DNA from: Notolepis coatsorum
Taxonomy: Eukaryota > Chordata > Actinopteri > Aulopiformes > Paralepididae
Reading direction: 5' to 3'
Length of the DNA stretch: 64,000 nt
NCBI GenBank assembly: GCA_963971535.1
Contig: OZ020593.1
Span: 12,054,809 to 12,118,808 of the forward strand
Numbering within the stretch: position 1 is the first letter of the stretch; every line of letters starts with the position of its first letter. A program made the translations under genes and the position numbers. The notes beneath the pieces are model-generated. The model worked only from the letters and a program-made list of their open reading frames with translations, was not told where the DNA came from and did no database searches. Shown here piece after piece: positions 1-64,000 of the stretch.

Positions 1-99
1 TTTCACTGCCACACTACAGAAGGTTAACCCTTTACTATCACACTACCAACGGTAGTAAAGGGTTAACCTTCTGTGTAGTGTGGCAGTGAAAGGGTTAAA
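1..99. repeat. TTAA-bounded piggyBac-like solo-TIR inverted pair
   Basis: Units related to CCCTTTCACTACCACACTAC run inward then outward and end in GTGAAAGGG followed by TTAA. Same family as the clusters near 10.8, 12.4, 16.0, 42.9, 47.7 and 56.6 kb. The left end is cut by the window edge. Confidence 0.55.
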
Positions 100-164
100 A
101 GGTACCATATTTAGTATCTGTTCAACTATTTCTCACGAGGAATCTGTGGAACAGGGTGTTCAGT

Positions 165-600
165 TTGAAGATAAGATAAGATATTCCTTTATTGATCCCC
201 TTGCCTTGGGCGAAATTCTGGCATCATAGCAGCATGGGGGTACAGGTAGTAGAAGACATACAGGTACAGGTCACAGAATTATAGTACAGTGGAGAAGTAA
301 ATATAAAATAGAATAGAAAAGCAGTGTAAACAATATAACAAATCAATATAATGAACTCTGGACATGTGCAATATGGGCAATAAGGTGCGCGATGAGGGTA
401 TGTATGCCCTCTCAGTTATACTTGCCCTACAATAAATAGTTACAATATATAATCTAATAATAATCCAATAATCTAAATCTAATCTAATATATAATAATAA
501 AAAAAAAATGCTAAAATGCTAAATATATGATCTGATGAAGTATACAGTATTCACATAAGATATGCACAAGGTAGTATATATTGTCCTTTTCGGTGGGAGT
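165..600 (-). mobile_element. LINE 3'-end fragment with (GATAA) tail
   Basis: Begins with repeated agataag followed by ttattgatccccttg and catagcagcatggggg. Related sequence recurs at 16355-16680 and, reversed, at 23560-23775. This resembles 3' untranslated ends of fish LINEs with a short-repeat tail. The clade is not determined. Confidence 0.45.
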
Positions 601-956
601 CTACTAGGCTCCTAATCTAATTCTAATGATACATGTCTCAGCTCCTCTCTCTTGTATTGAGCAGGCATTTCTTTGGCACCAAACCCAAGACCCCTTTACA
701 AACGGGGCAGCACTACATTAGGTAGGTAGTGTCCCTGGCTCCAACGAGCAGAGCTAATTGATTAATTAAAGCTAATTGATCGCTTGTGTCCTCGGTGGTG
801 TGACGCCATAAAGGCCAAAACTTTTCTTCAGGTACGTTCAAGCAAAACGTACAAGACGTTGCTACCATGTAACATCTCCGGTCTCTCTTTCTTCATCTCT
901 CTTTTCTGTTCTCCCAGCTGTTAACGGACTTATCCTACAGAGTTATGCTACCGGGC

Positions 957-1411
957 TGCCTGAATTCTTTCCCCAATACATTTCCAGTTCCGTGTTCGCC
1001 TTCTGCGCTCTGATTGGCCACTGACGTTTCTGGTCATGTGACATGTGCACCCCAATCGTGTGACGGCAAGTTCTGCCACCGGTTAAGCTTAGGCACTCTT
1101 TCGAAGTTGGTTAAGGTTAGAGTTTGCCTTAGAGCAGGGCGATAGAACACCAGCCCTGATTCTAAACTCTAACCTTAACCAACTTCGAAAGAGTCGCCTA
1201 AGCTTAACCAGTGATAAACTAGGCGTTAGGTAGTTTGCAGGCTGTTAGACCCGGAAATGGGCAAAGACACAGCTCGTCACGCGATTGGGCGCACATGTCA
1301 CATGACCAGAAACGTCAGTGGCCAATCAGATCGCACCAGAAACGTCCGTGGCCAATCAGATCGCTGAACGCGCACGCGGAACTGGAAAATGTATTGGGGA
1401 AAGTATACACG
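957..1411. mobile_element. Foldback MITE, copy A
   Basis: Long inverted arms share the blocks CTGATTGGCCACTGACG, TGTGACATGTGC, GGTTAAGCTTAGGC and ACTCTTTCGAAGTTGG. Flanking 9-mers ctaccgggc and ctacctggc (8/9) look like a target duplication. The copy-specific tag CCCCAATACATTTCCA (971-986) returns in the right arm (1383-1399) with one extra base. Confidence 0.75.
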
Positions 1412-1756
1412 CTACCTGGCTAGCTAGGGAGTCCAGCAGTGTAACAGTTAATAGGGCCCCCCTCTCGATACACTACACTGTGCCGGTAAAAACAAGGGAA
1501 AACATATATCTTTGTTTGATTTTTCATCATTTAACTCTTCTGCCCCCTTAGCGACTATTTTGTGTTTTTTGCCTATATTTGTTTGTGTTTCTGTGTACAA
1601 CGATGGCTGTGTTGATTATTATGTCATGAAATTGTGTCCGTTTGCTTATTTTCCATATATTCACAGAATTTGAAAAGATTAGATTTTGAAACCCTCTAAC
1701 ACAAAAGTTAACAATATTTGCTTTCAAACCGTCCATAGTGGTTTATTTCTTGCCAT

Positions 1757-1966
1757 GGGGGTTAGGGTTAGGGTTATGGTTAGGGTTAGGGTTGGGGTTA
1801 GGGTTACCCAGACAGAAAGATTAGGAGAAGGTAAAATCTCATCCCTGTGCCCGTGCCCACCCCAACACTTGCTCAACAGTCCCCTAACCTAACTCTAACC
1901 CTAACCCTAACCCTAACCCCAACCCTAACCCCAACCCTAACCCTAACCCTAACCATAACCCTACAA
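1757..1966. repeat. Interstitial telomeric repeats in head-to-head arrangement
   Basis: About 52 bp of (TTAGGG)n with variants at 1757-1808, then about 75 bp of spacer, then about 80 bp of (CCCTAA)n/(CCCCAA) variants at 1885-1966 on the same strand. The two blocks are therefore inverted relative to each other. Confidence 0.85.
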
Positions 1967-2868
1967 ACGGAAATATTTGGAATCTTTGATAGATATGTTG
2001 AGTTAGGTTCATAGTGGTATTCATAAAAAAATAATTGGAATGAAATATTACAAATTAAGTTTTTTATGACCTTGAACGCGATGCAATCTTTTCATGCACT
2101 AAGGTGACAACTCTGCAAAATCGTTAGGGGGGCATAAGAGATAACGAGGACAAATCCACACTCCAGAGCGCCAAAAACCACACCAACACCAGGCGGCAAA
2201 ACCCGGTTTTTCATAAAACGAGACCTTCAAATAATTGCCGACCCATCCATCCGACAGCGGCATTAAAAAGGTCAGTCAATTTATTACAGCCCAGAGCCGG
2301 GCGGCACCGCACTGTCCCCCCACATTAAGAGAAAGCGTGCCATACAGCTGGACCCGGGCGGGGGGGAGGGTGGATGATACACCGACCGGGGGCATGATTA
2401 GCATGTCCGTGACCGTACCGCGGGGACGTGATTAAACTAAGATATGCTGATATGATATGAGAGATATTATGAGAACGCCGCGGACCGCTGGGCGCTGGAG
2501 GACAGACTTAACACTTGGACGGTTTCGCTGTTTTTTTCCCGCTGATGTGTTATGGAAGCTATTCTGGGGTAATGCTGGTGTGAGGCACGCTGGGAAATGG
2601 GGTCAGATGTTTTGTTTTTTGGGGGTTTAAATATTTTTATTTTATAAAAAAAAATTTAAACAAGGAGGAGGCAGGGAGGGAGATTAAATGATTTCATTTG
2701 GCAATAAGCTGCGGCGCTGGAAGCCCGTCCCGCGAGGAGTTCTGTGGGCTGATCCACCCAGCGGGAGGTAATCCAGACCCAACGCCCGTCTGACAAAAAC
2801 ACATCCACACACACATGCCGCTGTGCATAGATACACATGTACCAGCAGACATGTTGGCACGCACACAT

Positions 2869-2870
<2 letters not shown>
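1967..2870. other. tnpo1 intronic stretch without recognised feature
   Basis: No exon, intact element or strong repeat was recognised here. There is a G/C-rich patch around 2340-2420 and an A/T patch near 2620-2660. Confidence 0.4.
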
Positions 2871-3152
<282 letters not shown>

Positions 3153-3199
3153 ATGTCCAAATTCATGTCCATTGAATGAAGATGCATGAGACGTGGTTT

Positions 3200-3868
3200 A
3201 TGTTGTTAGCTGGGATGTGGTTAGCCGGGATGTGGTTAGCCGGGATGTGGTTAGCTGGGATGTAGTTAGCTGGGATGTGGTTAGCTGGGATGTAGTTAGC
3301 TGGGATGTAGTTAGCTGGGATGTGGTTAGCTGGGATGTGGTTGCTAGCTGGGATGTGGTTAGCTGGGATGTGGTTAGCCGGGATGTGGTTAGCTGGGATG
3401 TAGTTAGCTGGGATGTGGTTAGCTGGGATGTGGTTGCTAGCTGGGATGTGGTTAGCTGGGATGTTGCTAGCTGGGATGTGGTTAGCTGGGATGTTGCTAG
3501 CTGGGATGTTGCTAGCTGGGATGTTGCTAGCTGGGATGTTGCTAGCTGGGATGTGGTTAGCTGGGATGTGGTTAGCTGGGATGTTGCTAGCTGGGATGTA
3601 GTTAGCTGGGATGTGGTTAGCTGGGATGTGGTTAGCTGGGATGTTGCTAGCTGGGATGTTGCTAGCTGGGATGTTGCTAGCTGGGATGTGGTTAGCTGGG
3701 ATGTTGCTAGCTGGGATGTTGCTAGCTGGGATGTGGTTAGCTGGGATGTGGTTAGCTGGGATGTTGCTAGCTGGGATGTTGCTAGCTGGGATGTTGCTAG
3801 CTGGGATGTGGTTAGCTGGGATGTTGCTAGCTGGGATGTTGCTAGCTGGGATGTGGTTAGCTGGGATT
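3200..3868. repeat. 15-bp minisatellite (GTTAGCTGGGATGTG)n
   Basis: More than 40 units of GTTAGCTGGGATGTG, with interspersed GTTGCTAGCTGGGAT variants and a few C/T changes. The 241-codon frame across it (SWDVV repeats) is an artefact of a period divisible by three. Confidence 0.92.
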
Positions 3869-3997
3869 GGCCTAGTGGTCAGAAAAGGAACTCCACTGGA
3901 ATGGAAACCTTTAAATAGCTCTCTAGTTCAAACCACCTCTAGCAGTAACACACTACCACCACAACTGGAGAAATGACCCTGCTTCAAGGGGCGCAGA

Positions 3998-4055
3998 CGC
4001 ACACACACACACGCACACACACGCACACACACGCACACGCGCACACACACACACA

Positions 4056-4107
<52 letters not shown>
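3998..4107. repeat. (CA)n microsatellite
   Basis: Imperfect CA dinucleotide run with CG interruptions at the left end. Confidence 0.93.
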
Positions 4108-4109
<2 letters not shown>

Positions 4110-4139
4110 ACTACTACCACCACTATCTGAATCCCTTGT

Positions 4140-4790
4140 GCATGTGTGTATTTGCGCAGTTCTAAGCCCTCGGTCCACTTCTGTCCAATGTTTTCAAGCC
4201 ATCTATATTTATACACCTGCATATAACCCATATAACTCTGCATGATAGCATGTACAATAATGCTGTATATACCGTATATATATTTTTTTTTTATTCTTAC
4301 AGTAGTATACATATCTATCCACATCTGTCTGTACATGCCTAATAATATAATCCTTTTTACATATCTGTAGATACTATATCTATATCTGTACATATCCCTT
4401 ACCTACTCTTACTAGTTACGCTGCTGGCCAGTATGACTTACTACCATAGTGTGTTCATACCTGTATCACTGTACATACTAATACTACAACTCTGTACAGT
4501 ACATCTGATTAGCACTATTACTCAGTAGTATCAATTCATACATAATTCACCCTTCTTGCTGTCTTGTCGTACAGAACTTGTAAGTCGCTTTGGATAAAAG
4601 CGTCAGCTAAATGACTAAATGTAAATATAAATGTCATATATCGTATACCTAGCTAAAACACCTGTACATTGTATATTACTATTGCACTTGCAATACTGTT
4701 ACATTTGCACTCTGGTTGGATGCCAAACTTTATTTTCATTGTACTGTACATGTGCTGTATGATGACAATACATTTTAATGTGATGTAATC
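4140..4790 (+). mobile_element. LINE 3'-UTR fragment with SINE-like insert
   Basis: Sequence from tatttatacacctgcata through gctgctggccagta to the end ttgtactgtacatgtgctg and atgatgacaatacatttta recurs at 33440-34920. A 70-bp block at 4556-4626 (cttgtcgtac...gtcgctttggataaaagcg) interrupts it and recurs near 61221 and 53390. Typical of a LINE 3' end entering a short-repeat tail. Confidence 0.5.
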
Positions 4791-5160
4791 TAATGTAATG
4801 TAATGTAATGTGAGGTACTGTAATGTAATGTAATCTAATGTAATGTGATGTAATCTAATGTAATGTAATGTGAGGTACTGTAATGTAATCTAATGTACTG
4901 TAATGTAATGTACTGTAATGTAATGTAATATACTGTAATGTAATGTACTGTAATGTAATGTAATGTAATGTAATGTGAGGTACTGTAATGTAATGTAATC
5001 TAATGTAATGTGATGTAATCTAATGTACTGTACTGTAATCTAATGTACTGTACTGTAATCTAATGTACTGTACTGTAATCTAATGTAATCTAATGTACTG
5101 TACTGTAATGTAATGCAATGTGAGGTAATGTAATGTAATGTAGTGTGAGGTCATCTCTGT
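4785..5160. repeat. TAATG pentanucleotide-derived array
   Basis: Long degenerate array of TAATG with TAATC, TACTG and TGAGG variants. It runs straight into the duplicated tnpo1 exon-end units. Confidence 0.85.
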
Positions 5161-5325
5161 GTCCTCACCTCACAGGTGTTGTAGTCCTCAGTAATGTAGT
5201 GTAATGTAATGTGGGGTCATCTCGTCGTCCTCACCTCACAGGTGTTGTAGTCCTCAGTAATGTAATGTAATGTAGTGTGAGGTCATCTCTCTGTGTCCTC
5301 ACCTCACAGGTGTTGTAGTCCTCAG
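5155..5325 (-). promoter_or_regulatory. tnpo1: Triplicated 5' splice site of tnpo1 exon 5
   Basis: On the minus strand, CTGAGGACTACAACACCTGT followed by GAG|GTGAGGAC occurs three times. Donors follow bases 5303 (native), 5235 and 5169, spaced 68 and 66 bp. The extra copies add 68 or 134 nt, neither a multiple of three, so their use would shift the frame. Confidence 0.85.
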
Positions 5326-5409
5326 AGTCCAGCAGCAGACACAGTTTGGGCAGCAGCTCCGGCCAGTTCTGCAGTTCCCCCTTGGAGGCGATGGTGGTGA
5401 TGAGGATCC
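5303..5409 (-). CDS. tnpo1: tnpo1 coding exon ([16 protein letters not shown]...DYNTCE)
   Basis: 107 nt with acceptor gcctccgcag and donor GTGAG|GTGAGG. It encodes 35 full codons ending in CE, phase 0. Two extra copies of its last ~23 nt plus donor follow at 5235 and 5169 inside the TAATG-rich intron start. It is the last tnpo1 exon recognised in the window. Confidence 0.92.
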
Positions 5410-8400
5410 CTGCGGAGGCAGAGATGAGGATGAGGATCCCACGAGGCCAGGCTGCAGCGGACATGTCCCCCTCAAAGATGTACATCTAATGTACAGTTCC
5501 CTCCCCCTCGTATGTATATATTTACTGTTAGGATCTCGGTTTAACAGTACTGTATATTTGCATATCTTGTATGTTGTATGTCACAACTCACAAATGGAAC
5601 AGTACTGTATATCTGTTCTGGATGTCGTGTACATGTCATGAGTGTCATGATTATTAGATTAGATGATTAGATTAGATTTTTATATCCGTATCTATCTGTA
5701 TGTTGTGTATGTCATAAATGTCATTATGAATTGAAAATGGGGGACCCTGATGTAAACAAGACGAACGTCTTTCTCTGGTCTGCATCCCCTTAACAATTGT
5801 GTGTATTGAGCTGTACTGTACTGTACACATCCTGCAATCTGTTAATTAAAGTTTTCAATCAATCAATCAATATAGCTAATATGAAACTCTCCAAAAGAGG
5901 TAAAAAAATAACAAAAGAACAAGGGGGTCAAAACATTAAATATATCCTTCTTACCTGTAACTATATATAATAATACAGGAGAATAAATATCTGAAAGCGA
6001 TACAGAACGCCTGAGAGCCTCACTGCATTACTGCAGTGGGTACCTGAACGTTGTCTTTTCCTTTACATAAATAAAGTAATTTCCACCATGAATTGATGTA
6101 GAAAAGGCACAAATTGGTGCATAAAGGTACAAGAGAATGCAGGAAATGAAATCTAAATGTCCTGGGGGAGGACCACCAGACCCCCCTCCCCCGATGTAGA
6201 AACGAGGGTTAGATACCAAAGGTTTTTCCCTGACGACCCACTGCAATATCAGACAGGCCCACCGCAAATACATTCACCCAGACTCATATAATAACAACAC
6301 ATTAATAATGAATGTCCACCGTGTGTATATTGCCCATTGCAGCTCGCCACCAACACAGATAACCTGGGACCTGATCGCCTGGTAATCGGAAGGTTCCCGG
6401 TTGCGTCAATACTTTTACCAACTACCCTCCAGTTCGCGTTCTGCGATCTGATTGGCCACTGACGTTTCTGGTCATCGTGTGACATCTGCGCCAATCGTGT
6501 GACGCCTGTTCCTGCGCCTATTTCCGCCTCGAACAGCCTGCACAAACTACCTAACGCCTAGTTTATCACTGGTTAAGCTTAGGCACTCTTTCGAAGTTGG
6601 TTAAGGTTAGAGTTTGTCTTAGAGCAGGGCGATAGAACACCAGCCCTGATTCCAAACTCTAACCTTAACCAACTTCGAAAGAGTCGCCTATAAGCTTAAC
6701 CAGTGATAAACTAGGCGTTAGGTAGTTTGCAGGCTGTTCGAGGCGGAAATAGGCGCAGAAACAGGCGTCACACGATTGGCGCACATGTCACATGACCAGA
6801 AACGTCAGTGGCCAATCAGATCGCTTCCCGGTTCGATCCTCCTGCTCCTCCCCCGGGCGGCGTGACAAAGAGTCCTTGAGCGAGACACTTAACCCCGAGC
6901 ACCTTGCTGCCCGGTCGCCTCTGACGTCGGTGTGAGAATGTGAGGCGTACGTTGGATGAAAAGGCGACATATAAAATGTGGTGCATGTACTCTGCTGCGT
7001 GTGAGCCACTGCCGCTCCCGCCATCAGCCACGCGAGCCACGCATCCAATGCGTCTAACGTGCTGCACGTCCTCGCCATCCCTGTACGACGTCCAAGTCAC
7101 GGTGAAAACCTAAACTGACGTTAGCTGCTGCTGACGTTAACTAAACTGGTCCCAGAACAGTTCAACTAACCCTGGAGCAGACGACCTCAACCACCTATAA
7201 TCCCCCTCAGACCAATCACGCATCTTTCCTTGACATCTTTCTCTGGAACCCCACTGGAAATAAGAACCTAACGTTTTATATAGTGATTTTATGCCAAAAC
7301 GCTTTTGAAACATATACCTCATATATTCAGTCACTCACCCACTCACTCACTCACTCACACGCACCCGCGGCGGAAGCATCCGTGCCAACCGGCTCGACGG
7401 GATATCTGGTATGTCATAAATGTATAGATGTAGCAGTACTGTCTATCTGTATGTCATAATATGTCCTGATGAATTGAAAATGGGGGACCCTGATGTAAAC
7501 AAGACGAAAGTCTTTCTCTGGTCTGCATCCCCTTAACAATTGTGTGTATTGAGCTGTACTGTACTGTACCCATTCTGCAATCTGTTAATAACATTGTCAA
7601 TCAATCAATCAGCAGTTAGGGGCTCAGTGTCTCGCTCAAGGACACTTTATAATATTTTATTTTCAGCTTTTATAGTTTCACAAACACACATCAAGACAAA
7701 TCACAAACACAAAGATAATAAAAAATAAATAAAAAGAACACAAACAGTATGTTGCCAGACACTGTCACATCAATGAACAAACATACACCATGTCATATGC
7801 TATACACTAAGGACGCAAGGGGCTGATTCTCTGACATATATACACATACATATATATATACATATATGTCACACATACATAGTAGTGTTGTCGAAAATAT
7901 CGAAAAATCGACACATATCGATTCTGAATACCCAAAACTGTTTCAATACTAATTTCCCGAAATATCGACACCTAATCATTTATAAAAAAAAGATAAAATA
8001 AAAAAAAAAGGAAGTTGCATTGTTCACTTCAATACCCGCAATAGTACAGCAGTCCACACACACACATGTGCATTCAGTTAAGTCGGAACATGACTGCAAT
8101 ACAAACAGTTCAGCCCGTCAGGCACATGCATCGCTCAAGGACACTTGAGTGGCTCAGGAGGTAGAGCGGTCGTCTGGTAATCGGAAGGTTCCCGGTTCGA
8201 TTCTCGCTCCTCCCGGGCAGCGTGGTCGTCCCCGCTATCTACTGCTTGAATACACCGTGGGAGCAGTGTCTCCCTCCCTTCCACCACATTGACCTTTTGT
8301 TTGTGCTAGATATAGTAATAAATATATCATTTTGGTTTAAACTTGACCGTTGGTGTCTGTGTTCCCTTTATGTTGCTTCCCTCTGAGCCAGGGTCGTAAC

Positions 8401-9247
8401 AATGGGTGAATGTTGTAAAGCGCCTTGGATAAAGGCGCTATATAAATGCACCATTTACTTCCAACACACTGCCGAGAGGAGCTGGGATCGAGCCGGGAAC
8501 CTTAAGATTACCAGACGACCGCTCTGCCTCCTGAGCCACCGCTAGGGGTGGGGGAAAAAAATCGAAACGTAGTAGTATCGCGATACTTTGCGTGGCGATA
8601 CTGTATCGATATTTAATTATTCATAAAAAAAATTTAAATAATTTTTTTTTTTTTTTTTTTTTGTATAAGGAAGTTGCATTGTTCATTTCAATACCTGTAA
8701 TAGTACAGTAGTCCACACACACATGTGCATTCAGTTAAGTTGGAATATGACTGTAATACAAACAGTTCAGTTTCTCAGGTACATCTGTCTGCTTGAGAAA
8801 ATACCATGTTCTGCAATAAAAATTATTGAAGTGAGATGAACAGACTGAACTTTATTTTATTAGATAAAACATGTTGACAGTTTTACTTTGCAGTAAAAAA
8901 AAATAAATAAAAGAATTTGATAAAAAAATAAAAGAAATCGCAATGTTCGCGATATATCGATAGTATCGCGGCTCAAGTATCGCGAGATCTCTAGCGATTC
9001 CCACCCCTAGCCACCGCTGCTACAAAGCTGCTAATAAAAGGGAAACATGCCTCTGAATTCTTCTGAAGACCAGCTGTCTGCTGTCTGCTGTCTGCTGTCT
9101 GCTGTCTGCTGTCTGCTGTACCCAAGCTGTCTACTGTACCCAAGCTGTCTGCTGTCTGCTGTACCCAAGCTGTCTGCTGTCTGCTGTCTGCTGTACCCAA
9201 GCTGTCTGCTGTACCCAAGCTGTCTGCTGTACCCAAGCTGTCTGGTA

Positions 9248-9284
<37 letters not shown>

Positions 9285-10203
9285 CGATTTATTTATATAG
9301 CACATTTAACATGACACGTGTCAACCAAAGTGCTGTACAGAGGGTAGATACACAGATACATCTAGACAACAATCACACTCCATTGTATGGGAGGGCACAC
9401 AGGCAAACACACAGGAAAACAGGGCATGAGTCAGTGAACGGGAAAGGCTAGTAGGTAGAAGTGGGTTTTGAGCCTAGATTTGAAGGCATCTATCGAGGGG
9501 GCAAGCCTAATGGAGGTGGGGATGCTGTTCCACAGTTCATGGGCTGCGACAGCAAAGGCACGGCCCCCCCTGAGCTTGAGGTTAGACCTCCGGACTGTCA
9601 GGAGCCTCTGATCGGCTGACCTGAGGGACCTGGTGTTGGAATAGGGGGATAGGAGGTCTGAGATGTAGGAGGGGGGGGGGGTGACCATTAAGGGCTTCAT
9701 GTCAAAGCAGGCTTCATCTGTCCCTGTTTTAAAAGATGTTTGCAGTGAAAGCTTGGGGCGAGCTTAGAAACAGACGCATCATTGTCTGATGTGTGATCGC
9801 CCGGTGCTCTATTCCTCTGTTCCACTGTGTGTGTGTAAACGGTAAATGGTGCATTGATATAGCAGCTTTTATCCAAAGCGCTTTACAATTTTGTCGGTCA
9901 CATTTACCCACTCACTCACTCACACATTCACAAACCCAGACGGTAACCTTGCACACTGCACTTAAATAAATAACTTGCGTTTGCTATTTTATTGAAATGA
10001 TGTTTCTAAGTGGCTTATTGCACGTAGCACCACTCAGCACCATTCAATTGGTTTGCGATGACCAATCGAATCGTCTCATCATCACCCAGATCGGTGATGA
10101 TGTCGTATGTTGCTTGGCAACCAGATCCCTCCGTGTTCCTCACAGAGCTGCATTGCCACGGTAACACCGGAGCGAGCGTCGGTGAACTTCCAAAAGGGTT
10201 CGT

Positions 10204-10270
<67 letters not shown>

Positions 10271-11481
10271 AGACACAGCATCTAACCTCCCTGTGACCTG
10301 TGCTGCACAGAGATGTAGGGCTGTTCAACAGGCAGCTTTATCCGAATCTAAGTAATGTCACACAGCGGCTGACGGGATGTGCATTTAGTGCAAAGACGTT
10401 TGCTTTTTTTTTGTCTGAAGGTTAATATGGAAGAGGATATATTGTAAAAAAGGAGAAAATTAAACGATAATCGCAAGCGTACAAAACAAGTGCTATTATC
10501 TCATAATATTAATCGCACACAATCACATGATTATTGGATTACTGCAGCGGCAGCCGTCGTTAGGATTAGATTGTGCACATGCAGAACTCTGCGTGTCACA
10601 ATAGCAGGTCTACACGCAGCGGATCAGGAATTCATAGGGCCTCTTATTTTCCGTTTTTGCAGAAATGACGCACGGAATCGCTGGAATTCCGCTTTTAAAA
10701 ATCCAACTTTCAAAATCCAAATAAACGCGTTTGAATTGTGAGCTTTTGGGTAAACAAGCTACAACACACTACAACATTTATTTCCTTTTAACCCTTTCAC
10801 TACCACACTACAGAAGGTTAACCCCCGTCACTGGTGTGGTAGTGAAGGGGTTAACCTTCTGTAGTGTGGTTGTGAAAGCGTTAACCTTCTGTCGTGTGGC
10901 AGTGAAAGGGTTATCCTTCTGTAGTGTCGCTGTGAAAGGGTTAACCCTTTGGTACGTGTGGTAGTGAAAGGGTTAAGGAATTATTGCCGCGATAAGATGA
11001 ACAGAAAACACAATTCTACACCGAGACACCGGCTGCGTTCACACTGTCGGCCACACTGTGCTCAATTCTGATTTATTGCTCGGATCAGATTTTTTTTGTT
11101 TGGTTGTCCACATTGTTGTTGTTTTTTTAAACTGTGGCCAAGATCAGATTCCAGTGTGAACCGGTCACATGCTCCTGAACTGACCCGCATGGCGCAAATT
11201 AACAATAAAGATGACGTATGTAAACATGGAGGACACTGAAGTCACAGTTTATGGTTTCATTTATAAAGTTGATGAGCAGCCAGCTAATTCATAAGCAGAT
11301 GATAATGGGGGCGAGGAGGAGGGGAAAGATGCTCTTTCAATATGCTTTCAAACACAAGACCGGTTATGAGACATCCCCTCAAGTTTTGCTCGGACTAAAG
11401 TATCGCCCCGAATACTAAACACCTCACTGTCCCTCCACTGACCAGATAATACATACAATATTATTATTATTATTATTATAA

Positions 11482-11571
<90 letters not shown>

Positions 11572-11658
11572 TATTATTATTATAATTATTATTATTATTA
11601 CATATGAAAAGAATAATTTGATATGTGTGTGACTGTGTATACTGTATATATATATAAA

Positions 11659-11732
<74 letters not shown>

Positions 11733-14700
11733 CTAAATAAATAATAATAATAACTTTATTTGTATAGCACCTTCCATACAGGGGATTGCAGTTCAAAGTG
11801 CTTTACATCAGTACGATGTAAATAATAATAAAGTAATAATAATACATTATTTATTTATTAAATATTAAGTTTGGATTTTTTTTTTTTTTTTTTACAACTG
11901 AGGTAGGTAGATTACATTTTTAGAGACTAAAGTACAGAAAAAGGTACCGTTGGGTACCGGTATCGATTCACAGGTACCGGTACCGTATCGGTTAAAATGT
12001 GAACAGTACCCATCCCTCCCTACTGACCACCTCCGTCACAGCTGGCTTCCAGGTCTGTGTTCAGTGAGTGACTCCTCCTGCCAGCAGCGCAGAATTGTGA
12101 CAAATCTCAATCTAGAGTGATGTGAAGGTGGCATGAACTCTGACAAGACTGTTCGGACTGAGGCCACATATTGCAAAACAATCCGATCTGTATCTGACTC
12201 AGGGCCGCGTGTGGAAGTGGAAATCTGATTTGAACCAGATCCTCTTTCTCTCCTAAGATTCCTCGGAATCCTCTTCCACTCGTAAGTAGGTTAGATATAT
12301 ATTATGCTAATAGAACGAGAGGTTGGTTTTCTCTGCTTTACAGGCGGCACTTGAAATCCTCAGTTTTAACCCTTTCACTACCACACTACTACAGAAGGTT
12401 AACCCTTTCACTACCACACTACAGAGCGGGTTAACATTCTGTAGTGTGGTAGTGAAAGGGTTTTAACCCTTTGTCGTGTGGCAGTGAAAGGGTTAACCTT
12501 CTGTATTGTGGCAGTGAAAGGGTTTTAACAAGTAACCCTTTGGTAGTGTGGTAGTGAAAGGGTTAACACAATGTTTGGTAAGACAGGTTGTCAAACAAGT
12601 ACAATGTTTATTATGCAATAAAGTATTATGCAAATTCTAAATCATATGCATCCAATTCACAACTGGTTCAACCAGAATCCAACTTGACCTATATTGGATG
12701 CCGACTGTGATTTTCACCACAAAATAAGTGGCAAATTTCAATATTGTCAATATATTAGGGGTGCGGCCGGGTAGCACAGCGGACTAAGCGTCTGTCTACC
12801 ACCGCAGAGACACTGGTATCGAATCCGGCTGTCAGCGGTGCCTCCGGCTTGGGCCGGTCGTCATACTGGCACAATTGGCAGTGTCAGCGGGAGGGAAGCC
12901 GGTGGGGTGGTATTCTGGTCGTTGTAAAACAGCGACTCCTACAGGTCGGTCAGGGCGCCTGCACAGCGAGGGAGGGAGATGGGGTGAGGGTAGTGTGACC
13001 TCCCACGCGTTACACTTCACCAATGAGAGTCCTCGCTGCCAGGTGAAAAGAGGCTGCTGGCTGTCTCCTATGTATCGGAGGAAGCATGTGATAGACTTCA
13101 GGGCTCCCTAGACCGACGTGGGGGGGGCACATGCGCGCAACAACCAGGAAGGGGAGGGGGGAATTGGCATAACGACTAAATTGGGATGGGAGGAAAAAAA
13201 TACAGAAAAAAAATAGCAGGAGAAAAAGTGGATACAAAAAAATATTGTCAATTAAGGATGAGCGATTCATTTACTTTCAATTTCAAATGACAACTTTGTC
13301 TTCCCACGGTCATGATAAACTCCAGTCACCCTTGTCGCAATTCTCTGCAAATAGCCTTTTATTTGTGTGTGTGGATAGTGTTGGCTATATTTTATGTATA
13401 TACCAGGAAAGTAGCTCAGTCTCACATTTTTGACTCACATTCCAATAATCCATGTTTTTAACCTTAACCCTAATTAAAAATAAATTATATTCGATATGTA
13501 TGGTGAGGACTGAAGTTAATAATGATATTCATGAAAAAAAATTGGAACAATACATGAAAAAGATATGTTTTACTGAGATCGCAGTTTTCGGCAAAGGGCT
13601 AAAGGTGTGATTTTTTTAAAGGTTGACTCGAGGGTTAATAAAGCAGTGGTTTCATCACCGGGTCACGATCACCAGACAAGACGACCTGACGTCATCGGCT
13701 CTCGGGAAGGAAGCCATTATTGGGTGATTCGTTCGCCCCTCCCCTTGGATGTTTGGTAACCATGGCAACAGCACGCCACGCCAGCCAGCTTGCCCCTGGT
13801 GGTGGCTCGCGATAAGACGGCATCTGAACCGCGACGCGAACATCATTAGTTACACCTGGGTTCAGGAAGAGCACGCGCCCAGACACAGTGCGTAGAGGAC
13901 AGACCGTTAATAATGTTCTACAGAAAGCGTTCCGAGACAAGAGCTGAGAAATACCGTAACCTTTGGGAATTGACGTTATGCTTGATAGTAGTTCCTGCTC
14001 CGACGCGGTCATGAATGGTAAATGGACCGCGTTTATACAGCGGCTTTTATCCAAAGTGCTCCAAACAACTCGTGCCTCACATTCACTCACTCATTCACTC
14101 ACACGCCGCCCGCGGAGGCGACCATGCGAGGTGCCGAGGTTAAGTGTCTCGCTCGAGGACACTGCTGCCAATCAGTAACCAGTCATCTCAGTTTTGGGCA
14201 GGAGTCAATACGGACAGCCAGGGAGATCAAGGGGCTCCAATATATTTATTTATTCTATTTTTTTTTTTCTACTTTTTCTCCCCCTTTTTCGTATTTTTCT
14301 CCCATCCCAATTTAGTCGTTATGCCAATTCCCTTCCTGGTCATTGCGCGCTTTTGCCCCCTACTGTCGGCCTGGGGGAGGGAGAAGACTACCACATGTCT
14401 TCCTCCGATACATGTGGAGTCAGCCAGCCGCTTCTTTTCACCTGACAGTTCCTTTCCCACACTGAGCAGGCGCCCCGACCGACCTGTAGGAGTCGCTGTT
14501 TTACAACGACTAGGATACATACCCCCCACCGGCTTCTCACCCGCTAACACTGCCAATTGTGTTAGTATGGATTGCCGCCTGACCAAGCCGGAGGTACCGC
14601 TGACAGCTGGATTCGATCCCAGAGTCTCTCTGCGGTGGTAGGCAGGCGCTTAGTCCGCTGCGCTACCCAGACGCCCCTATTATATTTATTTATTCTTGAT

Positions 14701-17700
14701 ATAGAATTTTTATGTAAATCTAGTAGAACTGCAATAATCAAAACCAAACCATACAACGAGAAGGGGGCCAATGGTCAAAACAGACAAAAGGTACACGCTA
14801 CTGTACCATCTAACATCCAGGCCGCCTGAATACTTTCGACAACAAATGTTTGTTTCTGCGTCTCTGATTGGCCCATGCGTTTCTGGTCATGTGACATGTG
14901 CGCCAATCGTGGGACCGCAAGTTTCTACACTGGTTAAGCTTAGGCGCTCTTTCGAAGTTGGTTAAGGTTAGAGTTTGTCTTAGAGCATGGCGATAGAACG
15001 CCTGGTAGTTTGCAGGCTGTTAGACCCGGAAATAGGCGCAGAACTTGCTGTCCCACGATTGGCGCACATGTCACATGACCTGGCCAATCAGAGCGCAAAA
15101 CTCGAACGCGGAAACAAACATTTGTTGTCGAAAGTATTCACGCATCCAGGCCTGACTAAGCTGACAAGAGGTATATATATGTAACGGTTGTGACAACGTC
15201 ACCTCAAACTTCGATGCCCCAAGGGAGATTCGAACAAGGGTCTGCCACGCCGCGTGCAACAACACAGACCGCTATACCAAGAGGTGAATTCACTTCTCTG
15301 TACCGTGTCTATGCGTCTTTTGAGGATGTGAGTTTAACCCATAGCACCGCTACTCACCCCAGCCCTTCGTGACTGTGCTTCACGATACCATCCTGGCACC
15401 GCTACTCACCCCAGCCCTTCGTGACTGTGCTTCACGATACCATCCTGGCACCGCTACTCACCCCAGCCCTTCGTGACTGTGCTTCACGATACCATCCTGG
15501 CACCGCTACTCACCCCAGCCCTTCGTGACTGTGCTTCACGATACCATCCTGGCACCGCTACTCGCCCCAGCCCTTCGTGACTGTGCTTCACGATACCATC
15601 CTGGCACCGCTACTCGCCCCAGCCCTTCGTGACTGTGCTTCACGATACCATCCTGGCACCGCTACTCGCCCCAGCCCTTCGTGACTGTGCTTCACGATAC
15701 CATCCTGGCACCGCTACTCACCCCAGCCCTTAGTGACTGCTCTTCACGATACCATCCGTTACACATATATATATATATACAGAATTGGTACCAGAGGGTG
15801 TAACTCACCCACGGTGGCCCGGATGAGGGGCGAAGGGTCGCCGATGTTTTGGAGACATTCGCTTTTGATGAACTCGGACACGCCGTTGGGGAAGTTCTGA
15901 TAGTGGGCCTTCACGTTGTTCTTCAAGATCAGTCCACTCAGGGACCGGGTCGGCTCGTCTGCGGGAGGAGGAGGAGGAGGAGGAGGAAGGTCAGCGAGTT
16001 AACCCTTTCACTACCACACTACAGAAGGTGAACCCTTTCACTACCACACTACAGACAGTTAGGGCTAGATCCACAAAGATTCAGGGATTCAATCAATCAA
16101 TCTGCACAGTGATTGATTGAATGAAAATGTTATTTAACAGATTGCAGAATGGGTACAATACAGTACGGATCAATAGACACAATTGTTAAGGGGATGCAGA
16201 CCTGAGAAAGACTTTCGTCTTGTTTACATCAGGGTCCGTAATGAATTGTAAGTAAGGGTGCAACTTGCTCCGTGCAATCCATTCTTTGTGGATCTAGCCC
16301 TTAGTGTGGTAGTGAAAGGGTTAACCTTCTGTAGTGTGGTAGTGAAAGGGTTCAGATGAGATAAGATGAGATATTCCTTTATTGATCCCCTTGGTGGAAA
16401 TTCGAGTGCCATGGTAGCATGGGGGAGGGGGGAGGGGATGTACAGGTATGGGCAGGGTACTATAGTAGAAAGACATAAATATAGGCAATACAAAAAAATA
16501 AAAATAATGTAAACAGTGTAAACAAAGGTGCAGATGAGGGTCTGTATGCCAGTCAGTTATATCAGTTATATTATACGTTACAATACAATAAATAATTTGA
16601 ATCTGAATGCATACTATGAGTAAGGGTAAACTGTATACACAATGTGCAGTACACACAAGGTAGGTACCCTAACTGGCAAGTTGAAAGGGAGTTTCAATAT
16701 TGTGCAGGTTTTTGTTGTTGTTGTTTGAGGCACATTATAGAGCAAAACAGATGGGAGGTAATAATGACAATCGGTTGTTCACACAATCTACTGACAGAAA
16801 GTACAGTATAGTCAAGTTAGACCGCGCTCACAAGTTCTCACACTGGGTGCTGTAATCCCATAAAGATCAGTATATCAAAAAGCAGGGTAGCCGGACCAGC
16901 ACTCACAGGTTCAATGTTTTTTAATGGCAGCCTGAATAAAAAGCAGACATGTTTCGGACAATGTCCTTCTTCAGTGATATGGCTAGTGCTGGTCCGGCTA
17001 CCCTGCTTTTTGATAGAAAGTACAGTATGCAATACCCTCAAACCAGCATAATGGTGCACTTAGAACCGCAAAACATAAACACAGCACCTGCAGTTCCACA
17101 TTCCTGTTCAACCTGTGAGGAGAAGGATATGGAGGCACTGGGGGAGAAGAGGATGGCGTGGTGAACAGGGCAACTTCTCTACTTACACTGAATGGCGTTT
17201 AGCAGCGATAAGCTACAGAAGGGTGATTTGAAACGAGTGCTACCCTCCTTGTGGAATAAAGAACACCTTAAACACAACTCTGAACTCCATTGCCTATACC
17301 CTATAGGCTTTGTTACCCATACGACCTTTGAAGTTCTGTTGCCTATACTCAATGGATACTACTGCTTTCACTGTCTACAACTGCCCTACACTGTAATCGT
17401 AGTAATTATTAGAAAAAATAAATCAATATGTGTACAGTACTAAGCAAACACCTCCAAAAACGGTATTATCCGAGTTGACTTAATTCTATATTTTTCTAAA
17501 TTCCCCATGGCATCCCAAATCCTTCCACGAACTGCAACGCTCATAATGTTCAAATGTCTTTAAGAGCTCTCGACAATCGGGTCATCCACTGTACAGACAG
17601 TCGGGTCAGGAGTTGAGTGGTGCAGGGCATTAGGTTTAAAATTAGAATGACCCATATTCCCGCAGTGCCACCTCATCTGTGACAAAGACGGTCTCCTCCT

Positions 17701-18998
17701 GAGTCATGTAGCCTGAGTGAGACCTGGCACGAAGCAGTCACACGCGACGCACGCAACGACATTCAACAGGGTTCCCACGCACATTGCTACATGAAATTCA
17801 AGGACTTTCAAGTATTTTTCCAAGCACTATATTTTTCTTTTAAATGCTGTTTTTTATAGGGGGGGGGAATCAGATCCAATGGCTTAAAACCTATTTCCGA
17901 CAATTAGTTACACTTTAAATGGAAAATTTGTATTTCATGATTCAGAACAATAATAGCATGGATGAACAAAACTTCCAATGTGAATGGTTTATTTGATTTT
18001 CAAGGACGTTTTAAGCACCTTGTTAAAAAATTTGCTGTTTTCAAGGAATTCCAGGCCTTGACTTTTTTTTGTGTGTAAAAAATCAAGCACTTTAAGCACT
18101 TCAGGGATCTTGCGCGAACCCTGATTCAACCCCAGAGGAGATGGGGATGAATGAATGAATGAATGAATGAATGAATGAATGAATGAATGAATGAATGAAT
18201 GAAAACTTTATTTAACAGATTGCAGAATGGGTACAATACAGTACGGCTCAATACACACAATTGTTAAGAGGATGCAGACCAGAGAAAGACTTTCGTCTTG
18301 TTTACATCAGGGTCCCCCATTTTCAATTCATAAGAGACATTTATGACATACACAACATACATGACATCATGACCTTTATGACCTTTATGGCATAGGGAGG
18401 TCATGTTAGGGGAGATGTTAGGGAGTGACGGAAAGGGTGTGGGGGGGGGGGATCTTACCTTCAGATTTCAACTTTGTGAGGACGAATATCAAGTAGTTGT
18501 TAAAATCCGGGTACTGGTTCAGCTGCTCGAGTCTCTTTGGAAAAGGTTGTTGAGGAAGACATGATATTATAGCACAGACGAGGCCAACGGGATTGTGATC
18601 GTGAACATGCCACACAACACAATACAACGCAGGTTGTTCCTTTTTATTTAGGCTAACGTCAACACACGTTTCAATTCACAAAAGACTGAACAATCCACCA
18701 ACTGCACTAGTGGCCACACTGTCACACAAGTCCAACGCAACAACAAAGGGATGGCAGAGGTGACACGACAACTGTAATAACACCAGTCCTATACTAAACG
18801 AAACCACTACTAGTCAACTTTATCCAACTGTGTTAGAAATAAACGAAAACCAAAAAAAAGGATTTATTTTTCCAGTAACGTCAAGTTCGTCAACGTTATC
18901 TAGCTAATAACACGCATAACTTAACCGTTATTAGACGTTAGGATATCAGTCATAATAATAACCCATGGCGAGACAAACTAGGAGACAAAGTCCTCGCC

Positions 18999-19038
<40 letters not shown>

Positions 19039-19956
19039 AACTTTATTAACAGATTGCAGAATGGGTACAATACAGTACAGTACGGCTCAATACACACAAT
19101 TGTTAAGGGGATGCAGACCAGAGAAAGACTTTCGTCTTGTTTACATCAGGGTCCCCCATTTTCAATTCATAGTGACATTTATGACATATACATGACATAC
19201 AGGTAGACAATACTGTTACATCTAGACATTTATGACATACCAGATCTACAAATATACAGTACTGTTTGTGATACAAAAAGAGTCTAAAAAGAGAGTACAT
19301 TTGAGGGGGAAGAAACTGTACATTGGACTGTACTGTACAACTGTAGGCCTACATTGGATAATAAACACCAGTCCTACAAAACGAAACCACTACTAGTCAA
19401 CTTTATCCAACTGTGTTCGAAATAAACGGGGGAAAAAACAAAAAAAGGATTTAATTTCCCCAGTAACGTCAACGTTATCTAGCTATAATAATAACGCGCA
19501 TAACTTAACCGTTATTAGACGTTATAATAGGATATCAGTCATAATAATAATAACCCATGGCGAGACAAACTATAATAGGAGGAGACAATAAAGTCCTCGC
19601 TCATGACCTTTTATTATTATCCAGCGAATAACATATTAATAATATGACTTATTATTAGCGAGGACTTTGTCTCGCCATGGGTTATTTATTACAACGTTAT
19701 TACCTATTATTATCATAATAAAGGTGCCAGTGTGGCACAAGCAGGGGCACCAACCAACCAACCCACTCGGAACCGGCTATAGGTCGCTATAGTTTAACGA
19801 CAATATTAACATATTAACATATATCCCGAGAAGAGGACACAATAAGGATACTTGCTGCACGGATCTCTGGGTGGTCGTGTCGGGACTCTGGGACTCCTTC
19901 AGCAGCTGGAGGATCTGCTGGAGACCCAGCTCGTCGGGGTTCCACTCGCACTCCAT
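5303..19956 (-). CDS. tnpo1: Transportin-1 (karyopherin beta-2), 5' part of gene: four coding exons
   Basis: Nuclear import receptor that carries PY-NLS cargo such as hnRNPs through the nuclear pore. Seen: spliced minus-strand exons 19956-19852, 18534-18459, 15958-15809 and 5409-5303 join in phase to about 146 codons. They read [20 protein letters not shown], then [19 protein letters not shown], then [20 protein letters not shown], then [19 protein letters not shown] and end in DYNTCE. This is the importin-beta N-terminal region and first HEAT repeats. Residues such as [10 protein letters not shown] and [11 protein letters not shown] fit vertebrate TNPO1 better than TNPO2. All introns are GT-AG. 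The next exon (GAFGALQKICED in the family) is not found in 1-5302, so the remaining roughly 740 residues lie left of the window. The ATG at 19954-19956 matches the shorter human isoform. The exon continues upstream in frame (GSGSGAK), so a longer N-terminus from an upstream exon is possible. Exon 5 has duplicated donors. Confidence 0.93.
5490..5875 (+). mobile_element. LINE-A 3'-UTR copy with (AATC)n tail
   Basis: Contains gaattgaaaatgggggaccc, gatgtaaacaagacgaa, ctggtctgcatccccttaac, the end ctgcaatctgttaatt and an (AATC)n tail. The same 3' UTR ends the long LINE at 56863-60153, so this is a 5'-truncated copy. Confidence 0.8.
6370..7035 (+). mobile_element. tRNA-derived SINE (type 2) interrupted by foldback copy B
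   Basis: The SINE head (ctggtaatcggaaggttcccggtt) stops at 6402. The body resumes at 6825 with ttcccggttcgatcctcc and goes on to cttgagcgagacacttaac and gtgagaatgtgaggc. The duplicated ttcccggtt marks the insertion. Confidence 0.75.
6403..6824. mobile_element. Foldback MITE, copy B (9-bp TSD)
   Basis: Same core as copy A. Perfect 9-bp duplication ttcccggtt at 6394-6402 and 6825-6833 inside the SINE. The left arm has the tag TACCAACTACCCTCCA (6416-6431). The right arm ends at cagatcgc and lacks the outer tag segment. Confidence 0.8.
7405..7612 (+). mobile_element. LINE-A 3'-UTR copy
   Basis: gaattgaaaatgggggaccc through ctgcaatctgttaataacat and (CAAT)n, as in the other LINE-A tails. Confidence 0.8.
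7880..8130. mobile_element. hAT-like MITE fragment
   Basis: Starts gtgttgtcgaaaatatcg and shares the internal block aaggaagttgcattgttca plus gcattcagttaagtcgga with the hAT MITE at 8543-9009. The right end is not clear. Confidence 0.4.
8143..8542. mobile_element. Type 2 SINE, inverted halves
   Basis: Plus-strand head at 8143-8215 (gtggctcaggaggtagagcg, ggttcgattc). SINE 3' end at 8415-8455 (aaagcgccttggataaagg). Reverse head at 8465-8542 (gaccgctctgcctcctgagc). Box A/B-like motifs indicate a tRNA origin. The middle 8235-8400 is unrelated. Confidence 0.55.
8543..9009. mobile_element. hAT MITE, 8-bp TSD gccaccgc
   Basis: Ends TAGGGGTGGG and CCCACCCCTA. Perfect 8-bp duplication gccaccgc at 8535-8542 and 9010-9017. 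Inserted in the reverse SINE head. A close relative is at 60743-61220. Confidence 0.9.
9068..9245. repeat. Minisatellite of CTGTCTG and CTGTACCCAAG units
   Basis: Alternating CTGTCTG and CTGTACCCAAGCTGTCTG units. Ends next to a (CAAT)n run that is the tail of the following LINE. Confidence 0.88.
9255..9715 (-). pseudogene. L2-like LINE C-terminal fragment, 5'-truncated
   Basis: The minus-strand frame at 9700-9431 contains [40 protein letters not shown] and [16 protein letters not shown], the typical C-terminus of fish L2-type reverse transcriptase proteins. A short 3' UTR and a (TTGA)n tail follow at about 9255-9283. No RT core is present. Confidence 0.85.
9838..9965 (-). mobile_element. Type 2 SINE 3'-end fragment
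   Basis: Reverse orientation of the SINE 3' end: ggtaaatggtgcattgatat, atccaaagcgctttacaat. Confidence 0.6.
10208..10268. repeat. (CA)n microsatellite
   Basis: About 30 uninterrupted CA dinucleotides. Confidence 0.97.
10792..10972. mobile_element. piggyBac-like solo-TIR array (TTAA flanks)
   Basis: TTAA at 10788-10791 and 10973-10976. One forward CCCTTTCACTACCACACTAC unit is followed by four reverse units, each about 30 bp and mostly separated by GTTAAC. Confidence 0.7.
11459..11730. repeat. (ATT)n and (TA)n microsatellites
   Basis: ATT trinucleotides at 11459-11600, then (TA)n at 11667-11730. Next to them is a LINE-like fragment (ctttatttgtatagcacctt) at 11750-11830. Confidence 0.93.
12370..12562. 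mobile_element. piggyBac-like solo-TIR array (TTAA flanks)
   Basis: TTAA at 12366-12369 and 12563-12566. Two forward then several reverse TIR units, the same convergent order as at 10.8 kb. Confidence 0.7.
12763..13240 (+). mobile_element. Type 1 SINE, full length
   Basis: tRNA-like head (gggtagcacagcggactaag, tatcgaatccggct), central cagcgactcctacaggtcgg and gctgccaggtgaaaagag, tail ttgggatgggaggaaaa to gtggata(A)n. Target duplication aatattgtcaat on both sides. Confidence 0.85.
14012..14168 (-). mobile_element. Type 2 SINE fragment
   Basis: Reverse 3' half: aatggtaaatggaccgcg, cggcttttatccaaagtgct, ttaagtgtctcgctcgagg. Confidence 0.65.
14257..14680 (-). mobile_element. Type 1 SINE, 16-bp TSD
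   Basis: Reverse-oriented copy from the (T)-rich tail to ccgctgcgctacccagacgc. Perfect 16-bp duplication tatatttatttattct at 14241-14256 and 14681-14696. Confidence 0.92.
14823..15142. mobile_element. Foldback MITE, copy C (9-bp TSD)
   Basis: Perfect 9-bp duplication catccaggc at 14814-14822 and 15143-15151. Conserved terminus CTGAATACTTT. Tag CGACAACAAATGTTTG at 14837-14852 with its exact reverse complement at 15115-15130. The core is nearly identical to copy F. Confidence 0.9.
15196..15292 (-). repeat. tRNA-like sequence (not a clear tRNA gene)
   Basis: The reverse strand reads cctcttggtatagcggtctg and later gttcgaatctcc, resembling boxes A and B. The intervening arms do not fold convincingly as a functional tRNA, so it is probably a tRNA-derived repeat. 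Confidence 0.4.
15340..15757. repeat. 52-bp minisatellite, 8 copies
   Basis: Unit starts caccgctactcaccccagcc and ends cgataccatcctgg. Copies are nearly identical (A/G at one site). It lies about 50 bp downstream of the tnpo1 exon 15809-15958 donor. Confidence 0.93.
15809..15958 (-). CDS. tnpo1: tnpo1 coding exon ([20 protein letters not shown]...SPLIRATVG)
   Basis: 150 nt, acceptor cccgcag, donor GTGG|GTGAGT. It completes the split codon G|AC from the previous exon and ends one base into the glycine codon of ATVG. The 52-bp minisatellite at 15345-15755 begins about 50 bp downstream of its donor in the intron. Confidence 0.92.
16003..16350. mobile_element. piggyBac-like TIR array split by a MITE
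   Basis: Forward TIR units at 16003-16055 follow TTAA. Reverse units at 16303-16350 end GTGAAAGGG. The 16062-16300 MITE sits between them. Confidence 0.6.
16062..16300. mobile_element. PIF/Harbinger-like MITE with TTA duplication
   Basis: Terminal inverted repeats GGGCTAGATCCACAAAGA and TCTTTGTGGATCTAGCCC, flanked by TTA on both sides. A LINE-A 3' tail (16085-16250, reverse) is nested inside. The superfamily is inferred from the 3-bp TTA duplication and the GGG start. Confidence 0.65.
16355..16680 (-). mobile_element. LINE 3'-end fragment
   Basis: agatgagatattcctttatt, gatccccttggtggaaattc and tagcatggggg as in 165-600; reverse orientation with a short-repeat tail. Confidence 0.5.
16845..17025 (-). 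mobile_element. Penelope-like repeat with hammerhead-like motif
   Basis: Inverted arms tcaaaaagcagggtagccgg and ccggctaccctgctttttga surround a minus-strand motif CTGAAGA-A-GGAC-ATT-GTCC-GAAA-CATGTC (16946-16974). The same unit is on the plus strand near 31860-32040. Assignment to Penelope-like elements is an inference from the motif. Confidence 0.45.
17767..18123. mobile_element. hAT-like MITE (CAGGGTTC termini)
   Basis: Starts CAGGGTTCCCACGC, ends GCGCGAACCCTG, flanked by attcaa on both sides. The internal text (gctgttttcaaggaattcca, atcaagcactttaagcactt) recurs at 36983-37538 and 62957-63280. Confidence 0.7.
18150..18375 (-). mobile_element. LINE-A 3'-UTR copy with (GAAT)n tail
   Basis: (GAAT)n then aacagattgcagaatgggta to tcccccattttcaattcata, the reverse complement of the LINE-A 3' UTR. 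Confidence 0.8.
18459..18534 (-). CDS. tnpo1: tnpo1 coding exon ([25 protein letters not shown])
   Basis: 76 nt between the acceptor ttccaaag and the donor GAAG|GTAAGA. It starts in phase 0 with AGA CTC GAG (R-L-E, where human has K-L-E) and ends phase 1. It is part of the importin-beta N-terminal domain that contacts Ran. Confidence 0.9.
18779..18997. repeat. Direct duplication, copy 1 (tnpo1 intron)
   Basis: About 215 bp (caccagtcctatactaaacg to cccatggcgagacaaacta) repeated at 19361-19603. The copies are separated by a LINE-A tail. Confidence 0.8.
19003..19360 (-). mobile_element. LINE-A 3'-UTR copy
   Basis: (ATTG)n tail at 19003-19036, then the full reverse LINE-A 3' UTR. Confidence 0.8.
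19361..19690. repeat. Direct duplication copy 2 plus inverted echo
   Basis: Copy 2 of the 18779 block ends with cccatggcgagacaaac and aaagtcctcgct near 19555-19602. The reverse complement agcgaggactttgtctcgcc then appears at 19655-19675, making a hairpin. Confidence 0.7.
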
Positions 19957-19977
19957 CTTGGCTCCAGATCCAGATCC
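19852..19977 (-). CDS. tnpo1: tnpo1 exon with start codon (exon 2 or first coding exon)
   Basis: The acceptor ctgcag precedes 19977 and the donor follows CAGCAA at 19852 (GTATCC). The initiating ATG is at 19956-19954, followed by 35 codons ending SVQQ, phase 0. The 21 nt upstream of the ATG stay open (GSGSGAK), so they are either 5' UTR or coding from an upstream exon. Confidence 0.88.
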
Positions 19978-20337
19978 CTGCAGCAGCGACGGAATAATAA
20001 AAAATAAATAAAAAGCAGAGAGAATGGAGTTGTCAACACAGATGATCCCCTTCACCTTCACGGATCAAAGGTAGTGGCAGCGGAATGATCGATTATGCTA
20101 ATAGAATAATATGTCATAATAATAACGGATGACGCGCGATTGATTTTACGCGTAAAACAACTACATACCCGGGGATGATAATAATATGGTTTGTCCGTCC
20201 TAATAACAATGTGCCTGTCTGTCTGGGAGTTCAGACATGGGGCCTGCTGCTGCTGTCACAAGCCAAGTGTTATTCCGTTTTCGCAACAAGCTACAGTAGC
20301 TGCTGGCCGAACAGATCCATGGCGCATAACGCGCTGC

Positions 20338-20700
20338 CTCCGTCTGGGAACCCTCCGCCAGGTCCTAGTGCGCACCCTGTTTCATCCCCGCAGCCACACG
20401 TCTGGGAACCCTCCGCCAGGTCCTAGTGCTCACCCTGTTTCATCCCCACAGCCACACGTCTGGGAACCCTCCGCCAGGTCCTAGTGCTCACCCCGTTTCA
20501 TCCCCACAGCCACACGTCTGGGAACCCTCCGTGCAGGTCCTAGTGCTCACCCTGTTTCATCCCCACAGCCACACGACTGGGAACCCTCCGTGCAGGTCCT
20601 AGTGCTCACCCTGTTTCATCCCTGCAGCCACACGACTGGGAACCCTCCGTGCAGGTCCTAGTGCTCACCCTGTTTCATCCCAGCAGCCACACGACTGGGA
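20338..20700. repeat. ~60-bp minisatellite upstream of tnpo1, 6 copies
   Basis: Unit cgtctgggaaccctccgcca, then ggtcctagtgctcaccctg, then tttcatccccacagccacac. On the minus (tnpo1) strand each unit reads GATGAAACAGGGTGAGC, a plausible 5' splice site. A single extra partial copy lies beyond the foldback element at 24169-24200. Confidence 0.88.
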
Positions 20701-21094
20701 AGCGGCTATGCTTTTACCAACGCGTTCGTGTTTCCGGGTTCCCGTTTTGCGCTCTGATTGGCCACTGACCTACGCTAGTACGCCCCCCTCGTAAGTAGAG
20801 AGTCGGCGCTGCACTCAACCGATTAATTCAACAGGAAGCGATTTGTGAGTACAATACACCATCACGCCAGAGTGGATAAAGAAATGCTCCAGAAATGAAT
20901 ATGCGTAGGGAAAGGCTTAACGAGTCAGCGCGAGAGCGCACACACAAAAGCACACACGCATGATATCTGATTTATTAATGCCAAATAATGGACGACGACC
21001 GCAATTGGCACTTGAAAAGTGTAAATGATGGATTAGTCAGTAACAATTCAAGACAGCTTGTATAGCTCAACTGGTTAGTCCCCTGCCTGTGGAC

Positions 21095-23364
21095 CAGTGG
21101 CGTCGTTAACCCTGGGCTTCCGGGGCTTTAGCCCCGGATGTTTTTCTCCTAGCCCCGGATCTAAAAAAAAAAAAAAAAAAAAAATTGTTTACATTTTTTT
21201 TTTTTTTTTTTTTACTTTATTTTTTTTTTTTTTTATGTCAGCATCCCCATTGTCTGTGCTGAATGTTTGTTAGTGTTTGGTATTTTTTGTTGGTTTTTAG
21301 TACTTTTAAACATTTTTAGTAAGTAGTTTTCATTTGATCCTATAATTCTTTCATTCACCGATTTGTGGACTTTTTTTTTAGTGTCCTGAAAGGCGCCTTA
21401 TAAATCAAATGCATTATTATTATTATTATCATCCAGGAGGGAAAATACACTTTGGATAGTAGGGACTGCATCTCTGCCTGTCCTGACCAGGAAACACTTA
21501 GCAACTGTGATCTCCTCTGGCAATAGTTGGATATTGTAATGTGTGGCGAGGGGTTGCAGCAATTCCACTGAGAGAAACTGGTCTGAGGCTGGATAACATG
21601 CCTGTATGCCTCTCATAAATTGTTATCCAACTCATGAGAACCTGCTCTCAAGCTCTTGCAGCATTCTGTCGACGACTGGATAGAACAGTCTCTGTCTCAG
21701 CTGATCTCCTGAGCTGAGGTCTGAGCTTGTGCCACAAGATGACTCAACTACATACTCGTCCATCCTTTTCTGCTTCCTCTTTTTGGCTGGTAGTATGTTC
21801 CTCAATCCAAAGGCCATTACATATGGCCTTTGTCCTGTCATACATGTCCACTGCCATCTCTGATGTGCGATAACCTTTGAGTGTGTCCTGCACTGTGCTT
21901 TTAAATAGTACAGATATTGAAGATGTGCACTTTAACGCAGCAGCACCTGGAGCCATCCATACCCATGTCCAGTGTCCTATAATAAGCTTTAATCGAACCT
22001 CGGATAGTCCGGTTGGTTTGGGGTGGTGTGAAAGCTCATTCACTCTTGCAAGTGAACCCTGCTGCGGTTCATTTGAGATGTGAATGCAAAGCGGACCAAA
22101 GGCAGGAAAAGACCCAAAAATCGAATCTTTTTTTAATGAGAAGACTGAAACATATGTATATAATGAAACACACAATCGTTTTTTTTCAATTGCCTAAGCA
22201 TGATTTTGAAAACGGGGCCCGGTGTTTCAAAACACACAATTAGCACAACCACACACACAATTATCAGAACACCTCAGATCCTTTGCTAAATTAAACACTT
22301 GTCAAAACCATACACTAATTTTGTTACCATATGAAACACACGTTACATAATGACTTAATTCTGTTTGAACCAGTTACACACACTGCTGTGCTTAACCTAA
22401 AACACATTTAGCAATTCTACTTCTCAGTGATTAGAGTACTGTAAGTGAAGTACGCAGATAATGTGCAAATATACAATAAATTCACCAAACACTACACAAG
22501 ACCAATGCTGTAGACTGATGAAAATATAATTTATTTATCTACATATACCCAAATCAATGATGCAGACTGATGAAAAAAATAACATTTTCTCTCCATATAA
22601 CCAAATCAGTCAACATTTCAACATGGAGAATCACAACAATACATGTCCCAGTTTTCATGCTACTATGTGCATAACACTGTAAGCTCAGCAAATATCAGAC
22701 AAACATAAAATACTGTATCCAGTACAGGTTAAAATTCCAGTAACACAATTTTTTTCTTCTTTGAAAAAATGTAAACAGAAAATACTAGACATTATCTCTT
22801 TGCCTAGCTGGATCTGGCAAGATAATTTTTTGTTGTGATTCTCCATGTTGACTGATTTGGGAAAATGGGAGAAAATGTATATTTTCATCAGTCTGCATCA
22901 TTGGTTGTCTTGTGTAGTGTTTGGTGAATATATTGTATATTTTCACGTTCTCTGTGTACAGTACTTCACTCTCCTTCCATTTTGGTTGAAGACAGGTGAA
23001 CTCACCTGCTGCATTTTTATAGTGCTTAAACCTGATTGTGTATCTACAATTAACTGTGTTTTTATTTTGTTATTGGTGTATATGTGTATGTATGTACAGT
23101 ACATGTATATATATTATATGTATATATATGTGTATATATGTATATTTGTACTCCTGTTGGGGCTTCTTGGACCAGATCAATGTTTTATCTGGCTAAATAA
23201 ATAAATAAATAAGAAACTGATGATTTGGTCCTGTTAACTTTGAATTTTCTAGGGACTGCCCATATCCCTCTCATGGACCTGGACCTCACTTTGAGAACCT
23301 CTAATGATTCTAGTTATTCAGTATTCATCTCTAATTAATCTAAAATTGCGTATTTCTGTGCTTA

Positions 23365-23396
<32 letters not shown>

Positions 23397-23471
23397 GGGG
23401 GTTGGTGACCCCCCCCCTCCACCCCCCTGGGCTGAAGCCCCCAATGTTTTCTAAGCCTAAAAACGCCCCTG
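21095..23471. mobile_element. hAT transposon, decayed, 8-bp TSD
   Basis: Ends CAGTGGCGTCGTTA and AACGCCCCTG. Perfect 8-bp duplication ctgtggac at 21087-21094 and 23472-23479, within the tRNA-like block of the foldback arm. It contains a broken transposase-like region and another inverted MITE-like repeat at about 22559-22910. Confidence 0.8.
21398..22175 (-). pseudogene. hAT-family transposase remnant (ZMYM1-like), frameshifted
   Basis: Minus-strand pieces include TSEMAVDMYDRTKA, QLRQRLFYPVVDRMLQELES and a C-terminal SVELLQPLATHYNIQLLPEE with stops and frame changes between them. The wording resembles the catalytic/dimerisation part of hAT transposases related to ZMYM1. No intact domain is left. 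It lies inside the TSD-flanked hAT element, which supports the call. Confidence 0.55.
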
Positions 23472-24199
23472 CTGTGGACCATATGGTCCCTCGTTTGAAT
23501 CTCTTGCTTACTTTTTTTTTCTCGTAACGTTAAATAATCTATCCACTCTGGTGTCCCAAAAAGGACAATAACACCACCTTATGCATACTGCACCTTATGT
23601 GAATACTGTGATACATACTGTGAATACTGTATATTTCAGTTGGTTAGATAGTCAATTCTATTGACTTATTTGTTTACACTGCTTGTGTTGTTTTCACTAC
23701 CTGTGTACCCCCCATGCTGCTATGATGCCTGAATTACCCCCAAGGGGATCAATAAAGGAATATCTTATCTTATCAACCAGAGTGGATAAATTAATTAACG
23801 TTACAGAAAAAAAAGAAGTATCCTAGAGATTTGAACCTGGCAGGGGACTAACCAGTTGAGCTATACAAGGTGTCTTGAATTGTTATTATAAAATACAATA
23901 TTATAAAATCCTGTCAGGAAGCGTGCCTCAAAGCATGAATGAACCGGCATTTACCGGCATTTCTAAGCACTTTAAACTTACCAGAACTTTAGCACACATA
24001 AAGTCACACGGAAACAGCTCTTCCTGGAGGCAGTACTGTGATACGCATTTACATTTCAGCGTACTGCTACGCTCATAGCGAGGGGGGCGTACTAGCGTAG
24101 GTCAGTGGCCAATCAGAGCGCAAAACAGGAACCCAGAAACACGAACACGTTGGTAAAAGCATAGCCGCGTCTGGGAACTCCGTGCAGGTCCTAGTGCGC

Positions 24200-24345
24200 A
24201 GAGTAGGGTATATCTGCAGAGCCGCAAGCCCAACGTCTGGGCGGGGCTTCGTGGCTTGTACTCGGTTTGACTGTGCGTGGGCGGGGCGTCGTGGCTTATA
24301 CCTTGTTTTGTTTCCTGTAAAACCCGGAAGTAGTCAGTCTGTGCT
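24200..24345 (-). promoter_or_regulatory. tnpo1: Candidate tnpo1 promoter / exon 1 region
   Basis: Two GC boxes (gggcggggc at about 24240 and 24280) and an ETS-like CCGGAAGT at 24326. On the minus strand they precede the sequence that is repeated in the 20338-20700 array. The TSS is not visible, and the foldback insertion lies between this region and the coding exons. Confidence 0.35.
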
Positions 24346-24717
24346 GTTTATTTTTATAATACCGTATATCCATTTTGCTTTTTGAAATTTGACTCAAAAT
24401 AGCGCGCTGGTGTTCGCTACAAAGCGATCGGCGGGCGGAGATTCTGAACGCAGATATTTGCTTTACTGCGGGATCAGGATGATCATATGAATGATGTGAT
24501 TGGCTACATTATTTAACCTGAGCCTATGCGTGATTGGTTACTGCCTGTACCTGGAATTTTAAACGCTGCCACCTAGCCAGCGTTGACACCTCGGCCAGCG
24601 GGCTGCAGCACAAGACACACACAATAGCCAGCAGCCTGCGCACATTATATTATATACATTTCAAGATGCCCAGGGTAGGCATAGCCTAGCCTGGCCTTAT
24701 ATACCCGCCGCCTATGA

Positions 24718-24895
24718 TCAGGGTCCCCCATTTTCAATTCATAATGACATTTATGACATACACAACATACAGATATACAGATATAATAATCTAATCATCT
24801 AATCTAATCATGACATTTATGACATACACATGACATACACAGATAATGATATACAGTACTGTTACATTTGTGACATACACATTACATGAGCAGTA
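24718..24895 (-). mobile_element. LINE-A 3'-UTR fragment
   Basis: agggtcccccattttcaatt, then gacatttatgacatacac repeats, as in the internal part of the LINE-A 3' UTR. Confidence 0.65.
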
Positions 24896-25224
24896 GCGAC
24901 TGGTCATTAGGGACAGGGCCCCACCTAGCGTCACCAAAAAGAACTGCAGACAAATGTTATTCATTCTTAAAGATTTGCCTATTATTTGCTCAAATGTATT
25001 ATGTATGTATATATAGCAACTCACTAAATTGCATACAGTTGATTTGTATTTTAGTTCATGTCATCTCTCTGCCTTGCTGTTTCAGATTGCGTCATTCTCC
25101 CGATCGTTAGGTCTAAAATAGCACGAATGGGGCTAGCCCCTCTCTATCAATGCAGGGTATACTGTAGGGGGGAGAATCCAAGTGCACATGCTCAGGGTGT
25201 TGTATCGACAAAGAAGAGGAAACC

Positions 25225-25700
25225 TTATTTGTATAGAACATTTCATATAAGGTTTGCAGCCCAAAGTGCTTCACATGTAATGTAGTGTAGACAAAAATAG
25301 ACATAGGCATAAAGTGAGCAGAGAATTTACAAAATAAAAGCAATGCATATAGTGCAGACATAAAAAATATTATTATCATTATTGTTATTATTATTATTAC
25401 AATTAAGTAATATTAATCTAACCTAAATTACATTGATTTGTGTACCTGTGTAGTAATAATAATAATACACTTTATTTGTATATAGCACCTTTCATACAAG
25501 AATGTAGACAGTTTACAGTGCAATATTCATAAAAATAGACGCATAATTAGCATAAAATAGACAGATTAAAATAGTGGAGTGCAATAAAATAGCTCTTATT
25601 TGCAGTACAATAATCATAGTGTGTGGATGTATTAAAAGTCTAAGGTGAAGAGGTGCGTTTTTAGCATATATTTTCTTTATATTTGTGATATAGCCTCCCT
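25225..25700. repeat. LINE-like 3'-end fragments
   Basis: Two related blocks (ccttatttgtatagaacatt at 25222 and actttatttgtatatagcac at 25470) of the kind that forms fish LINE/SINE 3' ends. No coding part. Confidence 0.4.
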
Positions 25701-26005
25701 AATGTCCATATAGTGTTCTTTCCATCTGCCCTGAACAATCTTACGTCAGCAGTGTAGCTGAGATCTGCCGGAGACGTTTAGTATATCTTTCATGTTTGAT
25801 CTAATTTGGTCAGACAGAAGGCTCGCTTGCCGGTGCTGCATGAAATCATGTCTCATTCAAGTGTCTCTGCTCTCTACCTTATCTATACTACTCTCGAGTC
25901 TAGTCTCTACCTTCTATACCGTACGGTACAACTAAAGGCATTCATGCGTTTCATTCATTTCTGGATGTCAAGTCAAGTAACATTTATTTATAAAGCACAT
26001 TTCAT

Positions 26006-26425
26006 CAGCTCACAGCTCCGGCGTTGTCACCAGCTTGGCTGGCCGTTCACACTAATACAATTGGCTGTATTAGAGGGTGGGAGAAGCTGGCAGGGTGGGT
26101 CCGGGTCGTTGTAAACAGCGACTCCTACAGTTCGGTCGGGGCGCCTGCTCAGCGCGGATAGGACTTGAGTGGGATAGTGTGATCCTTCCACACACTACAC
26201 GCTCTCAGTGAGAGTCCGCGCTGCCAGGTGAAAAGAAGCGGTTGATTGGCTAGACGTGTGTCGGAGGAAGCAGGTGATAGCCTCCACTCTCCCAGACCGA
26301 CTGTGGGGGGTAAGTGCGCAGCAACCAGGAAGGGGATTGGAAATGGGCATAACGACTAACATTGGGATGGGAGAAAATCGGAGGAAAAAGGAGGGGGAAA
26401 AAGATTAAAAAAAAAAAAAAAAAAA
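26006..26425 (+). mobile_element. Type 1 SINE, head missing
   Basis: Starts at gctcacagctccggcgttgt and runs to the A-rich tail. Duplication aaagcacatttcat at 25992-26005 and 26426-26439. Inserted in a repeat with tttatttataaagcacattt. Confidence 0.88.
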
Positions 26426-27319
26426 AAAGCACATTTCATACACAGAGGCAATTGGAAGTGCTGTACACAAAAGACTACAACAAGAAGGCACAGCATAAAA
26501 AATAATTATTCACTGGGTGTTTTTTAATGGTTCTATAATGAACTAAGCGATTTATTAAAGCTTTTTTTATATAAAGAGTGCCTGGAACTTCCTTATTTTG
26601 GCTCCCGTTATCCAAGAGCACCTTCAAAGAAACACTGGATTCACACCACAACGACGTGCAGCCCTCCTTCCTGTTCAAATCAAAAAAATATGGGTAAAAT
26701 TTTGACTTTTTAATATGTTTTATACAGTTAAAACATATCCCCGGGTCAAATTGACCCCAAGGAACACGGATGTGTACAAAGTGTGTACAGGACATTGAAA
26801 CATTAGCGTTAATGTTATGTTTACCCATTTGTCCTCATTAAATAACTGGGTTAACTGATTCATTTTTCTGGTTTGTCTGTATGTAGCTGCTGACCGGAGC
26901 AAAGTGAATTTCCCCTGTGGACAATAAAGAACATCTAATCTAATCGACTCTTTTATTATTACTATTTCTATTATTATCTTTTCCCATGCCCGGACCTCCC
27001 CTCCCCCATGCTGCTATGACACATGAATTCCTCCAAGGACATTTTTTTTTTTTTTATTTATAGACAATGTGCATTTACTTTAATCATTGTTACATGAAAA
27101 TATGTTTGCACCAGATTTAGCAGAAGCTAATTTCCATCTGTAGTCTATATCCAAAACACATGAAATACAAACAGTGCAAGAGTTCAAAATATCTATACAC
27201 GTAAAGTGCCAGACAACATACACAGGACATACAGCATAAAGAGTGCAAAATACATGCACATGGAAATGCAACATAACATGCACATACACACATAGCACAG
27301 TGCCAAACATAATGATCTA

Positions 27320-28180
27320 TTCTTGACACTTAAGATACAAGACAAGTTCAAAAGTGCAAAGTAAAAGTGACTGAGTCTCTTGTGTAATCATATACACAAG
27401 GAAGTCAGACAGCACCACCTAGCAGCACCACCTGACTTGACTTGCATAAGAATAAAAATAAGTGATGAGAGATAAAAAACACAAGATGTGCCAAAGCAAA
27501 AACATGTGCCGTTCTCTTCACAGATACACACGTATACAAAAATGAACAAACACCGGCATTTTTGGAACCTGTGGAACCTGTTTTAGTGGCTGGTCCTTAA
27601 GGTCCGCTGAGTTTGCTCAGAACAGGGTAAACTGTGTTTTGCTATGATGTCCCTCTAGCTCATGGAATGAACTCCAACAGTCCTTAAAGCTTGAGATTCT
27701 CCCCCTCGGTTGCAGAGTTTAAAACCCTGATCTCCAATCTTTGTCAATCAAGTTGTACATGTTTTAATGAATTTGTTATCCCTGATTTTTGCCTTGACTC
27801 TCTGTGTGTTGACAGGTGTATTTCTGGAATAAAAAGATGGCTTGGAAGTCTTAGTTCTCCATCCCTACCTCTGTTTTTGTAAACCTTTATCGATTTCTCA
27901 ATACAAGTTGATTTAAGTAATCCACCAAAGATGGCAACCTGCGTCCATAGCAATGCATAGCAACACTTTTAATCCACACCCCCTCTCTGAGCCCTATTGA
28001 AATATCTTGAAAGAATATAAACTGGTAAATATCAATATCTGTTTGTTGCCAATTTGCATATTCATAGCTCCTTGTGTTCTCGATTAGGGTAAAGGTGTAG
28101 ACATGCTGCTAATCCATTTTCAGTAGTTCCATTGGGTGGACATTTTTTAAGGGATTAAAATACATCTGGAGGTGGTCTTT
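27320..28180. other. Intergenic stretch with no recognised feature
   Basis: I see no exon, intact transposon or tandem repeat. The preceding 27040-27320 is probably a LINE 3'-end fragment. Confidence 0.35.
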
Positions 28181-28196
28181 AATAATCTACATCTAT

Positions 28197-28642
28197 AGGG
28201 CGGCTACGTGGTGCAGTGGGCAAGGTGCTCACCACGAATACTGGAGACGCTGGGTTCGCCTGTTCGAGCCCAGCGCTCCACATTGCTTTCAGTTTAGCTG
28301 GTCGTCCGTACTAATACACATTGGCAGTATTAGGGGGTGGGAAACTGATGGGTGGGGATCGGGCATTGTGGACAGCGACTCCTACAGGTCGGTTGGTGCG
28401 CCTGCACAGTAGAATCAGGAAGCGATGGGGGCGGGGCCCCTCCAAAGCCCAGACCCCCGACGCTGAAAGATCTCGCTGCGCAGGTGAAAAAGATGCAACT
28501 GCTGTTACCTCGAGTATCGGAGGGGACTCGTGCAATGTATGACTTAGTCCACATTGCAGCCGGCTTGTGGGAGGCAAGAAACAGCGTTCGAGACACGAAA
28601 TTGGGATGGGAGAAAAATGGGAGAAAAAGTGGATAAAAAAGA
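28197..28642 (+). mobile_element. Type 1 SINE, 13-bp TSD
   Basis: Head gggcggctacgtggtgcagt, central cagcgactcctacaggtcgg, tail ttgggatgggagaaaaatgg. Perfect duplication aatctacatctat at 28184-28196 and 28643-28655. Confidence 0.92.
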
Positions 28643-28724
28643 AATCTACATCTATGCTACAGTTTCGAAGGCTGTGATGTAATATACCCCCCCCCCGCCC
28701 CCCCAATAGACAGTCTCCTCCCCA

Positions 28725-29090
28725 CCGTATGTATATTTATCTCCCACTCACCCACCCCCCCTCCTAATGTACAGTCTCCTCCCCATCATGTGTATATAAT
28801 CTGTGTTAGGATCTATGGGTAACAACAGTACTGTATATTTGCATATCATATATGTCACAAATGTGACAGTACTATATACCTGTATGACTGTATGTCCCTA
28901 TGCCATAAATGTCATGATGTCATGTATGTTGTGTATGTCATAAATGTCACTATGAATTGAAAATGGGGGACCCTGATGTAAACAAGACAAACGTCTTTCT
29001 CTGGTCTGCATCCCCTTAACAATTGTGTGTATTGAGCCGTACTGTGTATTGTACCCCATTCTGCAATCTGTTAAATAAAGTTTTCATGTT
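28725..29090 (+). mobile_element. LINE-A 3'-UTR copy
   Basis: tgtatatttatctcccactc through gaattgaaaatgggggaccc to ctgcaatctgttaaataaag. Confidence 0.8.
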
Positions 29091-29262
29091 TTTTTTATTT
29101 TCATGTTTTTTTTTAAATATATTTCTGTGATTTCTTATAATTTGTTTAACAATATTTGTTTTTATTATTGTCATATGTCTGCGTGAATGTTAATTTGGAT
29201 TATAATTAGGGAAGGGAGGGGGTTGAAATGTGTCTTTTTTATTTGTCATGTCATGTGTTACT

Positions 29263-29353
29263 GTATGTATGTATGTATGTATGTATGTATGTATGTATGT
29301 ATGTATGTATGTATGTATGTATGTATGTATGTATGTATGTATGTATGTATGTA
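29263..29353. repeat. (ATGT)n microsatellite
   Basis: About 22 perfect tetramers. Confidence 0.97.
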
Positions 29354-29479
29354 TAAAACAAAAAAATGCAATAAAAAGGTTGTTTAAAAAAAAAATATAT
29401 ATATATGTATAAATAAATAAAGTTTTCATTCAATCATTCATTCATCCCCTAACCATAGATATAGATATCTATGCCCCTA

Positions 29480-29843
29480 ACCCCACCCCCCCGGACGCGT
29501 CATCACTCAGAGAGGGACATGGTATGATCGCGAGAGCAGCGGCTCCCACGCAGCACTGTCTGTAGTGCAGTTCACTGGCGAGATTACAACCAGCTAGATT
29601 TACAAAAGCGTTGAGCTACAATCGTTGTATTTTTAACGCGCTAAATAATACGCAGCGGGATAAAAAACGGTACTTTTGTTAGTTTAGTTTGTTTGTATAG
29701 CAAGTTTCCTTTTGGGACCCGGTTATTATAGAAGAAAGTCCGGCACGTAACGTTAACGAAAGTCGTGTTTGACAAACCGTCCTGTTGTGTTCTGAGGTTC
29801 TGACTCCCCATCTGTCATCTCATCAGCTGCTCCAGCAAACATC
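29480..29843 (+). promoter_or_regulatory. mob1b: mob1b 5' flank / probable 5' UTR
   Basis: The 360 bp before the ATG contain non-repetitive sequence (cgcgtcatcactcagagagg, cacgcagcactgtctgtagt). No clear TATA box. The TSS is not assigned. Confidence 0.35.
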
Positions 29844-29857
29844 ATGAGCTTCCTCTT
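29844..29857 (+). CDS. mob1b: mob1b exon 1 coding part (MSFL + 2 nt)
   Basis: ATG AGC TTC CTC TT followed by donor GTAAGT. Only 14 coding nt, as in vertebrate MOB1 genes. The split codon TT|T is completed in exon 2. The 5' UTR extends upstream; its start is not determined. Confidence 0.9.
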
Positions 29858-32800
29858 GTAAGTGACTTTGGTTTTCTCCCTGAGCCATTGCTTTTTTAAA
29901 TATATATATATATACACACACTGCTGTCTACGGTTAGGCATCGATAATAACATCGATAACAATTCAAGCTAACTAAGCTAATGGCCACCACCACCATAAC
30001 AAAATGGGGGACCCTGATGTAAACAAGACGAAAGTCTTTCTCTGGTCTGCATCCCCTTAACAATTGTGTGTATTGAGCCGTACTGTATTATTGTACCCAT
30101 TCTGCAATCTGTTAATAACATTTTCAATCAATCATTCAATCAAACAAACACATCATCCATAGCGTCAGCAGCGGTTCAGGAAACAGCCCTGAGGAAGCAG
30201 CTAACACTGACTAGCTAAGCAATGGCCACAATAATAACCTCCTCCAATGTACAGTTTCTTCGTCAAATGTATACATACTCTCTTTCTTTATTAGACTCTT
30301 TTTGTATCACAAACCGTACTGTGTTTGTAAATCTGGCATGTCATAAATGTATAGATGTAACAGTACTGTATCTGTATTGATTGATTGAACACTTTATTTA
30401 ACAGGTTGCAGAATGGGTACAATACAGTACGGCTCAATACACACAATTGTTAAGGGGATGCAGACCAGAGAAAGACTTTCGTCTTGTTTACATCAGGGTC
30501 CCCCATTTTCAATTCATCATAACATATGTCATAAATGTATAGATGTAGCAGTACTGTCTATCTGTATGTCGTGTATGTCATATGTTATGATGAATTGAAA
30601 ATGGGGGACCCTGATGTAAACAAGACGAAAGGCTTTCTCTGGTCTGCATCCCTTTAATCTGTCTGTGTGGATCTGTCTTAATCTCAATCTGTTAATAAAC
30701 ATTTCAATCAATCAATCAATCAATCAATCGATCAATCGATCAAGCGGTTCAGGACATGGCCCCAGCCGCTTCATGAGGAGCTAATTATTACACTTGCTAG
30801 CTAAAGCAATGTCTATAATAATAACATCATCCATAGGGTTATTGGCGGTTCAAACACTTAATTTCAAGCATCAAACACTTAGTTTCCTGCATTCTGGTGT
30901 ACTTCGTTCTATGCAACAAGTTGTGCCCTTTCTGCATCAATTTATGGTGGAAATGTCTTTAACCGTGAATATGGATGATATTATCATATTATTATGGTCA
31001 TTGGTTAGCTAGCTAAGTGTTATTAGCGATACTCGATTGATTGATTGAAAACTTTATTAACAGATTGCAGAATGGGTACAGTATTAATACCTAACCCTAT
31101 TATCTGGTATAATATCTGGTATAATAAACCATAACGTTAGTAACTGGCGTATTGCACTACTAATCCAAACGTCATTGTTGTAAAAGGTATGTCTTTAATA
31201 GATGGGCCTAACTTTAGCTATTTATTGCTGGAATGGACAGTTTCTCCTCGGCCAAGACTAACAAGCCATGTAACGTTAAAAAAATAGAACGCGATCGATC
31301 TTGTCCTGAATGACACAATAAACACACGATATAGAACGGTTATTCCTGTACACACGCCTCGGATAAGTAATCATTCAACCAATATACCAAGGGACCTCAG
31401 TCACACACTGTTGAGATATATATTTCATGAATGGTCTGGAAAGGTACTTTAGGGCCCACATTACTTGAGTATTTGTCATCACAGTAGAAGCCACCTTGCC
31501 TAACAGCAGCATTGTTCTTCCTCTTTTCAAAACGTGACTCACAGTGGAAATCGTTCTTCCAAGACGTTCAAACCCAAGAAGAATATTCCCGAGGGCTCAC
31601 ATCAGTACGAGCTGTTGAAGCATGCAGAGGCTACACTGGGAAGTGGTAACCTGCGTATGGCAGTCATGTTACCCGAGGGTGAAGACTTGAACGAGTGGGT
31701 GGCAGTCAACAGTAAGGACACCCCCCCCCCCCCCCCCCCGGCACACCTTTGTTTGGTTATTATGGTTACTCCAGGCCCAGGGCGTAGGCTTGGTTTGGTT
31801 TCAACACTTTAAAGGTGTTGTAAGTGGTATTTTTTTTGTTTGATAAAATGTGTGGTCTACATGTCTAGCCATAACACTGAAGAAGGAACCATAGTTCCGA
31901 AACATGTCTGTTGTTTCCATTTCAGGCTGCCATTAAAACTAATGAACCTGAGAGTGCTGGTCCGGCTTTCCTGCTTTCTTGATATTCAACTTTATGGGAT
32001 TACAGCACCCAGTGTCAGACCTTGAGACTGAGAGCGTGGTCTAACTTGACAATGTGGTCTACATGTTAAAATAATAGCTCTACACTCCGACACCCACATC
32101 ACTGATATAGTGTTTGGTCAGTAACATGGGTCTCCCAGTCCCTCCTGCTCTGCAGTAAACACAAAATACATTTTCCGGTATCCCTTCCCACTTTATGGTA
32201 AATGGTGCATTTATATAGTGCTTTTATCCAAAAATCGCTTTACAATTTTTTGTTCCTCACATTCACTCAGATATTCACACAGACGGGCGGAGGCGACCAT
32301 GTAAGGTGCCAACCTGCAATTAGGGGTTAAATGACTTGCTCAAGGACACTTCGACACGCTGCCTGCTGGGAGGAGCGGCAATCGAACCGGGAACCTTCCG
32401 TTTACTAGACGACTGCTGCTCTACCTCCTGAGCCACTGTCAGGAGAGAGAACTCCACACTGCAAAATAAGAAATAAAAACTAGTTTTATTAAGCAAATGT
32501 GTCCTTGAAACAAGTAAAATAATCTGCCAGTGCATGTTGGCAAATTTGGCTTGGCAAGATTTCTTGAAATAAGGGGGGACCCACGTTACTGACCAAACAC
32601 TATATCAGTGATGGCTGTCAGCATGTAGAGCTATTTAACACATAACTATTTAACAAAATAATTCCAATTACATTAAGGGGGGGGGGGGGGGGGGGTCCTC
32701 CCCCAGGAACCTTTGAGCGTCAAACAGTCAAAATCACAAGAAATCCCATCTTTAAAAGATTAGGCTACTCCCACAGGTCTCATATTGTCCTCGGTTAGCT

Positions 32801-33585
32801 TGTTCCCGTAATCCATTTATCTCTCTCTCCCCGCGGCTCTTCTGTTTTTAAAATGACCTTTTATGGTTTGATACCAACCGTGTCCCTGAACTCTTATTCC
32901 AGTCCCGTTACTGAAGAGTTATTCTCCCTCCCAAGCACTCGGTGAACTGTCGTAGCAACGCTCGGTGGAAGGAAGGCCCATGTGAAGTCACGCTGCAGGA
33001 GGAACCCACTGTGCTGCATGTTAAACAGGGGTCATTGTCTGAACTGTCAGGGCCTTGTTTACCATCATCCTCTACACTTCAGACAAAATTGCCGGCCAGA
33101 GGAAGACTTATTTCCTCTTGCACACATCCGATGACCGCATCCACCACACCGGTCGGTCAGTCAGTAGTTCTCCTCTGTGAGATTAGCAAATAGAGAACTA
33201 CCCCCCCCCCCCTCACCCCTCACCCCCTCGAAACTGTTAGGAATCAGCTGACGTTTGTTTGATCCTGGCCCCCAAAGTAGGCCTCATGTTTCCAGGAGTG
33301 CAATTAATGCTGGAGTGCATTTTTTTTTTTTATTATAGTTTGGATCAGGTTAGTGGTAGTGGTGGTAGATCAGGTTATATGACACGCTTGTGTTATTCAA
33401 GTATGTGTACATAAAATGTAAATAATATACATATACAGTACATATATTTATATTTACAGCATATATATATCCATACTGTCTGAATATACTTGCATACAAT
33501 TCTTCTATATACCTACTTATACACCTGCATATAACACATAATAGCTCTGTTTGATAGCATGTACAGTAATGCTGTGTATACCGTG

Positions 33586-33627
<42 letters not shown>

Positions 33628-36600
33628 TCTTTATATATTTCTTTTGTATAAATTCTTTTTTTTATTATTATACATTATGTAGATACTATATCTGTATACC
33701 CCTTACCTACTCTTACTAGTTATGCTGCTGGCCAGTACGAGGGTGTGTGTCTTGGATGGGGATGTGGTGGGGATTGACGTGGTGGAGATTGATGTGTGGG
33801 GTGGGAAAACTGACTGTTCCGGGTGGGGGGGGGGGGGGGGGGGTGGTATTAAATTCCTCAGTCTAAAGAGATGACCTTGCCCCTGGCAAGCCTTCTAGTG
33901 ATCCATTGTTAAAGCGCCTCCGAGTGATCTCTTCCAGTAATGAAGGACACTCTTATCTCAGTTTTTGGATGAATCCCACTCATGAGAAACAACTAATATG
34001 TGATTCTTCTTGCAGGGAGTGCAGAAACATCTGCACTCCTATCACAGATAGCTGATGAATGACATTATTAAATGTAGCGTAATACTAAAACAAACTAAAA
34101 GCTCAAGGACTCCTATAGCCAAAGCACTCATGAGTTATACCTTATTTCTATTGGCTTAGTTGCCTACACTGTTAAAGTCTACATTTCAGAATACAATGGG
34201 GCTTAGCTGTATATTTAGGTTATTGTATTATTATATGAATGTTTATATGTTTATTTTTATAACCTTACATTGAAACGGCATTAGGAATATTGATTGGATT
34301 TAGATAAAGTAATTGAACCATCTTATTTGTCATAGGGCCTAACAAAAATAATGGTTTGGTTCCGGTTGCCGACCGACCCTGCCGATTTAGGTGCGACCCA
34401 ATTTATTTTATGAGTTTAAAAATAAAAATAAAATATTACAATTTTTTTACAATAAAGTTTCATAAAAATCTTAGTCAAACCTTTAGTATTATGGATATTA
34501 AACATGCTGGCAGAGTACATGCATCCATGTTGTTGTAAACATTTTAATTAAAGAAATTCCCTATCCATAGTCGCCGTGGGAAAGAATAAAATAAAAAATA
34601 AAATAAAATAAATTCCCTACCTACCCATGGCTTTAACTGACAACCAACAGAAAACAAACAATATTTTTTGTTATGCCCTACTACCATAGTGTCTTTATAC
34701 CTGTATCATTGTACATATTAATACTACAGCTCTGTACATACATCTTATTAGCACTATAGTACACATTTTTATATTTTATACCCAGTTTAATCACATGTAC
34801 ATTGTATATATCTATTGCACTTCACTGTTACATTTGCACTCTGGTTGGATGCCAAACCTCTTTGCATTGTACTGTACTTGTGCTGCATGATGACGATACA
34901 TTTTAATCTAATCTGATCTGATTGGGTTAGTGAAAATATGACAGCATTGATACAAGGAACAAGGTGTGTACATAAAAATGTATGTGATTTAAAAAAAAAA
35001 ATCTTTTTTTATTTCTCAGCTGTGGACTTCTTCAACCAGATCAACATGCTCTATGGCACCATCACAGACTTCTGCACGGAGGAGAGCTGTTCCGTCATGT
35101 CCGCCGGTCCCAAGTAAGTGGCTGCCCCCGTCATGTCCGCCGGTCCCAAGTAAGTGGCTGCCCCCGTCATGTCCGCCGGTCCCAAGTAAGTGGCTGCCCC
35201 CGTCATGTCCGCCGGTCCCAAGTAAGTGGCTGCCCCCGTCATGTCCGCCGGTCCCAAGTAAGTGGCTGCCCCCGTCATGTCCGCCGGTCCCAAGTAAGTG
35301 GCTGCCCCCGTCATGTCCGCCGGTCCCAAGTAAGTGGCTGCCCCCGTCATGTCCGCCGGTCCCAAGTAAGTGGCTGCCCCCGTCATGTCCGCCGGTCCCA
35401 AGTAAGTGGCTGCCCCCGTCATGTCCGCCGGTCCCAAGTAAGTGGCTGCCCCCGTCATGTCCGCCGGTCCCAAGTAAGTGGCTGCCCCCATCATGTCTGC
35501 CGGTCCCAAGTAAGTAGCTGGGTGTGGAAGCGGCTGCTAGCACGTGTGTAAGAATGTTAGTTAGTTCCTGGCCAAATTCCCAATCAGGTCTCTGGCCACC
35601 TAATCATATCCTCCCCCTTAATTGGCTGATATCAATCGGTTTGCGCAATCTGATTGGCCACTGACGTTTTTCTCAGCGCCAATCGCGTTACTCCTAACAA
35701 ACTGGTTAAGCTTGGCGACTCTTTCGAAGTCGCTCTCTTTTGAAGTTGGTTAAGGTTAGGGTTAGTTGGTTAGGGTTAGTTGGTTAAGGTTAGGGTTAGT
35801 TGGTTAAGGTTAGGGTTAGTTGGTTAAGGTTAGGGTTAGGGTAACAGCCTGCTGGCACGATTGTTAGGAGTAACGCAATTGGCGCTGAAAAAAACGTCAG
35901 TGGCCAATCAGATTGCGCAAACCGAACGCGGAAGTGCAACTCCGTTAGGGAAAATTTACATGCGAGCCGTTCAGCCATTGTGTAATGTCACGTGTGATGT
36001 GTGCCTGGTGCCAGTGTATGGCAGCCATTGAGCCTGCGTAGCCCAAGGTTGGGTGCTACCAGTGGTGGTGAAGGAGGCAATTTCCACCCTACATTGTGGG
36101 GAGCGCTTTGAGTGTCTAGAAAAGCGCTATATAAATAATGAATTATTATTATTATTATTAGTGGCGCATAAACGGGCCATTGAAAAGCCTTTTGGTCTAA
36201 TCACAGGGTATCTGTGGGGTATTAAAAAGTATTAAATTCATAATTCTCAATTTAAGTCCTTTAAAAGGTATTCAATTTAATTTGCACAGGTATTACACTT
36301 TCTTGGGGAGGCAGCCCGGCTGTTTGGAGATTAAATAATATCAAATATATGAAATGTTTGTGTATTCAAGTCGTTTTTTTTTTCGTGCAAGTGCAGCCGC
36401 CAGTTCAGTGTTGCTATGTGTTTTTTCTTTTTGCTAGTACGGTCGTGAAATTGGTATTAAATCTTGCTCTCATTCACTCTAAGGGATATGAAAAAGTATT
36501 AAATATTGAACTTGTTGAAACCTGCAGTCACCCTGAATCAGAAATGTCAGTTCTGTAAATGGAAAGACTCCAGCGGTGTCACGGTGATGAATGCCTGAGG

Positions 36601-39600
36601 TATTAATAGAACCAAGGCGAAGATTAAAGATCAAAGAGACAAAGACGTGAGGGGAGCGGAATAAAACCCAACCGGTGAATATTTGTGTCGTACAGGTACG
36701 AGTACCACTGGGCGGATGGCACCAACATCAAGAAGCCAATCAAATGCTCTGCTCCCAAGTACATCGACTACCTCATGACGTGGGTACAGGACCAGCTCGA
36801 CGACGAGACGCTGTTCCCCTCCAAGATCGGTACGAGTTTCATTTTTTTGTGAACAAATTTTTTTATTATTATTTTTTTGACATGACATACAAACATTTAC
36901 AGTAGAAAAAAAGGGTAGGAGTTTCATATAGTCTTTTGTACGAGTTTCATATCTTTGCGCTGCCGCGGCCTTCTCTTAACAGCAGGGTTCGCACACAAGG
37001 TCCTTGAAGTGCTTAAAGTGCTTGATTTTTGACCAAAAAAATCCTTGAAATTCAAATCAACCGTTCGCATTGAAAGTTTTGTTCATTCATGATACAAAAT
37101 TTCGCAATCATGAAATATATATTTTTGTATCTATAGTGTAACTAATTGTCGTAAATTGGTTTTTTAAGCCATAAATATTGACCAGATTATTATAATTTTA
37201 TATTGATTTTCTCCGGGCTCCATACAAACAATATCATAACTTCACATTCATTTATCTGAGCCTTCTGTAGTACAATTTGCATCCAGGGTTACTGAATCTG
37301 AGTTAAAGTGTTTTGTTAGTCTAGAAAAAAAAGTATAGGTTGTTATTGACTGTATTGGTCTTCATTTGTGTACTTGTGACACAAATGAAGACCAATACAG
37401 TCAATAACAACCTATACCTTTTTTTCTAGACAAACAAAAATGTATCCTTTTTAAATGCTCTTTTAAAATGAAAAATAGTGCTTGGAAAAGTATGTGAAAG
37501 TCCTTGAATTTAATTTGGCAATGTCTGTGGGAACCCTGTTAACAGTGATACTTATATGCAGTTTTGATTTTAATCGTATTTATTATGGTATATTCAGTCT
37601 TGACTCTCAGGAGGTAGAACGGCCGGCTGGTAATCGGAAGGTTCCCGGTTCGATTCCCCGCTCTCCTCCCGGCAGCGTGTCGTAGTTAACCCCTAAACCG
37701 CTGCCGATGAGCCAACGTTGCTATCGGCCAGCACTAATAGAACGGTCTCTCTCATGCATCATCAAACATAATAACATTATCAAGAATGATTTGTCAGCCA
37801 TATTAACAGCATAAATGCGAGACACTTAACCCCTAACCGCTCCCGTTGAGCAGGTCGGCACCTTGCATGGTTGGTCGCCTCCGCCGTCGATCTGTGCTCG
37901 TGGTGAATGTGAGGCATAAATTGTAAAGCGCTTTGGATAAACATGCTCTATAAATGCACCATTACCGTTTACATGCCAAATGGCTATTCAAGAAATGTCA
38001 ATTTGAATAGAGATGACCTTTCAGTTCGAGTTCTACGCTGAGATTTTCCACACGGCCATTTGTTGTGAGACGATCCCAGCAAACGGCACATTCATCTCCA
38101 AGTAAGATAGTGGAATCGTGTCTGGTGGCGTTTACTGTCGTTGAAGTTGACCCTGGGCACGATTTATGTGCCAGACTGCCATGAAACCTCCCTAAGTGTG
38201 ACCGTGACCCTCCTGGCGCCTTCTAGACGCCGTAACACTGATGGTGCCTGTAAAGGGGCATTTCACACAATGTCACACTCTCAACACTGTAAACACGAGT
38301 GCACCAATTGAATTTGGTTTGCAACATTTTGAGTAGGGCTGACCTTCGAAGCTTTTTTTGGCAATCGAAGCTTCGGGGCCGAGCTTCGATTTTAATTCGA
38401 AGCTTTGAAAAAATATATATATAATAATTATATAATAATATAATATTTTTTTGTTTTTAAATGTGCTCTATAAATAAAGTGGATTGGATTAATTAATTAA
38501 GTAGCCCCTTTCGTGACTGTGACGCAGCCAACAAGGTTTCACTCGGCTGCGCTGCCTGGGTGCAGTGGGGCTGCTCTCACAGCCAACGACATGACATTAC
38601 ATAATTATGTTGCAACCTTCGTCTATCAAGCAAACAATTATATACATATTTATATGTAGTTGATAGAGACAAAGGCAGACTTCGACTTAATTAAGCACGT
38701 TTTATTAAGACATATTTTTATATGGGTCGGGACACTTTAAAAAAGCAGCACAATGAACACATCTGTCCGACATAGTCTTAAATAACAAACGGCATTGCTT
38801 CGCTTCTTCGTCGACATGTCTGCTGCACGTTGTTGTTTTCAACACAGATAATCTCCACATGCTTGTTGTAGAGAGGTGGAGTCGAGGCGCCGCTTACTTT
38901 CGTTTCATTGGAATGGAGGCGGGAAGGCGCAGCTTACTTTCGTTTCATTGGAATGGAGGCGTAAGATTTTGGAGGCAAAAAAAATGTATATTAAAAAAAA
39001 AATAAGAAATTATATATATTTTTATTTTTTTAAACTTTGATTTTTTTTTTATGTTCGAAGCTTGTGCCATCGAACGAAGCTTTGAAGTATTTAAGACAGC
39101 CCTAATTTTGAGAGTTAAAGTCACCATGAAATGGCGTTGCGATCGTGTTTGGATTCTGTGATTTGACGTGTTTCAGAGTGGAACGGGCTTTTAAAGCGAG
39201 ACTTGCTTCCCGAAAGGAACTGATGGAACGTTCACCAAAGATATAGCAGTAAAACGGAGTGACAGAGATGTCAAGTCATTGGGGACCAATAGGAGGAGAG
39301 TTTTGTATGATCAGAGGTAGGAAAGAAGCGGGACTATTTTAAAATAAACTATCATCATTTATTGGATGGAGATTTTATTCCTGAGCACATGAATGGGTCT
39401 GTGAAAAATACAAAACGAAAATATAAAAATACACTTGAACGAAAGAAAACATTTATCTTTCACTTCATATTGACTTTTGAAGTTTGTGATGTCATCCGAG
39501 GACATCCTTGTGTTATTATGGCACAATGAAATGATGTAGATACGGCATAACATTAGTTAAAAATATAATATAATAATAATAAACATACACTTATAGTATA

Positions 39601-42600
39601 TACTTACTATCAGTGAATATGTTTCTTTAGGACTTAAATTCAAAACAAACAAAGGCAGCGGCGGTTAGGTGGTCGAGCGGAGATTGCGTTCGTCACCAGC
39701 CCCGGAGCTGTGAGCTTGGTTCGCCTGTTCGAATCCAGCTCACAGCTCCGGGGTTGTCACCAGCTTGGCTGGCCGTCTGCACTGATACAATTGGCTGTAT
39801 CAGAGGGTGGGAGAAGCTGGCGGGGTGGGTCCGGGTCGTTGTAAACAGCGACTCCTACAGTTCGGTCGGGGCGCCTGCTAAGCGCGGATTGGACGTGAGG
39901 GGGATAGTGTGGTCCTCCCACACGCTACGCCCTCTCAATGAGAATCCGCGCTGCCAGGTGAAAAGAAGCGGTGATTGGCTGGACGTGTGTCGGAGGAAGC
40001 ACGTGGTAGCCTCCACTCTCCCAAATGATCTGACTGTGGGGGGTAAAGCGCAGCGACCAGGAAGGGACTGGGAATTGGCATGCGACTAACATTGGGATGG
40101 GAGAAAATCGGAGGAAAATGGAGGGGAAAAAAAAAAAAAACAAAGGCTCAGAAGGTAGAGTGGTGGTCGTCTGGTAATCAGAAGGTTCCCGGTTTGATTC
40201 CGACTCCTCCCGGCAGCGTGTCGAAGTGTCCTTGAGCAAGACACTTAACCCCTAGCTGTTCCCAATGAGCAGGTCGGCACCTTGCACGGTCGCCTCCGCC
40301 GTCGGTGTGTGAATGTGTGAATGTGAGGCATAAGTTGCAAAGCGCTTTGGATAAAAGCTACTATATGATAAATGCAGTCCATTACAAAATAGCTAGTGAA
40401 TTAAAAACCATAGCAATAATCCCGCTTGGAAACTCAACTACCTTGATGACTGCTACAAAATAGTGTCCAGGTGTAAATGGATTTACTTACTCATCACTCA
40501 TTTCAAAGAAAGCTTTAGGATACAGGGACCACAGGGTGCATTGCGTTGTCTTCTACAAAAACAAGCAAACAAACACATTGCTTCTCCCACCTCTATTGCA
40601 ACATTATGCAAGGTTGAACGACAGACTGAACTTCAAATAATGTCAGAGTGATGCATCATGCACGGTTCATCTCGTAAGGAATATAGCCAGCTGCGTTTGC
40701 GTGTCTGAACGTGTGATGTGTTTGAGGCCTTGGGATGTGAAAACGGAGAAGTGAAAGGGGAAGATGGCAGGGTCGCCCCCTGGGACCTGCTGTGTACGGA
40801 TATGCAGCTGTGCCGTTCAATCGCCCCGCTGTGTGCATATTGGGTCAGGCCAAAGAAGGCTTAATGAAAACAACAACACTCTCTCCAAAAATAGATAGTC
40901 GTCAAAATATGGAGAATAATGAACATGATCTCAGTTGTGATTGGAGGATTAAGAAAAGAGGGTGGGTTTGAGATGGGTAAATTTGGTTGTTAAAGTTGTG
41001 TGACGTATCAACCTTCCAATAAATAGTTTCTGGGGCCAAGCGTCCTGCGTTGGCTGAGGCTCTGGTCTTTTCAACATGCGTATCTATGCCACGTGCTGCG
41101 TCCCTTGTTGTTTTAATAGATCCGAGTAGGGGTGTAACAATGCATCGATCCTAAGGTGACGATTCAACTGCATCGATTTGAAAACGTAATCGATTATTAA
41201 AAAATATATAAATTATTGACCTATAGTCCATTCATGCTGAGTGAATCAGTTCCCCCAGCCACATTTGTCTATAAATCTTTTTGGGGGGAATTAACTGATT
41301 GAAAATGTATCGCATCGAATCGAATCGTGGTCAAATGAAGATATTTCACGATTCATTGAATCGTCGCCTGAAGAATCATAATCGAATCGTTGCACCCCTA
41401 GATCTGAGTCATAAAGAAACAGTTTGGGGTTGTGCTGTGCTCCTAGTATCTCCCGCCGTCTGAAGCGGAGCGCTTGGCCCCCGGACATGAAAATACGTCA
41501 CACTACTCGACAACCGTATAGCTCCTCTTACCCTTTTTGTTTGTTTGTGGTCCAGGTGTCCCTTTCAAGCGTAACTTCATGTCGGTGGCGAAGACGATCC
41601 TGAAGCGGCTGTTCAGGGTCTACGCCCACATCTACCACCAGCACTTTGACTCAGTGATGCAGCTGCAGGAGGAGGCGCACCTCAACACCTCCTTCAAGCA
41701 CTTCATCTTCTTCGTTCAGGTAATCACTTGGGATGGGAGAAAAATAAGGAGAAAAAGTGGATAAAAAAAAGAATAGGTATAAAAGTAGTGCAATGTTGAA
41801 AGTGCAGACATAAGAATAGGCATAAATAAGTACAATAAGTATAGTGTTCCTTAGGGGTGTAACTAGGGTTGGGCAAGTAACATATAAGTAACATATTGGC
41901 ATTTCGATTCTTAATTTCGATTTCTAAAAAAAAACTTAATTTTTTTTTTACTTTGTTAATTAATACCCTAGTTACAGTACAGCAACCAAATTAAACTGTA
42001 TCAAGTCAACTGACAATGTGAATAGTATGAAAACAATTTTAAGATTTTTCAAAAAAAGAAGAAAATCTCCTGCGAAATAAGCTGTGACCTGTTTTGACCT
42101 GCACCTCAAAGAATCGGAACCGAGAATCGTTTAGAACAGGAATCGAAATGGAGAATCGGAATCGTTCAAATCCAAAAGATGCCCAACCCTAGGTGTAACG
42201 ATTCGACCTCACAATGATTAGATTAGATTACGATTCTTCAGGCAACGATTCAATGCATCATGAAAACTCTTCATTTGACCACGATTCGATTAGATACATT
42301 TTCTATCAGTTAATTCCCAAAAAAAGGTTGAATACACAAATGTGGCTGGGGGAACTGACTCACTCAGCATGAATGGACTATATAGGTCAATACAAATAAT
42401 ACACAATAATACACACATAGAATCGATTCTAATCGATTCTAACATTTTCAAATCGATGCAGTTGACTCGGCACATTAGGATTGATGCATGTCGATGCATC
42501 GTTGCGCCCCCTACTAGTGTTCCTCGGTTCCGTCGTGTGACGTCTGGTTCCCCGTCTCTTCCTGCAGGAGTTCAACCTGATCGACAGGCGGGAGCTGGTC

Positions 42601-42645
42601 CCTCTGCAGGAGCTGATCGAGAAGCTGACCACCAAGGACAGATAA
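29844..42645 (+). CDS. mob1b: MOB kinase activator 1B, complete six-exon gene
   Basis: Hippo-pathway scaffold. MST1/2-phosphorylated MOB1 binds and activates LATS1/2 and NDR kinases in the cytoplasm. Seen: exons 29844-29857, 31545-31711, 35020-35113, 36696-36829, 41556-41719 and 42568-42645 join to 651 nt (216 residues plus TAA), the usual family length. All introns are GT-AG with correct phases. Visible landmarks are MSFLFG at the start, phosphosites T12 (SSKTFK) and T35 (EATLGSG), zinc ligands C79/C84 (DFCTEESC) and H161/H166 (AHIYHQHF), and the C-terminus [21 protein letters not shown] and SAGPK are MOB1B-like rather than MOB1A-like. GVPFKRNF differs from the usual GVPFPKNF. Adjacent co-oriented dck supports the mob1b call. 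Oddity: the exon 3 donor is in a 12-copy tandem array. Most introns are filled with transposable elements. Confidence 0.96.
30003..30147 (+). mobile_element. LINE-A 3'-UTR copy in mob1b intron 1
   Basis: atgggggaccctgatgtaaa through ctgcaatctgttaataacat and (CAAT)n. Confidence 0.8.
30245..30735. mobile_element. LINE-A 3' ends, minus copy nested in a plus copy
   Basis: A plus-strand LINE-A 3' UTR (30245-30370 and 30515-30735 with an (AATC)n tail) is interrupted by a minus-strand copy starting (ATTG)n at 30375. The pair forms an inverted repeat around aattcatcataacatatg. Confidence 0.65.
31545..31711 (+). CDS. mob1b: mob1b exon 2 ([12 protein letters not shown]...NEWVAVN)
   Basis: 167 nt with acceptor actcacag and donor AACA|GTAAGG. 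It encodes the N-terminal regulatory segment with T12 and T35, the sites phosphorylated by MST kinases in this family. Confidence 0.95.
31857..32050 (+). mobile_element. Penelope-like repeat with hammerhead-like motif
   Basis: Contains CTGAAGA at 31877-31883, stem GGAAC/GTTCC (31885-31889, 31894-31898), GAAA 31899-31902 and CATGTC to 31908, then agagtgctggtccggcttt and gggattacagcacccagtg, as in the 16.9-kb copy. Located in mob1b intron 2. Confidence 0.5.
32197..32440 (-). mobile_element. Type 2 SINE, full length
   Basis: Reverse copy from ggtaaatggtgcatttatat to ctacctcctgagccac, with a B-box-like aatcgaaccgggaacctt. Confidence 0.8.
33440..34920 (+). mobile_element. LINE 3'-UTR fragment split by ~0.9 kb
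   Basis: The same 3' end as at 4140-4790, interrupted after ctggccagta (33737) and resumed at about 34678 (actaccatagtgtctttat). The intervening 33738-34677 is not classified. Confidence 0.5.
35020..35113 (+). CDS. mob1b: mob1b exon 3 ([31 protein letters not shown])
   Basis: 94 nt from acceptor tttctcag to the first donor CCCAA|GTAAGT at 35114. It carries two of the four zinc ligands (C79, C84). The last 20 nt plus 16 intronic nt form the unit of the 36-bp array that follows. Any of the later donors would extend the exon and meet TAA directly after K92. Confidence 0.95.
35094..35520 (+). promoter_or_regulatory. mob1b: 12-copy tandem array of mob1b exon 3 end plus 5' splice site
   Basis: Exact 36-bp period: GTCATGTCCGCCGGTCCCAA (exon end) then GTAAGTGGCTGCCCCC (intron start). 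Twelve identical GTAAGT donors at 35114 + 36n up to 35510. Only the last copy varies (atcatgtctgcc, gtaagtagc). In the mob1b frame each added unit begins with TAA directly after the lysine codon. Confidence 0.95.
35628..35965. mobile_element. Foldback MITE, copy D (mob1b intron 3)
   Basis: Inverted arms tttgcgcaatctgattggcc and ggccaatcagattgcgcaaa. The centre has GGTTAAGGTTAGGGTTAGTT tandem repeats. The right arm carries tag-position sequence tgcaactccgttaggg (35935-35950); the left outer segment is not matched. Confidence 0.7.
36300..36545. repeat. Dispersed repeat shared with 61930-62560
   Basis: ggcagcccggctgtttggag, tattcaagtcg and gtgcagccgc match the sequence flanking the TTAA MITE at 61984-62395. 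This copy lacks the MITE (empty site atatatgaaatgttt). Confidence 0.65.
36696..36829 (+). CDS. mob1b: mob1b exon 4 ([16 protein letters not shown]...LFPSKI)
   Basis: 134 nt, acceptor gtcgtacag, donor ATCG|GTACGA. It completes the AA|G lysine codon from exon 3, then encodes a highly conserved Mob-domain segment. The junction with exon 3 requires the AA-phase-2 ending. Confidence 0.95.
36983..37538. mobile_element. hAT-like MITE with internal hairpin
   Basis: CAGGGTTCGCAC and GGGAACCCTG ends, ttaacag on both sides. A near-perfect inverted repeat of about 50-bp arms lies at 37321-37432. Confidence 0.7.
37602..37970 (+). mobile_element. Type 2 SINE with internal insertion
   Basis: Head gaggtagaacggccggctgg, ggttcgattcc. 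The middle carries about 110 unrelated bp (37735-37815). The end is aaagcgctttggataaac. Confidence 0.7.
38334..39104. mobile_element. hAT MITE, 8-bp TSD attttgag
   Basis: Ends TAGGGCTG and CAGCCCTA, with sub-terminal TTCGAAGCTT-rich sequence. Perfect duplication at 38326-38333 and 39105-39112. In mob1b intron 4. Confidence 0.9.
39656..40137 (+). mobile_element. Type 1 SINE, full length
   Basis: Head ggcggttaggtggtcgagcg through the A-rich tail. Duplication aaacaaaggc on both sides. The same subtype as the SINE split by the LINE at 56.8-60.5 kb. Confidence 0.88.
40148..40390 (+). mobile_element. Type 2 SINE
   Basis: ggctcagaaggtagagtggt, gtccttgagcaagacactta, aaagcgctttggataaaag; joined directly to the preceding SINE. 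Confidence 0.8.
41127..41400. mobile_element. hAT MITE (mob1b intron 4)
   Basis: Ends TAGGGGTGTAACAATG and CGTTGCACCCCTA. 8-bp flanks gatccgag/gatctgag (7/8). Confidence 0.88.
41556..41719 (+). CDS. mob1b: mob1b exon 5 ([18 protein letters not shown]...HFIFFVQ)
   Basis: 164 nt, acceptor gtggtccag, donor TTCAG|GTAATC. It contains zinc ligands H161 and H166. A truncated SINE 3' tail starts about 8 nt inside the following intron. Confidence 0.95.
41728..41773 (+). mobile_element. Type 1 SINE 3'-tail fragment beside exon 5 donor
   Basis: ttgggatgggagaaaaataa, gagaaaaagtggata(A)n equals the last ~45 bp of the type 1 SINE and starts 8 nt after the GTAATC donor. Confidence 0.7.
41852..42513. mobile_element. 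hAT MITE (outer) in mob1b intron 5
   Basis: Starts TAGGGGTGTAAC, ends GTTGCGCCCCCTA, with agtgttcct on both sides. Interrupted by a second hAT at 41864-42191. Confidence 0.8.
41864..42191. mobile_element. hAT MITE (inner, nested)
   Basis: Ends TAGGGTTGGGCA and TGCCCAACCCTA. Perfect 8-bp duplication ggtgtaac at 41856-41863 and 42192-42199. Confidence 0.9.
42568..42645 (+). CDS. mob1b: mob1b exon 6 ([25 protein letters not shown], stop)
   Basis: 78 nt from acceptor cttcctgcag to TAA at 42643-42645. The nested hAT element in intron 5 ends only about 55 bp before this exon. Confidence 0.95.
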   Translation, partial: EFNLIDRRELVPLQELIEKLTTKDR

Positions 42646-42689
42646 GCGGCAGCGCTGTCCTCCTCCTCCTCCGTGCTACTGTCCTACTT

Positions 42690-42845
42690 CATGTTGCACA
42701 GACACCCACCCCGCCCTGGCTGTATGTATGCAGAGACACCCACCCACCCCGCCCTGGCTGTATGTATGCAGAGACACCCACCCCGCCCTGGCTGTATGTA
42801 TGCAGAGACACCCACCCCCTGCCCTGGCTGTATGTATGCAGTATA
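42690..42845 (+). repeat. Minisatellite in mob1b 3' UTR
   Basis: Four units of about 33-37 bp containing cccgccctggctgtatgtat and gcagagacacccacc. Confidence 0.9.
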
Positions 42846-42921
42846 ATACTATATTTCCATTTGGGGAAATGTTTTTTAAAAATAAGGCCAGGAATAAGGA
42901 AGGGGATCTTGATAGGGTTAA

Positions 42922-43106
42922 CCCTCTTCACTAGCACACTACATGAGGTTAACCCTTTCACTGCCACACTGCGTGGTAGTGAAAGCCGGGTTAACCTTCT
43001 GTAGTGTGGATGTGAAAGGGTTTAACCCCGTTGTCGTGTGGCAGTGAAAAGGGTTAACCTTCTGTATTGTCGCAGTGAAAGGGTTAACCCGTTGGCAGTG
43101 AAAGGG
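42922..43106. mobile_element. piggyBac-like solo-TIR array in mob1b 3' UTR region
   Basis: TTAA at 42918-42921 and 43107-43110. Convergent forward-then-reverse TIR units. Confidence 0.65.
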
Positions 43107-43109
43107 TTA

Positions 43110-43895
43110 AGGCACCAGGACTAAGGCCATCAGGGATTACACACTAATTTGAACGAACCAGCCGGTGGAACAACATTAAGAGGAAATGGTTTTTGAGCTC
43201 TTTTTCTTTCTTTTTTTGACAGATCCCTCACATTATCAGTATTCTGTTATCGCTTACGTTTGGTGTAGTGTGTGGACTCTGCACAGCTTTTCTCACACTT
43301 GGGACACTAGATGGGTGTTTTATAGGCGTTATTCTGTGTCCAAGATGACCTTAACGATAGGCGAGAGGAAGGGCGTGCGCGCGCAAGGTCGCCACGATGT
43401 AACCGGCACGGTTCTAATGTCATTTGTTACCCGAACTCCATTTAGGTCAAGTCCTACCGCGGCAGTTCAATTAAAACCAACAGCCAATTAAGTCATTTGT
43501 GTATCTTTTTCTATATGAAGAGCTGGAGAAGCGGGGGTTCGCCAGGTGTTTCAAGCCGCTAATCGCCCCCGACGACGACGACATCGGTACATTTTAAAAA
43601 AAAAGAAAAAAAAAAGATTCCCAAGTGCCTGGCATGGCTCGTTATCGCCAAACGTAAACAACAAGGAAGCAAGCCAACATGCTGACACTAAACGTGAGAC
43701 GTAAAGCCCTATATACTGTTTCTTCCCAGGATCTCCGTCTCGTCATCCCAGGTCCTTTTTCCCCACGTGGCCCCCGGATGCGTGACGGAGTCGAATCCCC
43801 CCATCCTCTCGCGTCGTCACGGCAACAGTTTGATCTGTCGAAAACATACTTGCGCCTACCTTCTCCTATGAAGATGCTTCTTTTTTGTTTCACAC

Positions 43896-43941
<46 letters not shown>

Positions 43942-44232
43942 GCCAAGAACTCTGTAGGTTCTGATAAATGAATGTTTGGGGAGACCCCGACGTGAGGCTG
44001 GAGGGTCTGATGTAGTGTAAGCGGGGGGGGGGGGGGGGGGCTTAAAGAAACAAGTGTTTCTCAGTAGTGACACGCCCCGCCCCCCCGCGTATAGTAGTTT
44101 GGTCTTTGTCTAAAATGGGAATTTCTTGAGGTCGGGGGGGGGGGGGGGGGGGGTCCGCTTTTGCAATTCGACTTGAAACCTCTCATACGGTTTCTTTTAA
44201 ACTCTCGTCGAGACGCGTCTTGGGAGAGAGAG

Positions 44233-44266
<34 letters not shown>

Positions 44267-45450
44267 GACCCGGAACCTTGAATGCTGTAAATAAGGGGGG
44301 CGATGTATAAGAGAAGACAACAGTAGAGAATTGTATTCGAGGTCACACAGGCTCCGCAGTTACAATACCGATGTGATTAATTGGGCCACCGTACGCCGCG
44401 CCGCGTCCCTCGTTCTCTTACCGGCCATAAAGCACTTTGTCAACGGTTTTCCTGACCTCCTTTTTTTGCCTGAATGTTTATTGAGTGCTTTGTGAGAAGC
44501 TGTATTATGTAACTGATGAGTTTTTTTGTTCTCTTTCGTATCCCCCCCCCCAACAGAATGTTATCGCGCCGCTTAGCCACCACTGACTGACATAGGCTCT
44601 ATGGCACATACAAGTGAGATGTTTCTTATGCTTTTGTAAAGGTCTTGTACGTGGTGTTGCTGTGACTCAGACAGCAGATGATGCATGATGAGAAAAAAGA
44701 AAAAGAAAAACTTTTCCAATCTGAAAATGTAGTTTTACTATGCAATAATTCATGCTACTCTCGAATACCAGTCATGTCATTCATATCTTCTTACCCATCC
44801 GACACTTAGCCAGGCTACATGTTTATTATTATGTGAGGAAAACACCTTAATTAATTTGCTTTCCAGTGCTTAACTTTAGTGGTTTATGGTGGGATTGGAT
44901 TTGTTAAAACGTTTTTTTGCATTTTATTATTCGGTAAGGCTCAGAGAAATGACATGAGCATTTATGGTCTTTTCAGGAAGATATAACGATGAAATGCAAC
45001 CCTGTACATACAAAGTTTAGACATGTTTTTTTTTATATATTCCTTTTGGGCGAAGCATGGTGTGGTAGCTTTAGGTAAGAATGCATCATTATTGACTCTT
45101 TCACTTTATTTGGATGATATTTTTATCATCCAAAATCTCGGTTAGCTCTCCCGTTTTCCTTAGACGATTTTAACGAGAATTCTGACAAATGTTCTAGTAA
45201 AGAGAATAGTCATCCGTACGACATCTCATCCTGATGGGAATATTCATAGCATAGCCTATTGCCTACAGTTTTTCCCCTTAACTGTAATGACTCTGATAAT
45301 GTTTGTAAATAATGGCTTGATTAAGGGTTTTCGATGCTACTGAACTGAACAGCTGTTTACAAGGCAAATAAAGTGGTCTTTGAAATCTGTCTCCAGCCTC
45401 TTGTTTCTGCAGAGACTTACTTTGGTAGGAAATGTTTGTGATGGAAAAAA
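43110..45450 (+). other. mob1b: Probable mob1b 3' UTR with poly(A) signal
   Basis: Mostly single-copy sequence with CT (43896-43937), GA (44227-44266) and poly-G tracts. An AATAAA at 45367-45372 is the best candidate polyadenylation signal, 2.7 kb after the stop. Transcription is inferred. Confidence 0.4.
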
Positions 45451-45451
45451 A

Positions 45452-46190
45452 GGTAAATGGTGCATTTATATAGCAGCTTTTATCCAAAGCGCTTTACAAT
45501 TTGTTCCTTACATTTGACCCATTCACTCACACACTGACGGTGCCCATGCACGGTGCCAACCTGCTGACGGTGACCATGCACGGTGCCAACCTGCTGACTG
45601 TGACCATGCAAGGTGCCAACCTGCTGACGGTGACCATGCAAGGTGCCAACCTGCTCATCTGGAGTAATTAAAGCGGAACTATCTTATAAATGGCCTTTTT
45701 GAGTGTTTAGCATTGTTTCCTAGCTATGTGAACTTATATTAATATGATCTATGTCTCAAAATTCTCATATTGGCGCATTCTTCCAATTCTCCTCTCACAA
45801 TATTCACCCTCACTGAACTGAGTCATCTGAAAATGTGATGATTTGTGATGTCAGAGAGACTCGGCTGCATGATAATGTTGAGATACAAGATGAGCTGCAC
45901 ACAGTGGTTGGAGCTCAGGCTCAAAACGGCTCGAGATCTTGAGGTAGAAAAATGCTGTTTTTGAGGACTTGATTAGAAATACAAAACAATGAATAAAAAA
46001 ATATATATATATTACAGAGGTGTTCCATAGACTCACAGGAATTGTGTAAAAGTGCCCAAATAGTGAAAGAAATAGTAAAATAGTTCCCCTTTAAGTGTCT
46101 CGCTCAAGGACACTTTGACACGCTGCCCTGGAGGAGCGGGAATCGAACCGGGAACCTCTGGATTGCCAGACGACCGCTCTACCATCCTGC
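45452..46190 (-). mobile_element. Type 2 SINE interrupted by a TTAA MITE
   Basis: The reverse 3' half at 45452-45671 has a 4-fold repeated ctgacggtgaccatgca block. The head resumes at 46091-46190 (ttaagtgtctcgctcaagga, atcgaaccgggaacctc). Confidence 0.8.
45672..46090. mobile_element. TTAA-type MITE, copy 1
   Basis: Ends AGCGGAACTAT and ATAGTTCCCCT, flanked by TTAA at 45668-45671 and 46091-46094. Closely matches 61984-62395. Confidence 0.9.
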
Positions 46191-46383
46191 AGCACATCAA
46201 CTCACTCCTCCTCCTCCTCCTTTTTTCTTTTTTTTCTTTTTTTTAAATACAAATAATATACTTAATTTTTTCATCCATTTGTAATCCTAGATCATTCTTC
46301 ATTCTTGATCATTTCAATTGATACATTAGATAATAATTTCTGTCAACTACCGTATGATCTTGTTTCATGGGCAAATATTAGAC

Positions 46384-46625
46384 GACAGTGGCTCAGTCGT
46401 CTGGTAATCGGAAGGTACCCGGTTAGATTCCCGCTCCTCCCCGGCAGCGCGTCGAAGTGTCCTTGAGCAAGACACTTAACCCCTAACTGCTCCTGATGAG
46501 CAGGTTGGCACCTTGCATGGTCGCCTCCGCCGTCGGTGTGTGAATGTGTGAGTGAATGGGTTGTCGTGAGGCATAGATTGTAAAGTGCTTTGGATAAAAG
46601 CTCTATATATAAATGCAGTCTACCA
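46384..46625 (+). mobile_element. Type 2 SINE
   Basis: agtggctcagtcgtctggta through ggataaaagctctatatat. Confidence 0.8.
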
Positions 46626-46778
46626 TTAGGATCACTTTGAAAGTTACCTTGTCAGGAACAATTCCTGCTTCTTGAATATTATATTAAGATGTAGTAATAC
46701 CAATTGTACTAGAGAGCCCAAATGAAAAACGAAGAAGACAAAAATTATATATTTTTATGCAAACCTACCATAGATCAC

Positions 46779-47237
46779 AGGTGGCTGAGTGGCGCAGTGG
46801 GCAAGGCGCTCGCCACTAACGCAGGAGATGCTGGTATCGAGCCCAGCTCTCGGCGTTGCTACCGGCTTGGCTGGTCGTTCATACTAACACAATTGGCAGT
46901 GTTAGGGGTGGGGATTGGACGTTGTGGACAGCGACTCCTACAGGTCGGTCGGTGCGCCTGTACAGCAGAATCAGGAAGTATCGGGGGCAGCGTGAGCCTC
47001 CCACGCGTTACTCCTCGCCACTGAGAGATCGCGCTGTTCAGGTGAAAAGATGCGACAGGCTGCCTCCTCGTGTACCGGAGGGGACACGTGATGCAAGGCT
47101 TCTGTCCTCACTACAGCCGACCAGTGGGAGGCATGGTCTAGCAACGTTCGAGACAGGGGAGGGAAGAATTGAAGGGAGAATTGGCGAGGTGAAATTGGGA
47201 TGGGAGAAAAATAGAAAAAGTGGATAAAAAAAAATAT
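46779..47237 (+). mobile_element. Type 1 SINE, 11-bp TSD
   Basis: Head ggtggctgagtggcgcagtg to tail ttgggatgggagaaaaatag. Duplication ccatagatcac at 46768-46778 and 47238-47248. Confidence 0.9.
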
Positions 47238-47745
47238 CCATAGATCACGTTATTGATATGAGTCTCTTGTGCCAAAGAAAACGCTTGTCATTCATAGAGA
47301 TGGCTGAAGATGAGTCACAGGCTCTTATTATTTATCAACTCACCGCTATGCAGAGCGGTCTCTACGCCCGTACGTCACAGCCTCCCGAACGTGTCTGCCC
47401 AAGAGGGCAACGTTTTGTACCAAATCGGGACATCTCTCACCAAATGAGTTTGAAAGAAAATGCTTCTATAACGTTGAATTAGGTGTATACAGAGTATCAC
47501 TAGTAGTAACCCAAAATGAAGCTTGTCTGAACATGTATGCACTGCAGTGAGTGATGTAGTTATGTCTTTTGTGCGTAAGGAAACCACACCTGTATGGCTG
47601 CGTTCATCGTCGTTGCCACGGACACAGTGAATAAACAAAGCCGCACAGACGCTGTGAAATTAAACTATTTAACTTATTTTCAGTTCTTATTTATAAAAGA
47701 CAAAAAAAAGATATGGGAAACAATAATATCTCTTCAATATGTTAA

Positions 47746-47895
47746 CCCTTTCACTACCACACTACAGAAGGTGAACCCTTTACTATCACACTACAGACGG
47801 TTTAAACCCTTTGTCGTGTGGCAGTAAAAAGGGTTAACCTTCTGTATTGTCGCAGTGAAAGGGTTCGTCGTTTGGTAGTGCGACAGTGAAAGGAG
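47746..47895. mobile_element. piggyBac-like solo-TIR array
   Basis: TTAA at 47742-47745 and 47896-47899; forward then reverse units. Confidence 0.65.
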
Positions 47896-47974
47896 TTAAG
47901 TCGGAAAATATGAGTATTACTGTACTCGTATTATCCAGTAACCAGTGGTAGCACTGGTATTATACATCCTACTT

Positions 47975-48230
47975 CCAGGCTGGTGAGGAAGGCTAGCTCC
48001 GTAGTGGGAGTCGAGCTGGTCAAACTAGAGGTGGTGGCTGAGAAGAGGATGAGGAAAAGGCTGCATGTTATACTGGAAAACCCCTCCCACCTCCTCTACG
48101 AGGAGCTAGCCGGTATGAGGAGCACGTTCGGCTACAGAGGTATCCCTCCACGACACGCCACACACCGCCTCGGCCATACCTCCATGCCATTAGCCATCGG
48201 GCTCCACAACCATGGCCACGAACTGCTGCC
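47975..48230 (+). pseudogene. LINE (CR1/L2-type) C-terminal fragment
   Basis: The frame reads RLVRKASSVVGVELVKLEVV, HVILENPSHLLYEELAGM and MPLAIGLHNHG, resembling the C-terminus of fish non-LTR retrotransposon proteins (the basic-residue segment and DPSHPLH-like motif). The following minisatellite probably began in its 3' UTR. Confidence 0.65.
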
Positions 48231-48284
48231 AATTACTGGAGAATTAGGACTATCTGACTCAACTGACTCAATAATCTATCTCAA

Positions 48285-50950
48285 CACTGTTAGGACTATC
48301 TGACTCTTAAAAACACTGTTAGGACTATCTGACTCTTAAAAACACTGTTAGGACTATCTGACTCTTAAAAACACTGTTAGGACTATCTGACTCTTAAAAA
48401 CACTGTTAGGACTATCTGACTCTTAAAAACACTGTTAGGACTATCTGACTCTTAAAAACACTGTTAGGACTATCTGACTCTTAAAAACACTGTTAGGACT
48501 ATCTGACTCTTAATAAACACTGTTAGGACTATCTGACTCTTAATCAACACTGTTAGGACTATCTGACTCTTAATCAACACTGTTAGGACTATCTGACTCT
48601 TAATAAACACTGTTAGGACCATCTGACTCTTAATCAACACTGTTAGGACCGTCTGACTCTTAATCAACACTGTTAGGACTATCTGACTCTTAATCAACAC
48701 TGTTAGGACCATCTGACTCTTAATCAACACTGTTAGGACTATCTGACTCTTAATCAACACTGTTAGGACTGTCTGACTCTTAATCAACACTGTTAGGACT
48801 ATCTGACTCTTAATCAACACTTTTAGGACTATCTGACTCTTAATAAACACTGTTAGGACTGTCTGACTCTTAATAAACACTGTTAGGACTATCTGACTCT
48901 TAAAAACACTGTTAGGACTATCTGACTCTTAATAAACACTGTTAGGACCATCTGACTCTTAATCAACACTGTTAGGACTATCTGACTCTTAATAAACACT
49001 GTTAGGACCATCTGACTCTTAATCAACACTGTTAGGACTATCTGACTCTTAATCAACACTGTTAGGACTATCTGACTCTTAATAAACACTGTTAGGACCA
49101 TCTGACTCTTAATCAACACTGTTAGGACTATCTGACTCTTAATCAACACTGTTAGGACTATCTGACTCTTAATCAACACTTTTAGGACTATCTGACTCTT
49201 AATAAACACTGTTAGGACTGTCTGACTCTTAATAAACACTGTTAGGACTATCTGACTCTTAATCAACACTGTTAGGACTATCTGACTCTTAATCAACACT
49301 GTTAGGACTATCTGACTCTTAATCAACACTGTTAGGACTATCTGACTCTTAAAAACACTGTTAGGACTATCTGACTCTTAACTAAAGTTTTCAATCAATC
49401 AATCAAACTATGACTCTTAATAATAAACACTGTTAGGACTATCTGACTCTTAATAATACACACTGTTAGGGCTATCTGACTCTTAATAATAAACACTGTT
49501 AGGACTATCTGACTCTTAATAAACACTGTTAGGACTATCTGACTCTCAATAATAAACACTGTTAGGGCTATCTGACTCTTAATAATAAACACTGTTAGGA
49601 CTATCTGACTCTTAATAAACACTTTTAGGACTATCTGACTCTTAATAAACACTTTTAGGACTATCTGACTCTTAAAAACACTGTTAGGACTATCTGACTC
49701 TTAAAAACACTGTTAGGACTATCTGACTCTTAAAAACACTGTTAGGACTATCTGACTCTTAAAAACACTGTTAGGACTATCTGACTCTTAATAAACACTG
49801 TTAGGACTATCTGACTCTTAATCAACACTGTTAGGACTATCTGACTCTTAATCAACACTGTTAGGACTATCTGACTCTTAATAAACACTGTTAGGACCAT
49901 CTGACTCTTAATCAACACTGTTAGGACCGTCTGACTCTTAATCAACACTGTTAGGACTATCTGACTCTTAATCAACACTGTTAGGACCATCTGACTCTTA
50001 ATCAACACTGTTAGGACTATCTGACTCTTAATCAACACTGTTAGGACTGTCTGACTCTTAATCAACACTGTTAGGACTATCTGACTCTTAATCAACACTT
50101 TTAGGACTATCTGACTCTTAATAAACACTGTTAGGACTGTCTGACTCTTAATAAACACTGTTAGGACTATCTGACTCTTAAAAACACTGTTAGGACTATC
50201 TGACTCTTAATAAACACTGTTAGGACCATCTGACTCTTAATCAACACTGTTAGGACTATCTGACTCTTAATAAACACTGTTAGGACCATCTGACTCTTAA
50301 TCAACACTGTTAGGACTATCTGACTCTTAATCAACACTGTTAGGACTATCTGACTCTTAATAAACACTGTTAGGACCATCTGACTCTTAATCAACACTGT
50401 TAGGACTATCTGACTCTTAATCAACACTGTTAGGACTATCTGACTCTTAATCAACACTTTTAGGACTATCTGACTCTTAATAAACACTGTTAGGACTGTC
50501 TGACTCTTAATAAACACTGTTAGGACTATCTGACTCTTAATCAACACTGTTAGGACTATCTGACTCTTAATCAACACTGTTAGGACTATCTGACTCTTAA
50601 TCAACACTGTTAGGACTATCTGACTCTTAAAAACACTGTTAGGACTATCTGACTCTTAACTAAAGTTTTCAATCAATCAATCAAACTATGACTCTTAATA
50701 ATAAACACTGTTAGGACTATCTGACTCTTAATAATACACACTGTTAGGGCTATCTGACTCTTAATAATAAACACTGTTAGGACTATCTGACTCTTAATAA
50801 ACACTGTTAGGACTATCTGACTCTCAATAATAAACACTGTTAGGGCTATCTGACTCTTAATAATAAACACTGTTAGGACTATCTGACTCTTAATAAACAC
50901 TTTTAGGACTATCTGACTCTTAATAAACACTTTTAGGACTATCTGACTCT
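48285..50950. repeat. ~30-bp minisatellite with exact 1278-bp higher-order duplication
   Basis: Units of 29-33 bp around ACTGTTAGGACTATCTGACTC, separated by TTAAAA, TTAATAA, TTAATCA or TTAATAATA variants. The variant order from about 48394-49671 repeats at 49672-50949. A LINE-A-like tail remnant (taaagttttcaatcaatcaa) occurs once in each half (49384, 50662). Confidence 0.95.
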
Positions 50951-51082
50951 TAATAATAAACACTGCATGGACTCTGTGTAGTGTGTTACTACGGTTTGGA
51001 CCATGTATACCATCATCATCACTATTACTACTGTCTGATTGAATCCTGCCACTCACTACTGTTATCACTATTATCATTACTA

Positions 51083-51190
51083 TTGATTGATTGAAAATTG
51101 TATTAACAGATTGCAGAATGGGTACAATACAGTACGGCTCAATACACACAATTGTTAAGGAGATGCAGACCAGAGAAAGACTTTCGTCTT
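51083..51190 (-). mobile_element. LINE-A 3'-UTR copy
   Basis: (ATTG) tail, aacagattgcagaatgggta and agaaagactttcgtctt. Confidence 0.75.
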
Positions 51191-51532
51191 TAGTACTTGC
51201 ACTTTGTTCTATGTTCTATTATTATTACTACCTATCCTACTTTTTACTTTTACTCTTACTCATAGTCTATATTCAGATTCATATTTTGATTAACATATTA
51301 TAATATATATATAACAGATAGGGCATACAGACCCTCACCTGCACCTTGTGAATACTGTTTATTTTTCTTCTTTAATATTCTGACTTAATTATATTGTTTA
51401 CACTGTTTATTTTTCCTCTTATTTTTTTTATATTCAGATCTAATTTTACTGCCTATATTTATGTCTTTCTCTACTATTATTATTACCCTGTCCATACCTG
51501 TACCTCCCCTCCCCCCCACATGCTGCTTTGAC

Positions 51533-51921
51533 GCGTTATTTCTTTCCGTAGCCGCATTTTTCGGAGACGCTCTCTGATTGGCCACTGACATGTGCGCCCA
51601 ATCGCGTGACGAGCTGTGTCTTTGCCCATTTCCGGGTCTAACAGCCTGCAAACCATAGATTGCTGCAAACTACCTAACGCCTAGTTTATCACTGGTTAAG
51701 CTTAGGCGACTCTTTCGAAGTTGGTTAAGGTTAGAGTTTGGAATCAGGGCAGGCGTTCTATCGCCCTGCTCTAAGACAAACTCTAACCTTAACTAACTTC
51801 GAAAGAGTGGCTAAGCTTAACCAGTGTAGAAACAGGCGTCACACGATTGGGCGCACATGTCACATGAAGTGGCCAATCAGAGACCGTCTCCGCAAAATGC
51901 GGCTAAGGAAAAAAATTACGC
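51533..51921. mobile_element. Foldback MITE, copy G, upstream of dck
   Basis: Core as in the other copies. Tag CCGTAGCCGCATTTTT (51546-51561) pairs with 51894-51909 (two mismatches). No convincing TSD. Confidence 0.75.
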
Positions 51922-51944
51922 AGTGGAACGTCGTCATACTCTGC

Positions 51945-52135
51945 GTAGCGTCAACTCACGTCACGTCAACTCACGTAACGTCAACTCACTTCCGAACCTG
52001 CGCGTTGCTCTTTTAGGGGCGGGGCCACGTGGTGATTGTATGACAGCTGTTGCCGCCAAAGTTTTGAACACAGAGGCGCGTTGCTGTAATAACTGTAACA
52101 GTAGCGCTGAGCCTGCCGCGAAATATATAAACAAT
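51945..52135 (+). promoter_or_regulatory. dck: dck promoter candidate
   Basis: Three ACGTCA/GCGTCA half-sites in a 15-bp repeat (gcgtcaactcac, cacgtcaactcac, aacgtcaactcac; 51948-51990), a GC box ggggcggggcc (52016-52026) and TATA-like aaatatataaa (52121-52131), 30 bp before the ATG. Confidence 0.55.
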
Positions 52136-52160
52136 ATTCCAACCCAGAAACATCATCATC

Positions 52161-52248
52161 ATGTCTCCGGCGCACAAGAGATCGTGTCCTAGTCTGGACG
52201 ACTCCATGGAGAAGAGAATCAAGAGGATCTCAATCGAGGGGAACATTG
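52161..52248 (+). CDS. dck: dck exon 1
   Basis: 88 nt from ATG to donor ATTG|GTAAGC, ending one base into an alanine codon of the P-loop. No other in-frame upstream ATG is needed. Confidence 0.93.
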
Positions 52249-52626
52249 GTAAGCAGCATCATAATAATAATAACCTCCTACTGTACGCGTTTCTTCTTGC
52301 AGAACTTATTACAGTGCGACGTCTACATAACATTCACACAGCAGGATACACATAACGTATACAGTTAGCAACGGTTTGAAATGTGTTAGATTAACAATGT
52401 AACGTTATTATTTCACTGTCTTATTTGAGCTCTTTTTATTTCCCCTTTCTTTCTACTTTCTTTCTTCCTCGTCCTCCCGCTCCCGTCCCGCTCCCGCTCC
52501 CGTTTCCCAGCGGCGGGCAAGTCCACGTTCGTGCGGCTGTTGGAGCGGGAGAGCGGCGGCTGGGAGGTAGTACCAGAGCCCATCGCCAGGTGGTGCAATG
52601 TGCAAACACAACAGAGCGAGTTTGAG
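52161..52626 (+). CDS. dck: Deoxycytidine kinase, first two exons (gene continues right)
   Basis: Salvage kinase that phosphorylates deoxycytidine and also dA/dG, nuclear/cytosolic. Seen: exon 1 52161-52248 and exon 2 52511-52626 join in phase to 68 codons. They contain a basic NLS-like segment ([17 protein letters not shown]), the P-loop GNIAAGKST (residues 27-35) and [13 protein letters not shown] with the likely catalytic base E52 (human E53). The frame ends at SEFE, where the family has its next exon boundary. Human DCK starts with a similar PPKRSCPSF, so the ATG at 52161 is well placed, 30 bp after a TATA-like stretch. Exon 3 (ELTxSQK...) was not found up to 64000. Intron 2 is therefore at least 11 kb and full of repeats. 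Confidence 0.94.
52511..52626 (+). CDS. dck: dck exon 2
   Basis: 116 nt from acceptor gtttcccag to donor TTTGAG|GTGAGT. It completes the P-loop (AAGKSTF) and encodes [16 protein letters not shown] hAT MITE begins 39 bp downstream of the donor. Confidence 0.94.
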
Positions 52627-52664
52627 GTGAGTCAGTGTTTTATTATTATTATTATTATTATTTC

Positions 52665-53053
52665 TAGTGCTGTCAATAGATTAAATTTTTTTTAAACTAA
52701 TTAATCTCACAATTTTCTGTAATTAATCTAGATTAAAAATAGCATTTTTCTACTTAAAACCGAAGCTTGTAATGGATATTTACTCGAGTAAAATCATGGA
52801 ATTAATGTAAAATAGACACAAAGAAAGTACATTTAGATTCAAAGACTATTTTAATAGCTTTATTTGGATACAGTTTCTCTCCTGTGAAAATACAAATGTT
52901 CAACAAAACCTCAGCTAGACCTCTTTCTTATATCCCAGGGGGGCGCTAAGATTGAAGATTTTTCACTCCGTAGATTCATCTAGATACATTTATTTTAATG
53001 CTTTAAATCATTTAAATTAATCTCAAGTTAAAGCCTTAACTTTGGCAGCCCTA
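52665..53053. mobile_element. hAT MITE in dck intron 2
   Basis: Ends TAGTGCTGTCAATAG and TTGGCAGCCCTA. Flanks attatttc/gttatttc (7/8). Confidence 0.82.
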
Positions 53054-53450
53054 GTTATTTCACAACAACAGCACACTGTACTCGATCAACGCCAAACGGG
53101 AGGAGTGAGCTGTGAAAAAAAGTGTCCTTCAAAAAACGTTTGGTCTGCTTTTGCGGTTGACCAGGATTCCAGAGATGTCTCTGGTTATTCTGTCACACGT
53201 ACGGCTATCTCTCTCTCTCTCTTTGCATCACACACACACCGGATTGCTCATTGATCCCTTGAGGAATGAACTGATCCTGTCTGGACAAGTGTGTATTATT
53301 TATTTATATTATATGATGATTGTGTACCATGCCCTGTTTCTTAGGTACACCCATTATCCCTTTGTAAAATGATTTATATATATATATTACATTTAGTCAT
53401 TTAGCTGACTCTTTTATCCAAAAACGACTTACAAGTTCGGTACAACAGGT

Positions 53451-53771
53451 CGCCTGAATACTTTGGGCAGCCGAAGAGTGTTTCCGCGTCTCTGATTGGC
53501 CAGGTCATTTCTGGGCATGTGACATGTACGCCCAATCGTGGGACCGCAAGTTTCTACACTGGTTAAGCTTAGGCGCTCGTTCGAAGTCGGTTAATGTTAG
53601 AGTTTGTCTTAGAGCATGGCGATAGAACGCCAGGTAGTTTGCAGGCTGTTAGACCCGGAAATAGGCGCAGAACTTGCTGTCCCACGATTGGCGCACATGT
53701 CACATGACCTGGCCAATCAGAGCGCAAAACTCGAACGCGGAAGCACTCTTCGGCTGCCCAAAGTATTCACG
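53451..53771. mobile_element. Foldback MITE, copy F (9-bp TSD)
   Basis: Flanks acaacaggt/ccaacaggt (8/9). Tag GGGCAGCCGAAGAGTG at 53465-53480 with its exact reverse complement at 53744-53759. Core nearly identical to copy C. Inserted in the repeat cttttatccaaaaacgactt. Confidence 0.9.
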
Positions 53772-54239
53772 CCAACAGGTCAGCAGTATTTTTATATATA
53801 TATATATAAATACACTGCCAACTTGATGGAGCCAATTTCTGCAGACTAGAGACTGTTCAAACTGCAGACTCTGCCTCCATTTACATCTGGTATTAACACG
53901 CATCTGTTTGTGGACACTAGGGTGAAATGCCTGTTAATGCACGGTGTGTGTGAGTGAAAGGGGGCGAGATCAGATCGCTCGTTATCCACATCATAAGACA
54001 TCTGGATATGGATATCGTGTTAATACAAGGTGTAAATGGGGTCAAGACTGGCAGCGCGTCTACAATACGGATGTGATGATAACCGAGGAGTCTTGAACTG
54101 CATTTAGACTCAGTGCAGCTGCCGTCCGTCGGCTCCACGTTGGCCACTCCGTTAGTGAGACACCCAGAGGAACAGATGGTCCCGTCAGGCCTGCTGCTGC
54201 GCCCCGAGACAGAGGACAGAGGAGGCCTGGGGGGAGAAT

Positions 54240-54780
54240 CACCACCCCTCACTCAGCCCTGGGGGGCCTAGCCTAACACTCAGCCCTGGGGGGCCTAGTC
54301 CAACACACAACCCCAGTCTCACTCAGCCCTGGGGGGCCTAGTCCAACACACAACCCCAGCCTCACTCAGCCCTGGGGGGCCTAGTCCAACCAACACAACC
54401 CCAGTCTCACTCAGCCCTGGGGGGCCTAGTCCAACACACAACCCCAGCCTCACTCAGCCCTGGGGGGCCTAGTCCAACCAACACACAACCCCAGCCTCAC
54501 TCAGCCCTGGGGGGCCTAGTCCAACCAACACACAACCCCAGTCTTACTCTGCCCTGGGGGGCCTAGCCCAACACACAACCCCAGCCTCACTCAGCCCTGG
54601 GGGGCCTAGTCCATCCAACACACAACCCCAGTCTCACTCCACCCCAGGGGCCTAGTCCAACACTCCACCCCAGGGGCCTAGTCCAACACTCCACCCCAGG
54701 GGCCTAGTCCAACACTCCACCCCAGGGGCCTAGTCCAACACTCCACCCCAGCCTCACTCCACCCTGGGGCTTAGCCCAAC
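54240..54780. repeat. GC-rich minisatellite (43-50 bp, then 27 bp)
   Basis: Units of ctcactcagccctggggggc + ctagtccaacacacaacccc. From 54630 a shorter unit actccaccccaggggcctag. Confidence 0.9.
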
Positions 54781-55009
54781 CCACAGTCTGGCCCTAAAGG
54801 TAATTTCTAAAATGAATTAAAAAAAATCAAAGAAATGTAACTAGACTTTCCTCCTTCATAGACCTTGGTAACTTTGGCAAATGCGCGGCTGATTCAATGT
54901 AATTTTTATTATGCCCGCTCCTCCTGGTTCACACAGCCATCTCCATAAAACTTAAAAACAGGTGACAGACTTCCCAAAACAAACTAGTAACTGTGTCACT
55001 GATCCTCCT

Positions 55010-55985
55010 GAGCTCACTGAGCCTACACCCCAGAACCCCTCCCCTCTCACTGAGCCCACACCCCAGAACCCCTCCCCTCTCACTGAGCCCACACCCCAGA
55101 ACCCCTCCCCTCTCACTGAGCCCACACCCCAGAACCCACCTCCTCCCCTCTCACTGAGCCTACACCCCAGAACCCACCTCCTCCCCCCTCACTGAGCCTA
55201 CACCCCAGAACCCACCTCCTCCCCTCTCACTGAGCCCACACCCCAGAACCCACCTCCTCCCCTCTCACTGAGCCCACACCCCAGAACCCCCCTCCCCTCT
55301 CACTGAGCCCACACCCCAGAACCCCCCTCCCCTCTCACTGAGCCCACACCCCAGAACCCCCCTCCCCTCTCACTGAGCCCACACCCCAGAACCCACCTCC
55401 TCCCCTCTCACTGAGCCCACACCCCAGAACCCACCTCCTCCTCCCCTCTCACTGAGCCCACACCCCAGAACCCACCCCCTCCCCTCTCACTGAGCCTACA
55501 CCCCAGAACCCACCTCCTCCCCTCTCACTGAGCCTACACCCCAGAACCCACCTCCTCCCCTCTCACTGAGCCCACACCCCAGAACCCACCTCCTCCCCTC
55601 TCACTGAGCCTACACCCCAGAACCCACCTCCTCCCCTCTCACTGAGCCCACACCCCAGAACCCACCTCCTCCCCTCACTGAGCCTACACCCCAGAACCCA
55701 CCTCCTCCCCTCTCACTGAGCCTACACCCCAGAACCCACCTCCTCCCCTCTCACTGAGCCCACACCCCAGAACCCACCTCCTCCTCCCCTCTCACTGAGC
55801 CCACACCCCAGAACCCACCTCCTCCCCTCTCACTGAGCCTACACCCCAGAACCCACCTCCTCCTCCCCTCTCACTGAGCCCAGAACCCACCTCCTCCCCT
55901 CTCACTGAGCCCACACCCCAGAACCCACCTCCTCCCCTCTCACTGAGCCCACACCCCAGAACCCCCCTCCTCTGCTCTCACCTCC
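55010..55985. repeat. ~38-bp pyrimidine-rich minisatellite, about 25 copies
   Basis: Unit ctcactgagcccacacccca + gaacccacctcctcccct with 31-41-bp length variants. In dck intron 2. Confidence 0.93.
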
Positions 55986-55990
55986 TCAGC

Positions 55991-56173
55991 CTCAGGTGGC
56001 TCAGAGTGGAGGAGAGGGTCTCTCAAATCAAACTGTGTCTGGTCCACAGGATGTTTAAACGGGAGGCTCAGCGCTACCTCACTGACTGTTTCTGTAAAGT
56101 CAGTGACGTCGTACACGGCTACTCCACCAGAGGGAGCTCCACCAACATCGTACCCTTCAAATTTAAAACTTGA
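55991..56173 (+). pseudogene. LINE C-terminal fragment
   Basis: The 60-codon frame reads LRWLRVEERVSQIKLCLVHR, then FCKVSDVVHGYSTRGSSTN, and ends TGA at 56171. It aligns with LGWLRVDDRVQQLAMGLVYK and KVSEYHNHYTRGSSTNHVKP of the long LINE below. A distinct, 5'-truncated relative. Confidence 0.75.
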
Positions 56174-56597
56174 ATTGCCAAATGTACCTTTTTATATTAT
56201 GCAGCAATTTTATAGAACAGACAACCTGAAAATATAACGCTACTTGCTTCCAGTTTTACCTTCAAGACCTCCTTAAAAAAAATTGCTGCAAAACGGTTCT
56301 TAATCCTCTGTTTTTTTTTAATCTGTCCCCTGTATTTATTTTAAATATTTGGAACCCCTGTAGGGTAATTTTTATTTGGTGAGGTCTCTATTGATGTGAA
56401 GTATTGTTTTAGTTTTTATATATTTTATCTTGTTTTATGTTCCCCGCGCGCACACACACACACGCTCACACATTCACACTTACATTCACTTCACAAGGAC
56501 CACAATGGAAACAAGCTCTAGCTAGGGCTTTATTGTGTTTTTATCCTTTTGATCAATATTATTTGTATTGCATTGCACAATCCTTGTTTAATCCTGG

Positions 56598-56689
56598 GTT
56601 AATCGTCTGTAGTGTGGCAGTGAAAGGGTTAACACTTTGTCGTGTGGCAGTGAAAGGGTTAACCATTTGGTAGTGTGGTAGTGAAAGGG
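56598..56689. mobile_element. piggyBac-like solo-TIR array (reverse units)
   Basis: Three reverse units ending GTGAAAGGG then TTAA (56690-56693). The forward half is absent. Confidence 0.6.
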
Positions 56690-56862
56690 TTAATATGTAC
56701 AGCATCCGTGAGTCACCACTTCCCCAGTAGACAAATATTATTTCTTTACAGACGGTCGGTATTTAGTACTGTAATGTTCCATTTCCTTTTTTTTTTTTTT
56801 TTTTATCTTTTCCCCCCTCCATTTTCCTCCGATTTTCTCCCATCCAAATGTTGGTCGTTATG

Positions 56863-59800
56863 AATGAATGAATGAATGAAAACTTTATTTAACAGATTGC
56901 AGAATGGGTACAATACAGTACGGCTCAATACATACAATTGTTAAGGGGATGCAGACCTGAGAAAGACGTTTGTCTTGTTTCCATCAGGGTCCCCCATTTT
57001 CAATTCATATAGACATTTATGACATACACAACATACATGACATTTATGGCATAGGGACATATAGGTATTTAGTACTGATACATTTGTGACATAGGCGGTA
57101 TTCAAATATACAGTACTGTTACCCCTAGATCCTGACAGAGTATATACATATGATGGGGAGGGGACTGTACATTAGGAGGGGGTGGGTGGGTGGGAGGGAA
57201 ATATACATACGGCGGGGAGGGAATATATACATGCGGTGGGGAGGAGACTGTCTATTAGGAGGTGGTGGGGGTTTTGGGCATTTACGGTGGCCAGTTTCGA
57301 ATTGCAGCCTCCCGTAGGTGCTCTTTAAGGGCGGTTTTGAATGTGGGCAGGGATTCACATTCCTTTACAGCTTTGGGTAGGGCGTTCCACATTGTTGAGG
57401 CATAATTGCGAAACGTGTTTAGTCCCTTGTTTGAGCCGAATCTGGGTTTAACATGATTTGTTGAGCTTCCTCTGGTGTAGTGGTTGTGGTATTCACTGAC
57501 CTTTGGGAAGTATTTTGACATGTACATGGGCACCCCGGTCGTATAGTGTATCTTGTAGACCAGGCCCATTGCAAGTTGCTGTACTCTGTCGTCTACTCTA
57601 AGCCATCCTAGGTTGGCAAAGTGGGCAGGGGTGAGGTGGGTTCTGGGGTTCAGGTCAAGTAGTAGTCTGACCAGTTTGTTTTGTGATGTTTGTAATTTTG
57701 TTTTAAGCGCCTTTGAGGTGCTTTGGTACCATGAGGTGCACGCATAGTCATAGTACCCTTGAATGAGTGCTCCTGCCAGAGTCTTCAGGGTATTCTTGTT
57801 TACCAGAGAGGAGATCCGGTACAAGAATCTAGTTCGTTGGTTGACTTTTTTTATTACATTGGATGCCATTTTGTCACAGGAAAGATTTGCCTCTAGGATG
57901 GAACCCAGGTAGGTAATTTCGTCTTTCCTTGTGACAATATTGTCACCCACTGTAACTGAGAATCCGTCGGTCTTGCTGAGTTTGTTATTTGAACCGAAGA
58001 GAATGGACTCTGTTTTGCCCATGTGTAATGATAGTTTGTTATCAGCGAGCCATATGCAGATTTTGCCTAGTTCCGTGCTGAGGGTTTTTTCAACCTGCAA
58101 TTTGTTCTTGTCAGAGACCAGCAGGGCTGAGTCGTCCGCAAACAGGAACAAGTTGCAGTCACAGGCTGACGACATGTCATTTGCATAAATTAGGAAGAGT
58201 AGCGGTCCTAGTATGCTTCCTTGTGGAACACCACAGCTCACTGTGAGGGGGGGGGATAGAGTACCGTTTACCTCTACCATCTGTTCTCTCCCCTCCAGGT
58301 AGGATTGCATCCAGCTCACTGATGGGCTATCAAAACCAATTGCTTTTAGCTTGTCCATTAGAATGGAGTGATTGACAGTGTCGAAGGCCTTTTGTAGGTC
58401 CAGCATGACCATGCCGCAGTATTTGCCAGCGTCCACCTCTTGTTTGATGTGGTCGTTCAAATAGAGGAGGCATGTGTCAGTGGAGTGGGACGTTCTGAAG
58501 CCAGATTGGAATTCGTAGATTAGGTTTTTTTCCGCCAGGTACTTTTCGACCTGTTCGTAGACTATTTTCTCCATGACTTTCGAGATGGAGGTAAGAATAG
58601 AAACAGGGCGGTAGTTGCCTGGGTCTAATTTGCTGCCCTTTTTGTGTAGAGGGGTCACTCTCGCAATTTTGAAGTCCTTGGGGACGTGCCCCTGTCTTAT
58701 AGAGAGGTTTATTATGTGTGTGATGACTGGGGTGATGGCGGCTGCTGCGTCTGAGGAATTTGGAGGGGATGTTGTCATGGCCAGTGGCCTTGTTAGGTTG
58801 GAGGGCGCTCAATTTTTTGAGTACCTCATCGGTTGTTACCATTTCAAGTTTGAAGTCGTCTTTGTGGACCCCTAGGTTTTTGTAGTATGCTACTATGTGT
58901 TCTACCCCATAATGCCCTGAGTGGGAGGGTAGTTTGTTTACCAGTGTTGTGGCTATGTTTGTGAAGAAGATGTTTAAGTAATTGGCTACATCCAGCTTGT
59001 CTGTGATGAGCGTGTTGTCCGTCTTTATGTTTATGTTTGAGAATCTGGTTTTAAGTTTTTTACTGCAGCCTAGTTGATTATTGAGTAATTTCCAAAGTTC
59101 GCGGGGTTTGTTTTTGTTTTCCTCCGTTTTGTCGTTGATGAAATTTCTTTTTGCGGTTCTGATCATGATGTTTACGTCATTTCTTAGTCTGTTTCTTTGG
59201 ATTTTTAGTTCAACCACGTGGGCTTGGAGTTCACTGTTTGAGCTTTTGGAAAGCTTTGTCTGACTTTTATGAAGTTCAGAGCATTTTTTGTCTCTGGTTT
59301 TCATAGCGGCCAGTATTTCAGTGTGCATCCATGCCTCAGCGCGATTTTTAACCCTGGTGGTTCTTATCGGTGCCATGTTGTTGAGTATTGCTGTAAATTT
59401 GGTTTTGAATCCAAGCCATGTTTCTTCAACCTGTGTACCACTGAGCTCATCTGACCAGTCCAAGCTCCCCAGTTCTAGGTTAAAGGCCTCTCTAGAGTAA
59501 GTTTTGAGGTCTCTAGATGTGACTGTTTTGTGACAGCCGGCCTTCTGTTTTAGCTTTTTGCGGGTACAGAAAATCATATAATGATCACTTAACCCGCATG
59601 CTATCACCCCTTTACTGGAGATCATGGACTTGTCAGAGGTCAAAATGAGGTCAATGGTGGTTTGTGTCGAATCGCATACCCTTGTGGGTTGTGTGATTAG
59701 CTGGCTGAAACCGTGCAGGTCAGAAAATCTACTGAAGGCCTTGAAGACGGGTGCTGATTTACGCAGCATATCCGTGTTCCAGTCCCCAATAAGAATTTTT

Positions 59801-60153
59801 TCTACCCCCTCCACCCCAGCTAAACACCCATCAAGTGTGTCATAAAAGCCACTCTGTTCTGGTGGTCTATAGATTGTGCCTACTAGTACTGGTTTCGCCC
59901 TGTCTAATAAGATTTCAATCCAAACAGTTTCAATTTCATCATGGTTAAGGTCAGTACGGTTGATGTATTTGGTATCCTTGTGTATATACACACAGACGCC
60001 ACCTCCATACTGGTTCCTATCCCTCCTGACTATTGAGTAGTTTTCAATTTCAATCTCTGGATCCTGTACAGATGAGTCTAATTTTGTTTCTGTGAAACAC
60101 AATATGTTAGCCTTACCGTTTAAAAACAACTGTTTGATTTCAGTTGGCAGTTC
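56863..60153 (-). mobile_element. LINE-A: L2/CR1-like non-LTR retrotransposon, near full coding length
   Basis: The element runs from the protein-coding region to the 3' UTR (57281-56881) and a (TTCA)n tail. Its 3' UTR is the source type of all LINE-A tails in the window. It inserted into a SINE in the same orientation. The 5' end appears truncated just inside the endonuclease domain. Clade placement (L2/CR1/Rex-like) is by general motif resemblance only. Confidence 0.88.
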
Positions 60154-60252
60154 ATGCCAATTCCCAATCCCCTTCCTGGTCGCTGCGCACTTACCCCCCA
60201 CAGTCAGATCATCTGGGAGAGTGGAGGCTATCACGTGCTTCCTCCGACACAC
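57282..60252 (-). pseudogene. LINE endonuclease-reverse transcriptase reading frame, one frameshift
   Basis: Endonuclease part (about 60150-59550): ILCFTETKLDSS, RDRNQYGGGVCVYIH, VGTIYRPP, ILIGDWNTDM, QTTIDLILTS and GLSDHYMIF. Reverse transcriptase part: GNYRPVSILTSISKVMEKIV, FQSGFRTSHSTDTCL, MLDLQKAFDTVNHSIL, GVPQGSILGPLLFLIYANDM and the catalytic LFLFADDSALL. C-terminal part to TWPP-like end at 57282. One frame change occurs near 58760, between DNIPSKFL and DAAAAITPV, equivalent to one extra or two missing bases. Otherwise no stops, suggesting recent insertion. The first ~35 codons from ATG 60252 (MCRRKHVIAS...) are SINE sequence, not LINE. Confidence 0.88.
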
Positions 60253-60742
60253 GTCCAGCCAATCAATCGCTTCTTTTCACCTGGCAGCGCGGACTCTCAC
60301 TGAGAGGGCGTAGCGTGTGGAAGGATCACACTATCCCACTCAGGTCCCATCCGCGCTTAGCAGGCGCCCCGACCGAACTGTAGGAGTCGCTGTTTACAAC
60401 GACCCGGACCCACCCCGCCAGCTTCTCCCACCCTCTAATACTGCCAATTGTATTAGTGCAGACGGCCAGCCAAGCTGGTGACAACCCCGGAGCTCCGGGG
60501 TTGGTGACGAACGCAATCTCCGCTACGCCACCTAACCGCCGTTCCATTTCCTTTGTAATATCCTTCATACAAACATTTAACTTTTGGAATTGAAATAACA
60601 ATAATATATTGACTGTTTTCTCATCTGAAATCTCACGTAGTTTATAATCCTGCAGAGAGGAGCAACACTGTAGCACTGAACACACTTTGATGAACATTGT
60701 TACTCAGCCGATAGAGTTCTACCCTTCCTGCTGACTTGTCGT

Positions 60743-61220
60743 TAGGGGTGGGGGGGGGGAAATCGATACGTAGTAGTATCGTGATACTTTGCGTGGCGAT
60801 ACTGTATCGATACAGGGATGCCAAGTATCGATATTTAATTATTAATAAAAAAAAAGTACAGTAGTCCACACACACACATGTGCATTCAGTTAAGTTGGAA
60901 TATGACTGTAATACAAACAGTTCAGTTTGTCAGGTACATGCAACACAGATTACAGTGTTGACATCTGTCTGCTTGAGAAAATACCATGTTCTGCAATAAA
61001 AATGATTGAAGTGAGATGAACAGACTGAACTTTATTTTATTAGATAAAACATGTTGACAAAGTTTTACTTTGCAGTTGAAAAAAGGTAATACATTAAATT
61101 TGAAAAAAAAAAATCGCAATATTAATATCGCAATACTCAGCGTATCGCGATACTATCGTATCGTGACACAAGTATCGCGATAGTAACGTATCGTGAGGTC
61201 TCGGGCGATTCCCACCCCTA
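60743..61220. mobile_element. hAT MITE, 8-bp TSD cttgtcgt
   Basis: Ends TAGGGGTGGG and CCCACCCCTA. Perfect duplication at 60735-60742 and 61221-61228. Same family as 8543-9009. Confidence 0.92.
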
Positions 61221-61664
61221 CTTGTCGTACAAAACTTGTAAGTCGCTTTGGATAAAAGCGTTCAGCTAAATGACCAAATGTAAAACACGAGAAAGCAGTG
61301 CGTCAAGTGAACATGAGACCAGAGTGAAACTGAAACTTGCACACCTAGCAGTATTGCCGTGTGAATAGCCTACAGCGCTCTCTATAAATGGCAAGTGGAC
61401 TCTGTGAACTAACAGAAAGTATAAACAAACATAAGCTGAAGCTCAAGCTCTGGCTCAATTAGCTCTCGCATGTGTCTGTGTGTATATAATGTTCCTCGAC
61501 CCTGGGACAGCATTAACTGCTCACAAGTGTGTTTTGAAACAGCTCCGTGATGCAGGCTGAGGCTCGTGGCTTCCTGATGACTTGACATCATCGCCCGTCC
61601 CAATATAGTACAAACGAAGCCGGTGGAACGTCCAGACCTCAAACTCTCACCCTTTATCAGTTCA

Positions 61665-61960
61665 AGATTCAAGAGATTTATTAGTCACATACAGACACGA
61701 GACATGTAGTGAAATGAAGGTGGCCATGCCCGCCTTGATTGTGCAAAGAAAAAATACAAAAAATAATAGAATAAAATAGAATAGATAATAGATAGACATG
61801 ATAAAAGGTACTAAGATAAAATACTATACAATGCTAAGCTTATGAATGAAAGGTAATGAGTCCTATATACACTACTATACAATATGCTATACGATATACA
61901 GTTATGCTATATGTAACTATATACTATACAAAAATTGGGGGCAGCCCGGCTGTCGGGAGA
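61665..61960. repeat. LINE-like 3'-end fragment
   Basis: attcaagagatttattagtc, cacgagacatgtagtgaaat; typical of a fish LINE tail region. No coding part. Confidence 0.4.
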
Positions 61961-61983
61961 TGAAATAATGTTAAATATATTAA

Positions 61984-62395
61984 AGGGGAACTATCTTATA
62001 AATGGCCTTTTTGAGTGTTTAGCATCGTTTCCTAGCTATGTGAACTTATATTAATATGATCTATGTCTCAAAATTCTCATATTGGTGCATTCTTCCAATT
62101 CTCCTCTCACAATATTCACCCTCACTGAACTGAGTCATTTGAAAATGTGCCTATCTGTGATGTCAGAGAGACTCGGCTGCATGTTAATGTTGAGATACAA
62201 GATGAGCTGCACACAGTGGCACCTGCACCTGCAGCCCAGGCTCAAAACGGCTGAAAAATGCTGTTTTTGAGGACTTGATTAGAAATACAAAACAATGAAT
62301 AAAAAAAATATATATATTACAGAGGTGTTCCATAGACTCACAGGAATTGTGTAAAAGTGCCCAAATAGTGAAAGAAATAGTAAAATAGTTCCCCT
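61984..62395. mobile_element. TTAA-type MITE, copy 2
   Basis: Ends AGGGGAACTAT and ATAGTTCCCCT, TTAA at 61980-61983 and 62396-62399. An empty paralogous site is seen at 36340-36360. Confidence 0.92.
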
Positions 62396-62956
62396 TTAAA
62401 TGTTTTGATATTCAAGTCGTGTTTTTTTTTCATGCACGTTTTTTTTAATTGGCACGCAGGTGCAGCCGCTAGTATGGTCGTGAAATTGGTATTAGATTTA
62501 GCTCCTGGGTGGTATTAAAAATGTCTTTTTAAAAAGTCTTAAATTGAACTTGTTGAAAACCGGCAGATTTTTTTACACAAAGCCTGGTCTACGACCTTCT
62601 CCAGGCCCATACAGTATGAAGCGCTGGGTGCACGGCTGCACGCATTAGGCGGGCCAGGAGAACCACATGATATGGATCCAGTAGGTGGCCGTCCTCCTCG
62701 TCGATGACAGGACTGTGTGTCTCTGCTGCTTCTGCCACAAGGTGGCCTCACCCTCTCCAGTCCATCGCCTTGGAAAAGCGTTCCAAAACAGCAGTGTCTC
62801 TCAATGTGTAGTTTGCTCAAGGGGATGACCTTTTGTCGTTTGTTTTAAACACACACACGTGCACAGACTTCACACCCCCAGGTCTCCCGTTTAGTGGAAT
62901 CCAGGTCTTAAGTGTATCACTCCTCTCAGAAGAGGCGCACACACACAAACCCACAT

Positions 62957-63280
62957 CAGGGTTCGCACAAGGTCCTTGAAGTGCTTAAAGTCCTTGATTT
63001 TTTACCCAAAAAAAAGTCGAGGCCTGGAATTCCTTGAAAACAGCCCATTTTTTAACAAGGTGCTTAAAAAGTCCTTGAAATTCAAATCGACCATTCATAT
63101 CGAAAGTTTTGTTCATCCATGATCAAATTGTTGTGAATCAAGAAATTTAATTATTTTATTTAAAGTGTAACTAATTATCGGAAATTGGTTTTAAGCCATA
63201 CATACTGGATCCGATTTGTTCCTATACAAACATCATTTAAAAGTGAATTGTATCCTTTTAAATGCCCTCTTCATTCACTC
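62957..63280. mobile_element. hAT-like MITE (CAGGGTTC), right end lost
   Basis: cagggttcgcacaaggtcct, ttgaagtgcttaaagtcctt as in 36983-37538. A further piece starts at about 63925 and runs off the window. Confidence 0.6.
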
Positions 63281-63394
63281 GACCTTAACCTCGAGGGACC
63301 CTGAGGTGTCCCTCATTTACAGTGACGTCGAGTAAACGATTAAAAGACATGGAATAACGCAAAGATAGAACAAAGATAAAAACTAGTAATCTGG

Positions 63395-63613
63395 GGGGAG
63401 CTCCCGTAGCTCACCGCATATCTCGGCGCTATCTCTGTGTCGGGGAAAACCGCGCTCGTCACGGATCTGGGGGACACGAGTTCGATTCCCGGACCCGCCG
63501 TCATTTCTCAGAATGTCTTCCCCTGCTCTACATCCCATTTTCAACCTATTTCTGTCGGTCATGCTTGACCAGAAAAGCGATAAACGCAAAAAAATAAAGT
63601 TTAAAAAAAAAAA
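63395..63613 (+). mobile_element. tRNA-derived SINE (type 3)
   Basis: Head agctcccgtagctcaccgca, a second block gagttcgattcccggacccg (boxes A/B), end gaccagaaaagcgataaacg + A-rich tail. The only copy in the window. Confidence 0.7.
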
Positions 63614-63764
63614 CGGGTAATCTGCACGATTAAAATAAGATAAAAAAACGGGAAATAAGAAACGGGAAAAGCAGACTGAACAATTGCAAAATTACATACA
63701 GTGGTTATTAATTAAAGCTATATAAATTGTCCAAAGGTTGAAAGAGTATCAAACTTTAAAGTGC

Positions 63765-63893
63765 ATTGTGAAGGGCGTTCCAAGAGTTACACTTAAACAA
63801 TTAGGTTATATGCATAACAAGCCAGGATATTTACTGTAAATATCCTGGCTTAAGTGTAAATATCCTGGCTTGTTATGCATATAACCTAATTGA
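63765..63893. repeat. Hairpin repeat
   Basis: aattaggttatatgcataac + aagccaggatatttac is followed by its reverse complement, with the block taaatatcctggctt present twice. Confidence 0.85.
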
Positions 63894-64000
63894 CACGGAC
63901 ACACACTCCAAGAGGAACTATGCCCAATTTCAAGAATTCCTGGAATTCCTTGAAAACTGCCAATTTTTTTAACAAGGTGCTTAAAAAGTCCTTGAAATTC

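What the first reader, a model, noticed from the sequence alone, without database searches (positions are those of the whole stretch)
35094..35520. Twelve identical 5' splice sites in tandem at mob1b exon 3, eleven of them leading to an in-frame stop
The last 20 nt of exon 3 and the first 16 nt of intron 3 are repeated 12 times with an exact 36-bp period, so twelve identical GTAAGT donors compete. Only the first joins correctly to exon 4. Because 36 is divisible by 3, every other donor adds codons that start with TAA right after K92. This would remove H161/H166 of the zinc site and most of the Mob domain, or trigger decay. Donor choice could therefore act as a length-dependent dial on MOB1 output (inference). 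The near-identity of the units suggests recent expansion or selection for homogeneity.
Basis: partly seen in the sequence, partly recalled or inferred. Interest (0 to 1): 0.9.

Follow-up and report, generated by a model that had tools for sequence, protein, structure and literature searches.

The report
Minisatellite spanning a mob1b splice donor
In what is probably a fish gene for a growth-control protein, the place where an exon ends has been copied twelve times in a row, so the cell must pick the first copy to make the protein; human genes CBS and ABCA7 carry the same kind of repeat, so this is a striking new example of a known thing rather than a new mechanism.

Summary
Twelve CAA|GTAAGT donors lie 36 bp apart at the end of mob1b exon 3 (last exon bases 35113 to 35509). 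Only donor 1 gives the full protein. Donors 2-12 give the same stop after K92 in a decay-type transcript. The stop comes from reading AAG-TAA into the intron, not from 36 being divisible by three.

Best reading: a donor-spanning minisatellite. It fits a 35-bp duplication between AGCTG words in exon (35085) and intron (35516), plus one C, then amplification: 431 = 35 + 11×36.

In the same window TNPO1 exon 4 has its end and donor in three copies. With 2 of 8 mapped donors in arrays, this is not above background (P about 0.27).

Human parallels: the CBS exon 13 and ABCA7 exon 18 VNTRs. In ABCA7, one-unit retention is rare and independent of length, while skipping of the next exon grows with length. 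A length dial working by donor choice is therefore unproven and not favoured. No RNA, population or related-genome data could be reached.

The parts
35020..35113 (+). mob1b exon 3, ending at donor 1 (94 nt)
   Evidence: Acceptor TTTCTCAG before 35020, donor CAA|GTAAGT after 35113; in-frame join to exons 2 and 4
35092..35520 (+). 36-bp minisatellite across the exon 3/intron 3 junction, 11.9 copies
   Evidence: TRF row; units listed and compared
35114..35119 (+). donor 1 (GTAAGT), the only one giving the full protein
   Evidence: Join at each donor translated
35150..35515 (+). donors 2-12 (GTAAGT starting at 35150 + 36k, k = 0-10); each gives a stop after K92
35474..35509 (+). last unit, with two differences, both at CpG sites (3 CpG per unit fall to 1)
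35085..35089 (+). AGCTG in exon 3, proposed left edge of the founding duplication
   Evidence: One of exactly two AGCTG in 35060-35560
35516..35520 (+). AGCTG in intron 3 after donor 12, proposed right edge; 431 bp = 35 + 11 x 36 from the first
36696..36829 (+). mob1b exon 4 (134 nt), the acceptor shared by all twelve donors
5125..5325 (-). TNPO1 exon 4 end plus donor in three copies (donors after 5303, 5235, 5169); a second junction-spanning array in the window
   Evidence: TRF row; read on the - strand; located and scored; read through

Best explanation
This is a minisatellite that arose across the exon 3/intron 3 junction of mob1b and has copied the splice donor. Inferred origin: a tandem duplication between two AGCTG words, one in the exon and one 6 nt into the intron, copied the last 29 nt of the exon plus GTAAGT (35 bp); a one-base C gain made the unit 36 bp; recent amplification spread it. 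Shown by sequence: splicing from donor 1 leaves the other copies inside intron 3 and preserves the protein, and every other donor gives a stop after K92. Inferred working: donor 1 is chosen in most transcripts, because it is made first and gives the short, well-defined exon; occasional use of donors 2-12 gives decayed transcripts, a small loss of MOB1B output that may or may not vary with copy number.
For: Twelve donors in 36-bp register, 10 of 11 units identical. Only donor 1 keeps the frame; the other 11 stop at the same codon, 330-690 nt before the last junction. Two AGCTG words exactly 35 + 11 x 36 bp apart. TNPO1 exon 4 shows the same anatomy with 3 donors, again with only the first productive. 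The window is 15% tandem repeat. Published human cases of the same anatomy: CBS and ABCA7, where one-unit retention is 2 +/- 1% and such transcripts rise when decay is blocked.
Against: No RNA data, so first-donor use is inferred. The 9-mers are identical, predicted U1 pairing is slightly better at donor 12 (-7.2) than at donors 1-11 (-6.7), and no RNA structure was found that would hide the later donors, so the sequence itself does not explain why donor 1 should win. From recall, classical tests with duplicated donors often favoured the donor nearest the acceptor, which here would be donor 12. In the CBS 844ins68 allele, a duplicated junction, the passage seen says the more distal copy is used. 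The origin model rests on one sequence.
Confidence: 0.68

Rival explanations
1. One reading: the share of donors 2-12 grows with copy number, and this donor choice sets MOB1B output as a selected regulatory device.
For: Eleven unproductive donors with the same 9-mer; for CBS a review reports lower activity with more repeats.
Against: In ABCA7 one-unit retention does not change with length. A second array in TNPO1 and a repeat-rich window fit neutral expansion. No sign of selection was found; the near-identity is shared by other arrays. Conservation in relatives could not be tested at DNA level.
Confidence: 0.1
2. ABCA7-like effect: donor 1 is used, but a longer array disturbs definition of the next exon, so exon 4 skipping (or lower expression) rises with length. 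Skipping exon 4 (134 nt) would break the frame.
For: Seen in ABCA7 for exon 19 skipping with VNTR length. Exon 4 is not a multiple of three, while exons 3 + 4 together are.
Against: No RNA data; the ABCA7 unit has a different sequence, and its arrays range from about 300 bp to nearly 10 kb, while this one is about 430 bp.
Confidence: 0.12
3. Assembly artefact: the copy number, or the array itself, is an error of the assembler.
For: Ten units are letter-perfect; tandem repeats are a known source of assembly error, with Atlantic cod as a case study (passages).
Against: The last unit has its own two differences and the flanks join correctly to exon and intron; an independent junction array with diverged copies exists in TNPO1. 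The exact copy number may still be wrong.
Confidence: 0.05

Closest known systems
Human CBS 31-bp VNTR at the exon 13/intron 13 boundary, c.1444_1467+7(16_21) (passages of PMC2630376 and PMC5188458)
   Same: A minisatellite whose unit, by its name, is the exon end plus the first intron bases (24 + 7 nt), so the donor is copied many times; alleles of 16-21 copies.
   Different: Other gene, sequence and unit length; known to vary between people and reported to go with enzyme activity. Nothing of that kind is known here.
Human ABCA7 intron 18 25-bp VNTR (passages of PMC5954066)
   Same: The array begins at the exon 18 donor; each unit starts with a GT; use of the next unit's donor gives a premature stop and decay.
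   Different: The unit starts at the GT and lies in the intron, so the exon end is not said to be copied; units vary slightly; length is shown to act on exon 19 skipping.
Tandem repeats at exon-intron boundaries of human duplicated genes (passages of PMC2812944)
   Same: Repeats across junctions that change splicing patterns.
   Different: There they form new introns in recent gene copies; here an old conserved intron carries extra donors.
UBC tandem array of dual-specific splice sites (abstract of PMC10809524)
   Same: A tandem array with a usable splice site at each unit.
   Different: That kind needs AGGT acting as donor and acceptor and coding units; mob1b units have AAGT and an in-frame stop. 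The TNPO1 exon 4 copies do have AGGT.

Membership tests
Donor-spanning VNTR (CBS / ABCA7 kind) | Minisatellite unit that contains the splice donor of a coding exon | tested here: met
   36-bp unit with exon end and GTAAGT, 12 donors
Donor-spanning VNTR (CBS / ABCA7 kind) | First donor gives the normal product | tested here: met
   By reading frame only: donor 1 gives the full protein, donors 2-12 stop after K92; RNA not examined
Donor-spanning VNTR (CBS / ABCA7 kind) | Copy number varies between individuals | not testable with these tools
   One sequence only
Donor-spanning VNTR (CBS / ABCA7 kind) | Length changes splicing or expression | not testable with these tools
   No RNA data
Dual-specific splice-site array (UBC kind) | AGGT at each unit boundary | tested here: not met
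   CAA|GTAAGT at all 12 sites
Dual-specific splice-site array (UBC kind) | Units open in the reading frame of the gene | tested here: not met
   AAG TAA in frame at the first copied donor
Regulated splicing coupled to nonsense-mediated decay (poison extension) | Alternative form carries a stop well upstream of a later junction | tested here: met
   Stop 330-690 nt before the last junction for donors 2-12
Regulated splicing coupled to nonsense-mediated decay (poison extension) | Conserved across species | tested here: inconclusive
   Among the 120 listed of 3067 protein hits, insertions of 5 or more residues at residues 90-92 occur in 3 (P0069, P0071, P0089), none like this array; truncated products would not be listed and no fish DNA could be searched
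Regulated splicing coupled to nonsense-mediated decay (poison extension) | The alternative form is made and regulated | not testable with these tools
   No RNA data

The most novel reading that the evidence does not exclude
In this repeat-rich genome, minisatellites that span exon-donor junctions are a recurrent class (mob1b with 12 donors and TNPO1 with 3, in one 64-kb window). They are tolerated because splicing during transcription obeys a strict 'first donor wins' rule, and their lengths leave a graded, heritable leak into decayed transcripts across many genes: natural dose series for how the spliceosome chooses among identical donors.
Probability: 0.15. Interest if true: 0.7.

Novelty: new member of a known kind. 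Interest (0 to 1): 0.42.

Why it matters
Twelve donors with the same 9-mer in one intron, only one of them productive, are a clean natural test of how cells choose among equal splice donors. MOB1B is a core Hippo-pathway protein (recalled), so even a small length-dependent loss would be of interest. The second array, in TNPO1, shows that it is not a quirk of one gene. The kind is known from human CBS and ABCA7, so the finding extends that kind rather than founding a new one.

Tried and rejected
RNA structure hiding the later donors: no support; the exon-plus-array RNA folds less stably than all 100 shuffles (z +4.36). Divisibility by three as the cause of the stop: rejected. Dual-specific sites (UBC kind): rejected for mob1b. 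Enrichment of arrays at donors: not shown; 2 of 8 mapped donors and 0 of 8 mapped acceptors have a 24-mer across the junction that recurs within 700 bp with at most 2 mismatches, against 254 of 2000 random positions, binomial P 0.27. Extended exon-3 isoforms in relatives: none like this array among the 120 listed of 3067 hits. Naming the species: MOB1 is too conserved, and the LINE open frame gave 91 hits, none above 69% identity. Rfam: 0 matches in the window at gathering score. The open frame next to the 55013-55981 array could not be assigned to a gene: no Pfam match, only one PDB match at E 1.4. The array 51 nt downstream of TNPO1 exon 3 holds GTGAGT in several units, but no copy of the 24-mer across that exon's junction lies within 700 bp. 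Literature: nine searches, (no paper; no paper; no paper; 1,052 papers with 3 of the 4 terms; none of the 8 listed contains mob1b). I make no wider claim that the array is unpublished.

Full report
What is there. The window holds a vertebrate mob1b gene on the + strand, probably of a teleost (inferred from its nearest relatives; no species was identified). Exons 2-6 are at 31545-31711, 35020-35113, 36696-36829, 41556-41719 and 42568-42645. The short first coding exon was not found by the one strict pattern tried. The joined product matches a solved MOB1B chain over all 211 residues and Pfam Mob1_phocein. Several fish relatives share its VPFKRNF stretch. At the end of exon 3, CAAGTAAGT occurs 12 times at exact 36-bp steps and nowhere else on the + strand of the window. 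TRF gives 35092-35520, 11.9 copies, 99% matches. Of the 11 donor-to-donor units 10 are identical; the last has two differences, both at CpG sites, and its CpG count falls from 3 to 1.

What each donor would give. I joined exon 3, ended at each of the 12 donors, to exon 4. Donor 1 gives the full protein. Donors 2-12 all give ...MSAGPK and stop. That stop lies 32-392 nt upstream of the extended exon's own junction (32 for donor 2, below the usual rule of about 50 nt, which is recalled) and 330-690 nt upstream of the last junction, so all eleven are expected decay targets. The stop is made by reading CCC AAG TAA into the first copied intron start and would be there with any period. C79 and C84 remain and H161 and H166 are lost (positions; their zinc role is recalled).

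Are the donors equal? The 9-mers are identical. Predicted U1 pairing is -6.7 kcal/mol for donors 1-11 and -7.2 for donor 12, whose intron flank differs (with a recalled U1 end). On a recalled frequency table they score 5.64 bits, above the mob1b donors of exons 2, 4 and 5 (2.24, 0.32, 3.51), but in U1 pairing the exon 5 donor (-8.1) is stronger than they are. The RNA of exon 3 plus array is less stably folded than all 100 shuffles. Nothing in these measures singles out donor 1, so its expected use rests on position and on the need for the protein.

How it arose (inference from one sequence). In 35060-35560 the word AGCTG occurs exactly twice: in exon 3 at 35085 and in the intron after donor 12 at 35516, 431 bp apart, which is 35 + 11 x 36. 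A single-copy ancestor would have had two AGCTG words 35 bp apart, holding the last 29 nt of the exon and GTAAGT between their starts. A tandem duplication between such short matches, a one-base C gain, an A-to-G change after GTAAGT, and amplification give the present array. The CCCCC of the units resembles a CCC codon for P85. Of 17 relatives read, 14 have P there, 2 have S (P0061 stickleback MOB1Bb, P0075 zebrafish MOB1A) and 1 has A (P0005); the window's exon codes S85. This fits copies taken before the exon changed, but is not proof.

Not alone. TNPO1, on the - strand of the same window, was identified by its exon 3 (matches to transportin-1 chains) and mapped with a recalled human protein: last exon bases 19852, 18459, 15809 and 5303 for the four mapped exons. 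The last 22 nt of exon 4 with the donor and the start of the intron stand in three copies, donors after 5303, 5235 and 5169. Donors 2 and 3 add 68 and 134 nt and shift the frame; donor 3 also meets a stop. In both genes only the first donor is productive by reading frame. This fits a simple filter: an array that starts in coding sequence can survive if it spans a donor, because splicing from the first copy hides the rest. Donors are not shown to attract arrays: 2 of 8 mapped donors and 0 of 8 mapped acceptors lie in such repeats, against 254 of 2000 random positions, P about 0.27. Tandem repeats cover 9829 of 64000 bases.

Known parallels. For human CBS, passages of PMC2630376 name a 31-bp VNTR c.1444_1467+7(16_21), which I read as 24 exon nt plus 7 intron nt, with alleles of 16-21 copies. 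Passages of PMC5188458 say that more repeats lower CBS activity, citing Lievers 2001, which I did not read, and call the overall results inconsistent. The same PMC2630376 passages describe another CBS duplication (844ins68, intron 7/exon 8 junction) in which the more distal copy is favoured; that speaks against a general rule that the first copy wins. For human ABCA7, passages of PMC5954066 describe a 25-bp VNTR whose first GT is the exon 18 donor, with 23.7 copies in the reference. Retention of one unit makes a stop and stands at 2 +/- 1% (reading 'respectively' in the order given) and is not affected by length; transcripts with such stops rise under cycloheximide; exon 19 skipping rises with length and expression falls. 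Passages of PMC2812944 describe tandem repeats at exon-intron boundaries of human duplicated genes. The abstract of PMC10809524 describes the AGGT array of UBC, a rule that mob1b does not meet. Passages of PMC5241972 report about three-fold more tandem repeats in Atlantic cod than in other vertebrates; whether this window is from such a fish is not known.

Judgement. The likeliest working is first-donor use with a small leak into decayed transcripts. Whether copy number tunes MOB1B output is open, and if it does, the ABCA7 case points to skipping of exon 4 at least as much as to donor choice. No RNA, individuals or related genomes could be examined; the genome search tool could not be reached in any of nine tries.

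Noticed in passing
5125-5325 (- strand): TNPO1 exon 4: last 22 exon nt, donor and intron start in three tandem copies, donors after 5303, 5235 and 5169; the copies carry AGGT at the junction.
   Followed up: yes
15344-15757: 52-bp array, 8 copies, 51 nt downstream of TNPO1 exon 3; several units hold GGGTGAGT on the - strand.
   Followed up: partly
55013-55981: 38-bp array, 26 copies, directly beside an open frame on the - strand (55943-56191) that could end in a donor; many units hold GAGGTGGGT. The gene was not identified.
   Followed up: partly
20341-20701: 59-bp array, 6 copies, starting 385 nt upstream of the TNPO1 start codon.
   Followed up: no
35744-35842: Telomere-like GGTTAG repeats in mob1b intron 3, with flanks that by eye look like inverted copies of each other, as in a small DNA transposon.
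   Followed up: no
48283-50956: 30-bp array of 88 copies.
   Followed up: no
57285-60276 (- strand): LINE-type open frames of 508 and 599 codons; for the second, the best protein relative is 57% identical over 92% and the highest identity is 69% over 40%.
   Followed up: partly
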